This document shows, piece after piece, positions 1-64,000 of a stretch of 64,000 nt of DNA (position 1 is its first letter; each line of letters opens with the position of its first letter). Made by a program: the position numbers and the translations under genes. A model generated the notes under the pieces. It worked only from the letters and a program-made list of their open reading frames with translations, searched no databases and was not told the origin of the DNA. The stretch is from Rugalucina vietnamica (Eukaryota; Mollusca; Bivalvia; Lucinida; Lucinidae): positions 6,798,006-6,862,005 of the forward strand of contig OZ024877.1 of the NCBI GenBank assembly GCA_964017185.1, read 5' to 3'.

Positions 1-2003
1 GGTCTCAGGCTGCAATAGTTTCCAAACCCAGTGATTTCTGAGAAAACCATAATTTTAATTTTGATATTTAAATGACCTTGGGCCAAGGTCAAGACATGAC
101 CTTGGCCTTCATTAATTACTTGCCTTCATTGACTCCATTAGTTGTCTGCATCTAGCAACTTTCAGGTCTCAGGCTGCAACAGTTTGTTTTCGCCTTTTCC
201 CATGTGAAAGCCTATGTTTCCAAAATTGACCTTGCCGTAAAATAGGTCAAGGTCATCATAGGGTCATCATTTCAACAAACTATGATGGGCTGGAGTCCCA
301 AATGCTACATACCAAGTTTCATGAAAATTGGCCTGCCGGTTCTGGAGAAGAAGATTTTTTAAAGGTTTTTACCATATATGGGATTGGCGGCCATCTTGGT
401 CATGTGACCTGGATTTCGCGATCAAACTTTAGTCTCCCTTACCCATGGATGCTCCACATAAAATTTCACTTTGATTTGCCAAGCAGTTTCAGAGAAGAAG
501 ATCTTTGAAAAGTGTGTATGGACAACAGACTGGCCAAGGTCAAGAGATGACCTTGACCTATATTAATCACATACCTTCATCTACTCCATTAGTTGTTTGC
601 ATCTACCACTTTTCAGGCCTCAGGCTGCAATAGTTTTCAAAAAATCCATAGTTTTCACTTCTTCCTATGTAAAAGCCTATGTTTCCAAATTTGACCTTGC
701 CGTAAAATAATTCAAGGTCATCCAAGGGTCATCATTTTATCAAACTATGATGGGCTGAGGTCCCCAATGCTACATACAAAGTTTCGTGGAAATCAGCCCA
801 CCGGTTCTGGAGAAGAAGATTTTTGAGTGGTTTTTACCATATATGGGCGTGGCGGCCATCTTGGTCATGTGACCTGGATTTCGCGATCAAACTTTCGTCT
901 CCCCTACCCATGGATGCTCCACATAAAATTTCACTTTGATTGGCCGCGCAGTTTCAGAGAAGAAGATCTTTGAAAACTGTGTATGGACAACAGACTGGCC
1001 AAGGTCAAGAGATGACCTTGACCTATATTAATCACATACCTACATCTACTCCATTAGTTGTTTGCATCTACCACTTTTCAGGCCTCAGGCTGCAATAGTT
1101 TTCAAAAAATCCATAGTTTTCACTTTTTCCTATGTAAAAGCCTATGTTTCCAAATTTGACCTTGCCGTAAAATAGGTCAAGGTCATCCAAGGGTCATCAT
1201 TTTATCAAACTATGATGGGCTGAGGTCCTTGATGCTACATACCAAGTTTCGTGGAAATCGGCCCACCGGTTCTGGAGAAGAAGATTTTTGAAAGGTTTTT
1301 ACCATATATGGGCGTGGCGGCCATCTTGGTCATGTGACCTGGATTTCGCGATCAAACTTTCGTCTCCCCTACCCATGGATGCTCCGCATAAAATTTCACT
1401 TTGATTGGCCAAGCAGTTTCAGAGAAGAAGATCTTTGAAAAGTGTGTATGGACGACAGACTGGCCAAGGTCAAGAGATGACCTTGACCTACATTAATCAC
1501 ATACCTTCATCTACTCCATTAGTTGTTTGCATCTACCACTTTTCAGGCCTCAGGCTGCAATAGTTTTCCAAAAATCCATAGTTTTCACTTTTTCCCATGT
1601 AAAAGCCTATGTTTCCAAATTTGACCTTGCCGTAAAATAGGTCAAGGTCATCCAAGGGTCATCATTTTATCAAACTATGATGGGCTGACATCCCCGATAC
1701 TACATACCAAGTTTCGTGGAAATCGGCCCACCAGTTCTGGAGAAGAAGATTTTTGAGTGGTTTTTACCATATATGGGCGTGGCGGCCATCTTGGTCATGT
1801 GACCTGGATTTCGCAATCAAACTTGAAATGCCACTACCCAAGGAGGCTCCACATAAAATTTCAACTAGATTGGCCAAGCGGTTTCAGAGAAGAAGATCTT
1901 TGAAATTGTGGACGACGACGGACGACGGACGACGGACGGACGCCGGATCATGGCTATCCTATTAGCTCACCTTGTGAGCCTTCGGCTCAGGTGAGCTAAA
2001 AAC
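1..2003 (+). mobile_element. HINE-type element T1-F, 5' end outside window
   Basis: A tandem core of about 465 bp (restarts near 167, 617, 1081 and 1547) ends in a GACG-rich microsatellite (about 1909-1945) and a terminal hairpin AGCTCACC..GGTGAGCT followed by TAAAAA. The same 3' end closes the elements at 5953, 23879 and 63786. A 3' hairpin, a tandem core and short subterminal inverted repeats match non-autonomous Helentron-like elements (HINEs). The short ORFs in it are repeat translations, not genes. Confidence 0.75.
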
Positions 2004-3122
2004 AATGACAGGTAACTATCACAAGCTAGATCTCGTCAATATTGATGCGCATACAAAATTTGGTCTGATTATGTCAATTCGTTCTCAAAATATTGAGCGG
2101 AAACGAAATTCTGACCTCAATAAAGGGCCATAAATCCGTCAAAATTTTGCGAAAATGACGGGTAACAATCTCAAGCTAGATCTTGTCAATGATGAAGTGC
2201 ATACAAAATTTGGACGGATTCTGTCAATTCGTTCTCAAGATATGGAGTGGAAACGAAATTCCGACATCAATCAAGGGCTGTAACTCCGTCAAAATTTTGC
2301 AAAAAATGACGGGTAACAATCCCAAGCTAGATCTTGTCAATGATGATGTGCACACAAAATTTGGTCAAATTCTGTCAATTCGTTCTCAAGATATTGAGCG
2401 GAAACGAAATTCTGACATCAATCAAGGGCCGTAACTCCGTCAAAATTTTGCGAAAAATGACGGGTAACAATCACAAGCTAGATCTTGTCAATGATGAAGT
2501 GCATACAAAATTTGGACGGATTCTGTCAATTCGTTCTCAAGATATGGAGTGGAAACGAAATTCCGACATCAATCAAGGGCCGTAACTCCGTCAAAATTTT
2601 GCAAAAAATGACGGGTAACAATCCCAAGCTAGATCTTGTCAATGATGATGTGCACACAAAATTTGGTCGTATTCTGTCAATTCGTTCTCAAGATATTGAG
2701 CGCAAACGAAATTCTGACATCAATCAAGGGCCGTAACTCCATCAAAATTTTGCGAAAAATGACGGGTAACAATCACAAGCTAGATCTTGTCAATGTTGAT
2801 GTGCATACAAAATTTGGTCTGATTCTGTCCATTTGTTCTCAAGATATTGAGCCGAAACGAAATTCTGATGTCAATATAGGGCCATCCAAGGGCAATAACT
2901 CTTGTGCAAATTTGGGGAAACTGACATGCATTTATACACAAGTTGATATTGTCAATATTGATGCATATGCCAAATTTGATTTAAGTCGAAAGACTTGTTC
3001 ACAAGTTATGAGTGGTTACAGAATTATGGACGGAATAACGGAATATTGGAATAACGGAAGGACAGAATGACAGGACAGGGTGAATCCAGCATAGCCACAC
3101 TTTTTCAAAGCGGGGCTATAAA
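2004..3122 (+). mobile_element. Tandem-core element with 151-bp units
   Basis: Starts directly after the preceding hairpin end. The core is about seven copies of a 151-bp unit (ACGGGTAACAAT recurs near 2158, 2310, 2461, 2612 and 2763). It is followed by a degenerate GGAATAACGGAA tract and a 3' hairpin with arms ATAGCC/GGCTAT near 3093-3118. The layout is that of the HINE-type elements but the end sequence is different. No matching 5' terminal repeat was found near 2004, so it is probably truncated there. Nearby 83-aa ORFs are translations of the 151-bp unit. Confidence 0.65.
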
Positions 3123-3649
3123 AATATGAAAACGTACATAAGGCTCAAACAGCACAAAAATTTGACTCCAAAACATAAAACAATTATAAAGTCTTTATCA
3201 CAATCTGAGAGCTTTATATGGCCCGAAAATTGCAATTTTGTCTTTATTTTTACTGGGGTAGGGATCTTCAGTGTGTTTCTTTGAGTCATATTAGTGTTGT
3301 GTGATTTTTTATAATACCCAACTGCTCCACAAAAGCAGCTATTGCAATAATGTCGACTTTAAAGGTTTCTGCATGCAAGGTTGCTAGGAAACAACATAAA
3401 ATTGACAATTTTCCTCACTATCGGTGTCATTGTATATTTTGAACACATCCACAACCTATATCAAATGGCTAACATATTGGGTTTAGCTATTGGGGCCCTG
3501 TTTTTTCTGTTTTCACTGGTTTGATAGCAATATTTCATGACAAGTTTTTGTATATAGCTCTATACATTTGGACATAAGTTAAGCATCGCCCTTATTTTTT
3601 TTCTATAGGTGCTTTTCAAGTAAATTTTTTGCAAAAACAACATTAAGTT
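3123..3649. other. AT-rich spacer, no feature seen
   Basis: About 530 bp of AT-rich sequence without a coding signature, tandem repeat or inverted repeat that I can support. Confidence 0.5.
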
Positions 3650-3857
3650 TGTAAGGGTCTTTAACTTGCGTATATCCCTGATTTGGTATCCCTGACACCA
3701 TAGAACTTGAGCGACAAGGTCAAATGCCATAATGTAGGGCCGTACGTTTGGTTTGATTGGCCCACGGGTTTCAGAGATGTTTGAAAAGTGTGAACAACGA
3801 TGATGACAACTACTATAAGCTCACCTTGTGAGCCTAACGACTTGGGTGAGCTAAAAA
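3650..3857 (+). mobile_element. T1 HINE 3' fragment
   Basis: Decayed core (GATTGGCCCACGGGTTTCAG) followed by the terminal hairpin AGCTCACCTTGTGAGCC...GGTGAGCT and AAAAA. Only the 3' end of a T1-type element remains. The hairpin apex is mutated relative to the copies at 5953 and 23879. Confidence 0.6.
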
Positions 3858-4196
3858 GGACTTTGCTATTTCTATGACATTGGGCTATGAAGATGGCTAA
3901 TAAGGTCGCAGCCATGGTTGCCTAGCAACCGTTGCTATGACAGCATAATTAATATTTTTCCAGATGATGTAGATCCATACATATGCAGGTACATAGGAAT
4001 ATAACTGAATCACACCTTGGGGTAACAGATTTTGTTTTATGAGGCCATCGTCAGAATTTGGATTACCCTTGTACTAAAGCCTCGTCAGTGACCCTTTAGA
4101 TTTGGCAACATGGAGTCAATGTTCGTCTATCTTCTATCCCACTATCGTCGCATTGTGTCCTTGAGCAAGACACATTAATTCCCAATAGTACTGGCT

Positions 4197-4406
4197 CCAA
4201 GGTTATAATACTGTTTTCATGCTCAGCTCAGTTATGACTAAAATTTATCCTGCTCATAAATGTTTTTAACATTTATTAGCAGGATAAATTACAGGATTTG
4301 GTGATCTAAACCTTTGATTCCAATCTATTTTGGTATTTGTGAGCAGTTTAAATTTTATACTCAGCTGAGTTCAGCATGAAAAAAGTTTTATAACCTCTTG
4401 GCCTGG
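4197..4406. repeat. Foldback MITE, family M2
   Basis: Inverted ends containing GGTTATAAxACT..TTCATGCTCAGCTC and a central inverted repeat around TCCTGCTCATAAATGTT..AACATTTATTAGCAGGA. Related copies lie near 10131, 24718 and 29329. No ORF. Confidence 0.65.
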
Positions 4407-4447
4407 TCAATACCCAGGAAGATGTGGCTGCATCTCAACATGACTGA

Positions 4448-5953
4448 ACCAGAGGACCAATGGTCCTGTAAACGCTCACCTGAGATCTGCTACATATACA
4501 AATAAACATGTTTGAATATTATGGTATTAAGCCCCAGTGCAGGGGCAAATGAAGCCCTTGGGCCATTTGTTTTCAGAATAATCAATATTCTGTCTATCTG
4601 CCAATTTCTATTTTATTTATTCCCTTCAAATGACATGTTAACAGTTTTCCCAATTCTAATGCATTGGCAACCTATGTTGACCTTGTCGTCAAATAGGTCA
4701 AGGTCTTCACAGGGTCATGATTTATATACACATTGTAGTACTTCAGCCATCCATGCTTCATGCCAAGTTTCTTTGAAATCGGTCCACCGGTTCCGGAGAA
4801 GAAGATTTTTGAAGGGTTTTTACCATAAATGGGCATGGCGGCCATCTTGGTCATGTGACCTGGATAACTTACATATACATTGGTTACCCCATCCTATAGA
4901 TGCTTCACATAAAATTTGGCTTTGATTGGCCAAGTGGTTTCAGAGAAGAAGATGTTTGAATATTTTGGAAATATACATGCATACTGCCCCAGGGTGGGGG
5001 CATATGAGCTCCTGGGGACCAATCTTTTTCAGAATCATTAATATTCAGTCCTACTGTCCATTTCCTGCAAGACTTTCACTTTAAATGACATTTCAAAAGT
5101 TTTCCCCATTCAAATGCATTGGCAACCTATGTTGACCTTGCCGTAAAAAAGGTCAAGGTCATTCCAAGGTCATTATTTATATACACATTGTGGACCTTTA
5201 GTCACTAGTGCTACATGCCAAGTTTCAAGATCCTAGGCCTTTGGGTTCTGGAGAAGAAGATTTTTATAAGGTTTTTACCATATATGGGCATGGCGGCCAT
5301 CTTGGTCATGTGACCTAGATTATTTATATACACATTGGTTCCCCCTTCCTATAGATGCTTCATATAAAATTTGGCTTTGATTGGCCAAGGGGTTTCAGAG
5401 GAGAAGATGTTTGAATATTTTGGAAATATACATGTATATTTCCCCGGGGTGGGGGCATATGAGCCCCTGGGGTCCAATTTTTTTCAGAATCATAAATATT
5501 CAGTCCTACTGCCCATTTCCTGCAAGACATTCACTTTAAATGACATTTTAAAAGTTTTCCCCATTAGCGACCTATGTTGACCTTGCCATAAAATAGGTCA
5601 AGGTCATCCTAAGGTCATTATTTATATACACATTGTGGACCTTGAGTCACTTATGCTACATGCCAAGTTTCAAGATCCTAGGCCTTTGGGTTCTGGAGAA
5701 GAAGATTTTTAAAGGATTTTACCATATATGGGCATGGCGGCCATCTTGGTCATGTGACCTGGATTATTTATATACACATTGGTTCCCCCTTCCTATAGAT
5801 GCTTCACATAAAATTTGGCTTTGATTGGCCAAGCGGTTTCAGAGGAGAAGATCTTTGAAAATGGTGGACGACGACGACGGACGACGGACGGACGCCGGAT
5901 CATGGCCATCCTATAAGCTCACCTGTGAGCCTACGGCTCAGGTGAGCTAAAAA
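4448..5953 (+). mobile_element. HINE-type element T1-A, complete
   Basis: The 5' end has a small hairpin AGGACCAATGGTCCT and the subterminal repeat GCTCACCTGAG (4474-4484). The core is about 455-bp tandem units. The 3' end has a GACG microsatellite, then a hairpin whose right arm CTCAGGTGAGC (5937-5947) is the exact complement of the 5' subterminal repeat. Terminal AAAAA follows. This 5'/3' complementarity with a 3' hairpin is characteristic of Helentron-associated elements. No protein is encoded, so it would need a Rep/helicase in trans. Confidence 0.75.
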
Positions 5954-6835
5954 TTGTTGACTAGGTTGTTAAACCACAAATCAATCAAACAAACAGGATG
6001 TTCTGTCTTCACTTAAAATGATTTTACGTAGATCTACTAGAAATGTCTTTGGGGCATAAAGGATAACAAAAACAGCAGTGCAAGATTTTGATATTTGATA
6101 ATACATATACACAATAGTTACTGGTTATCCCAAAAGAAAGGAGTGGAAAAATCCAGGGTTGTGCCATAAAAATAAACTTATCAAAAAAGTTAAGCCCCAT
6201 GCAAGTTTTTGTCCAGAGGCTTAATGTTAAGTTGTCTAAGTTAAGTTCTTTCAAAAATATTGAAAGTTGTAAGCTCTAGGTTGCAGTTTTACAACAATAT
6301 CTAAGGTAAGATTAAAACAATGTTTCAATTTGAAATATGCTTGCTTGCTTGAATTGATGCTTTACATCCCAGTCATTAGCTAATGGTCATGTCGGGACGC
6401 TGCCTTCATTTTATGGGACTTTTACCCAAAATTAGGAAGTCATGACATCAAAAAAGTACTTCGAATATAACCACCCAACCAAACCAACAAGGCTTATATG
6501 TATGGGAAGTTTGACATGAACCACATTTCCTGGGCAGGCTCAAACCTGAGCAGTTAACCAGTAATCATATGGTCAGTCAGTAGCGAAGAAGCTTTGCCTA
6601 GAGGCACAGGCAGCCCAACTATTTCTTTAGGCCCCAATGGGCATGGGCCATGGATTATATTATGATTTGTCTAAATTATCTGCTAAGTATCCAAATTTTT
6701 GCCATTTCACTGTAGGAATAATGAGAAATGTTTGGTGACCGTTACTGCAATGTATGACAATCTATAGAAAGCCAATTGAAATTAATGAAAAGCAGCCCTT
6801 GTTTAGAAGATCAATGCTGCTTCATTACTGAATAA
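5954..6835. other. Intergenic spacer, no feature seen
   Basis: About 880 bp of AT-rich DNA between two HINE-type elements. The short ORFs have no recognisable domain. I see nothing else supportable. Confidence 0.5.
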
Positions 6836-9278
6836 GAGCTGTCGCAGGACAGCGTGCTCGACTGCTTCTGACCTTTGTCAAACATAAGGCCAAACCCAAC
6901 CAGTAACCCAAAGCATTATGCTCATACATCTTTTTGCCTTGATGCAATAAGGCAAAATCACTGAACCATGAAAGTTAACTATAACTACCTAAGATTTAAA
7001 GGTCTCACTCATATTGTGAAAGAAGTGTGTTCATATACCAACTGAGTGCCAAGACACAAGGCAAAATCACTGAACCGTGAAAAAAGGTCACACTGACCTA
7101 TAAGTATTGCAGGGTCAAAGGTCTAGTGATACTTACTCATAATGTGAAAGAAAAATGATAATATACCCATTCAGTGTTGAGATATAAAGCAAAATCACTG
7201 AACCATGAAATTAGGTCATAGTGACCTATAAGTATGTTTGGGTTAAAGGTGTGGTCATACTCATTCATAATCAGAAAGAAGTATGAAAAAATAGCAACTG
7301 AGTGTCGAGATATAAGGCAAAATCACTGAACCATGAAATTAGGTCACAGTGACCCAGGAATACTTTACGGTCAAAGGTCTTGTCGTACTCAAACAAATCG
7401 TGAAAGAAGTATGTTCATATACCAATTGAGTGCCGAGATATAAAGGAAAATCACTGAAGCGTGAAATTAGGTCATATTGGCCTAGGACTACTTTAGGGTC
7501 TAAGGTCTTGTCATACGCAAACATAGTGTGAAAGAAGTTTGTTCATAAACCACTTGAGTGCCGAGATATAAGGCAAAGTCACTGAACCATGAAATTAGGT
7601 CACAGTGACCTATAAGTATATTGGGGTCAAGGGTCTGGTCATACTCACTCATAATCTGAAAAAAGTATGAAAATATACTAATTGAGTGTCAAGATATAAA
7701 GCAAAATCACTGAACCGTGAAATTAGGTCATAGTGACCTAGGACTACTTCAGGGTCAAAGGTCTTGTCATACACAAACATACTTTGAAAGAAGTTTGTTC
7801 ATAAACCATTTGAGTACCAAGATATAAGGCAAAAATCACTGAACCATGAAATTAGGTCACAGTGACCTATAAGTATATTGGGGTCAAAGGTCTGGTCATA
7901 CTCACTCATAATCTGGAAAAAGGTATGAAAATATACTAATCTAGTGTCAAGATATAAGGCAAAATCACTGAACCGTGAAATTAGGTCACGGTGACATAGG
8001 ACTACTTCAGGGTCAAAGGTCTTGTCATACGCAAACATACTTTGAAAGAAGTTTGTTCATAAACCATTTGAGTACTGAGATATAAGGCAAAATCATTGAA
8101 CTGTGAAATAAGGTCACAGTGACCTATAAGTATATTGGGGTCAAAGGTCTGGTCATACTCACTCATAATCTGAAAAAAGTATGAAAATATACTAATTGAG
8201 TGTCAAGATATAAGGCAAAATCACTGAACCGTGAAATTAGGTCACAGTGACCTATAAGTAAGTTGGGGTCAAAGGCCTGGTCGTACTAACTCATAATCTG
8301 AAAGAAGTAAGAAAATATACTTATTGAGTGTCAAGATATAAGGCAAAATCACTGAACCATGGAAAGTAGGTCAACCAACCCTTACCGTCATGACACACAA
8401 GTCAGTGTCACAAAGTCAAAAGATGAATGACCAACCATCCTCCTAAGTTGTTTCTTTTAAGAAATAAAAAGAAAAAAAAATTCGGGGAGTTCTAGATTTT
8501 GACCTCTAGCCCCGCCCCCCTGACTCCGACCCAGAGGTCCGATGTCATGGAACCTAAAGTGTATGAAGTATGAATGCTTTATGATAAGTTGTTGTCAAGA
8601 TATGCCTCCTTGTAAAAGTTACACAGCAGTACATCTATTTTTTAGTGTTCTAGTTTTTAACCTCCAGCCCCACCCCCCAGGCATGGACACAGGGGCCAGA
8701 TGCCATGGAATGAAACTCAACCCTACAGGGTACCTATGGTCCGAGTATGAAAGCCCTCTGATAAAAAGTTTTCAAGATATAGACTTCTAGAATACTATAT
8801 CACAGAAAAGCCATTATTATTAATGGTGTTCTAGATTTTAACCTCAAGCCCCACCCCCTGGCATGGACCCAGGGATCTGATGCCATGGAATGAAAGCCGA
8901 CCCTACAGGGTGTCAATGGCCCAAGTATCAATGCTTTCTGATGAGTGGTTGTCAAGATATTGACTTCTAGAAAACTTTAACACAAGAATTGCCATTTTTG
9001 AAGGTGTTCTAGATTTTAACCTCCAGCCCCACCCCCTGGCCTGGACCCAGGGGCCCGATGCCATGGAATGAAAGCTAACCTTACAGGGTATCTATGGTCC
9101 AAGTATGAATGCTTTCTGATGAATGGTTGTCAAGATATGGACTTCTAGAAAACTTTAACGCAAGTGTGACGCGCACGGGAACGGGAACGCACATGGGAAC
9201 GCACACGGGAACGGGAACGTGGACGACCGGGGTGACTGCAATAGCTCTATGCACTTCGTGCAGTCGAGCTAAAAATGG
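6836..9278 (+). mobile_element. HINE-type element T2-D with two satellite cores
   Basis: The 5' end is GAGCTGTCGCAGGACAGC, a small hairpin, then GCTCGACTGC (6856-6865). The 3' end is a hairpin TGCAC-TTC-GTGCA and GCAGTCGAGC (9260-9269), complementary to the 5' repeat, then TAAAAATGG. It carries two different tandem arrays in series: about 11 units of about 128 bp (6950-8370; AAATCACTGAACC recurs) and about four units of 160-180 bp (8480-9160; GATTTTAACCTCCAGCCCC recurs). A GGGAACG microsatellite precedes the 3' end. It shares its ends with the element at 50007-50818 but neither core. Confidence 0.72.
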
Positions 9279-9286
9279 ATGCAAAG

Positions 9287-9425
9287 AAGCAGAGGACCAT
9301 GGGTCCTGAAACACTCACCTGACCTGAGATTGGTTGACTTTGGTGTAAAATAGATCAATGTCATCCCAGGGTTATTATGATTCATATAAACTTATTCAGA
9401 CCTTGAGTCCCTGACGCTACATTTA
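9287..9425 (+). mobile_element. Degenerate T1 HINE 5' fragment
   Basis: GCAGAGGACCATGGGTCCTG followed by CTCACCTGACCTGAG resembles the T1 5' hairpin and subterminal repeat. The T1 core then continues for about 90 bp and stops. It sits directly after the T2 element. Confidence 0.5.
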
Positions 9426-9784
9426 GTTACAAATCATGATGCATGTAAAACATATGTATTTGGCATTGTGCCTATGGGAAAATTTCAGCTGGGGCTTAAT
9501 TTTTATAAAAAGTTCATTTCAAATTTTGAAAAAAGTACAGATGGGCTTGTATTTTAGCAAGCCAGCAACCCTTTTTTTCATGCTTCCTTGATTACCAAAA
9601 AAAATAGCAAGGTTTATTCTGGTCACATAGGCAATCTGTCTTAAGATTACAAACATGCAAAATTAAGCATAGAACAAGATAGTGGCCTTTTCATTTCTTA
9701 GATAAAAGAGTTGCCATCTTCATTGCAAAAACATAGTCCTATATACCTACATAACTGACTGAAGTTTCATGATTTGCATACACT

Positions 9785-10020
9785 GTAAATTGTACAAAAA
9801 TTACAGTTCATTATTAATGTAAGTTCGAAATAGTTTGTGAGAACTTAATTTTCGCAAAAATTTGCAAAACTGTGGTTCTCACTAATAAAGAATCAATTTA
9901 AGCCATAGAGACTACAAGAATACTCATTCACAAATGTAAGACCATGCCAATAAATCAGAAATAAAAAATTCGCGAAGTAAAAGTCACACAAAAATTTCCG
10001 AATTTACATTAATGAACAGT
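9785..10020. repeat. MITE family M4 (GAACTTAATTTTCGC)
   Basis: Contains GAGAACTTAATTTTCGC near one end and TTCGCGAAGTAAAAGTCAC plus AAATTTCCGAATTTACA at the other. The same modules occur at 40308-40522 (opposite orientation) and, split, at 47315-47480 and 48506-48566. Non-coding. Confidence 0.55.
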
Positions 10021-10130
10021 TTAAATTTCATGCAAAACATGGATTACAATGAAAGTAATCTAACCACTATATCATGGAGGCACCTTTTATGGTGTTGATG
10101 TCTTTATGATCGTGCTGTTCATGCTTGTAA

Positions 10131-10366
10131 AGCCTGGCTCAGAGCTTATTAAAAGCTCAGCTGAGACTAAAATTTGTCCTGTTCATAAATGTTAAAATGC
10201 CAACAATTTTTGGCATTGTAACATATATTAACAGGATAAATTACAGGCTTTGTGGTTTATCAATTATAATTCCAATAATTTTGGCTATTTCTATATTTAT
10301 GAGCCATTACAATTTCAATCTCAGCTGAGTTGAGCATGAAAATGTTTTATAAACTCAGGACCAGGA
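10131..10366. repeat. Foldback MITE, family M2
   Basis: Same family as 4197-4406: AGCTCAGCTGAGACTAAAAT, a central palindrome around CCAACAATTTTTGGCATT, and an inverted end CAGCTGAGTTGAGCATGAAA. Confidence 0.6.
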
Positions 10367-11336
10367 TATACAGAAATGACAGAAGACTATTACTCTTTTT
10401 ACATCCCCTCTCTGTCTTTTCATCAACAATACCAGAGGACCAATGGTCCTGTAAACGCTCACCTGAGATCAGCAGCATAAACCGATAAACATGTTTGAAT
10501 GTTATGGTATTTAACTCCAGTGCAGGGGCAGATGAAGCCCTTGGGCCATTTTCTTTTTTCAGAATCTTCAATATTCTGTCCATTTGCCAATTTCCTGCTG
10601 CCTTTCCCCTTCAAATGACATTTTAACAGTTTTCCCAATTCAGATGCATAGGCAACCCATGTTGACCTTGCCATAAACTTGGTCAAGGTCATCACAGGGT
10701 CATGATTTATATATACATTGGAGTACTATAGCCATCGATGCCTCATGCCAAGTTTCCTTGAAATCAGTCTATTGGTTTCAGAGAAGATGATTTTTGATGG
10801 GTTTTTACCATATATGGACATGGCGGCCATCTTTGTCATGTGACCTAGATTATTTATATACACATTGATTCCCCCATTCTATAGATGCTTCACATAAAAT
10901 TAAACTTTGATTGGCCAAGCGGTTTCAGAGGAGAAGACGTTTGAATATTATGGAAATATACATGTATATTGCCCCAGGGTGGGGGCACATGAGCCCCTTG
11001 GGTCCAATTTTTTTCAGAATCATTAATATCTAGTCCTACTGCCCATTTCCTGCAAGACTTTCACTTTAAATGACATTTTAAAAGTTTTCCCCATTCAAAT
11101 GCATTGGCGACCTATGTTGACCTTGCCATAAAATAGTTCAAGGTCATCACAGGGTCATGATTTATATATACATTGTAGTACTTGAGCCATCGATGCTTTG
11201 TGCCAAGTTTCGTTGAAATCGGTCAACCAGTTCTAGAGAAGAAGATTTTTGAAGGGTTTTGACCATATATGGGCATGGCGGCCATCTTGGTCATGTGACT
11301 TGGATTTTTTATATACATATTTGTTACCCCTTCCTA

Positions 11337-14300
11337 TCTATCTATCTTCCTGTACATCTTAACCTCCGAAGAGGACTTCAGATGGTGTTCCGGTATACCA
11401 AATGCTGAAGGGGGTTAGTTGAAATAAAAGCAAAGGAAAGTGGGTGATAAGAATTTATACAGTGCGAACAAAGGTGTTAGTATAGTTAAAAGGTAAAAAC
11501 AGATATGCTGGTATTTAAGGAGTTTTGTGAGCTATCTGGCAGACAGCTATACTAAACTGCGCCAGAGTAGGTAGGACAGGAATATGTGGAGGTAGGGCAT
11601 TCCAGTGTATTATTGTCCGTGGGAAGAATGTGTACTTGTAGTAGTCTCTCAGAGTTGTGATCTGTCGGTATGCATAGGAATGGTTTCTAGATGATGGACG
11701 GGTATTTCGGATCAGGTAGTCAGAGGCAGGGATGGCTACAAGGTCATATGTGACCTTATATAGGAGGACCAACCGACTGTCAATACGTCGTTGGTCAAGG
11801 GTGCGCCAGTTGAGATCCTGAAGCATTGTGGACACACTTGATGTTTGTCGGTAATCTCGTGTTACCCACCTAGCGGCCCTTCGTTGTACAGATTCAAGTT
11901 TACCAATATCTTGATCTGTATGAGGAGACCACACAGTAGAGGCGTATTCTAGCTGTGGGCGCACTAATGTCTTATAAGCTGTGGACTTCAGGTCTCTGTT
12001 ATGGACCCGGATATTGCGTTTGATGAAGCCGAGGGTCTGATTTGCCTTCTTGGTAATGTTATTGATATGGTCTGACCAACTGAGGTCTTCCGAAACAGTG
12101 ACCCCAAGGTACTTTGCAGAAGATACACTTTCTAGAGCACAGCCATGGAGGTAATATATAGCCTGGGAGGGTGATTTACTTCGGGTCACATGAATGACCT
12201 GGCATTTCGAGGGGTTAAAACTCATATCCCAGAGCTTTTCCCATTTTTCTAAACTTTCAAGGTCTTTTTGGAGGATCTCTGAGTCTCCTTGCTTGTCAAG
12301 GGCAAGGTACATGGCTGTGTCATCAGCAAATAGCCTGACTCTTGACTTTACCTGATCCGGGAGGTCATTTATATATGCTAGGAACAGTATGGGCCCGAGA
12401 ACCGAGCCCTGCGGGACACCGGAGGATACTGGAATACTGTCAGAATTAGAACCATTTAAAAGGACGGATTGGGATCTGTTGTCTAAAAAGTCCTTTATCC
12501 AATTTAGTGTATTCCCCCTTATGCCATAAAAGTGGAGTTTTAGGAGTAACTTTTCATGTGCAACTTTATCGAAAGCCTTGCTAAAATCAAGGAGTATGAG
12601 GTCAGTCTGTTTTTTGGCTTGCATGTTTTTAGCAAGTTCATCAACAAGCATAATTAGTTGTGTCTCGCAGGATCTCTTTTCTCGGAACCCATGCTGCAGA
12701 TCAAACAGAATGTTTTGTTCAGTAAAGTGTCTAGAGATGCTAGAGGCCACAACATGCTCAAGAACCTTACAGAGGACACAGGTCAGGGAGATGGGGCGGT
12801 AGTTGGCCGGGTCGGATTTATCCCCTTTTTTGAAGATAGGGGATACATTGGCTTCTTTCCAAATGGATGGGAGTTTACCAGAATCAAGGGATCTTTGGTA
12901 GATTAGCTGTAGGATGGGGGCAAGTTCCTTATGTAGGGTCTGGAGGACTATCGGTTTGAATTTGTCTGGACCAGCAGCTTTATGGGGGTTTAGGCCTTTG
13001 AGCAATTTTTCTATGCCCGATTGGGACACATGAATTTCAGGCATTTTGGGGTGAGGGCTGGGTCGCAATGGTTGGTTTAAACCGGAGTCATGAAGGTCCT
13101 GTAGAGTCCTCTGTGCAAGTTGCTTGAGGCTTATTGGGCTCTTGGGGCTGAATACGGAGTGGAACTGTCCATTTAAAGCATTTGCCTTCTCTGAGTCTTC
13201 AGTATATGTTTTATTGTCGGCCTTCAGTGATGCAATTCCACTAGAGTCCTGTTTTGAGTGTTTTAGAAGAGAGTACAGTTTTTTGGTTTTGACCTTGGGA
13301 GGGTCATCAAGGTCATCTCCATCATTGTTTATACCTAAGATGTCTTTCAGGTACTTTTCGTAGGCCCTATCAGTGATTCTACGAACCAAGTGTTTTTGAT
13401 CTAAGAATTTTTTCTGGTCATCAGGTCTGCCTGATCTTGACCAGCGCCTGTAGAGCTTGTCTCTTTTCCTTATGAGTCTGCGGATTTCCTGGTTAATCCA
13501 AGGAAATCCGTCTTTAGTACCTGCTTTCCTGATGGGAATATGCGTGTCAATCTCATGCTGAAGTCTGCCAGCAAACTTATCCCACAGAACTTGAATGTCT
13601 GTGGTAGCAGGGCTTGACTGAAGTTCCTCGTAAAGGTCTCTCATTGACTGCTTAAGCTGGTCCCAGTCAGCTTTCTTGTACAGGGGGATGTCCCGGGGGA
13701 CCTGCTTGGTAAGTTGAGGGCGACTGTTTACTTCTGCCAAAACTATGTCATGGTCTGAAAGACCTGGTATGACAGAAACAGTTTTCACCAGAGTAGGGTT
13801 TGTCGTAAAGAATAGATCCAGGGTATTTGGACCTCGCGTAGGCGAGGTCACCATTTGTTCTAGCAGGCAATCACTGAAGGTTTCGAGGCAGTCTGTGTAA
13901 AAAGTCTGATAGTCACAGTCAGGGGTAGGAGTCAGGAGTTCCCAATCTATTTTGGGTAAGTTAAAATCTCCCAAAAGCCATATTTGGGAGTTAGACTGTT
14001 TGATGAGGTCAAGGGATTTACCAAGTTCATCGAAACTGGTTTGATCTAGTTCATGGGGTTTGTAATAGGCTCCTATGAGAGCAGATTTTGAGCCAATCAG
14101 GTTTAGTTGGATCCATATGATCTCAGCGTTAGTGTTGAATTCAGGTTTGGCCTGGGACTGGAATGAGGATTTGACAAGAATAATCACTCCTCCACCCTTC
14201 GGGCCTGTACGATCACGTCTGTAGACAGTGTATCCAAGGTCAGGAGGGAACAACTCGCTGTCGTGGATGTCGGGGGTGAGCCAGGTCTCTGTACCAATTA

Positions 14301-14915
14301 CAATGTCAGGGTTATGGAAGTCCAAAAATGAGTAAAATTGAGGCTTTTTTCCCCTAATTGACCGGAAATTTATATTCGCAATCTTTAGAGGGGTGTCTGT
14401 GGTCTTGGTCTTTTTAGGTTGCTTTGATTTATGTGGAGTAGATGTTTCAAGAGGTGAAAAGTCAGGTGACTGGTCAAGAATACTGTATGTATTACCTGTG
14501 TCGAAGGAGCTGAGGTCTTGTGTTTTTCTGGAGGAGAAATTGTGTGAGTTGCATCTGGTGCAGTGCCAGGAACAACTTGATTCGGCAAGAAATTCATACT
14601 GCTGATCACCAACTCTTTGACAGGGTGCATGGTACCACATACTACAAGTATCACATTGCAAGCCCTTATGGTCGTAGGTAACAGGTGTTTGGCATTTGCC
14701 ACATGGGTATAAGGACTCGGCGTTATCTGGGGCATATGACTCTGAGTTCATACTTGCAGATACCAGTGCCAAGGCAAAAAGTATCAGGGAGGTGCAGAAG
14801 AATTTGAATAAATTCCTCTGTGTCAGGTGGATGGGGTGTGTGCCTTTGTCGTGCACTTTGAGGGTGGGTGAAGTGGGACTGGCTCAAGGGCACTATTGGG
14901 GACCATACGTTAGGA
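11337..14915 (-). mobile_element. Non-LTR retrotransposon (CR1/Jockey-like LINE), near full length
   Basis: One long intact ORF (11515-14856) lies on the minus strand. Its 3' non-coding region ends, in element orientation, with a short GATA repeat directly at the junction with the T1 core (11337). The 5' limit is uncertain. It lies before the (TA)n tract that starts at 14923. The element sits inside T1-B. Confidence 0.8.
11515..14856 (-). CDS. LINE polyprotein: PHD-like finger, endonuclease, reverse transcriptase
   Basis: An uninterrupted 1,113-aa ORF. Residues about 50-102 form a Cys/His zinc finger of PHD type ([22 protein letters not shown]). Residues about 155-370 are an apurinic-like endonuclease ([26 protein letters not shown] near 295, SDHD near 365), which would nick the target. 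Residues about 630-860 are a reverse transcriptase ([14 protein letters not shown] near 755, [14 protein letters not shown] near 843) with the catalytic aspartates intact. The C-terminal region has [15 protein letters not shown] and VQRRAARWV, typical of CR1/L2/Jockey-type LINEs. Residues 1-35 are hydrophobic and unlike the rest, so translation may begin at Met36 ([10 protein letters not shown]). No separate upstream ORF1 is visible. Absence of any stop or frameshift suggests a young, possibly active copy. The assignment to a precise clade is inferred. Confidence 0.92.
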
Positions 14916-14922
14916 TCACAGA

Positions 14923-15475
<553 letters not shown>

Positions 15476-18400
15476 CATAGGTTGACAAGACGACAGGTTG
15501 ACAAGTCGACAGGTCGACAATTCAGTATTGTCCCAATCTGTATATCAACAGTTAACCCTAACACCAACCTAAGCCTAACCATAACCTAACCGTACCCCTA
15601 ACCCTAACCTGATCTTTGTTATAGACAAGAGCACTAGGTCAACAGGCCGACAAGTCGACAGGTCGACAAGTCGACAAGTCGACAATTCACTATTGAAAAA
15701 TGGTCATTATTCACTCATTCTGTATATCAACAGTTAACTCAAACCCTAACACAATCCTAACACCAACCTAACCCTAACCCTAACCTAACCCTACCCGGAT
15801 CTTTGTTATTGACAATAGCTCTGGGTCAACTGGTCGACAAGTCGACAGGTCGACAAGTCGACAAGTCGACATATCAGTATTGATTATACATGTATGTATA
15901 CATGTAAATTGATGTGAAGATGCCCTCATTAATGGTTATAGATGCCCGCATTAATGTCCATATCTATAGGTAAACAGTTAAAAATCAGAAATCAGAATTG
16001 GCTAGGGAGATGGGTCTTCTGTAATGTCCACATCAGTAAATCGACAGGTCGACAAGTCGACAGGTCGACAAGTCGACAAGTCGACAAATCAGTATGAGTG
16101 GTGTTTACAAATGGAGGTGGAGATGTTGGTCCACCCTAACCCTAGCCCAACCCTAAACCTAACCACACACTAACCCTAACCCTAACCCTAACCGGATCTT
16201 TGTTGTTGACAATTGCACTAGGTCGACAAGTCGACAAGTCGACAGGTCGACAAGTCGACAATTCAATTTTGGCAGTACATATAAATGACATTTTATATAG
16301 ATGTTTGTTGTTGACAATAGCACTAGGTCGACAAGTCGACAGGTCGACTAGTCGACAACTCGACAAGTCGACAAATCGATATTGCCAAAATATTTAAATG
16401 GATAGGTAGGTATAGTTCAAGCGGAAGTACAAGAATTGGATAGGGAGATGGATCTTCTGTAATGTCCACATCACTAAATCGACAGGTCGACAAGTCGACA
16501 AATCAGTATGAGTGGTGTATACGAATGGAGGTGGAGATGTTGGTCAACCGGATCTTTGTTATTGACATATTGTCCCAACCTGTATGTCAACAGTTAACCC
16601 TAACCCTAACCCAACCCTAACCCTAAACACACACTAACCCTAACCCTTACCCTAACTTAACCCGAACCCTTACCGGATCTTTATTATTGACAAGAGCACT
16701 AGGTCGACAGGTCGACAGGTCGACAAGTCGACAAATCAATATTGCCAAATTATATAAATGGATAGGTAGGTATAGTCCAAGCGGAAATACAAGGACTAAG
16801 TGCATGATGGGAAAAAGAACCTATGTGGTATATAGCTGTCAATACATAATAATCATCATATACCTGAAGCATGATCGCATACGACGCCTGGGAGGCAAGC
16901 ACTAACCCTAACCCTAGCCAAGCCCTAACCCTAACCACACACTTACCCTAACACTAACCCTAATCTAACCCTAACCCTAACCGGATCTTTGTAATTGACA
17001 ATAGCACTAGGTCGACAGGTCGACAAGTCGACAGGTCGACAAGTCGACAAATCAATAATGCCAAAATTGCTAACACTAACCCTAATCTAACCATAAACCT
17101 AACCGGATCTTTCTTATTGACAATAGCACTAGGTCGACAGGTCGACAGGTCGACAAGTCGACAAGTCGACAAATCAATATTGCCAAAATATATAAATGGA
17201 TAGGTAGGTATAGTCCAAGAGGAAGTACAAGGACTAAGTGCATGATGGGAAATATAACCTAAACTGCCAAAACCGAATTGTCGACTTGTCGACCTGTCGA
17301 CTTGTCGACTTGTCGACCTGTCGACCTGTCGACTTGTCGACCTATGAGATTGGGAGAAGGGTCCTCATTAATGGTCACTATTGTCCCAATCTGAGTGTCA
17401 ACAGTTAACCCTTACCCTAACCCTAACCCTAACCCAGCCCTAAACCTAACCACACACTAACCCTAACCCTAATCGGATCTTTGTTGTAGACAATAGCACT
17501 AGCTCGACAGGTCGACAAGTCGACAGGTCGACAAGTCGACAGGTCGACAGGTCGACAAGTCGACAAATCAATTTCGGCAGATAATTGACATATATAAATG
17601 TACAGCAGCATATCCACTGGAAACTTAAAGGCAAGTCGACAAGTCGACAAATCAATATTGCCAATATATATAAATGGATAGGTAGGTAAAGTCCAAGCGG
17701 AAATACAAGGACTAAGTGCATGATGGGAAAAAGAGTCTATGTGGTATATAGCTGTCAATACATAATAATCATCATATACCTGAAGCATGATCGCATACGA
17801 CGCCTGGGAGGCAAGCACTAACCCTAACCCTAGCCAAGCCCTAACCCTAACCACACACTAATCCTAACACTAACCCTAACCCTAACTGGATCTTTGTTAT
17901 TGACAATAGCACTAGGTCGACAGGTCGACAAGTCGACAAATCAATAATGCCAAAATTGCTAACACTAACCCTAATCTAACCATAAACCTAACCGGATCTT
18001 TCTTATTGACAAAAGCACTAGGTCGACAGGTCGACAAGTCGACAAGTCGACAAATCAATATTGCCAAAATATATAAATGGATAGGTAGGTATAGTCCAAG
18101 AGGAACTACAAGGACTAAGTGCATGATGGGAAATAGAACCTAAACTGCCAAAACTGAATTGTCGACTTGTCGACTTGTCGACCTGTCGACTTGTCGACTT
18201 GTCGACCTGTCAACTTGTCGACCTATGAGATTGGGAGAAGGGTCCTCATTAATAAATTGTCCATTTGTCCTCCTGAAGACTTGTCGACTTTTGGTGTATT
18301 ATGTAGTAGTTAAGTGTAGGTTTTTTTAAGATAAAGAAGGGTCCCCAATAATACACTTGACCCCCCTAATCTAACCCTAACCCTAACTGGATCTTTGTAA

Positions 18401-21098
18401 TTGACAATAGCACTAGTTCGACAAGTCGACAGGTCGACAAGTCGACAGGTCGACAAGTCGACAGGTCGACAATTCGACAGGTCGACAAGTCGACAAATCA
18501 ATAATGCCAAAATTGCTAACACTAACCCTAATCTAACCATAAACCTAACCGGATCTTTCTTATTGACAATAGCACTAGGTCGACAGGTCGACAAGTCGAC
18601 AAATCAATATTGCCAAAATATGTAAATGGATAGGTAGGTATAGTCCAAGAGGAAGTACAAGGACTAAGTGCATGATGGGAAATAGAACCTAAACTGCCAA
18701 AACCGAATTGTCGACTTGTCGACCTGTCGACCTGTCGACCTATGAGATTGGGAGAAGGGTCCTCATTAATGGTCACTATTGTCCCAATCTGAGTGTCAAC
18801 AGTTAACCCTTACCCTAACCCTAACCCTAACCCAGCCCTAAACCTAACCACACACTAACCCTAACCCTAATCGGATCTTTGTTGTAGACAATAGCACTAG
18901 CTGGACAGGTCGACAAGTCGACAGGTCGACAAGTCGACAAATCAATTTCGGCAGATAATTGACATATATAGATGTACAGCAGCATATCCACTGGAAACTT
19001 AAAGGCAAGTCGACAAGTCGACAAATCAATATTGCCAAAATATATAAATGGATAGGTAGGTATAGTCCAAGCGGAAATACAAGGACTAAGTGCATGATGG
19101 GAAAAAGAGTCTATGTGGTATATAGCTGTCAATACATAATATTCATCATATACCTGAAGCATGATCGCATACGACGCCTGGGAGGCAAGCACTAACCCTA
19201 ACCCTAGCCAAGCCCTAACCCTAACCACACACTAACCCTAACACTAACCCTAACCCTACCCGGATCTTTGTTATTGACAATAGCACTAGGTCGACAGGTC
19301 GACAAGTCGACAAATCAATAATGCCAAAATTGCTAACACTAACCCTAATCTTACCATAAACCTAACCGGATCTTTCTTAATGACAAAAGCACTAGGTCGA
19401 CAGGTCGACAAGTCGACAAGTCGACAAATCAATATTGCCAAAATATATAAATGGATAGGTAGGTATAGTCCAAGAGGAACTACAAGGACTAAGTGCATGA
19501 TGGGAAATAGAACCTAAACTGCCAAAACTGAATTGTCGACTTGTCGACTTGTCGACCTGTCGACCTGTCGACTTGTCGACCTGTCGACCTATGAGATTGG
19601 GAGAAGGGTCCTCATTAATAAATTGTCCATTTGTCCTCTTGAAGACTTGTCGACTTTTGGTGTATTATGTAGTAGTTAAGTGTAGTTTTTTGAAGATAAA
19701 GAAGGGTCCCCAATAATAGACTTGACCCCCCTAATCTAACCCTAACTCTTACCGGATCTTTGTAATTGACAATAGCACTAGGTCGACAGGTCGACAGGTC
19801 GACAAGTCGACAGGTCGACAAGTCGACAAATCAATAATGCCAAAATTGCTAACACTAACCCTAATCTAACCATAAACCTAACCGGATCTTTCTTATTGAC
19901 AATAGCACTAGGTCGACAGGTCGACAAGTCGACAAGTCGACAAGTCGATAAATCAATATTGCCAAAATATATAAATGGATAGGTAGGTATAGTCCAAGAG
20001 GAAGTACAAGGACTAAGTGCATGATGGGAAATAGAACCTAAACTGCCAAAACCGAATTGTCGACTTGTCGACTTGTCGACCTGTCGACTTGTCGACTTGT
20101 CGACCTGTCGACTTGTCGACCTATGAGATTGGGAGAAGGGTCCTCATTAATGGTCACTATTGTCCCAATCTGAGTGTCAACAGTTAACCCTTACCCTAAC
20201 CCTAACCCTAACCCAGCCCTAAACCTAACCACACACTAACCCTAACCCTAATCGGATCTTTTTTGTAGACAATAGCACTAGCTCGACAGGTCGACAAGTC
20301 GACAGGTCGACAAGTCGACAAATCAATTTCGGCAGATAATTGACATATATAGATGTACAGCAGCATATCCACTGGAAACTTAAAGGCAAGTCGACAAGTC
20401 GACAAATCAATATTGCCAAAATATATAAATGGATAGGTAGGTATAGTCCAAGCGGAAATACAAGGACTAAGTGCATGATGGGAAAAAGAGTCTATGTGGT
20501 ATATAGCTTTCAATACATAATAATCATCATATACCTGAAGCATGATCGCAAACGACGCCTGGGAGGCAAGCACTAACCCTAACCCTAGCCAAGCCCTAAC
20601 CCTAACCACACACTAACCCTAACACTAACCCTAACCCTAACCTGATCTTTGTTATTGACAATAGCACTAGGTCGACAGGTCGACAAGTCGACAAATCAAT
20701 AATGCCAAAATTGCTTACACTAACCCTAATCTAACCATAAACTTAACCGGATCTTTCTTATTGACAAAAGCACTAGGTCGACAGGTCGACAAGTCGACAA
20801 GTCGACAAATCAATATTGCCAAAATATATAAATGGATAGGTAGGTATAGTCCAAGAGGAACTACAAGGACTAAGTGCATGATGGGAAATAGAACCTAAAC
20901 TGCCAAAACTGAATTGTCGACTTGTCGACTTGTCGACCTGTCGACTTGTCGACTTGTCGACCTATGAGATTGGGAGAAGGGTCCTCATTTATAAATTGTC
21001 CATTTATCCTCTCGAAGACTTGTCGACTTTTGGTGTATTATGTAGTAGTTGTGTAGTTTTTTTTAAGATAAAGAAGGGTCCCCAATAATACACTTGAC
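15476..21098. repeat. Composite satellite: GTCGACAR octamers, CCCTAA repeats and spacers
   Basis: About 5.6 kb in which short blocks of the octamers GTCGACAA and GTCGACAG (each holding the palindrome GTCGAC) alternate with degenerate telomere-type CCCTAA/CCTAACC runs and with fixed spacers (GGATCTTTGTTATTGACAAT; AAGTGCATGATGGGAAA; GAGATTGGGAGAAGGGTCCT). Some octamer blocks are in reverse orientation (TTGTCGAC/CTGTCGAC at about 17279-17342, 18161, 18710, 19534, 20059, 20916). A higher-order period of about 1.39 kb is visible: the CACTAGCT variant recurs near 17500, 18890 and 20275. Reading frames such as repeated LSTCRPVD are translations of 24 bp (three octamers) and are not genes. Confidence 0.9.
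17400..20640. repeat. Higher-order repeats of about 1.39 kb in the satellite
   Basis: Three successive homologous blocks begin around 17400, 18796 and 20177. Each holds TGAGTGTCAACAGTTAACCC, a CCCTAA run, an octamer block with CACTAGCT, ACAGCAGCATATCCACTGGA (17602, 18975, 20356), and a CATGATCGCA..ACGCCTGGGAGGC spacer. They differ by point changes and by octamer number. Confidence 0.8.
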
Positions 21099-21470
21099 CC
21101 GTGGGACTTACCCTTGTATTTCTGCTGTGGATCATCTTACAGGGGCTGATTTTGTGGAATCATCTCAAAATGATTCTAATTTGACAAAAAATTCACATGT
21201 ATTTGTAAATTTTTGCAAACCGGAAGTGGGGTTTGTTTATCAATTTAATAGCGGATCACCGTGTACAACTCGTACAAAGTGTAGTGAGTAACGAATTCCG
21301 ACGATCTACAGGAAAGACCGTCTAAGACTCGATGTAGAATGGTCAATAGGGATATTTTCTTTCGAAAACAGGGTGGATCTCACCTTTATACCAGCGAAGG
21401 AAGTTGAAAAAGGGAAATTCCCGAGATGAAGAAAAATAGTGTACAGCTCTTGGCGCATGCGCAACCGGAT
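21099..21470. other. Unassigned segment between satellite and HINE core
   Basis: Unique-looking sequence between the satellite and the resumption of the T1-B core (CCTATTCATGCTTCACATAA). A 65-aa reading frame at 21094-21291 has no recognisable domain. It belongs to the DNA inserted into T1-B, but its nature is unknown. Confidence 0.4.
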
Positions 21471-21509
21471 TCAACCTATTCATGCTTCACATAAAATTTT
21501 GCTTTGATT

Positions 21510-22842
21510 CACGGCCAACAAACCTTTAAATGCGTAACCGCGGTTAAGAAAAGAAATCCGATTCACGTCCTTCCGGTTTCGCATCAGATGACCAACATAA
21601 GGTAAACAAACTTTTGCAGCTCGTGTTTCCGAGTAAAATATTTTGATTCGAAGACAGATATTATAATATTCTCAATGCTATTTTATTAGTTAGACATTGC
21701 TATATTTGGACCCCAAAGGATTTCCAGAAACTTTTCTTTATAATCATGATTTTTATTCCCTACCCCAAAACACATGTTGGGATTGCATTGTACACGATGA
21801 AAATGTGGGTCAGTCGCAGGGATATTTTTAGATTTCCGCTCATTACGTCCATATTAATGGAAAGCAATACACCGTGCAGATGATTTTAACATTGTGTGAG
21901 GTCTGTTGACAGTTTCGATGCCTCTGGCCACTGCATTCTATGCATATGTGGTTAAAAGCTGTGTCAACATTTCGGTTACGAATTTAATCATTAGAATGAT
22001 AGCAATATTATCATTATAAAACGCATGTATTAAAGTTTTTGTTTTTGTTAATAGTTTTACGCCAAAGTTTTAATTGTCACATTCTCTCGTCCTCTCTTAA
22101 TAGGTGCTAACTCAAATTGGTGTGTTTGTGATATTTGCAGTGAAAATGTTTGATATAAAATAATACAAACTGTCTATGCAACACATGTAATACAATAGTT
22201 CACATGCATGATATTCCTGTTCATGAAGACGATTTTACAGCATTCTTTATAGTTTAATTTATTTTTTCCTGGTTTTATGTCATTCAAAACGCTTTACAGG
22301 GAAAATATATACCATAACTTGAACCGGTAGAGGTTTTCAAACGTATCTTGAAATATATCCTTCATATTTTAATGATTAAATGCGTAACCATCTTTTCCTT
22401 CCCTTCAAATCGGTAATGCCGGGCACTAACACAACGAAATACTGGCACAGACATCAGTTGCAATTTAGTTAATATATCTGTAAATTTGTCGTGGAACAAT
22501 CACTAAAATTTGATATTTACCAGCAAATTGTCCAATTTTTTAATTGTATTTCGCCGACTTTGGTCGTGTTGTAACACCAGGTTCGAAGAAGGGAATAAAT
22601 AACTCAAAGACCATCAAATTATTTTGCGAGCAACTTTGGTGCTGACTTACAATAGTTAATAGGTGACAAAATAGCATTCATAGATAATCGATATATTTCT
22701 GTTCTAAAATATAATCATCAATCGATCGTAGTAGTGTATGTTTTGTTTACCTTTTTTGGTCTTCATATGCGCAACCGGAAGGGCATGAATCGGATTTTCT
22801 TTCTTAACCGGCGGTTACGCATTTAAAGGTTTGTTAGCCGTG
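21510..22842. mobile_element. 1.33-kb DNA element, CAC..GTG ends, 5-bp duplication
   Basis: Inverted ends of about 60 bp start CACGGCCAACAAACC on the left and, read from the right, CACGGCTAACAAACC. They continue through TTTAAATGCGTAACCG. The flanks are TGATT at 21505-21509 and 22843-22847. Removal leaves GCTTTGATTGGCCAAG, the exact core sequence of neighbouring units. No transposase ORF, so non-autonomous. The 5-bp duplication and CAC terminus fit Transib/RAG-like elements, but other 5-bp families are possible. Confidence 0.85.
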
Positions 22843-24056
22843 TGATTGGCCAAGTGGTTTCAGAGGAGAAGACGTATGAATATTATGGAGATATACATGT
22901 ATATTGCCCCCTGGTGGGGGCACATGAGCCCCTGGGGTCCAATTTTTTTCAGAATCATTAATAGCCAGTCCTACTGCCCATTTCCTGCAAGACTTTCACT
23001 TTAAATGACATTTTAAAAGTTTTACCCATTCAAATGCATTGGCGACCTATGTTGACCTTGCCATAAAATAGGTCAAGGTCATCACAGTGTCATGATTTAT
23101 ATACACATTGTAGTGCTTGAGCCATCGATGCTTCATGCCAAGTTTCGTTGAAATCGGTCAACCAGTTCTGGAGAAGAAGATTTTTGAAGGGTTGTAACCA
23201 TATATGGGCATGGCGGCCATCTTGGTCATGTGACCTGGATTTTTTTATATACATATTTGTTACCCCTTCCTATTGATGCTTCACATAAACTTTCGCTTTG
23301 ATTGGCCAAGTGTGTTCAGAGGAGAAGACGTATGAATATTATGGAGATATACATGTATATTGCCCCGGGGTGGGGGCACATGAGCCCCTGGGGTCCAATT
23401 TTTTTCAGAATCATTAATATTCAGTCCTACTGCCCATTTCCTGCAAGACTTTCACTTTAAATGACATTTTAAAAGTTTTCCCCATTCAAATGCATTGGCG
23501 ACCTATGTTGACCTTGCCGTAAAATAGGTCAAGGTCATCACAGGGTCATGATTTATAAACATATTGTAGTGCTTGAGCCATTAATGCTTCAAGCCAAGTT
23601 TCATTGAAATCGGTCCACCGGTTCTGGAGATTTTTGAAGGGTTTTTACCATATATGGGCATGGCGGCCATCTTGGTCATGTGACCTGGATTTCTTATATA
23701 CACATTAGTTCCCCCTTCCTATTGATGCTTCATATAAAATTTGGCTTTGATTGGCCAAGCGGTTTCAGAGGAGAAGATCTTTGAAATTGTGGACGGACGG
23801 ACGACAGACGGACAGACGCCGGATCATGGCCATCCTATAAGCTCACCTTGTGAGCCTAACGGCTCAGGTGAGCTAAAAACAGGAAAAATCTAAAAACAAC
23901 TTAGATATATATTATACATAAGACTAGCATAAAAAGGTATTTAATGATTAAATAGAAAAGTAAAAACATGTTTTAAGTACATATAGAACTACCTAATATC
24001 ACCTTATCTGGACTACCTAGCTATAAAATAAAAGTGAGAACATCTTTACATGATAT

Positions 24057-24290
24057 GAGCCGCATCAAGAGAAAACCAGATTTTTGCCTAAGCAAAAACA
24101 AAGGCACAGATCAGCTTTGCAGTAACTGCGAAGCTGATCAGGGCCTTTGTTTTCACTACATGGATAGTACAATTTCTCTTCTTCCTAAATCTGAGTTTTC
24201 AAGCTTCTGGCCTTTTTCTGAGACTGTACAGTTCGGTTTATATCAGACCTGGTCAAAATCCCCAAGACCGGTTTTCTCGCGTAGCGGCTC
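24057..24290. repeat. M1 foldback MITE copy
   Basis: Ends GAGCCGC..GCGGCTC, flanked on both sides by ATAT. The central inverted repeat is CAGATCAGCTTTGC/GCGAAGCTGATCAG. Carries the M1 modules AACAAAGGC, TAGTACAATT and GAAAACC. Confidence 0.85.
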
Positions 24291-24717
24291 ATATATAAGT
24301 GTAATTTAAAAAAGATCAAGTTCTTTGTTCTGTCATTACGATAACACACCCATGCAGTTGCCAGTGATTTTTAAAGCTGCAAGAACTGAACATTTCATCA
24401 GAAAAAAATCTGATATTTTTACTATTTTTACTCATTCATTGTCGATACATGTGAGATGAAATTCTATGTTCTGCTACACAGACAGTGTAATCCAAACTAG
24501 ACATTCATCTTTAATCAATCTGATCTGATCCTGATTTAATAATTATTATCCACACTAAACAAACAAAACATTACCAGTAATGCCTCAGTAATCCAGATCA
24601 TTCTGATCCAGATTGAAATTTTGTTTAATGTGAACAAAAATTTAATCCGAATCTAGTTGATCCCAATCAGTCTGATATGGATAGAACTTTGCCTAGTGTG
24701 AATGCCAACTAAATCTG

Positions 24718-24964
24718 GCACTGAGGTTATAAAACTTTTTTCATGCTCAACTCAGAAGAGACTAAAATTTGTCGAGCTCATAAATGTAAAAATGCCAACA
24801 ATTGTTGGCATTTTAACATTTATGAGCAGGATAAATTACAGGCTTTGGTGATCTAAACCTGAAATTTTAATTTATTTGGTATATTTTTGTGTTTATGAGC
24901 TGCTTAAATTTCATGCTGAGCTGAGTTGAGCATGAAAATAATTTTATAAAGTTGGGACCTGGTT
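24718..24964. repeat. Foldback MITE, family M2
   Basis: GAGGTTATAAAACTTTTTTC at one end and AATTTTATAAAGTTGGGACC at the other. Central perfect inverted repeat around AATGCCAACAATTGTTGGCA extended by ACATTTATGAGCAGGA. Confidence 0.75.
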
Positions 24965-25152
24965 CAGGTTAAATTGGATCTGATATGGATTAAAATGCCA
25001 CATGTTAACAAACACATAAAACATGTAAAATACAATAAATATGTTACAAAACCAAAAACATTTTCTAAAAAGGATATACTACCTCAAAGCTAAATTGCAC
25101 TAAACAGTTTGTCATATACATGTACATGTATTTCTATAAAACAGTAATAATT

Positions 25153-25386
25153 GAGCCGCCACGTGGGAAAACCAACAATGTGGTTTTTGACCAGGTCCGA
25201 CACAAACCAGCCTGTAGATGCACAGAAAAGAGCTAGAAGCTTGGAATTTTGGAGTTAAGTAGAGGAGGAATTGTACTATCTGAGTAGCGAAAATAAAGAC
25301 GCTGATCAGCTTCGCGGTTACCGCGAAGCTGATCTGCGTCTTTGTTTATGCATATGCAGATTGTTGGTTTTCTCATGAGGCGGCTC
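25153..25386. repeat. M1 foldback MITE copy
   Basis: GAGCCGCCACGTGGGAAAAC..GGTTTTCTCATGAGGCGGCTC with the 30-bp central palindrome GATCAGCTTCGCGGT/ACCGCGAAGCTGATC. No clean target duplication. Confidence 0.85.
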
Positions 25387-25412
25387 CTATATACATGTAC
25401 ATCATACAAATT

Positions 25413-25646
25413 GAGTTGAATTATGATAAAAACAATATTTTGCATATGCGAAATCAAAGGAGCAGATCAGCTTCACAGTAACCAGGAAGCTGATCAGCGC
25501 CTTTGTTTTTGCTACACGGATAGTACATTTAATCTACTTTCTAAATCCAAAATGTCAAGCCTCTACCCATCTTCTGTGCTTGTACAGCTTGTTTTGTGTC
25601 GGACCTGTATGGAAACCACATTGTTGGTTTTCTCATATTGCGGCTC
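25413..25646. repeat. M1 foldback MITE copy, diverged left end
   Basis: Left end decayed (GAGTTGAATTATGATAAAAA), central CAGATCAGCTTCACAG/CAGGAAGCTGATCAG, right end GGTTTTCTCATATTGCGGCTC. Lies 26 bp from the previous copy. Confidence 0.75.
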
Positions 25647-26226
25647 ACAGGGTCATGAACACTTCCTGAACATCTTCAACACTTATAAATGACTATCAAA
25701 ACGAATGAAGTATTTATAATTATAGGACAAGTTCAGACAAGTAAAAAGCTTTTCTAAGGCTGACTAAACAAAATCGGATCAGAAAAGGCACACTGTACAT
25801 TCAGAATTATTCTTGAAACTTGGAAGAGCCCTGGATCAAACTCATGCCCCCTGAATACAAGGGGAATAGTTTAATCACTACACCACAGAAACTTCTACAT
25901 AGAAGCTGTATCTGGAGAAAGCAAACAAGGAAGGGCCACTGAACAGGACTGGCAGTTCAGATACCCAAAACAATAAGGTGACCAGATATTTCTGAAGAGC
26001 AGTATAAAAAAAAATCAAATTCTGTCTACTTCTAACTGGGCCTTTTTCTCTATGGAAAAGGCCCATTTTTTCTCAAGTAATTACTGGTTTATCTAAGATT
26101 TAAAAAAAATCTGACTTTGACACACATTATGATTTTAAGACAAAAACATAGATTACAATGTTAAGATATACCCTATACCTAGATAAAGACAATATGCATT
26201 TTTTTCTTCTAAACACCAATACCATA

Positions 26227-26458
26227 GGCTGTGTCACAAGAAAACTGGATTTCTGCATATGCCAAAACAAAGACACGGATCAGCTGTGCAGTAACTGCAC
26301 AGCTTATCAGCACCTTTGTTTTTGCTGGACAGTTTGTACAATACCCCTTCTTCCGCAATCCAAAATTTAAAAATTCCATAGTCATTTTCTATGGCTGCAC
26401 TGGCCGGTTTTAGACTTGGTCAGAACCCACTAAGACCTGAATTTTTGTGTCACAGCTC
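26227..26458. repeat. M1 foldback MITE copy, old
   Basis: GGCTGTGTCACAAGAAAACT at the left, central GATCAGCTGTGCAG/CTGCACAGCTTATCAG, right end TTTGTGTCACAGCTC. More diverged than most copies. Confidence 0.7.
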
Positions 26459-26954
26459 AAATGGTTTGCACACCCACAGAATACTCAATCTGCTTCCCAG
26501 TTGAGCATAATAGAACATTCACTTAAGATGAATTTCGTTTTTCTGATGTTCATGGAGCTATGAACCGCAGGCGGTCACATGCAAAGTGAATGAACCCAAA
26601 AGGTATTCATGTAAGCTTTGCTAGCGACTGCAGTTTAAGCTCCATAAACCTCAGAAATATTCAACTCATTGCTTATATTTGCATTCATTTTTCTCTATGG
26701 CTTGTTGAAAAATTATCGAGGCGATCACATTTACAAGCAAATAGAAAATTTACACACAGTCTGGGTTCAAACAGCAGAAAGGCATCATGACATTTACAAC
26801 ATCCAATCACATTGAAGAGAGACATATTTTGTTTTTGACGTCATGTTTAATCATGTGACGTCGCAAACATGATGTTGTTCATGGAACTATGAACCGCATT
26901 TCAGTCCTATCGATTCATTAAGACTTTGCATTAGAAATGTAAATATTCAATGAT

Positions 26955-27145
26955 ACAGGCCAACCTCATTATAACACTATCTTTGGGGTCCATAGAAACA
27001 GACCATGTTATAAGTGAACCATGTTATAATAATGTTACTCAATATAGAAATAAAGCAAAATAATCAATTTGGGAGCCATAACATGGCTGTGTTATATTGA
27101 AAACCTTATTATAATGAGGGGCATTATAATGAATTTGAAGTGTAC
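26955..27145. repeat. Interspersed repeat family Q
   Basis: ACCTCATTATAACACTATCT and TGGGGTCCATAGAAACAGAC, then complementary CATTATAATGAATTTGAAGT near the other end. The same repeat is at 44698-44815 plus 46766-46855 (split) and at 53808-53872 (cut by a HINE fragment). Confidence 0.6.
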
Positions 27146-27681
27146 TTTTCTGACCAATTTGACAAATAAGATTGAGTAACCCCAGTAGATGATTTGAGAT
27201 TCAATATTTGTAACCACCACCACCCCAGCATGGGAAATAGTGGGGATATTGTGACTTTTGTCCAGCCAATCCCTGGTGAAACCCCTGTACTGTGGGGACT
27301 GTTGGTCGGTAAAACTGTTTTTCCCAGCAGTCTTCATTGTTAACATAATGACCCCAGGTATTTATCCCCAACTGCCAGGACTGACAAAAGATTAAACCCC
27401 GGCTAGGTTCCCGATCCTGGGGGAGGGGCAGAGGTTACACATTACAAATATAACTGGTGCATTTTTCTTCTGAAAACACACATTTTTCTTCTGCAAAAGG
27501 TTTGGGGCAAGTTTGTTAAAAATACCCATGTTTATATACAAAGATCTACAAAAAAAAAATAATCTCAACTCAAAAGGTTCCAGCAAACAATCTCCTGTAT
27601 CAGCCATTGATTCTGAAGTCGGCAGCCATTTTGATGGTATTGTCATGTGATCCAATGAGGTAGAAAAGTCATGTGACTAAG

Positions 27682-27704
27682 TTATTCTCGTTTCCACCAG
27701 GAAG
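27682..27704 (-). CDS. NECAB: NECAB exon 14 (last coding exon)
   Basis: After the acceptor TTATTTTCCAG come 23 nt that complete Ala and read Ser-Trp-Trp-Lys-Arg-Glu-stop. With exon 13 this gives PASWWKRE, the expected C-terminal signature of the family. Confidence 0.88.
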
Positions 27705-30700
27705 CTGGAAAATAACAGTAGACATTACTTTAATATGAGCCACGTCATGAGAAAACCCAACAATGTGGTTTTCGAACAGGTCCAACACAAACCAAGCTGT
27801 ACAAACACAGAAGAAGATGGCTAGAAGCTGGAAATTTTGGATTTAGGAAGTAGAGGAACTGTACGATCCTTGTAGTGAAAACAAAGGCGCTGATCAGCTT
27901 CGCAGTTACTGCGAAGCTGATCTGCGCCTTTGTTTTCGCATATGCAAAATGTTTGTTTTCTCATCATGGGGCTCATTTGTTTGAAATTTTACGATGTACA
28001 ATCATTGAGGTGGCTGGGTATTTCAATATCCTCTTTGTTTTTGTTGATGCTACATGTAGCTAGATGGCTACCATGCTGTGAAAGAGCTCTCAATATGTCT
28101 TGTTACAATTTATGAAGTATTATGTTTGGTCATTTATTTCCCGCCTGGTGTCTGGGTTGGGATTCTACAATCAATTGGATCAACTAGAATTTGTTTTCTA
28201 TGTGAAAACTGATGTCTCCCCCCTTTCTAAGTGCATGTAACCAAGCTTAGTCTCCAATAATATTACCACAGATGGTTGCTTAGATTGGTTACAAAGATTC
28301 ATAACAACTGAGAAGTGTAATAGAAGAGTGGCACAGAAGAGAACATGTCTAAATATACAAAACAGATTAAATGAGCAGCAGCATGAGAAAACCTGTGTTT
28401 TGCCAATGCAAAAAACAAAGACAGATAATCAGCGCCTTTGTTTTTGCTATCTAGATAAAACAGCCACTCAGCTTTCTAATTCCGAAATTTAATGCCTCTA
28501 CTCTAGCCATAGCAGTGGCTGTACAGTCTAGTTGTGTCAATCTGGTTGGAAACCCCAAAGACAGAAGTTCTCATGTCATGGCTCAATTATCTATACAAAC
28601 CAATATTCTCTGTACTAAATATACAATTTACATAAAATGCTTTTATAAACAGCTTTTTAATGAATTCATTTATGTTCAAATCTATGTTTGATATGTGCTG
28701 ATATGTCATTATATTGTGATTTGTCTGTTTATAAAATAGATTCACGGACACGACTTGAATGTAAATTCTTCTATTTTCCATCAAAGGGCAATAACTCAAA
28801 AAATATACAATCCAGAGTTACGGTTCTTGTGTTTTGCATGTCGTCTCATATTGGTTAACAATTCTATGAGGTTTCATCAAGATATATTAAACGGATTTTG
28901 AGTTACAGAGCGCACACGACTAGAACGCAAATTCTGCTATTTTCCATCAAAGGCCAATAACTCGAAAAATATACAATCCAGAGTTACGGTTCTTGTGTTC
29001 TGCACGTCGTCTGATGTTGGTTAATAATCCTATGAAGTTTCATCATGATATCTTAAACGATTTTCGAGTTACAGAGCGGACACGACTAGAGTGCAAATTC
29101 TGCTTTTTTCCATTTCAAAGGGCCATAACTCGAAAAATATGCAATCCAGAGTTACGGTTCTTGTGTTCTGCACATCGTCTCATGTTGGTTAATATTCCTG
29201 TGAAGTTTCATCATGATATCTTAAACGGTTTTCGAGTTACAGAGCGGACACGATTTGTGACAGACAGACGGACAGACGACCAGGGCAAAAACAATATGTC
29301 TCCGACCCCTTCGTGGGGAGACATAATTCCTGGCCCTAAGTTTATAAAACATTTTTCATGCTCAGCTCAGTCGAGACTAAAATTTATCCTGCTCATAAAT
29401 GTTAAAATGCCAACAATTGTTGACATTTCAACATTTATGAGCATGATAAATTACAGTCTTTTTTAATCTACCGGTAAGCCTGAAATTTCAATTTATTTGG
29501 GCTATTTTGGCATTTATGAGCAATCTAAATTTTATGCTCGGCTGAGACTCAGAGTTGAGCATGAAAGCATGAAAAAAGTTTTATAACCACGGGACCTGGT
29601 CTTTCTATCCTGACTTTGATCTTGGTCCAAACTGTTTGCAAGGTTAAAAGTAACTGACTGACAATGACAGGCGAAAAGAGATAAAGATAATAAATGTTTA
29701 CCCCCTTATACCCAACTTTTAAATAGGAAAACTGGGGTATTCAAGGGTATACATATTCTTTATTTTTGATCTTTAACATTGGAGACTTGTTAGAACCTCC
29801 TCGGCAAGGTAGTTCCAACATGTACCACAATCGATGTTTTGATTGACAATCAGAAAATTATCATTTTTTTTTTCAATTTTCAATTTTTACAGCTTCAGAA
29901 AAAATGTTTATACTGCATGGGCATGTATTTGTAATTAATATATTTACCAGGTATAAGTATAGACCTCTCTGTAGCCGGTCCCTCCAGTAACTTATCTTGT
30001 CCTTGTAGAAATGCCTGACCAGCGTCTGTCTGGGTATGCCTACAACACAGGGGTGAGAGGTTATAGATAGAGGATCTTACATGAGTAGTCATATCATAAT
30101 GATATTTATTCAACAAGCCTTATTCTAAGGCTGGCGTCCTATTTATGGGACAGAGGCAAACAGTATAGTCCCAGATGTGATGATGCAGAAACCTGTGTGT
30201 CATCTGGGGCTATACTGTTTGCTTTGAAGAAATTTCATTGAAAATTGGAAATCTCTTTAAATCTCCCTTAAAATGAGAGTGAAGTCATCCAAAAGATATG
30301 AAGGGCAATTCCATCTGTCATATGGGTTAATAAATTTCATCTGAAATGGCTACAAGTGTAAGATTCTTTTGATCATATGACTTTTAAAAGGGGATTGTAT
30401 TGCATTTCAAAGTGGTGTTATTTTCAATGAAAATTTACATTGTTGTTACAGACTTGGTCATTGATGTTACAAATTCCCGCAAAAGTGTTTTAAAATACAC
30501 ACATGTTCATAAAACATTTATTACCTGACATTATCCATGGAATAACAGAAATGTCCTATGATAAGTTAGTGTAATCTTTGATAGACATGAGCTGTCATCA
30601 AGACAGAAAGTCTGTTTTTACAAAGTAAATCTGGGGTGTACAGGGGATAAACATCTACTTTCATATCTTTGCACTAAAACATACACTAGGGGTACATGTG

Positions 30701-33700
30701 AGAAATGCATCACCGAAGAGGTTCTAATGTGTACCCACAATTCATGTTTTGAGAAGAAATACAAAAGGTACTAAAATAATTTTTTTGGAGTTAAACTTTG
30801 TCAGTTTTGCAACCTTTACTTTCACTCATGCATGTTTTCGTAGAGGATCTATCAATCTAATCTAACTTACGTTTCCTGTTGTGAGGTCGATGTCCAAACT
30901 TCATACATTGTAAAATCATTGCTGCCCTTGGCACTTCTTACTGTCAAACTGTTATGAAAAGGTAAATAAAAACAAATTTCAACATAATTAAAGGAGCATA
31001 ATATTGGTCAGAATTTAATTTAAGGCCATAAATCTATGACAAAATTAGATTTTTAAACCCCCCCCCCCCTTCCACATCTGCAAGTATAGATCTTTTAATG
31101 ACAACCTCTGAAATTGAGGCCCTTTTCAAGATTGTATAAAACCTGTGAGCCACCTCGTGGAAAAACCTACATCGTGGAAAAACCAACAATGTGGTTTCCG
31201 ACCAGGTCTGACACAAACCGAGCTGTACAAGCACAGAAGATGGCTGGAGACAGGAAATTTTAGATTTAGAAAGTAGAGGAATTGTACTATCCATGTAGCG
31301 AAAACAAAGGCGCTGATCAGCTTTGCAGTTGCGAAGCTGATCTGCGCCTTTGTTTTCGCCTATGCAGATTGTTGGTTTTCCCATGGGGCGGCTATTGTCT
31401 TCCATACCTGAGACATCCAGGGGCAGCATTGGTAACCTCAACATAGCTTCTGATCCCTTCTCTGAAGGCCTCCTCTTGTCCACTGGCTATCTTCATGTCG
31501 ACTTGCTTCAGGAGGAGCTGGTAATAATATGACAAAATTAATCCATTTGAGCAACATCATGAAAAAAAACCCAGAATTTTGCCTATGCTAAAACAAAGAC
31601 ACAGATTAGCTCTGCAGTAATTGCACAACTCATCAACGCCTTTTATTTGCTACATGGATAGTATAATTTCTCCACTTTCTAAATAAAAAATTTCTCGCCT
31701 CTAGCCATTGTCTGTGCTTTTACAGCTTGGTTTGTGTTGTACCTGTTCAGAAACCACACTGTTGGTTTTCTCATGATGCAACTCATATTACAAAATTAAA
31801 CCATTTCTGACCAATGCATTTGCCCCTGATTATTATTTGGATGAGTCCACTTTCATTTTTAGGGGTCATCAGGAGTGATTTTATTTTTTTATTTCATTTC
31901 TTGATGAACTTTCAGCAAACAGTATAGTCCCATTCTGCGGCTTCACATCAGGGACTGTTCTATTTGCTTATATATACTCAGAGGAAAAAATTTAGTCAGT
32001 ACTTTACTTTTGACAAGCCCGATTACTATCATACTCTGCTGCTTGCCTGAGATGTTCCCCTTAATCAAATTTGCAAAGTCGGTTGCTTTCTTTTTTGGCA
32101 AAGAAAATTCACCAGTTGTCCATTTCGACAGTTTTATTGGCCTTTTTCGTAAAACATCATTTCTGTAATTATCCGATAAATGATAAAATCGGCACTTTGA
32201 TTAACAGAGCTTTCTGATAGAGGCTGTTGCCAGTGACAAAAATCCGAAAAAATCTTTTTAAAATTCATCCACAGTGTTGAGAAATCACAAGTCAAATATT
32301 CGTTATTTTGAGATTACCTCCCTTTCATTTAACATAAGAACGAAAATCGGTGTTTGCACTCTGGCAGAACCACATGCGATATTTCTATCTTTTTTGTTGG
32401 AAATGTTAGGTTTTATTCACAGTTCTATGACTGGTAATTTTAATCCCAAACTATCAAGGAGTTTTGAAGGTATAGCGATCTAAACAGTCCCAATGGGATT
32501 TTACGTATTTTCACTGACCAAACTTTTGCCGGTGAACATATGTCCAATAAATCAGACACCAGGCTTTAAGAATTAAGAATACATGTATGACCTTTCAAAG
32601 GTGGTGATTTCCGTAGAATTAAAACTTTTGCTAATTGGATCATTGTAGCAGTATTAAACAGAAAATCAATGGATTTGGATATGAGCTGTGTCATGAGAAA
32701 ACCAATGTTTTGCCTATGGGATAATGCACAGATCAGATGTGCAGTAAATGCAAATCTGGTAAGTGCCTTTGTTTTTTTCTACAAGGATATTGCAATTGAT
32801 CCTCTACTTAAATCCAAAATTTCAAAAGCTTCTGGCCAAGAGCCTTCTTTGAGGTTGGTTTGTGTTGGAGCAGATTGGAAACCCTGAAGACTGGTTATCT
32901 TGCTCCACAACTCACACTCTAACACAGAGAAATGAGCCGCCTCGTGGGAAAACCAACCAAGTGGTTTCCGAACAGATCCGACACAAATCAAGCTGTACAG
33001 TGACAGAAAAGGGCTAGAAGCTTGAAATTTCGGATTTAAGTAGAAGAGGAATTGTACTATCCAAGTAGCGAAAACAAAGGCGCCGATCAGCTTCGCGGTT
33101 ACCGCGAAGCTGATCTGCGCCTTTGTTTTCGCCTATGCAGATTGTTGGTTTTCACATGGTGTGGCTCAAATTAAAGTAATAGTTCACTGTTGTATTTTCA
33201 ATCACCAACCTTTTCATCTTTATCTACATCCACCTCTTCATCTACAATACCATCAAAATTCACCTGGAACAGAAGGAAAAACATGCCCATGAAATACAGA
33301 GATTTTTACAACTATTAAAATTGAACACTTTCATTTATCTATTTTATTATTACTATTGGTCAAGACAAAAATTTTGGGTACATGGTACAACTGTCCCATA
33401 TCCGGTAGACCCTCTTTCAGAATTGCTGGACATATTAGCTTTGCTCAGAAAAGATGATGTTTACCACACAGTTTAATGTAACTCTGCAAATTTAGGTGTA
33501 AGATCAATCTGTTCAAATGTAATCTATAGAAAGAGCAATATTTAGTTGTCATCTTACTTTGGCAGTAACATTTCATGATAAACTTTTTAAATGTTTGGCA
33601 CTGACGGTTTTCCAGAAAATAAAATGTATAAATTTTTTTATGCTTTTTAGAAAAAAGTAACAAGCGATCTAAGCTTATATGCACTAGTCATTTGTAACCA

Positions 33701-36700
33701 CTCTCTCCCCCATGCCCCCACCCTCAGCCAAAGAATAATGGGGACTATGACGTTTGACCCTGACAAACAGTCCCAACACTTTTATTCCTATATGATACAA
33801 ATACAAGGTATTATTTCCCCCAGATGTATGTGAACTATTCAAAGGTCAAAGCCCAGCTGGGATTCCCACCATACCCCAGGTCAGGCGGGGATGATTACAA
33901 ATCACTGGTGCACTATGGTGTATGTAGTTATTACCCTGTTTTCCAGTCTATCAAGAAGGGAAGTCAGTCTATCAACTTGAGTCTCTAGAGCTTGCTTCGT
34001 ACTGGCAAGAGCTTGCTGACCTACAAAAAAAAAAATAAAAAAAAAATATCATGTTAGTGATGGTTGGTTGATTTGAGCCATGACGTGAAAAAAGGTCTTC
34101 AGGGTTTTGACCAGGTCTGACACAAACCGGCATGTGCAGTCACAGAAGATGGCTAGAAGCTTTGAATTTCGGATTTAGGAAGAAGATAAATTGTACTATA
34201 CGAGTAGCGTAAACAAAGGTGCTGATCAGCTTCGCAGTTACTGTGAAGCTGATCTGCACCTTTGTTTTTGCCCAAGCAGATTGTTGGTTTTCCCAAGCGG
34301 CGGCTCAAATATCATGTTAGTGATGGTTGGTATTTAATATCCCACTCAACAGCTAAGGTCATAAGGTCAGAGGGACCTAAGTCTCATCCAAAAGACTTAG
34401 AACACCTAGGATCAAACTCGTGACCCCTGGTTTACACGGTGAGTGTCTTTAACCACTATGCCATAGAGGCTTCTATCCTGGTAATAAAACTTTTCTGACG
34501 GCTAGAGATAAATATCACACAAGAGAAAACAACCCATGCAGATGTAATTTGTATTAAAGCAACAATAGGGAATAAATATCTGAGCCTGTGCATGAGAAAA
34601 CCAACAATTTGGGTTTATGACCAGGTCTGACATAAACCAGGCTGTACAGTCCCACAATAAAGCTAGAAGCTTGAAACTTTGGAAATAAGTAGAAGAGGAA
34701 TTGTACTATCCCAGTGGCAAAACAAAGGCGCTGATCAGCAGTGCGCCTTTGTTTTCACATATGCACATTGTTGGTTTTCTCATGTGAAGGCTCATCTGTC
34801 TAGGAACAAAAATGATCAGTGACACAAGTTGTTCCCAGACAGGCACTATTCTGCATCATACAGCCTTACATTGATTTCATATACATCTGGAAAACATGTC
34901 TGTGAAACGTATACCCCCTAAAGCCCCACTTTTATATAAAAGTTTGCAGGGGTATACCTATTTTTCTTATTTTTGCTCCAAAACAAAGATTGTGGGTACT
35001 TGTTAGAACCACCTCTGCGAGGCGAGGCGGTTCTAACGTGTACCCACAATCTATATTTTGAGCAAAAATAAGTAAAATATCTTTAATTTTCTATTGAAAA
35101 TTTTTCATTTTTTACAACTTAAGAAAAATCTGTTTGTCTTTTTTGTTTCATGTGCTTTGGGTTGTTACATAGATAGCACACTCTCTCTTCTTCTTAAATC
35201 CGAAATTTCTAACGAATGATTAGACAAAACCATTGCAATAAACATGTATGGGTTCTATCCAAAAAACTTCACCTTGTTTATACTGAGACATTCATGTTAA
35301 AAACCTTGGCCACAAGATGCACATCTGATAATATCAGCCATTAACCCATATTTAACGAATGGGTTTTCCCAGCATTATCATTTGGAAGAGTCCACTTTCA
35401 TTTTTAAGGGGTGTTAGGAGTGATTTTTTTTAATTGTATTCAATTTTTCGATGAAAATTCTCTAAGCAAACAGAATAGCCCCAGATGGGACGCTGCGTTC
35501 TGCAGCGTCACATCTGGGGCTATTCTGTTTGCCTATGTCCCATAAAAGGGACACCAGGCTTAAATGAGTTAAAATGGCGCAACTTGAATTATAAAACGGC
35601 TGAAGCTTAAACTTATAGTATCATATATGGGCCACAACGCGAGAAAAGGTACATTCAAACATTTTTTTCAATATTAGAGATCCGATTTTACTTTGAAAGA
35701 TTAATGTTCCAAGAGTCATATAGTCTTTATTTGACCAGATTATTCAAGTTATTCAGGCTGTCAACCAAGTCTTCTAAAAAATATAGGAGTTTATATAGGA
35801 ATTTTTTCTAAGAAATATAGGAGGTTTTAGCTCATTTTGAGGAAGAAATATAGTTTTCTCCTGAAAATCGCTTCATTCTATGCCCTTATACTAACAATCC
35901 TTACCTCCACACTCACTTTTTCTACATTAATATACATGTATGTCTAAAATATCTAGATAAAGTAACCATTCAGTTCCACAGCATTACAATCCAGACAGGT
36001 AACCATTCATGTGATGATGAAGTGTGCTGAAGCATTATGCAGAATGGTTAATTCTACACAGGCCCATTAGCAGACTCTCACAGAATTAAAGGTTATATAA
36101 AGGCATTCGTTTGGAAAAATAAAGACTTTTTCATTGAAAATATATATTTATAAAGAATAAATAGAAAATTTAGGTCAACATCTTTTCTACTTCTTAACTT
36201 AGATCTACTTTTATTTTTCACTAATCATATATAAAAGTAGAAAATACAAAAAAAAAAATAACATTGTGAAGAAGTGAGTTATCATAATCTTTCTTAAAGA
36301 TAAAATAAATCCACAACTTCGAATCTCAGCTGGAATTTGAAAGTCCATAATATAAAACCGAAATGTTTATTAATACATGTACTGTATGTAATAATCTCTT
36401 GAAATTAGGCAGGGGTCTGGGGGCCGCCCAGGCCCCCAGAAGCTCTAGGGTACTTACCTTTGTCTCCTGTGATCTCAGCTTTTCCTGGGATCAATTATAC
36501 AATGTACAGTTGCATCAATTTACACCAAAATTAAGGCATAGAAAGAAAGAAAATAGATATAAAAAAGACACAATATAAAAAATATGACAACTTTGATGGA
36601 AACTAGGATATATAAGAACTTTATTGTTATGAAAATGGGACAAGCTTTTGACTTAAAAATAACCCTGACTAAGGAGTGACATTATGACCATTTATGCTCT

Positions 36701-39700
36701 ATATAATATAATACAGTATGAATATGATTTTATTTAAAAAAAATAAATATTTACTATATATAATCATTCATCGGCAACAAATTTTACTAAAAATATAGGA
36801 AATAATTTCAAAATATAGGAGTATTTATAGGAAAATAGGAGGTGCTTAAAAATATAGGATTTGGACCCAAAATGTAGGAGTTTAATAGGAATATAGGAAT
36901 TGGTTGACAGCCTGAGTTATTTTATGAGATATAACATATTTACCATAAGAACCCTACAGACGTCTTTGGTCTGAAAAATGACGTCAAAGTTGCGTATTGC
37001 ATTTCTGTGTGTTAGTATTGCCAACAAAAAGACGCATTTGCTTAAACTTGTTTAAGCATTGGCCAAAAACTATTGTGTAGATAGACGCATATCGTCCTTT
37101 CAGGCAACGTGTCGAAATTATTTTGTCTATTCTCATGACTATGCGGCTGCTATGGTTAGCGTTTTACAAGACATATACATAATTTAGGTTTACAAAAAGC
37201 TTAAACAAGGGCAGATAACTCCATGTATTGAGAAAAAATATGTTCTAAAACTACTCTTTTTGATAGCTGAGTGTTCAAACATTACAAATACAGTGTTATT
37301 TCTAAAACATTTATTGCATGATTTTCCTGCTTTTTTGCCGTTTATACCAGTAACATCAGCATGTCCGAAGGTATGTTTTGTCGCATTGCGGTTCATATGC
37401 CAAAACCTTACAAACATTTTCATGACAACATCTGTGTTACATAAGGTGAAAAACAAACCACCACCAAAAACAAAATGTCACAAAGCCATACTGAAAGAAA
37501 TTGTATTACTGCATTCTCAGTCCGTTACACTGCCAGGGTTTTGTAATTTATTACCCAAATATTATTCAACCATTGTAAAGGTTGAAAATTTTTCGCTTTT
37601 TAACCCACATATAAGTATAGCCCCTGATACAACACTGCAAAATGGTGCTACCCATGGAGAAACCAGGATAGTTTTACAAACAGATAGATACTATGTGTAT
37701 TGTTAAAATGTTTAGAACAGAATATTTCGAACATGAAGATCGATTGCTGGTATACTAGCACACTGGTAAATGTAAAAGTGCTGGAGCTGGTTGCAACGCA
37801 CTGGTGCAGTCTAAATTACAAACTGGAGTAAGATTAAAATGGCGGAAAAGGTAAATAAAACTTATATCTCTCTTCATTATCATTCCCTTATAAATTTGTG
37901 TGCGTGTTATTTGCCATGTCACCTGGTGCAGAGAAGGGCGAAAGCGTTGTAGTTTATGATTTTATCACGCAATATGTGATTTATTTCATGGGTTAGAAGC
38001 CAAATCCGATAGTTTTACGAGCATGACTGGTGGCATGTGTTTTCGTGCCAAAATTGAGGGAAAAATGCATGTCTGAGCATAGTTTTTGTCATATTATAGT
38101 ATATTTATAAATAAACATTCAAGGAACAAGATTTCCGATCGCCATTTTTTTCTTGGTATCGAAGCAAACGTTTTATTGAGGATTTTCTATTACAACGCAC
38201 TGTGAGCATTTTTTGAAGCATTGGTACAACGCACTGGTGATTACACAAACTTGCTTCAGGGTTGCGTCTAACTTGTCCAGAAAAACAGAGACATTATTTT
38301 ACAGTGTTCATTTCAATGATGAAAAAAGCCGTAACACTGAATTTTCATACAGTGATGACATTGACCAAAATGTGTTTTCATTATGCTACCTAATATCGAA
38401 GACTTTCACGGCTGTAAAATGACAATTTTTAGATGAAAAATTGATTTTTGTTCTCCTTTTGCTTAAACAAAAGACGTTAGAGGCGATTCTTAGAGTACAC
38501 ACAATCTATGTGTCAAGCGAAAATAAGAAAATAATGTATATTTCTGTACCACCCGTTTAGCTATATAATGTGGGGTCTGAGGTTCACGGACATAATTTTA
38601 TTATGTATTTTCTTGCTTTACTTTCCATGTTTTCAGAACTAGAACCCATTTATCCTCATCACCCCACTAACAGTCCTTGTCCATTAACCTGAGCACCCAG
38701 ATCTGTCAGAAAAAAGAAAGTTACAAATGCGTTATGTCCTATTTTTCAAATAGGTCGATCTAAGTTTTTAAGGACTTTATTTAACTGGATATGAAAAAGA
38801 CTGTGCCTTGTTTTATTAATGCTTACAACCATTCATTTTGGGGCTAGATGGCGGTTTTTTATTTGGTCTGCAGATGCGCTGGTTGGTTTACTTCCCAGCT
38901 TTTCTTACATTTATACAGATTCTTTGTGACGAAAATAGTGCTATAATCCAATTTAAAGTACTGAATAAAATATAAAAGTTTGAACCTTTGGAAGCAGTGA
39001 AAGCGTTCAAAGGGAGGTAGTATGGACCATATTGTGCAATTTCGAGTACTGAACTCTCATCAGTGGCCCTTTATAAACCGGTCCAATGGACCTATAAGTC
39101 ACTTCTGGCGAAAGTCAAATTAAAACTATCAATAGAACAACATGTAGTTAATTATTTACATAAAGGAAATGCTTTCGTTCATCAAATGCGTTACTTAGGT
39201 ATTTAGCTGTCTTTCTTGAATAATTGTTCATCAGAATGGTAAATTTATCTATCACTGATAGTGTTGAGAATAAATGTTCCGGTGAAATCTGAACAGATAT
39301 GAGTTGGCATCATTATAGAGGTCACAACTGAACAGAAAATGTGTTTCATCTTCGATCTGACCACCTGGACAGATTTTAGATAGTCTTTGTTCAGGGTTTT
39401 CACCAATATAACGGCCAGTCCCTACAGGCAAAGGTAGTATTCCAATTCGAAATTGAGCAAGGATAGAGCGTTCCCGCCTATTTAGGTTCATCAAAACGTA
39501 TTTTTCAACATTGTACGATGTTTTAAAAGTTCTGTATGTTCTCAGTTTGGATACTGTTTGTATTTTATGTGACCAATCACGCGTGCACATGTCATACAGA
39601 AGCTGATTCCCATTGTTAATATCACAAACCTCTAAGTGTTCAAAGCACTGTGATAACCCAATTTTATTCATTATACACTTGACATAAGCTCTCCAATTAT

Positions 39701-42700
39701 TTCTGCATATATTGTAATCCCATAGGAATATGTTTTTCACAATCGCGAGTTGTCCATCTGAATTAACCTATTCCAGTAACGTAGAATATTGCATCGTCGT
39801 CGTTCTTTTGCTGGGAGCCAACCGATATCACCATTTATAGCTAGTTAATTTGGAACAAAACCATGCACTCCTAAAAAGTATCTGATGGCTTTATATACAG
39901 TGTAGCCACATGGGTGTTTCGTTGCATCTCATGGAAGTGGTACGAAGTACCGAAGTGTAATAGAATAATATGACTGTAACAGTTTTAACGCTTTATGAAT
40001 TTAAAATATTTAGTCAATACATTTGTTATGAATTCACTTTGATATCTACATGCCCCAAAAATATGCCGCCACTTTTTTTGTATCTACATCTTTTATAAAG
40101 CAAGACACATAAAAGCATTAAAAGACTTTCTTTAACCATAAAGTTTGGAAGTAAAAGTGCAACATCTGCTAGCCGGTCAGATGCAAAATGGTCACAAATG
40201 AATGTAGACGCAACCACTTAACAACGTGACCTGAAAAGGGTATGCTGACTCGTAAAGACAAGTTTCTGTTCTAGTTTACGTAGGATTTTATAAATGACCG
40301 CTTTAAAATACTGTAAATTCGGAAATTTTCGCGTGACTTTTATTTCGCGAATTTTCTATTTGCGAATTATTAGCGAGTTCTTGAATTTGCGAGTGAGTGT
40401 CCATGTATTATATAGAGTTTATAGTGACTCTTTATTAGCGAGAACTTTGAATTCGCGAGGCAACCAATTCGCAAATATTAGCGAAAATTAAGTTCTCGTG
40501 AATATTTCTGGATCTACAGTAATGTCTGTTTTTTCTCTGGGCTAGTTAGATGTTTTGCCTATGCGAAATCAGCAAGTTTGCGTAACCACCAGTGCGTTGT
40601 ACCAATGCTTCAAAAAATGCTCTCAGTGTGTTGTAATAGAAAATCTTCAATGAAACGTTTGCTTCGGTACCAAGAACAAAATTGGCGATCAAAAATCGTG
40701 TTTCTTGAATGTTTATTCATAGATTTACGATAATATAACAAGAACTATGTTCAGACATGCATTTTTCCCTCAATTTTGGCACGAAAACACATGCCACCCA
40801 TCATGCTGGTAAAACTGTATCGGATTTGGCTTCTAACCCATGAAGTAAATCACATATTGCGTGATAAAATCATAAACTACAACGCTCCCGCCCTTCTCTG
40901 CGCCAGGTGACATGGCAAATAACATACACACAAATTTATAAGGGAATGATAATGAAGAGAGGTATAAAATTTGTTGACCTTTTCCGCCATTTTAATCTTA
41001 CTCCAGTTCGTAATTTAGTCTGCACCAGTGCGTTGCAACCAGCTCCAGTACTTTTACATTTACCAGTGTGACTAGAGCCGCGGCTATTATATTTCAGCTG
41101 GTCTGCTTTGTTCTGAATTGGACATGCAACTCATTGAGCTTTTGTGTACGGCTTGAAAGTTTTGTGGTTTTTTTTGTTTGTTTGTTTGTTTTTGTTTTGT
41201 TTTTTGTCTTTTTTTCCTAGCAGACTGAGATTACTTGATATCAAAGCTTTCTTTCAATATAACCAGTTAGTTTGGTATGAGCTGCATAATGAGAAACCAG
41301 CTTTTGTCAACTGATTTTGAGATGTTTGAAACTTATGAAATGCTAAGCTGGTATTTGCACAGTTGTAAAAGTGATGCAAACTCCAAAAGATAATGGTGCA
41401 ATGTTAAAAACCAGCTTTTGTCAACTGTTTTTGAGATGTTTGAAACTTATGAAATGCTAAGCTGGTGTTTGCGCAGTTGTAAAAGTGATGCAAACTCCAA
41501 ATGAGCCGCCCCATGGGAAAACCAACAATCTGCATAGGCGAAAACAAAGGCGCAGATCAGCTTCGCTGATCAGCGCCTTTGTTTTCGCTACTCAGATAGT
41601 ACAATTCCTCTTCTACTTAACTCCAAAATTTCAAGCTTCTAGCCTGCTTCTGTAGCTGTACAGGCCGGTTTGTGTCGGACCTGTTCGGAAACCACATTGC
41701 TGATTTTCCCACGAGGCGGCTCAAATGATAATGGTGAAATGTTAAAAATAGAAACAAGGGAAAGAATAAATACAACATCAGGAAAACATGTCCGTGCAAT
41801 GAATACCCCCTTAAACCCCACTTTTATATAGCAAAACTGGGGTATGCAGGGGGTTCTAACTTGTACCCACAATCTATGTTTTGAGCAAAAATAAGAAAAA
41901 TATCAAAAATTTTCTATTGAAAATTTTCATCTTTACAACTTTAAAAATCTCTGTATATTGCATGGGCATGTTTTCATAATGAGAAGAAGATGAATACTTT
42001 TTAAAATGTCTAACATATGAGCCGGGCTATGAGAAAACAGTATTTGCAAAAACAAAGACACAGATCAGCTTTGAGTAACTACCAAGCTGATCAGAACCTT
42101 TGTTTTCGCTACACGGATAGTACTATTCCTCCTATACTTATATCTAAAATTTCAATATTCTAGCTTTCTACTGAGAATTGACAGGCCATTTTGTGTCAGA
42201 CCAGGTCACAAACCCCGAAGACCAGTTCGAGGCTCATATATCAAAAGTTAGAATTAGAAGAATGAGATATATTCTACAGCTATATACACTTACTTTCTTC
42301 AGCTAATGATGAAAATGAAAATAAAAGAAGCATGTTGTTAATATATGAAAATGCATCAGCCAACATATAGGATAATATGAGTATTCTGTGAGATTTGCCA
42401 TGCAGCAACACAGAATTCCAGCAAACAAAGCAACATACAAGAATAAGTCTACTCCAAAATATGGTTTTCAATACATATTTTGAGCCGCATCATGAGAAAA
42501 CCAACATTTTGCATACAGCCTAATATGCAAAAACAAAGACGCAGATCAGCCTCGCAGTAACTGCAAAGCTGATCAGCGCCTTTGTTTTTGCTTCAAGTAT
42601 AGTACAATTCCTCTACTTTTTAAATGCAAAATTTCCAGCCTCTAGCCATTCTCTGTGCTTGTACAGTTCGGTTTGTGTCAGACCTATTCGGTAACCACGT

Positions 42701-45700
42701 TGTTGGTTTTCTCAAGACGTGGCTCATATCTAGCTACCACTTCTAATTCACAAGAATCACAGCTAATAGCATTCAAAGAAAGAAAAAGGTAAAAAGTTAT
42801 TATTTTTTATCTCATCTTCTAATTTGCAAAAGTAAAGATACTATAAACTATATTTCAGCCGCAATTACTGCACAGCTGATCTGCACCTTTGTTTATGCAT
42901 AGGCAAAACTCAATTTTTTTCTTAATGAAGATCAGATATGCTTAAAAGCAGTTCTTAACAAAGCTTTTCTTTGCAAAATATCATCGATATGTACCTTCAT
43001 AACTAGTCTGGGAGCTGGTCTGTCGTTTAGCCCTCCTGACAACCCGACCTGGTATGATCTTGTCTGCGGCAGGTTTCTTGGTTACATCCTCTATCTGTAC
43101 AGGAACTATATCAGTCCTGCCGTATACAAACAAAACATTTTACATTATGAAAACTTGCTCATGCAATATGCAGAGTGTTTTGTTGTTGTTTTTCGGCAGT
43201 AAAAATTGAAAATTTCATAGAAGTTTTTTTAATATTTTCAATATTTTTGCTCAAAACATGGATTATGGGTACATGTTAGAACTGCCTCTCAGACTACCCA
43301 CAATCTATGTTTTGGAGAAAAAAATGTTTACCCCTGTTAGCCCCATTTTTTCTATATAAAACTGGGGTTTAAGGGATTATTCTTTCCTGATGAGAATAAG
43401 TTCTGTACTGCTTCTAAAATGTACTTTCATTCTACCTGGTGTCTGGGTTTGGGATTTTAAATTTGATTGTACAATCTCTGTGCTTTCTATTCCTACTTTA
43501 CCACAGTTTTGGCATCATGTGAGTTTGCAAAGTAGTGCGAAACTGCACCCTGTGTAATAATTTATCAAATCAGTATTTTACACATACAATTCATTTTCTG
43601 AAACCGCTTAGATTTTTTTTTATTTCAATAACATGTTTTTGAAGGTGCTGATAATTTGTGGTCATACATGGTGGTGGAAGCAGAAAAATGTACCACTAAA
43701 ATTGGAAGGTCAACCCATGACTCTAAAATGGCATGTTTTTTTTTTTTTCAAACAAATGAGCCACCTCGTGGGAAAACCAACAATGTGGTTTCTGAACAGG
43801 TCCGACACAAACCGGCCTGTACAAGCACAGAAAACAGCTAGAAGCTTAAAATTTCGGAGTTAAGTAGAGGAGGAATTGTACTATCCGAGTAGCGAAAACA
43901 AAGGCGCTGATCAGCTTCGCGGTTACCGCGAAGCTGATCTGCGTCTTTTGTTTTCGCATATGCAGATTGTTGGTTTTCTCATGTGGCTGCTCAAATGCTG
44001 CCAGCCCTGAAGCACTTGGAAATCTAACATCACAAAACGTGACTGTTGTGGTACAGTTTGTAGCCACCATAAAATATTGCTACCTTTCATCTTTAGCCTG
44101 CTGATCGAGGGCCTCTGTAGCGGAGTCTAGGGGGTGCTGCAGGGCACAGATCTGGTTCATCAGCTCACCCATCAGGAACCTCGTCACAAACTGGTCAGAT
44201 CTGCCACTCTGCTGATAGGTCTAGCAGAAAATGGAAATTTATGGTAATAAAATCCTTGTTTGTTTGTATTGTCTTATAAAGGTCCCAGTCAACAATTTGA
44301 GCCGCCTCATGGGAAAACCAACAATCTGCATAGGCAAACAAAGACACAGATCAGCTTCACGGTAACCGCAAAGCTGATCAGCGCCTTTGTTTTCGCTACT
44401 GCAATAGTACAATTCCTCTTCTACAAAAATCCGAAATTTCAAGCTTCTAGCTCTTTTCTGTGCTTGTACAGGCCGGTTTGTGTCCGACCTGTTCGGAAAC
44501 CACATTGTTGGTTTTTCCACGAGGCGGCTCATTTTTCAGTCATGTCTCTGACAGAGTCATTGCATCCTGTATATTAACCAATATTCTGAGGAGTTCATGT
44601 GCCTTGCTCAAGGACACAACACTGGGTCCCAAGTGGAGATCCAACCCAGGATCTCTCGATTTATAGTCTGAATCTCTAGCACTATGCCACTTAATCTTTA
44701 CATTATAAAGATGTCTGTGGGGTTCATAGAAACAGACTGTGTTGCATGTTAAAAAATGTTATAATGAGAGTATTTACAAGATATACAACAAACTAGAAAT
44801 TGGCTGCAAGCAAGGCTTTCAGTATACCCCCCCGCAAAATTATCTAAAGCTGACCAATAACTTCCTAAGTCAAACATGCAGAAAATTTGTCAAAGATTTC
44901 TTTTCGGCATTATAATCCTTCATGTACATCCCCAGTATGCCAGTCACATCTATAAGATATTAAAAGAATATATTGAAAGCTTGAGGTTGATTTCACTGTA
45001 TGCACTATGATCATTGTTTATCATGAAAAATGGTAAAAAAATGGCTCAGTTAAATAAAAGCTGTAAATTTGTCAAAAATCAAATGTTCAGCATGAAAATT
45101 ATTCATGCACATCTTCAATATATCTGGAACAAATCTACAAAGAATTCAAGAAATACACTGAAAGCCCTTGGAGGAGTTGATTTCACAAAGTATGCACTAC
45201 CAACCATTATTGTACATAAGCAATGGTCAAGAAATGGCTATGTTGAAAAATGATGTAAATTTGTCAAAAATCACTTTTTCAGTATTATAATTATTCATGC
45301 ACATCTTCAATATGTGTGGAACATGTCTGCAAAGTATTGAAAAGAAATACTGAAAGCCCTAGGAGGAGTTGATTTCACAAACTATGCACTACCAATCATT
45401 ATTGAATATGGCAATTATCTAAAATTTGGCTAAGTTCAAAATGCTGTAAATTTGTCAAAATTCATTTTTTCAGCATAATACTTCTTCATGCATATCTTCA
45501 ATATATCTGGCACATATCTGCAAAGTATCAAAAGAGAATATTGAAAGCTGTAAGAGGAGTTGATTTCACAAAGTATGCATTATTAGCACCATGGCAAACA
45601 TTCTATGTACGAGGGTGGTTCAGAAAGTTCTGTCATACGTGTTATAACTTTGTTAATATACATGATAGGTTGCTGTATTATACCTTGATAGAAAGGGCTA

Positions 45701-48700
45701 CATTTCTCCTTTATAATGATGCCAAAACAATGCACGAACGAAATAAATACTTCGAAATACATGCCTTGAAAGACACCTGGGGTAAAACCACTGGCACGTT
45801 TTCTTGAATTTGTGAATATTATTGTGTGCGTTTCATGCGTTATATCTTTATAACTTCCGATCAAATTTTCTCCAACTTTACAGTTATAAGTAATAATATT
45901 ATTTAGAAAAGCAATGTGACAAAAATTGCCGTTATCGATGCTATGCTGACTTTATAATAAAGTGATGTATATGACGTCATTAAAATACGTACCCCTATAG
46001 CGTTTCTGGCACCGCTGCACCATTATATGTTTTTGCTTTTTTATAAGTTTGCTATAGAGCACGCTAGGATGAAACAATTAAATGGTTAAATGCATTTTAA
46101 GCTCCCTGGACTACGTGTAGATGTCAATAAATGTCATTTGAATTTAAACCGTATTTTTAATGTATGTACAACAAGCCAATTTCAGTATTTCATTTTGCTA
46201 TAACTCAATTAAATTCAGATGAATGATTTTGATTTTTGCAGGATATATTCATCTATGTTTCAAAAATATATTACATGGATTATATTTTTTCAAAGTCGAT
46301 TTTCTTTAAATAATATTCACAAATTTAAGAAAACGTGCCAGTGGTTTACCCCTGGTGTCTTTCAAGGCGTCTATTTCAAAGTATTTATTTCTTTTCGTGC
46401 ATTGTTTTGGCATCATTATAAAGGCGAAATGTAGCCCTTTCAATCAAGGTATAATACAGCAACCTATTATGTCTATTAACAAAGTTATAACACATATGAC
46501 AGAACTTTCTGAACCCCCCTCGTATAGGTTTAAAAAGTCCCATAACTCTTGCAAAACTGACCCTTTGGCCCCTAAATTCATATCACACGTGTTGTCTGAT
46601 GGTGCAGGTGTGTTGAAAATTTGAAGAACATCGGGCAAAAACTACTTAAGTTATTCAGCAAAGATGTCAAAATGTTGAATGAATGACGGAATCACGGAAT
46701 TACGGAATCTCGGACAGGCTGAAAACAGTATACCCCCATAAAACTTCGTTTTGCGGGGGGTATAAATACATGTAATCCATTTGGGAGCCATTATGGCCAT
46801 GTTACAATGAAAATCACATTAAAGCAAGTCACATTATAACGCTGTTGCCCTGTACCATTCAATTTCAAAATCTGTACAGAAATTGAATGCATATAAATTA
46901 CACAAGCATACAAGTACCTTGGCTGTATCAACAAGTAGATTGCTGACTTTACTATTCAGGTCCTCCACTAGAGCATAGATCTCCTTGAACAGTCCCAGGT
47001 GCTGGGAGAAATAGTCACACAACTCACGGGGATCAATGAAACTAAAAATGATATATTTGAGCCTGTGCGTGAGAAAAACCAACAATTTTGGTTCCGACCA
47101 GGTCCGACACAAACCTGTCTGTACAGTCACAGAAGATGGTTACAGGCTTGAAATTTTGGATTTAGAAAGCAGACGAATTGTACTATCCGAGTAGCAAAAA
47201 CAAAGGCGCTGATCAGCTTCGCAGTTACTGTGAAGCTGATCTGTGCCTTTGTTTTTGCCTATGCAGATTGTTGTTTTTCTCATGCGGCTGCTCAAAGACT
47301 CTAAGTTTGCAAATGTGAGAACTTAATTTTCGCGAATATTCATAAATTTAATGCCTCATGAATTCAAGATTCTCCTTGCCAATATTCGTGAATTTGATAT
47401 TTCACTAACTCAAGATTTTCACTAAAAATCCCTATAAACCATAAAGACTACATGAAAACCTGTTCATGAAGTCATTACTTCGTGTATGGTCCAGTAATGT
47501 ATTTTGACGCACATCTAATTTGACGCACCATAGTATTTCTGCCAGTTTTAGAAGTACCATAGGTTTTTTGTCAAATGCCAGTCATTTTAAGTAATTATCA
47601 ACTCTTAACTGTTATATCTAAGTAATTAAAGGAAATCTTGTGAGTGTTTAGGAAAGACTATGTCAGATTTTGTTTTGGTACCCTGTTTTTCTGTCTTTTT
47701 TTCTTATGACACTTTCTTCACATGAATGACGTAGCAATTGTTTTTCTTTAACTCATTTCATTCATATAAAAATATTCTCATTTGCTAAAGCATCATTTAC
47801 TGCATAGATCTAGATCAGAGACACATCCCCAAAATACCTATGCACATAAAATATTTTGTTTCAAAATTATGTCCCGTCTTATATATTTTGTGTAATGTAA
47901 CTTGATGGAGAATAAATTGAAAAGTTGACCTCTGGACTTTGCTGACTGAAAATGATCAATTCAATTGATGAAAATCTTTGTTAGTTAACTAATTTAATAC
48001 CCAAAGAACAATTTTGTCTGTGATAATGGTCCATGCCAACAATCATAACAAAAAATATTTGTGCTTCAATTACCCTACCCCTAAAATCTGATGCGCCAAA
48101 ATGGTGTCCATTTTCTAAAACAAGCACATAACTTTAGGCACACGTCTAAGTAATATAAAGTTATTTTTCCTCATTTGCTATTGCTGTACAGGTCAGGGAT
48201 TGTCTCCAGGGTAATAAAATTATCCTGTACAGGTGCAGTGTCTATTGCAGTGCTGCACAAGTGAGAATGTCAAATCAAATTCAATGCGTCATTTCACATG
48301 TCTGAAAACCAAAATTGCAGATTTTAGGGTAGACTGATTTCATGGTGATTTTTCTCACTAAAAAGCTGCAAGAGACATTTTAGGAGTATTAAATAACGTG
48401 AAGGAAGCCACTTAATGCATTGCATAACCCCAAAATGCTTTGAATATCTTTGGAAAAGTACAATTGTCAATAGAATGCTTAAGTGCGTCAAAACCCATTA
48501 CTCTAGGCTATAATAAGAGAAAATTCGTGAAATAAAAGTCACCCAAAAATTTCAGATTTTACAGCATATTGTTTAATGTTTATCCATGTACGAGTAAAAA
48601 ATTATACGCTGTATCTATGTTGGTATTTCTCATATTCTTTGTGAGTGTAAACCTGTGATTTTGCATGAAAACCACATGTAACAAGTAAACCTGTAAAATG

Positions 48701-51700
48701 CAAAGCTTGTAATCGATTAAATAAGTCACCATATCCTCACTGAGTTGTCAAGTCATTCTATCTGTGCCTTTGTTTTCGCATTTATCTCACTTACTTTGTC
48801 TTATGTGTGTCAATTTTCTCAAACAAGGCCCGTAACTCTTCCTTCCCCATGACACCATCAGCAAAGAAGGCCACAAACTCTTCCCATGAGATTTTACCAT
48901 CATCTGAAAATCAAGTCATGTCATACTGGATGTATTATGATTAAAATATAAACCGTGTCATGAGAAAACTGGATTTTTGCCTATGCGAAAACAAAGGCAC
49001 AGATCAGCTTCGCAGTAACTGGGAAGCTGATCAGCGCCTTTGTTTTTGCTACACGGATCATACAATTTCTCTTCCTTCTTAAATCTGAAATTTCAAGCTT
49101 CTAGCCTGCGTCTGTGACTGTACAGGATAAGTGGTGTCGTGCCTGGTCGGAAACCCCGAAGACCGGTTTTCTCGCGTCGTGGCTCATATTACTACTGAGT
49201 ATCATAACACAATGAAGAAAGATAAGAAAATTAATGCTAAGGCCCAAACCTATCTCAAATTCTTTGGATGGTATGGTCAGGTAGAAGAACATGATACCTG
49301 GGGGACCATTTGTAATGCAGTCTCGTCTAATTATAAATATTAATTTAAATTTTGGTTTTTCTGTATTCAACCTTACATGGACTCTCCTCTTATTACATTG
49401 CGAAGGTTGCAAATCGGACATTTGAGCCGCCTCGTGGGAAAACCAACAATGTGGTTTCCGCTCAGGTCTGACACAAACCGGCCTGTACAAGCACAGAAAA
49501 GAGCTAGAAGCTTGAAATTTCGGATTTAAGTAGAAGAGGAATTGTACTATCCGTGTAGCGAAAACAAAGATGCTGATCAGCTTCGCGGTTACCGCGAAGC
49601 TGATCTGTGTCTTTGTTTTCGCATTTGCAGATTGTTGGTTTTCTCATGAGGCGGCTCATTTAAAAGTTTGATGTTGTTGACTTTACAAAATCTGAGCAAC
49701 TTCATGAAAACACCTGCTTTTCACAAATGCGAAAAAACAACAACAGTTAAGATGCATATCAGCTGTGCAGCAACAGCACAGATGATTTGCGACTATGTTT
49801 TCCTTCGTCATCTCATCTTCAATCCAAAATACATGTAAATACTTCTGTTGTGTCTGAATGTACAGGATCTAGACAAGAATCCTAAATTTTCATGGTTACT
49901 CATGACATTATTTGTCTTTTATTTGCATGACTGTACCTTTCTTGTCTGCTCTTCTGAACACCTGAAGTTACAAAATGAAATACAATGTTAGTTCAAATCA
50001 GAATAAGAGCTGTCGCAGGACAGCGTAGCTTGCCTGACTTGTGCTTTGCCACTAAATCTATTAAAATATATGACCCATGACATTGATCTCAAGGTCACTC
50101 AGGTGGGTCGTGATGGTACAGCATAAAACTTCAGACCAATATCTACCAACATGAAAAGTATGAACTTGATCCATCAACATGTTCAAAAGATATAGACTTC
50201 TAAAAACTTTAACCAAAAACTTAAACACAAAATTTTTAAGTCCATGACCTTGACCTCAAGGTCACCCAGGTGGGTCGTGATGGTACCGCATAAAACTTCA
50301 GACCAATATCTACCAACATGCAAAGTATCAACTTTATCCATCAACATGTTCAAGAGATATAGACTTCTAAAAACTTTAACCAAAAACTTTAACACAAAAT
50401 TTTGAAGTCTGTGACCTTGACCTCAAGGTCACCCAGGTGGGTCGTGATGGTACCGCATAAAACTTCAGACCAATATCTACCAACATGCAAAGCATCAACT
50501 TGATCCATCAACATGTTCAAGAGATATAGACTTCTAAAAACTTTAACCAAAAACTTTAACACAAAATTTCTAAGTCCGTGACCTTGACCTCAAGGTCACC
50601 CAGGTGGGTCGTGATGTTACAGTATAAAACTTTAGACCAATATCTACCAACACGCAAAGTATCAACTTGATCCATCTACAACTTCAAGAGATATAGACTT
50701 CTAAAAACTTTAACCAAAAACTTTAACATTTGAGCAACGCCGACGCCAACGCCAACACCGACGCCGGGGTGACTGCAATAGCTCTTCCTGTACTTTCGTA
50801 CAGGCGAGCTAAAAATGGTCCGGAAAACAGTTGTTTAGTTAATAGGAACATTATATTGAATACCAGAGGACCAATGGTCCTGTAAAGGCTCACCTGAGTC
50901 TGCTGCATATACCGATAAACATGTTTGAATATTATGGTATTTAACCCCAGTGCAGGGGCAGTTGAAGCCCTTGGGCCGTTTTCTTTTTTCAGAATAATCA
51001 ACATTCTGTCCATTTGCCAATTTCTTGCTGGCTTTTCCCTTCAAATGATATTTTAACAGTTTTTCCCATTCAAATGCATGGGCAACCCATGTTGACCTTG
51101 CCATAAACTTGGTCAAGGTCATCACAGTGTTATGATTTATATATACATTGTAGTATTTTAGCCATGGATGCTTCATGCCAAGTTTCATTGAAATCAATCT
51201 ATTGGTTTCAGAGAAGAAGATATTTGAAGGGTTTTTACCATATATGGGCATGGTGGCCATCTTGGACATGTGACCTAGATTATTAATATACACTGGTTCC
51301 CCCATCCTATAGATGCTTCACATAAAATTTGGCTTTAATTGGCCAAGTGGTTTCAGAGGAGAAGATGTGGAAGATATTATGGTAAATTGGTAATATACAT
51401 GTATATTGCCCTGGGGTGGAGGCATATGAGCCCTTGGGTCCAATTATTTCAGAATCATTAATATTCAGTCCTACTACCTATTCCTGCAAGATTTTCACCT
51501 CAAATGACTTTTTAAAAGTTTTCCCCATTCAAATGCATTGGCGACCTATGTTGACCTTGTCGTAAAATAGGTCATGGTCACCACAGGGTCATGATTTATA
51601 TATACATTGTAGTACTTCAGCCATTGGTGCTTCATGCCAAGTTTATTTGAAATCAGTCCACTGGTTTTGGAGAAGAAGATTTTTGAAGGGTTTTTACTAT

Positions 51701-53611
51701 ACATGTATTTGGGCAATATATGGGCATGGCAGCCATCTTGGTCATGTGAACTAGATGATTTATATATACGTTGATTCCCCCATTACATAGATGCTCCTCA
51801 TAAAATTTAGCTTTGATTCGCCAAGCGGTTTCAGAGGAGAAGATGATTGAATATTATGGTAATATACATGTATATTGCCCCAGGGTGGGGGCAGATGAGC
51901 CCCTGGGGTCCAGTTTTTTTTTTCAGAATCATTAATATTCAGTCCTACTGCCAATTTCCTGCAAGACTTTCACTTTAAATGACATTTTAAAAGTTTTCCC
52001 TATTCAAATGCATTGGCAACCTATGTTGACCTTGTCGTAAAAAAGGTCAAGGTTATCACAGGATCATGATTTATGTACACATTGTAGTACTTGAGCCATC
52101 GATGCTTCATGCTAAGTTTCATTGAAATTGGTCCACCGGTTCTGGAGAAGAAGATTTTTGAAGGGTTCTTACCATATATGGGCATTGTGGCCATCTTGGT
52201 CATGTGACCTGGATTATCTATATATACATGTACATTGGTTACCCCTTTCTATTGATGTTTCACATAAAATTTGGCTTTATTTGGCCATGCCGTTTCAGAG
52301 GAGATGATGTTTGCATATTATTGAAATATACATGTTTATCATATGACGTCGCTGTTTTCCAGTGGATAACGTCATGTCATAAAAATCGTATGACCACACG
52401 TGTATTAACACTTTTGCGGGAATATGTAACGTCACTGACAACGTCCGTAACAACAAGGTAAATTTTCATTGAAACTATGTCCACTTCGAAGGCGATGAAA
52501 TCCTATTTTAAAAGTCATATGATAAAACGAATCTTACACTCGTGGTCATTTCATATGAAATTTATTAAACGATTCATTTCTTTCAATTGAATGAAGTGAA
52601 ATTTAATTTCCTGAAGAAACTGTTTGGTTGCCTCTGTTATGACCTTAATCCAGAAACAGAATGTAAGCTTTTTGCAGACAAGTTAGAAATAGAGTAAAAA
52701 TTCCAAATGGAGTAATTTTGTCAAAATTTGACGAAATGTCCTCAAAAGTTATTCAGGTGATTTTCCTCTCAGCCCCAACCAGTACACCAAATATAAAGGC
52801 TCTAGCTTAAATACTTTTTGAGATATCTTGCACACAAGATATTCAAATTTTGTTTTAAAAGGGGCATAACTCAAAAAAGGCTCATCACTTGAACATGAAA
52901 AAAAATATGGGTCAACTATTTTTTCATAAGGAATCCGTATATGAAATTTCAAAACCCTAAAATTCACCGTTCAAAAGTTTCAAATTTCAACTTAAAGTGG
53001 AAAAATGAATCAAAATTTCAAAATTCCGTATTTTGTCAAAATTTGACAGAAAGTTCTCAAAAGTTAATCAGGCCATCTACTCATCAGCCCCAACCAGTTT
53101 ACCAAATATGAAGGCTCTAGCTCAAATACTTTTTGAGATATCTTGCACACAAGATTTTCAAATTTTGTTTTCAAAGGGACATAACTCAGAAAAGGGGCAT
53201 AACTTGGACATGAAAAAAAATATGGGTCAACTATTTTTTCATGAGGAATCTGTATATGAAATTTCAAAACTAGCATTCATCGTTCAAAAGTTTCAAATTT
53301 CACCGAAAAGTGGAAAAATCAGTCAAAAATTTCAAAATTCCGTATTTTTGTCAAAATTTGATGGAAAGTTCTCAATTAATAGGTCATCTACACATCAGCC
53401 CCAACCAGTATATCAAATATGAGGGCTCTAGCTTAAATACTTTTTGAGATATCTTGCATACAAGATTTTCAAATTTAGTTTTCAAAGGGAAATAACTCCG
53501 AAAAGGGGCATAACTCGGACAAGATAAAAATTTGGGTCAACTATTTTTTCATGAGGAATACACACATGAAATTTCAAATCCCTAACATGCGCCATTCAAA
53601 AGTTAACAGAT

Positions 53612-53671
<60 letters not shown>

Positions 53672-55509
53672 ACACACAAGCCGAAAGCAATATGCCCTTC
53701 CAACTTTTTCAAAGTTTGGGGCATAAAAAGTGTCAGCATACAAGATCTATTATGTCTGCCCCATATATGATACAATCATACTCCATGACTATAGATCCAA
53801 TACAGTACAACCTCATTATAGTGCTATCTTTGGGGTCCACAGAAGGATTAGAAGCAGTGTGTGTTATAAGTACCAGAGGATCAATGGTCCTGATATTGCT
53901 TACCTCAGATTTGGTCTTTGATAAATGACCTTTGGCTTAAGGCATGTTGTACAAGGTAAAAAGTAAACTTGACCTTGAATACTCACACTCTACCAATTTT
54001 CAGATCACAGGCTACAAAACTTTCTGGAAAATCCAATGTTTCTACTTGCATATGTAACAGTACTTGACCTTGCTGTTTAATAGGTCAAGGTCAACCCAAG
54101 ATAATGATTTATACAAACTATAATAGGCCAGATTAAAATCTGTCCACCTGTTCTAGAGCAGAAGATTTTGTAAGGTTATTACCATATATGGGCATGGCGG
54201 CCATCATGGTCATGTGACCTGGACCATTTATACATACTTTGGTTCCCCCTTCCATACTTTTGGTGACGTGTCACTAGAGCTGCTGTCTGATTGGCAGAGC
54301 CCAGCGCCCTAAAGCTGAGAGCAAATGTGTAAGCTGAATGAGTAAATCTCACAGAAATTTTGTTTTTAAAGCAGGAAATCAGATTTTTCTTATGAAACAT
54401 CATCTGACTACAAAATTTAATATCTCTTCAACCTATATGCAAACTAGGATCTTGTTTTTCACCTGTAGTGAGTTTCATGTTTGAAAATGTGATGTGTAAA
54501 GTGAAACATTTTTACCCCACTTAAAACATGCATGGAATTGAGTCTGTGTGACACACTTGGAATGCTAAGTACATGCATGGAACTGAGGCTGTGTGACACA
54601 CTCGGAATGCTACTGTGTATACATGGGGATTGTAAACAACAGCTGAAGGTCTGGGTCTAATACTAGGGGGGTAATGACTAGGAGCAAATGGTTTGTGGGC
54701 AAAACAACCCAGATTCATAAACAACAGCTGAGTGTCTAAGCCACTGACCACAGACTAAAGGATGCTGCAATCAGGAAGCGAGGTAGCTCAGTGGTTAGCG
54801 CATTGGCCTCTGGTACTACAGGTCCTGGGTTCAATCCCCGCCAGCAGGGAGGAAAATATAGTGGTCAGAACACACATCCATGCGTGTCATTAGCAGGTAT
54901 GACATGAACACAGTGCGCCGTCCTCTGGATCGGAGGCCCCCTGTGCAGAGAAAGTCGTCCCCTGTGCAGGTTAAAGATCCCTACACAGGTTCAATCCTCA
55001 TGCAAACACACCGGCGTGTACAATGTACACCTCCCTATAATAATCAGAAATTGATTGATGGGAGTAACAAGAAAATAACATAACATTTGTAAAGGCATGG
55101 TGCATAAAATTGTCATCTTTCTTTCTCCAGAGTCGATCAATTTCTGATCATCACCTCAGGTGTTTAACTGTTGCTAATATAATTGTTCTTGTTTTGTTTT
55201 GTTTTTTTTGTTTTTGTTTTCCTGTTACTCCCATCAATCAATTTCTGATTATTCTTGGGAGGTGTACATTGTACACTCCGGTGTGTTTGCATGATGAGCC
55301 TACATGCATGAGGATAGAACCTGTGTAGGGATCTTTTTACTGTTTATTGCCTTAAACCTGTGTAGGGATCTTTAACCTGCACAGGGGATGACTGTCCTTG
55401 CACAGGGGGCCTCCAGTTAACGTCCCGATCCGAAGGACGGCGCACTGTATCATGTCATTCTTACATCTAGAAAAACCAACATTCCCTTTTCGACGTTAGT
55501 GGTTTCCAT
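27682..55509 (-). CDS. NECAB: NECAB-type EF-hand calcium-binding protein, 14 coding exons
   Basis: Join, in gene order: 55509-55465, 49961-49937, 48903-48795, 47041-46918, 44220-44084, 43116-42995, 42302-42294, 36484-36458, 34020-33935, 33263-33210, 31517-31408, 30948-30871, 30039-29948, 27704-27682. The total is 1,041 nt, 346 aa plus TAA. Every intron is GT-AG and all phases agree. Residues 21-66 hold two EF-hand loops (DKKDDGKISWEE; DTHKTNFIDPRE), with ELCDYFSQHLG next. QFVTRFLMGE (about 110-120) begins the NECAB-specific region. Residues 200-228 form a coiled coil (VDRLTSLLDRLEN). Residues 247-346 (SYVEVTNAAPGCL, MYEVW, SILIPASWW) form the monooxygenase-like C-terminal domain. Length and block order match vertebrate NECAB1-3 (about 350 aa), which are neuronal Ca-binding proteins. 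Introns are crowded with MITEs. Exons 7 and 8 are the least certain because dropping either keeps the frame. Confidence 0.93.
27737..27974. repeat. M1 foldback MITE copy
   Basis: GAGCCACGTCATGAGAAAAC..TTTGTTTTCTCATCATGGGGCTC with the central palindrome CTGATCAGCTTCGCAGT/ACTGCGAAGCTGATC. Flanks ATAT/ATTT. It lies about 30 bp upstream of the exon 14 acceptor. Confidence 0.8.
28373..28584. repeat. M1 foldback MITE copy, central part shortened
   Basis: GAGCAGCAGCATGAGAAAAC at the left and TTCTCATGTCATGGCTC at the right. The central palindrome is mostly lost (only GATAATCAGCGCC). Confidence 0.65.
28739..29329 (+). mobile_element. Tandem-core element with TGTCTCC hairpin end
   Basis: About 3.5 units of roughly 155-180 bp (GGACACGACT; CATCAAAGGGCAATAACTC; CAATCCAGAGTTACGGTTCT) end in a GACAGACGGACAG tract and a 3' hairpin TGTCTCCGACCCC/GGGGAGACA followed by TAA. 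Same architecture as the HINE-type elements with a third kind of end. Lies in NECAB intron 13. Confidence 0.65.
29329..29601. repeat. Foldback MITE, family M2
   Basis: AAGTTTATAAAACATTTTTC at the left and GTTTTATAACCACGGGACC at the right, with the central inverted repeat CTCATAAATGTTAAAATGCC/GACATTTCAACATTTATGAG. Confidence 0.75.
29699..29885. repeat. Interspersed repeat family M5 (GGGTACATGTTAGAACC)
   Basis: ACCCCCTTATACCCAACTTT, then TTGTTAGAACCTCCTCGG and a complementary GTTCCAACATGTACCACAAT. Copies also lie near 30625, 34908, 41803 and 43250. Palindromic and non-coding. Confidence 0.55.
29948..30039 (-). CDS. NECAB: NECAB exon 13
   Basis: 92 nt between the acceptor TGTTGTAG and the donor GTAAATA. 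Encodes HTQTDAGQAFLQGQDK and ends ERSILIP, joining in phase to exons 12 and 14. Confidence 0.9.
30125..30335. repeat. MITE family M3 with strong hairpin
   Basis: GGCTGGCGTCCTATTTATGG at one end. The hairpin at 30156-30222 has arms GCAAACAGTATAGTCCCAGA and TCTGGGGCTATACTGTTTGC. Same family as 35340-35565 and, disrupted, 31820-31970. Confidence 0.65.
30871..30948 (-). CDS. NECAB: NECAB exon 12
   Basis: 78 nt. The acceptor used is CATAACAG, because the later AG would break the frame. Encodes LTVRSAKGSNDFTMYEVW. The donor is GTAAGTT. Part of the C-terminal domain. Confidence 0.9.
31147..31393. repeat. M1 foldback MITE copy beside exon 11
   Basis: GAGCCACCTCGTGG with a short internal duplication (CATCGTGGAAAAACC). 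Central GCTGATCAGCTTTGCAGTTG/GCGAAGCTGATC. Right end CCCATGGGGCGGCT, the final C lost. It ends 14 bp from exon 11, just outside the splice donor. Confidence 0.82.
31408..31517 (-). CDS. NECAB: NECAB exon 11
   Basis: 110 nt, acceptor ATTACCAG, donor GTATGG. Encodes LLLKQVDMKIASGQEEAF followed by SYVEVTNAAPGCL, the start of the C-terminal domain. Confidence 0.92.
31549..31784. repeat. M1 foldback MITE copy, diverged
   Basis: GAGCAACATCATGAAAAAAA on the left, central ACAGATTAGCTCTGCAG, right end GGTTTTCTCATGATGCAACTC. Confidence 0.7.
31820..31970. repeat. M3 element, disrupted
   Basis: GAGTCCACTTTCATTTTTAG and a weakened hairpin from GCAAACAGTATAGTCCC to GGGACTGTTCTATTTGC (31915-31967). What looks like the remaining end (GACACCAGGCTTTAA) appears only at about 32556, so roughly 560 bp may have been inserted. 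Confidence 0.5.
32683..32913. repeat. M1 foldback MITE copy, old
   Basis: GAGCTGTGTCATGAGAAAAC at the left, central CAGATCAGATGTGCAG, right end TCCACAACTC. Lies 20 bp from the next copy. Confidence 0.7.
32934..33167. repeat. M1 foldback MITE copy
   Basis: GAGCCGCCTCGTGGGAAAAC..GGTGTGGCTC, flanked on both sides by AAAT. Near-perfect central palindrome GATCAGCTTCGCGGT/ACCGCGAAGCTGATC. Lies 43 bp from exon 10. Confidence 0.88.
33210..33263 (-). CDS. NECAB: NECAB exon 10
   Basis: 54 nt, phase 0 at both sides, acceptor TTCTGTTCCAG, donor GTTGGTG. Encodes VNFDGIVDEEVDVDKDEK, an acidic linker between the coiled coil and the C-terminal domain. Frame-neutral if skipped. Confidence 0.85.
33935..34020 (-). 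CDS. NECAB: NECAB exon 9 (coiled coil)
   Basis: 86 nt, acceptor TTTTTGTAG, donor GTAATAAC. Encodes QQALASTKQALETQ followed by VDRLTSLLDRLENR, a leucine-rich heptad stretch matching the predicted coiled coil of NECAB proteins. Confidence 0.9.
34075..34306. repeat. M1 foldback MITE copy with long flanking duplication
   Basis: GAGCCATGACGTG..AAGCGGCGGCTC with the central CTGATCAGCTTCGCAGT/ACTGTGAAGCTGATC. The host sequence ATATCATGTTAGTGATGGTT appears both about 27 bp before the element and right after it. Confidence 0.85.
34582..34793. repeat. M1 foldback MITE copy, short centre
   Basis: GAGCCTGTGCATGAGAAAAC..GTTTTCTCATGTGAAGGCTC flanked by ATCT on both sides. The central palindrome is reduced to GGCGCTGATCAGCAGTGCGCC. 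Confidence 0.82.
34908..35115. repeat. M5 repeat with palindromic core
   Basis: TACCCCCTAAAGCCCCACTT, then GATTGTGGGTACTTGTTAGA opposed by TCTAACGTGTACCCACAATC around a CTGCGAGGCGAGGCGG loop. Confidence 0.65.
35340..35565. repeat. MITE family M3 with 67-nt hairpin
   Basis: The hairpin at 35466-35532 has arms GCAAACAGAATAGCCCCAGA (first 20 nt) and TCTGGGGCTATTCTGTTTGC, continued by GACGCTGC/GCAGCGTC around GTTCT. Only one asymmetric base interrupts about 30 bp of pairing. Ends with GGGACACCAGGCTT. Confidence 0.8.
35754..36914. mobile_element. hAT-like element enclosing NECAB exon 8
   Basis: Inverted ends CAGGCTGTCAACCAA on both sides, flanked by AGTTATT at 35747-35753 and 36915-36921 (7 bp; hAT elements usually give 8). 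Inside are repeats of ATATAGGAGTTTATAGGA type and GGGGGCCGCCCAGGCCCCC. No transposase. The class is inferred from the CAGG terminus and duplication length. Confidence 0.65.
36458..36484 (-). CDS. NECAB: NECAB exon 8 candidate (27-nt microexon)
   Basis: Bounded by a near-consensus donor GTAAGTA and the acceptor ATTGATCCCAG, which has a poor pyrimidine tract. Phase 1 at both sides; encodes KAEITGDK plus split codons. It lies inside a transposon-like element, so it is either an exonised sequence or a chance match. Skipping it keeps the frame. Confidence 0.45.
36922..37753. other. Intron 7 sequence with an unassigned plus-strand ORF
   Basis: An open frame of 148 codons at 37260-37706 shows no domain I recognise. 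Its composition matches the surrounding AT-rich intron, so it is not supported as a gene. Confidence 0.35.
39246..39960 (-). pseudogene. LINE reverse-transcriptase C-terminal fragment
   Basis: Reads AIRYFLGVHGFVPN, GDIGWLPAKERR and WNRLIQM, then after a frameshift near 39740 continues as a 162-codon frame with FRIGILPLPVGTGRY and IEDETHFLFSC. These are features of the region after the RT in many LINEs, including the Cys/His knuckle (its first CxxC is degraded to CPGG). 5' truncated and frameshifted. It lies inside the 3.3-kb DNA element. Confidence 0.75.
40308..40522. repeat. MITE family M4
   Basis: CTGTAAATTCGGAAATTTTC and GCGTGACTTTTATTTCGCGA at one end, AAATTAAGTTCTCG and ATCTACAGTA at the other. 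Opposite orientation to the copy at 9785. Confidence 0.65.
41503..41722. repeat. M1 foldback MITE copy
   Basis: GAGCCGCCCCATGGGAAAAC..CCCACGAGGCGGCTC flanked by AAAT on both sides. The centre is shortened to GGCGCAGATCAGCTTCGCTG. Reverse orientation to most neighbours. Confidence 0.88.
41803..41960. repeat. M5 repeat
   Basis: ATACCCCCTTAAACCCCACT, TTCTAACTTGTACCCACAAT and GTTTTGAGCAAAAATAAG, as in the copy at 34908 but without the inverted half. Confidence 0.55.
42019..42234. repeat. M1 foldback MITE copy
   Basis: GAGCCGGGCTATGAGAAAAC..AGTTCGAGGCTC flanked by ATAT on both sides. Central CAGATCAGCTTTGAG/CCAAGCTGATCAG. Confidence 0.8.
42294..42302 (-). CDS. NECAB: NECAB exon 7 candidate (9-nt microexon)
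   Basis: CTGAAGAAA between a pyrimidine-rich acceptor (TTTTCATTTTCATCATTAG) and a consensus donor GTAAGTG. Phase 1 both sides; adds Ala-Glu-Glu with split flanking codons. Frame-neutral, so presence in the mRNA cannot be proved from sequence. Confidence 0.55.
42482..42725. repeat. M1 foldback MITE copy
   Basis: GAGCCGCATCATGAGAAAAC..GTTTTCTCAAGACGTGGCTC. Central CAGATCAGCCTCGCAG/CTGCAAAGCTGATCAG. Confidence 0.82.
42856..42910. repeat. M1 MITE fragment
   Basis: Only half of the centre and one arm remain: ACTGCACAGCTGATCTGCAC and TTTGTTTATGCATAGGC. Confidence 0.5.
42995..43116 (-). CDS. NECAB: NECAB exon 6
   Basis: 122 nt, acceptor GTATACGGCAG, donor GTACAT. Encodes TDIVPVQIEDVTKKPAAD followed by GRVVRRAKRQTSS, a basic linker like that after the NECAB-specific region of relatives. 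Confidence 0.88.
43250..43385. repeat. M5 repeat, rearranged
   Basis: TTATGGGTACATGTTAGAAC and CTACCCACAATCTATGTTTT around a short loop, then a displaced TACCCCTGTTAGCCCC arm. Confidence 0.5.
43758..43992. repeat. M1 foldback MITE copy
   Basis: GAGCCACCTCGTGGGAAAAC..TTCTCATGTGGCTGCTC flanked by AAAT on both sides. Perfect central palindrome GATCAGCTTCGCGGT/ACCGCGAAGCTGATC. Lies 92 bp from exon 5. Confidence 0.88.
44084..44220 (-). CDS. NECAB: NECAB exon 5
   Basis: 137 nt, acceptor TGCTAG, donor GTAGCA. Encodes SGRSDQFVTRFLMGELMNQI and ends ALDQQAKDE. The QFVTRF block is a strong NECAB family signature. Confidence 0.93.
44299..44530. repeat. M1 foldback MITE copy
   Basis: GAGCCGCCTCATGGGAAAAC..TTCCACGAGGCGGCTC flanked by ATTT on both sides. 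Central CAGATCAGCTTCACGGT/ACCGCAAAGCTGATC. Lies 79 bp from exon 5, on the side opposite to the copy at 43758. Confidence 0.88.
44816..46765 (+). mobile_element. HINE-type element T4 with tandem core
   Basis: The 5' subterminal TATACCCCCCCGCAAAA (44823-44839) complements TTTTGCGGGGGGTATA (46749-46764), the right arm of the 3' hairpin TACCCCC..GGGGGTA. The core has about four units of roughly 180 bp (GGAGGAGTTGATTTCACAAA; GTAAATTTGTCAAAAATCA). A CGGAATCACGGAATTACGG tract precedes the end. Interrupted by a mariner-like element at 45609-46527. Confidence 0.72.
45609..46527. mobile_element. Mariner-like MITE with 217-bp inverted ends
   Basis: Begins CGAGGGTGGTTCAGAAAGTT and ends with its complement (one base differs), flanked by TA on both sides. 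The inverted repeats cover 45609-45825 and 46312-46527 at about 93-95% identity. The roughly 490-bp interior has no transposase. Ends and TA duplication fit Tc1/mariner-type transposition. Confidence 0.8.
46918..47041 (-). CDS. NECAB: NECAB exon 4 (second EF-hand)
   Basis: 124 nt, acceptor ATTTTTAG, donor GTACTT. Encodes FIDPRELCDYFSQHLGLFKE and ends NSKVSNLLVDTAK. Completes EF-hand loop 2, whose positions 1, 9 and 12 are D, D and E while 3 and 5 are H and T. Confidence 0.93.
47059..47293. repeat. M1 foldback MITE copy
   Basis: GAGCCTGTGCGTGAGAAAAA..TTTCTCATGCGGCTGCTC with the central CTGATCAGCTTCGCAGT/ACTGTGAAGCTGATC. It ends 18 bp from the exon 4 acceptor side. Confidence 0.85.
47315..48566. 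repeat. M4 MITE split by a 1-kb insertion
   Basis: Left part GTGAGAACTTAATTTTCGCG to about 47490. Right part AAATTCGTGAAATAAAAGTC to 48566. The two halves are joined in the copy at 9785-10020. Confidence 0.6.
47491..48506. mobile_element. Inserted element with TTTTGACGCAC ends
   Basis: Inner ends TAATGTATTTTGACGCAC (47495-47512) and GTGCGTCAAAACCCATTA (48483-48500) are inverted repeats. TTTGACGCACC recurs near 47519. No ORF of note and the exact target duplication is not clear. Confidence 0.55.
48795..48903 (-). CDS. NECAB: NECAB exon 3 (first EF-hand)
   Basis: 109 nt, acceptor TTTTCAG, donor GTAAGT. Encodes DGKISWEEFVAFFADGVMGK, then LRALFEKIDTHKT. Finishes EF-hand loop 1, begun in exon 2. 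Confidence 0.94.
48951..49185. repeat. M1 foldback MITE copy
   Basis: Left end eroded (AACCGTGTCATGAGAAAAC). Central CAGATCAGCTTCGCAG/CTGGGAAGCTGATCAG. Right end CTCGCGTCGTGGCTC followed by ATAT. Confidence 0.78.
49424..49657. repeat. M1 foldback MITE copy, reference-quality
   Basis: 234 bp, GAGCCGCCTCGTGGGAAAAC..GGTTTTCTCATGAGGCGGCTC, flanked by ATTT on both sides, with a 15+15 bp central palindrome GATCAGCTTCGCGGT/ACCGCGAAGCTGATC. Confidence 0.9.
49694..49905. repeat. M1-like MITE, highly degenerate
   Basis: GAGCAACTTCATGAAAACAC and a central CATATCAGCTGTGCAGC/GCACAGATGAT. The right end is lost in GGTTACTCATGAC. Confidence 0.45.
49937..49961 (-). CDS. NECAB: NECAB exon 2
   Basis: 25 nt, acceptor TGTAACTTCAG, donor GTACAG. 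Encodes VFRRADKK and one base of Asp, opening EF-hand loop 1. Too short to detect alone. It is fixed by phase agreement with exons 1 and 3. Confidence 0.9.
50007..50818 (+). mobile_element. HINE-type element T2-E
   Basis: 5' GAGCTGTCGCAGGACAGCG then GCTTGCCTG (50028-50036). 3' hairpin CCTGTAC-TTTC-GTACAGG with CAGGCGAGC (50801-50809), which pairs with the 5' repeat (one G-T pair), then TAAAAATGG. The core is four units of about 168 bp (ACCTCAAGGTCACCCAGGTG). Same ends as 6836-9278 but another core. Lies in NECAB intron 1. Confidence 0.72.
50862..52333 (+). mobile_element. HINE-type element T1-C, 3' end missing
   Basis: 5' ACCAGAGGACCAATGGTCCT and GCTCACCTGAG, then 455-bp core units of the T1-A/B kind up to TTGAAATATACATG. 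The GACG tract and terminal hairpin are absent. The sequence changes abruptly near 52333. Confidence 0.7.
52334..52689. other. Unassigned segment
   Basis: About 350 bp between two repeat elements, with several ATGACGTC/AACGTCA-type words and no gene signature. Confidence 0.35.
52690..53725 (+). mobile_element. Tandem-core element with CA microsatellite
   Basis: Three units of about 305 bp (CAGCCCCAACCAGT; ACTTTTTGAGATATCTTGCA; ATATGGGTCAACTATTTTTT) are followed by a (CA)n tract (about 53613-53680) and a 3' hairpin ATGCCCTTCCAACTTT/AAAGTTTGGGGCAT then AAAAA. HINE-type layout. No 5' partner repeat found, so the 5' limit is approximate. Confidence 0.62.
53808..53872. repeat. Family Q fragment
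   Basis: ACCTCATTATAGTGCTATCT and TGGGGTCCACAGA, then cut off exactly where the T1 5' end begins. Confidence 0.5.
53873..54253 (+). mobile_element. T1 HINE 5' fragment
   Basis: ACCAGAGGATCAATGGTCCT, a decayed subterminal repeat (GCTTACCTCAG), then core modules (TAGGTCAAGGTCAACC; TATGGGCATGGCGGCCATC) to about 54253. No 3' end. Confidence 0.6.
54526..54612. repeat. 45-bp tandem duplication
   Basis: ACATGCATGGAATTGAGTCT..GGAATGCT is repeated at 54571 with few changes. Confidence 0.75.
54776..55090 (+). mobile_element. tRNA-derived SINE
   Basis: The head has a pol III A box (TAGCTCAGTGGTTAGCGC) and B box (GGTTCAATCCC) about 35 bp apart. The body contains GTGCGCCGTCCTCTGGATCG and AGATCCCTACACAGG. 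The tail includes AAATTGATTGATGGGAGTAA. The tRNA-like head has no convincing full cloverleaf, so it is a SINE and not a tRNA gene. Confidence 0.78.
55183..55450 (-). mobile_element. SINE copy, 5' truncated, inverted
   Basis: Reverse complement of the body and tail of the preceding SINE, lacking the tRNA head, with a CAAAA-type tail. An internal duplication repeats AAAGATCCCTACACAGG. Ends 9 bp from the exon 1 donor of NECAB. Forms a large inverted pair with 54776-55090. Confidence 0.75.
55465..55509 (-). CDS. NECAB: NECAB exon 1 (start codon)
   Basis: ATG at 55509, encoding METTNVEKGMLVFLD, then donor GTAAGA. The KGM..FLD block precedes VFRRADK in exon 2, as in vertebrate NECABs. Upstream in-frame codons stay open to 55770, but Met at 55509 gives the family-like N-terminus, so I prefer it. 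Confidence 0.85.
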
Positions 55510-55770
55510 CTTCTCGTTAAAATAGATAAAATATGCAAAAAATGTCAAAGTTGTCAAACAGCTTTGAGAGACTATTGTTATGAACAACGTTAATAGACTG
55601 TTGTTATGGTCAACGTGTATTTGGTGTTCCGGGTTATCTCGGCCAAAGACCACCTCGCTTCGGGACACATAGAGCGGTTCTCTAATGATATCAGGAGTGC
55701 CAAACGAAGCCATGGAGATATGGATGCATAAGGACATTGCTAACATTGCTAACAGAAATGTAGAAATCAT
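55510..55770 (-). promoter_or_regulatory. Probable NECAB 5' UTR/promoter region
   Basis: Directly upstream of the start codon. Contains a TATTTTATC TATA-like word and a 26-bp-spaced duplication (55568-55615) in which each copy has CATAACAA[CT]AGTCT, SOX-like in reverse. Transcription start is not determinable here. Confidence 0.3.
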
Positions 55771-55784
55771 ATTCAGGACCTTTA

Positions 55785-55903
55785 CCTACTTAGATCCAGA
55801 AATGTTCAAAAACTATATTACATATACAAGAGTCTAGTTAGGCCACATTTAGAGTATGCGACCGTCATCTGGGCGCCAATGTATAAAAAAGATAGAAACG
55901 ACC
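55785..55903 (+). pseudogene. CR1-like LINE fragment, left half
   Basis: Reads SLVRPHLEYATVIWAPMYKK, the region after the RT in CR1-type LINEs. It continues at 58840 with GNVQRRATKLV after the nested DNA is removed. An in-frame stop lies upstream. Confidence 0.7.
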
Positions 55904-56185
55904 TTGACCCCGAAACGTCAGTACAGCTCTACCAGGTATATGTGGTACCAACTCTCGTCTATGGTCTTGAACTTATTCTGCCAGAGCAACGACTTGTTGA
56001 CTCATTGGAACGGACAAACAAGAAGTTTCTGAAGCATATCTTGAGTCTACCTAACACAACAGCAGATTCTGCAGTCTATATCCTAACAGGAACCATACCC
56101 GTAGAAGGAGTAATACACAAGAGAGCACTTTCATTGTTTGGCAATGTTTGTCGACAGGAGAAAAACTCCACAGAGCAACGGTTAG

Positions 56186-57883
56186 CACAGTGTATATCCG
56201 AGCGTATGCAGAACAGACGGTTACGGAACGGACAGACGTTTACAGGAGCACGCGCTTTTTCGCGCCAAAAATGTTTTTCCGTTCTTTTAAAGTGACTAAT
56301 GCAAATATTGAGACCAAACTAGAGCAGATGTGTTGCATACATACCCGTCTAGTTGTCTGTGCTCAAGAGCACAATGATTTTTCAGGGGGTTCGCCATAAC
56401 TGCCCAAGACGTGTGAAAAATGGCATATTTTGTATTTTTTTTTGGCTGTGTGTCGAGATTGCCTGCAAAATAAGCCATTGTCAACCTTTTGGATTTAGTC
56501 CGTATGTAGTTAAATATGTCCTGAACCACCAGACATTAAATATTTTATATGTTTTCCAGTAAAAATAGCCAAGATTTTTTTTTTTTTTTCTGAAGCGTAT
56601 GGTAATTTCATGGTTACGGGGCGGTACAGTCGTTTGTTACGGAGCGGAACAGACGAAATGACGCATTTCCATACGAAACGGAACAGACGTAGGCGAGCTT
56701 TAGAATACGGATAGAAACAGACAAGCATTGCTAAATAGTAATAAACTGCGAGTAAATCAAATAAGTAAGATGCATGACAGAATCATATATGCTTACAAAT
56801 CACCCCAAAGATTTTATCTCCCGCCGCAAGCTCCCTTTTGCGGCGTCTTGGCTGATTCTCACGCATCATTCATATATGGAAAGACTTTGGAATATATGAC
56901 CGATGCTTTGGAGAGTACTCCCGCCGGTGTGTACGGAGGTGGGTGTTCGCTTGATGACTTTGCTTAATTAAGGACTGAGTATGCAAACAGGGAACCTTTT
57001 CCTTTGACCGAAATTCTAGGGTCTCTATACATGTATTACTAACGTATTCAGCACGAATGCCAGCCTTCCATATAGACCTCCGGTTAAAACAGACATGAGT
57101 CTTATTATCGGACCTTTTCAGACTTTTTTCAGTCTTTTATTTTAGAATTTATTGTTAGATATGCACTATTAGTGATACTATATTTAAAGGAGAAGAAAAG
57201 CCGTGATTGCCTCGTGATGTTGAGCACCAAGGAAGCCATTGGTACCATTTTAACGCATTTGATATGGCGCGGCCTGGGCGAACCCACGACATCTCGCCCC
57301 CGAAGCGGGCGCTTTTACCACTGAGCTATCGGGACCTCTCCCCCCTCTCTCTCTGATGCTGTTTGCCCCCAAACAACTTTTTGTTTTCACAACATAGTCG
57401 ATGCTATTCTGATACATGTACGATGCTGATCCAGGTCACCAGGTGTATTCCATCTGGTCACGTTCGAGTGCTACAATACAAAAGGTTGCCGCAAAGTGTT
57501 ATATTTGACATCACAGTGTTGTTCATGTAGTATTCATGGCCGTCTGTGACCGCTCCGTATGCTGATTCGTCTGTTTTTTTCGTAGGCTACGTCTGTTCCG
57601 CCCCGTAACATAAACGAATCTGTAGACTGTTCCGTTCCGTAATGTTTTTGTTGCTAAGCAACAAAATTCTGCTTAAACTACAAGGCTTCCATGCCGGAAA
57701 TTATGGTGTTTTGGAAGATAGTAGATTGACATGCAAGGCCGATATAACAATACATTCGAAGCATACAGTTTTGGATGAAAAACTGTACAAAACATTTTTG
57801 GCGCGAAAAAGCGCGTACGTGCTCCTGTAAAGTCTGTCCGTTCCGTAACCGTCTGTTCTGCATACGCTCGGATATACACTGTG
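56186..57883. mobile_element. 1.7-kb DNA element with CACAGTG ends (RAG/Transib-like)
   Basis: The ends are CACAGTGTATATCCGAGCGT and its exact inverse. Inverted repeats of about 100 bp continue through GCAGAACAGACGGTTACGGA to CGCGCCAAAAATG. The duplicated target GTTAG is at 56181-56185 and 57884-57888. Further copies of GTTACGGRGCGGWACAG-type motifs lie subterminally at 56610-56700 and 57540-57645. No transposase is encoded. The terminal heptamer equals the RAG recombination-signal heptamer and the 5-bp duplication is that of Transib/RAG transposases. CACTA-type elements (2-3 bp duplications) fit less well. Confidence 0.88.
57180..57345 (-). mobile_element. tRNA-derived SINE, minus strand
   Basis: On the minus strand: GGTCCCGATAGCTCAGTGGT (A box), an anticodon-arm-like GCCCGCTTCGGGGGCGAGA, and GTGGGTTCGCCC (B box). 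Then the body (AAAATGGTACCAATGGCTTC). It lies inside the CACAGTG element. Confidence 0.75.
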
Positions 57884-58839
57884 GTTAGCCATAAGGCAAT
57901 TAACAGTAAAAAGTTCTACTAGCAATAGTTGGTTTATCGACATAAAGAAGCTGCTCGTGAAATATGGACTTCCTGAGCCTGTGGAGCTGTTGGGGAATCC
58001 ACAAACAAAATGTGCCTGGAAACACAGGGTGAATAAGCATGTAAATCAATTCTGGACAAGTGTTGTCAAAAGCAGAGCAGCTCTGTATCCCAGTCTGGAG
58101 TATCTGGTAGTAGGCAACTATGCATGTGGGAGAATACATCACCTACTGAAGTCCTGCAAAAATGCTAGAGAGGTGCATCGGGTACATACCAAGCTGAAGA
58201 TAGCGACTGGAACTTATATTCTGCAAACAAAGAGGGCGTCATTCAATCAGAATGAGGTGAGGCGGACCCAACATGTATGATGTGCAGAAATGGTGACGAA
58301 ACCATGCAGCATTTCCTGCTACAGTGTCCTGTGTTATCCGAGATACGAGATCCCTGAACTCTATAGTAGAAGCTTGTAGTGGCTTATGTAACCCTGCTAC
58401 TGACACTGATACCCTGCTTGAGCTTATCATAGACTGTAGTGCTATAGTAGACATTCATACTCACGGTCAAAAACTGTCAAACATTGAATCTCTATCCAGA
58501 AGACTGTGTTTCGCTCTTAACTGTGAACGATTCAAGAGACTTGCCTTAATACCTCGGCGTAACAGAACTGTTTTAAAAAACAAGAAGTAGCTCCTTGGTA
58601 CATCCCAGCAGGGTTAATAAACATTCAGTTTTGAGAATTGCAGTTAAACTCCAGACATTTGGAAGTCAATGAAGTGTCTAGTGTAAATAATCTTAAACTG
58701 TAAATAACCGCGTTATAAGATGTGAATAGGGTGGTGGAGAAAGCATCATTTTAGATTCATCAATTCGTATTCTACTCGGCAACGAGGTGTCTCAACATTG
58801 GGAGAATTTATGTCAACAACAACAACAACAACAACAATC

Positions 58840-58985
58840 GCCATCGGAAATGTGCAAAGAAGGGCAACAAAACTTGTAAAATAATGTAAAGATTTACCAT
58901 ACCCTGAAAGGTTAAGAAAATTAGGCTTATCATCATTAGAGTACAGAAGAGAAAGATCTGATCTAATGGAAATCCCGAAAACCCG
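58840..58985 (+). pseudogene. CR1-like LINE fragment, right half
   Basis: GNVQRRATKLVK, a stop, then KDLPYPERLRKLGLSSLEYR and RSDLME, the classic CR1-type tail. It continues the segment that breaks at 55903. Confidence 0.72.
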
Positions 58986-58987
58986 GT

Positions 58988-59545
58988 GTGTTCTTTTGAC
59001 GGAATGGACCGGAATGGGCCTGATTACCGGAATGGACTACCGGAATGGACATTGGTACTTTTCATTTGGTTTTTAAGACAGGGGGCTAGAATATGCACAG
59101 ACTGTGATTAGTCCGAGAATTGTGTGGTTTATGTGGCATAAAATTGTGTTCCTTACGATGGGATAGAAGCATAACTCAAATGCCCATGTAGGCCTGGGTC
59201 ACTGTCACAATGCCAACACTGCTTTTTTTTCACTCATTTCTATTTCTATTAGAATAACCCCTGATGTCTCTATTATATTTCTATCAAAGAAACCTCTAAA
59301 CAATAACCACACCCCAGACCCCACCCCTACTGAGCTATTCTAAACTACCATGGAAAGCAAGGTTTCCTACACTTAGATAAAACTTATCTTATACAAACCA
59401 CTTATGTGACTTCAAAAGTAATTTTGTGCATATAAAATGCATTCAAAGTAATAAATACCATAGATAAATGTCCATTCCGGTAGTCTATTACGGTAATGAG
59501 GTTCATTCCGGTCCATTACAGTCCATTCCGGTAAAGGAACGCACC
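58988..59545. mobile_element. 560-bp element with CCGGAATGGAC-rich inverted ends
   Basis: Left end GGTGTGTTCTTTTGACGGAA and right end (inverse) GGTGCGTTCCTTTACCGGAA. Both continue for about 65 bp made of repeated CCGGAATGGAC words. The interior is AT-rich without an ORF. The target duplication is unclear. Confidence 0.7.
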
Positions 59546-59550
59546 AATTA

Positions 59551-60845
59551 CCGAGTTGGAAATTTGCATATCTATTTATAGCACACTGTTACATCATGTT
59601 TGATTTAGGTTTCCTACACTTAGATACAAGAAAGATATGACATGCTACAGTTACTCTTCTGTAAGACCGAAAAATGTTTCTCAGGTCCTCCCTCATCTGT
59701 TTTAACCGCCCCTCATCTTTTCTTATGGCTCAAATAAAAATGGTCTTTTTTTGCAGATGTCAAATGTGAAATTTAAATATTATTTCATGTGTTCACAGGC
59801 TTTTTGGCTACAAATGTATAAAAGCTGTTCAAAATAATCCATTCACATAATTTGTACATAGATTCCTTCATATATGGTTCAAATGTTATAATTTGTAGTA
59901 GTCTATACTTGGTATTGGTCGTTTTGTCAGAAAATAAAATAAAATGGTGGCCTTGTTTGATTTTGAAGAAATGAAAAATAAAGTTAAAAACCTGCCTCCT
60001 TTGTTTTAATCTCCTCAAAAAAGTGGCATGAGAATCAATTATATTCATTTGTTTGGCCAGAGTGGGGCATAACTGTAATTTAATTAAGAAGTATTTCTGC
60101 CTAGATGGTATATGGCAGTTTAATTCATTTGTCAGACATACATGTAGTTCCCACATATTGAAGAATTTGACATTTCTTTTTCAAAAATGGACCATTTTCT
60201 TAGTTTCAAATGCATCTGCATGATTGTTGTGGACTGTTATTTTTTCCTCTTTGACAACTGATATTGAGATGTTGGAAAACCACAAATGATCTGCTATTCG
60301 CATGGTTGTAAAGTCTAGTTCCGAAGATTATGATGGTAAATATACGAGTGTACATAATGGGCATTGCTCCTTCCTTGGTTACGTAAGCTTTGGCATTGAC
60401 TTTTTGTTGCCCTTTGTCTTTGTCAACAGCTATGGTCATATTAAGACGTTGTCTCCATTTTATGGGACTCAGTCTACTTAACTTTGAAATGATTTGATGT
60501 ATGTGAAATGTGCTCAAAATATAATTGAACACTAGCAATGCAATTATGTTTTTGGCAAGTGAGATACCATTCCAACCCAGTACTCAGTGTGCATCCATAG
60601 TGATACCATCCAATCGTGCAAATGACAAAGCGAAGGAAGAAAAAAAAAACAAAAAAAAAAACACGACAAATTCTTTACAAGGTACAAACGCAAAATATGT
60701 GCAGCTGAACCAAGCCACAGCAAACCCTGTCGGCGGAAAAGCATGCTCATCCACCAGCTGTCCACCAAGGGTGGTTTACTGTTCTATATAGTCAACACTT
60801 ACTCGCTTCACATAGTTTTTTGGCTTCCGATTTGCATATTAAACA
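59551..60845. other. Spacer, no gene recognised
   Basis: AT-rich DNA with short ORFs (up to 123 codons at 59785-60156, minus) lacking domains or splice-supported coding structure. Confidence 0.45.
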
Positions 60846-61210
60846 ACAGTCACACATTAGCGTATAACCCAATCGCGCGCCGGGCGTATGCAAAATGTCA
60901 ACACCTTGAAGATTTTGGACGTATAAAATAATTTGTACCTTTAACTCGCTTTAGCAGTCACACATTAGCACGTGACTGAGGCGTGTGCTAGACGTATTAA
61001 AATTATCAAAGTTTTAGACACCCCAAACACGCTAAGCACGCGCTGTAGGCGCGCAGAAAACGTTCAACGCGCGTCTCACACACGCTTTGGCCACGCTACT
61101 GAAGCAATAAAACGCGCATGTGACGTGCACTGGCATGCCTAAAACGTGCCCCAACGCGCCTGGAACGTGCGTGAAACGTTTCCGAAACGTATAAGTCAGC
61201 CACCCGAAAC
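60846..61210. repeat. CpG-rich ACGCGC-type degenerate repeat, left part
   Basis: Dense CG words (ACGCGC, AACGTG, CACGCT) at irregular 8-12 bp spacing in otherwise AT-rich DNA. AGCAGTCACACATTAGC is duplicated at its left edge. Similar sequence resumes at 63876. Confidence 0.6.
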
Positions 61211-61255
61211 ACGCAGAGCTTCTATAACATTTTTAAGCATGTTTATTTTTTTATA

Positions 61256-63786
61256 ACCAGAGGACAAATGGTCCTGTAAACGCTCACCTGAGACCCGAGA
61301 TATGTACCAACCAGCAACCAATCAAAATAAAGGATTAGGACAAAAGTCACATAAAATGTAGAGGACTACTCTATAAACATTTCTGCAAAAACAAAATTCA
61401 AATATCTGCGATTAGAAAAATAGCCAATTTCCACTTTTCTCATTACAAGTCTATGGAAACTTTAACGTGGATTGATATATTTACAAAGTCCCTAACCCCC
61501 CCTAAACTTTGAACATGTTGTTCTCAGTCCTGGGATACAGATCATTCATGATATTACATCTCCTGAAAGGGCTATGAATGACAAACGTTATCCTAGTAAT
61601 ATAACCGGAATTTGTATTTGCATTTTCGTGCATGTTGGTAGTGAAATGCACTGTTAGTTTGAAAACTGCTTTTATTTTTCTTGCATTGTTTTACGCTTAA
61701 ATAAGAAATATTGTGGGATGAGTGTTGGCACGGTAGTTAGTAAGTAGAAAAATCTATCAACTGCTATCATTTTTGTTCTGTTTGAAACAATTCTTACCGA
61801 AATATCTGCAGACAAAAAGCCCGTTTTTTTGAGACTAATCAAGGTCAAATTAATGGGCTTATTTGTTATGTAAAAAGGCTATGGAAATATACTGTATATG
61901 TATGTTCTACCTGAATGAACAGACTACCTGTCCTATTTTAACAGGTATACACAGCGTGTACATACTATAATGCATATAAATATACTGTACAAAATAATTT
62001 TATCTATGTTTTATTTGAGACATGTCTCAGAGGACTTTAAATCCAACGTTACTTCAACACCACACAACAATTGTTTTTACCCTTATTAGATATATAAAAG
62101 ATATTGTCAGAAGAACTTCCCTAATGTCTAAAACGTATGAAGACACTGTTCAAAGTAAAAGTTGCTTAATTTATTTGGCATGGTATATTTAAGGTACAGG
62201 TATTTGCATAAGTGACGGACAATATTATTTAAAGTAATAAATCTGATAAAGATGATGCACCTGCTATTCATGCAAATCGTTTCTAAGCTAATTTTTCAGC
62301 TTGCAAATTAGTTGGAGAACATTATTTAGACCTTCACAAAGGTTTCTATCAATTAAAATCAAAAATTTATTTTGAAGGATTATTTATGGAAATTTATTAG
62401 AAAAATAGGTAATTTCACTAAAAACTTCTATTACAATGGCTTCCCTTTGGAAAACATTATCATTCATAAGAAAGTTTAAGGTTTAGGGATTATTCTGGTA
62501 TGTAACATGCCACATTTTTTTAAAAAAATCTATGAAATATTTATGAGCAGAAAACACTATTATTATAGTAATAAGGAACCTTAAGTTGCCATAGCGGCGT
62601 AGAGTTCTTATCAGCACAAATTATGTAGAGACTACTGTCAGGAACATGTATACAAAGTATAGGCTTCATGCCGTAGAGAGTTTCTGAGGAGATGATGTTT
62701 AAATGTTTTTCGAAATTTTGCTCTTTATGTGGCCCCAACAAACAATTAGAATAAAGGATTAGGAAAAATAAATCACAAGAAACTTAGATATCTACTCAAT
62801 AAACATTTCTGCAAAAACAAAATTCAAATATATCTGCAACTGAATTAGAAAATTAGCAAATTTCCACTTTTCCCATTATAAGTCTATGGAAACTTAAAGT
62901 TTCCATAGCAACCAGAGTTCTTAGCCGACTGAAATAAAAAACACAAATTATATAGAGGCTTCTGTCAGGAACATGTATACAAAGTACAGGCTTCATCCCC
63001 TTGACAGTTTCTGAGAAAAAGATTTTTGAATGTTTTTTTTTTTTTTTTTTAATTTTGCCCTTTATGGGGCCCAAGCAACGAATCAAAGTAAAGGATAAGG
63101 ACAAAAGTCACAAGAAACGTAAAGGACTAGTCAATAAACTTTTCTGCAAAAACAAAATTCAAATATCTGCAATTGGTCCGGAAAAATAGCCCATTTCCAC
63201 TTTCCCATTATAAATCTATGGAAGCTTTGTAGCCATAGCAACCAGACTTCTTATCCGTCAGGAATAAAAAAAACACAAAATATGTAGAGGCTACTGTCAG
63301 GTACATGTATACAAAGTACAGGCTTCATTCCCCTGACAGTTTCTGAGAAGAAGATTTTTGAATGCTTTTCGAAATTTTGCCCTATATGGGGCCCCTGCAA
63401 CCAATCAAGATAAAGAATTAGCACAAAAGTCACATAAAACGTAAATGACTACTCAATAAACATGTCTGCAAAAACTAAATTCAAATATCTCAAACAAGAC
63501 AGCAAAAACTGGCAACTTTCACTTTTTCCATTGTAAGTCTATGGGAAGCATAAATTGCCATAGCAACCAGAGTTCTTATCCGATCAAAACAAAAACACAA
63601 TCTTTCCCCTTACCTGTAGATGCTGTAAGTGTAATATGAGAACAATCGGCCCAGCGGCTTCAAAGAAGATCTTTGAAATTGTGGACGACGACGGACGGAC
63701 GACGGACGGACGGACGACGGACGGACGCCGGATCATGGCCATCCTATAAGCTCACTTATGAGCCTTCGGCTCAGGTGAGCTAAAAA
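61256..63786 (+). mobile_element. HINE-type element T1-G, different core
   Basis: 5' ACCAGAGGACAAATGGTCCT with GCTCACCTGAG (61282-61292). 3' GACG microsatellite, GCCGGATCATGGCCATCC and CTCAGGTGAGC (63770-63780) as in T1-A/B/F. The core is about 330-bp units (GCAAAAACAAAATTCAAATA; GTCTATGGAAAC) unrelated to the 455-bp T1 core. About 1.1 kb of non-repeat DNA (61470-62575) interrupts the first unit. Confidence 0.72.
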
Positions 63787-63875
63787 TGGATATCATCATC
63801 TATCATCAAATCATCATCATCACTTTCTGCTGATATATCATCCTTCGGAGAAGCTTGGTGAAAATGTTTTTGATC

Positions 63876-64000
63876 CCAAACGCGCACGAAACACGCACCA
63901 ATTTTTAGCGACGTACAACGACGCGCACTGGACGTACACCAAGCGTACCCAGCATACTTGTAACGCGTTTTGAACGTGTCTCCGACGTGCGTCTGGCGTA
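63876..64000. repeat. CpG-rich ACGCGC-type degenerate repeat, right part
   Basis: AAACGCGCACGAAACACGCA and similar words to the window end. Probably the continuation of 60846-61210 after the T1-G insertion. Confidence 0.55.

Follow-up and report, generated by a model that had tools for sequence, protein, structure and literature searches.

Background

According to the portion of PMC12730594 used here, transposons of the EnSpm/Mirage/Chapaev/Transib clade mostly have CA..TG ends and make target-site duplications of 2-5 bp, those of the EnSpm families being 3 bp long, and the hAT superfamily includes lineages with 5-, 6- and 7-bp duplications. The parts of PMC7204232 and PMC4411706 at hand give 5 bp as the typical duplication length for Transib and RAG, and a lean towards GC is described for the targets of ProtoRAG, Transib and RAG (PMC8289069, in the part used). 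RAG-like transposons, which carry RAG1L and RAG2L, occur together with non-autonomous derivatives in bivalves, and the ends of the protostome ones follow the consensus CACTWMCAAACKTYKBB (PMC7204232, same portion); an algal RAG-like end, CACACCCAAACCT, has CAAACCT at positions 7-13 (part of PMC9435367). In the portion used of a survey of mollusc genomes by DDE profiles, Transib is represented by one element and hAT is among the richest superfamilies (PMC10294476).

Here we analysed a 64-kb stretch of DNA of the bivalve Rugalucina vietnamica (the window, meaning the whole stretch), in which a sequence-only reading had described a transposon, E1 in this work, with CACAGTG ends and proposed that a RAG-like or Transib transposase had mobilised it. 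We compare E1 and two other elements of the window, E2 and E4, with these systems.

Structure of E1 and of its insertion site

E1 is a real element of an ordinary kind. It occupies 56186-57883 (1698 bp, without assigned strand) and runs from CACAGTG to CACTGTG, and both the coordinates and the perfect ends given in the earlier reading are exact, with 16 of 16 terminal matches. The inverted ends, put at about 100 bp in that reading, measure 92 nt on the left (56186-56277, plus strand) and 95 nt on the right (57789-57883, minus strand); the arms are 94.8% identical over 96 columns and differ by two gaps (1 nt and 4 nt) but by no substitution. No second copy of E1 was found by sequence comparison within the window.

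GTTAG flanks the element on the left (56181-56185) and on the right (57884-57888), as had been claimed, but the full direct repeat is 7 nt long: GGTTAGC stands in register at both junctions (56180-56186 and 57883-57889). Two partitions consequently fit E1 equally, a 5-bp duplication with CACAGTG ends and a 7-bp duplication with ACAGTG ends. The ambiguous letters are the outermost C on the left and the outermost G on the right, which may belong to element or target, and the inverted ends stay perfect under both partitions. By analogy, we prefer the 5-bp partition as probably the better reading because the duplications of E2 and E4, whose ends are likewise CAC..GTG, are exactly 5 bp long and admit no 7-bp reading.

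When E1 and one GTTAG were removed in a script, the LINE-like reading frames before it (55753-56180, plus strand) and after it (57889-58280, plus strand) joined into a single frame, ...NSTEQRL-AIRQLTVKSS..., free of stops to 58280, and the frame that the earlier reading had drawn across the rejoined site is therefore open. Past 58280 the same protein, to judge by eye, continues in other frames, and the target is apparently a decayed copy of a LINE-like sequence. We take the frame to be that of a LINE from its look and its motifs; Pfam matched nothing in the part before the insertion and, in the part after it, gave a single weak match (E 0.045), unrelated and below the cut-off, and none of the 15 stretches that fit a peptide pattern was confirmed as a LINE relative by tblastn.

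The interior of E1 carries 20-nt subterminal repeats resembling GTTACGGARCGGAACAGACG, which lie in direct order within each side of the element and in inverse order between the sides. The left cluster (56613-56723, plus strand) has four copies, starting at 56613, 56636, 56670 and 56704 with 4, 1, 3 and 6 mismatches respectively, and the right cluster (57590-57643, minus strand) has two inverse copies, starting at 57643 and 57609 (3 and 2 mismatches). A spacing of 34 nt recurs among 56636, 56670 and 56704 and between 57643 and 57609. At the threshold of at most 6 mismatches there is one extra weak minus-strand match in E1, at 56650, overlapping a plus-strand copy, and outside E1 the window has a further two, each at 6 mismatches. 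With a 17-mer of the repeat and at most 3 mismatches the 64 kb yielded 4 matches, all of them within E1, where 0.04 were expected, which upholds the subterminal repeats noticed earlier as real. By their position, the subterminal repeats of E1, E2 and E4 are candidate binding sites of a transposase. An 18-mer subterminal motif occurred in one viral contig, L001, a match that we attribute to chance (its best E is 0.004, over 17 nt).

Six-frame read-throughs of E1 compared with Pfam contained no transposase and no RAG1L or RAG2L remnant, and gave just TMEM138 (E 0.21) and OB_ChsH2_C (E 0.24), both unrelated and below the cut-off; together with the inverted ends, this agrees with the earlier description of E1 as non-autonomous. 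A frame at 56873-57136 on the minus strand matched CaKB, a potassium-channel subunit family (E 0.0022), and this match we took as chance since its 18.2 bits lie below the cut-off of 25.1 and it is absent from the read-through of the same stretch. A tRNA-like stretch at 57265-57336 (minus strand), perhaps a SINE head, was noted by eye and was matched by neither ARAGORN nor Rfam.

Exact patterns from the ends were also scanned against collections of viruses and prokaryotes, where absence says little on an animal genome. The terminal 26-mer and 18-mer of E1 had 0 exact matches in viral_contigs and its terminal 20-mer had 0 in genome_contigs, and one end pattern each from E4 and E2 had 0 in viral_contigs.

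Two further CAC..GTG elements in the window

E4 (21510-22842, without assigned strand) is 1333 bp long. Its ends are CACGGC, its arms measure about 101 nt and are 88% identical, and its duplication, TGATT, is exactly 5 bp with no 7-nt reading. It sits in a repeat with further copies in the window. Once its flanks are joined, 14 further sites of the window align with them across the junction, the one at 3758 only distantly. None of the 14 is occupied, and each holds a single copy of the target, which reads TGATT at 11 of them and TAATT, TATTT and AGATT at one each. The 5-bp duplication of E4 is thus observed by comparison with unoccupied sites, and a CAC..GTG element did insert here with a duplication of this length. 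Within E4, TTAAATGCGTAACC is found in three exact copies, one copy with 1 mismatch and one with 3 (arm copies included), and six-frame read-throughs of the element had no Pfam match and no transposase.

E2 (37759-41070, without assigned strand) is 3312 bp long, with CACACTG ends, arms of 497 and 500 nt at 92% identity and the duplication ACTAG, again exactly 5 bp without a 7-nt reading. The inner CTAG is palindromic and the arm alignment overruns the ends by 4-5 nt; 5 bp is the sole symmetric reading, and lopsided ends with only CTAG (4 bp) duplicated are a possible alternative. E2 holds four exact copies of CAACGCACTGGTG and one with 3 mismatches (arm copies included), and its six-frame read-throughs likewise had no Pfam match and no transposase. 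An open frame of 171 aa inside it (39252-39767, minus strand) looks LINE-like and has no Pfam match.

The three elements are mutually dissimilar, as determined by comparing E2 with E1 and each of E4, E2 and E1 with the window, and their ends share little beyond CAC.

Scan of the window for elements with inverted ends

To be listed in the scan, a candidate needed exact terminal 6-mers, agreement at 13 or more of 16 terminal positions and an exact duplication no shorter than 5 bp; near-palindromic duplications were dropped, and the tandem arrays at 15400-21000 were masked in the real window and left unmasked in the shuffles. It returned 16 rows, six of which represent four clean elements, E1 to E4. 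The other ten, seven of which scored 15/16 or 16/16, were dropped: nine (around 24118, 26306, 41566 and 41567) are parts of a dispersed family of inverted repeats with arms that overrun the supposed ends, and the tenth, 41504-41721 (CAAATG, 14/16), is in the same family. Thirty order-1 Markov shuffles gave 28 rows, none at 15/16 (22 at 13/16 and six at 14/16), and an earlier scan of 20 shuffles had 0 candidates among the matches listed. A comparison of arm pairs covered 432 pairs, skipping those that start in 15400-21000 and leaving aside E3, whose ends are too short for inclusion. Five further pairs with a direct repeat of 5-6 nt were rejected as elements for their poor terminal match.

E3 (35753-36915) has short ends, (T)CAGGCTGTCAACC, that begin TCAGG or CAGG, and a duplication of either 5 nt (GTTAT) or 7 nt (AGTTATT); we take it to be perhaps hAT-like. 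A mariner-like element, as we presume it to be from its look, lies at 45608-46524 with TACGAGGG ends, a TA duplication and arms 93.5% identical over 217 columns, so that not every inverted repeat here follows the CAC..GTG and 5-bp pattern. Short inverted-repeat structures at 54899-55458 and 59003-59517 have arms of 105 and 51 columns, respectively, and no direct repeat of at least 5 nt at matching ends. A dispersed repeat with GATCAGCGCCTTTG extends over 24047-49661 in many copies and both orientations, and yields false duplications in naive scans. Elsewhere in the window, a long open LINE frame of 1122 aa (11518-14883, minus strand) contains a reverse transcriptase (E 3.3e-41), an endonuclease (E 1e-07) and a PHD finger below the cut-off; beside it is a TA array of 69 copies (14925-15062). 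Tandem arrays of a compound kind, made up of telomere-like TAACCC and 8-nt GTCGACAA-type units, occupy 15479-20963.

Which transposase moved E1

Given the CAC..GTG ends and the 5-bp duplication, we favour, with moderate confidence, the explanation that E1 was moved in trans by a Transib-like transposase of the EnSpm/Mirage/Chapaev/Transib clade. Under such a model, a DDE transposase supplied in trans would bind the long inverted ends and probably the subterminal repeats of E1, cut the element at its CAC ends and insert it into the LINE-like sequence through target cuts staggered by 5 bp, and the same class of enzyme would most likely have moved E2 and E4. The support is that three unrelated CAC..GTG elements lie within 64 kb, with a duplication of 5 bp that is exact in E2 and E4 and the best reading in E1. 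Non-autonomous Transib elements have CAC..GTG ends, a heptamer-like terminus and a 5-bp duplication, all of which E1 resembles if its duplication is read as 5 bp, and the E1 terminus matches at six of seven positions what we take to be the Transib heptamer, CACWATG. E1 differs from them in its ends of about 95 nt with clustered 20-nt subterminal repeats. Several further observations count against a Transib-like enzyme. The duplications are not GC-rich, in departure from the targets of ProtoRAG, Transib and RAG (G or C at 2/5 positions of GTTAG, 2/5 of ACTAG and 1/5 of TGATT, from three sites only), and the mollusc survey had its single Transib element. Moreover, E1 taken alone fits a 7-bp duplication equally well, the three ends agree in little but CAC, no transposase was seen in the elements and no second copy of E1 in the window.

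A lesser but genuine possibility is that E1 was moved by a hAT of the hAT5 type, with a 5-bp duplication, or by a hAT type with a duplication of 7 bp. Both lengths are found among hAT lineages, hAT is abundant in molluscs, and long ends with subterminal repeats suit hAT as well. The 8-bp duplication of the usual hAT does not fit an in-register repeat of exactly 7 nt, and a 7-bp type has no counterpart in E2 and E4. The starts of E2 and E4 also differ from YARNG, the form of usual hAT ends and not hAT5's own. If its duplication is read as 5 bp, E1 shares that length with hAT5; it is set apart by ends unlike the usual hAT form and by the lack of any transposase seen inside it.

Similarly modest weight goes to another or undescribed branch of EnSpm/Chapaev, or to another superfamily, making 5-bp duplications. 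Clusters of subterminal repeats are typical of CACTA elements, which E1 recalls in this respect and in its CAC..GTG ends; Ginger elements end in TG..CA, and Academ makes duplications of 3-4 bp. The range of ends and duplication lengths in the clade at large would accommodate E1, and three CAC/5-bp families in one window agree poorly with how rare Transib was in the mollusc survey. The repeat at E1 is 5 or 7 bp, however, in place of the 3 bp of CACTA/EnSpm. Among other superfamilies, Ginger2 fits in length, since its duplications are 4 or 5 bp in the partial source used, and was set aside for its ends, as was Academ for its duplications. The ends of IS481EU, given in part of the literature as TNT..AYA or TGT..ACA, do not fit either, though one copy of one family there has 5 bp.

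Descent from a RAG-like transposon with RAG1L and RAG2L, the other half of the earlier proposal, is unlikely and we give it little credence. E1 has the exact RSS heptamer at its ends, its duplication can be read as 5 bp, its first triplet is CAC as in the protostome RAG-like transposons, and such transposons live in bivalves. Against this, E1 agrees with the protostome consensus at only 8 of 17 positions, a score of at least 8 being reached by 79% of the 1476 CAC sites of the window (mean 8.9). It has TAT at positions 8-10 where the consensus has AAA, so that its heptamer match comes without the A-rich block common to RAG-like ends. The exact heptamer is absent from E2 and E4, and neither the coding search in E1 nor the base composition of GTTAG, ACTAG and TGATT speaks for a RAG-like source. 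With E1 not above the background of window CAC sites, E2 at 6/17 and E4 at 10/17 and 9/17, none of the three elements is RAG-like by the consensus score. E4 carries CAAACCT at positions 10-16 of its end, and only three CAC sites of the window have CAAACCT anywhere in positions 4-21, all of them at E4 ends; relative to the algal RAG-like end, in a comparison made post hoc, the motif is shifted 3 nt further in, and relative to the protostome consensus it has C where G or T is called for. Of the earlier proposal, then, the Transib signature of CAC..GTG ends and a best-read 5-bp duplication stands, and the RAG-like side falls on the consensus score.

Finally, that E1 is a product of chance or of assembly, to which the single copy in the window might point, is scarcely credible given that 0/28 shuffle candidates reach 15/16 where E1 has 16/16, that the frame is open across the empty site and that the subterminal repeats are structured.

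Implications for CAC..GTG elements

What stands out is that CAC..GTG ends and a 5-bp duplication recur, within 64 kb, in three families unrelated to each other, 5 bp being the best reading for E1. It is conceivable, though rather improbable, that an undescribed lineage related to Transib and RAG keeps many unrelated CAC..GTG families with long inverted ends, clustered subterminal binding sites and a 5-bp target that is not GC-rich, in which case E1 would indicate that the exact vertebrate RSS heptamer is usable outside RAG-like transposons. That this lineage is undescribed is conjecture, from a literature check that was not exhaustive. If the enzyme was hAT5 or another, a perfect CACAGTG end would be no evidence for RAG ancestry. 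The Transib-like class that we favour, whose enzyme was not found in E1, E2 or E4, belongs to the kind of enzyme that gave rise to the antibody-gene recombinase. If a Transib-like transposase did move these elements, the presence of three non-autonomous families in 64 kb would imply far more activity of such enzymes here than the profile survey suggests, and E1 would lend itself, as a natural substrate, to learning how a RAG1-related enzyme reads the RSS heptamer without the A-rich block.
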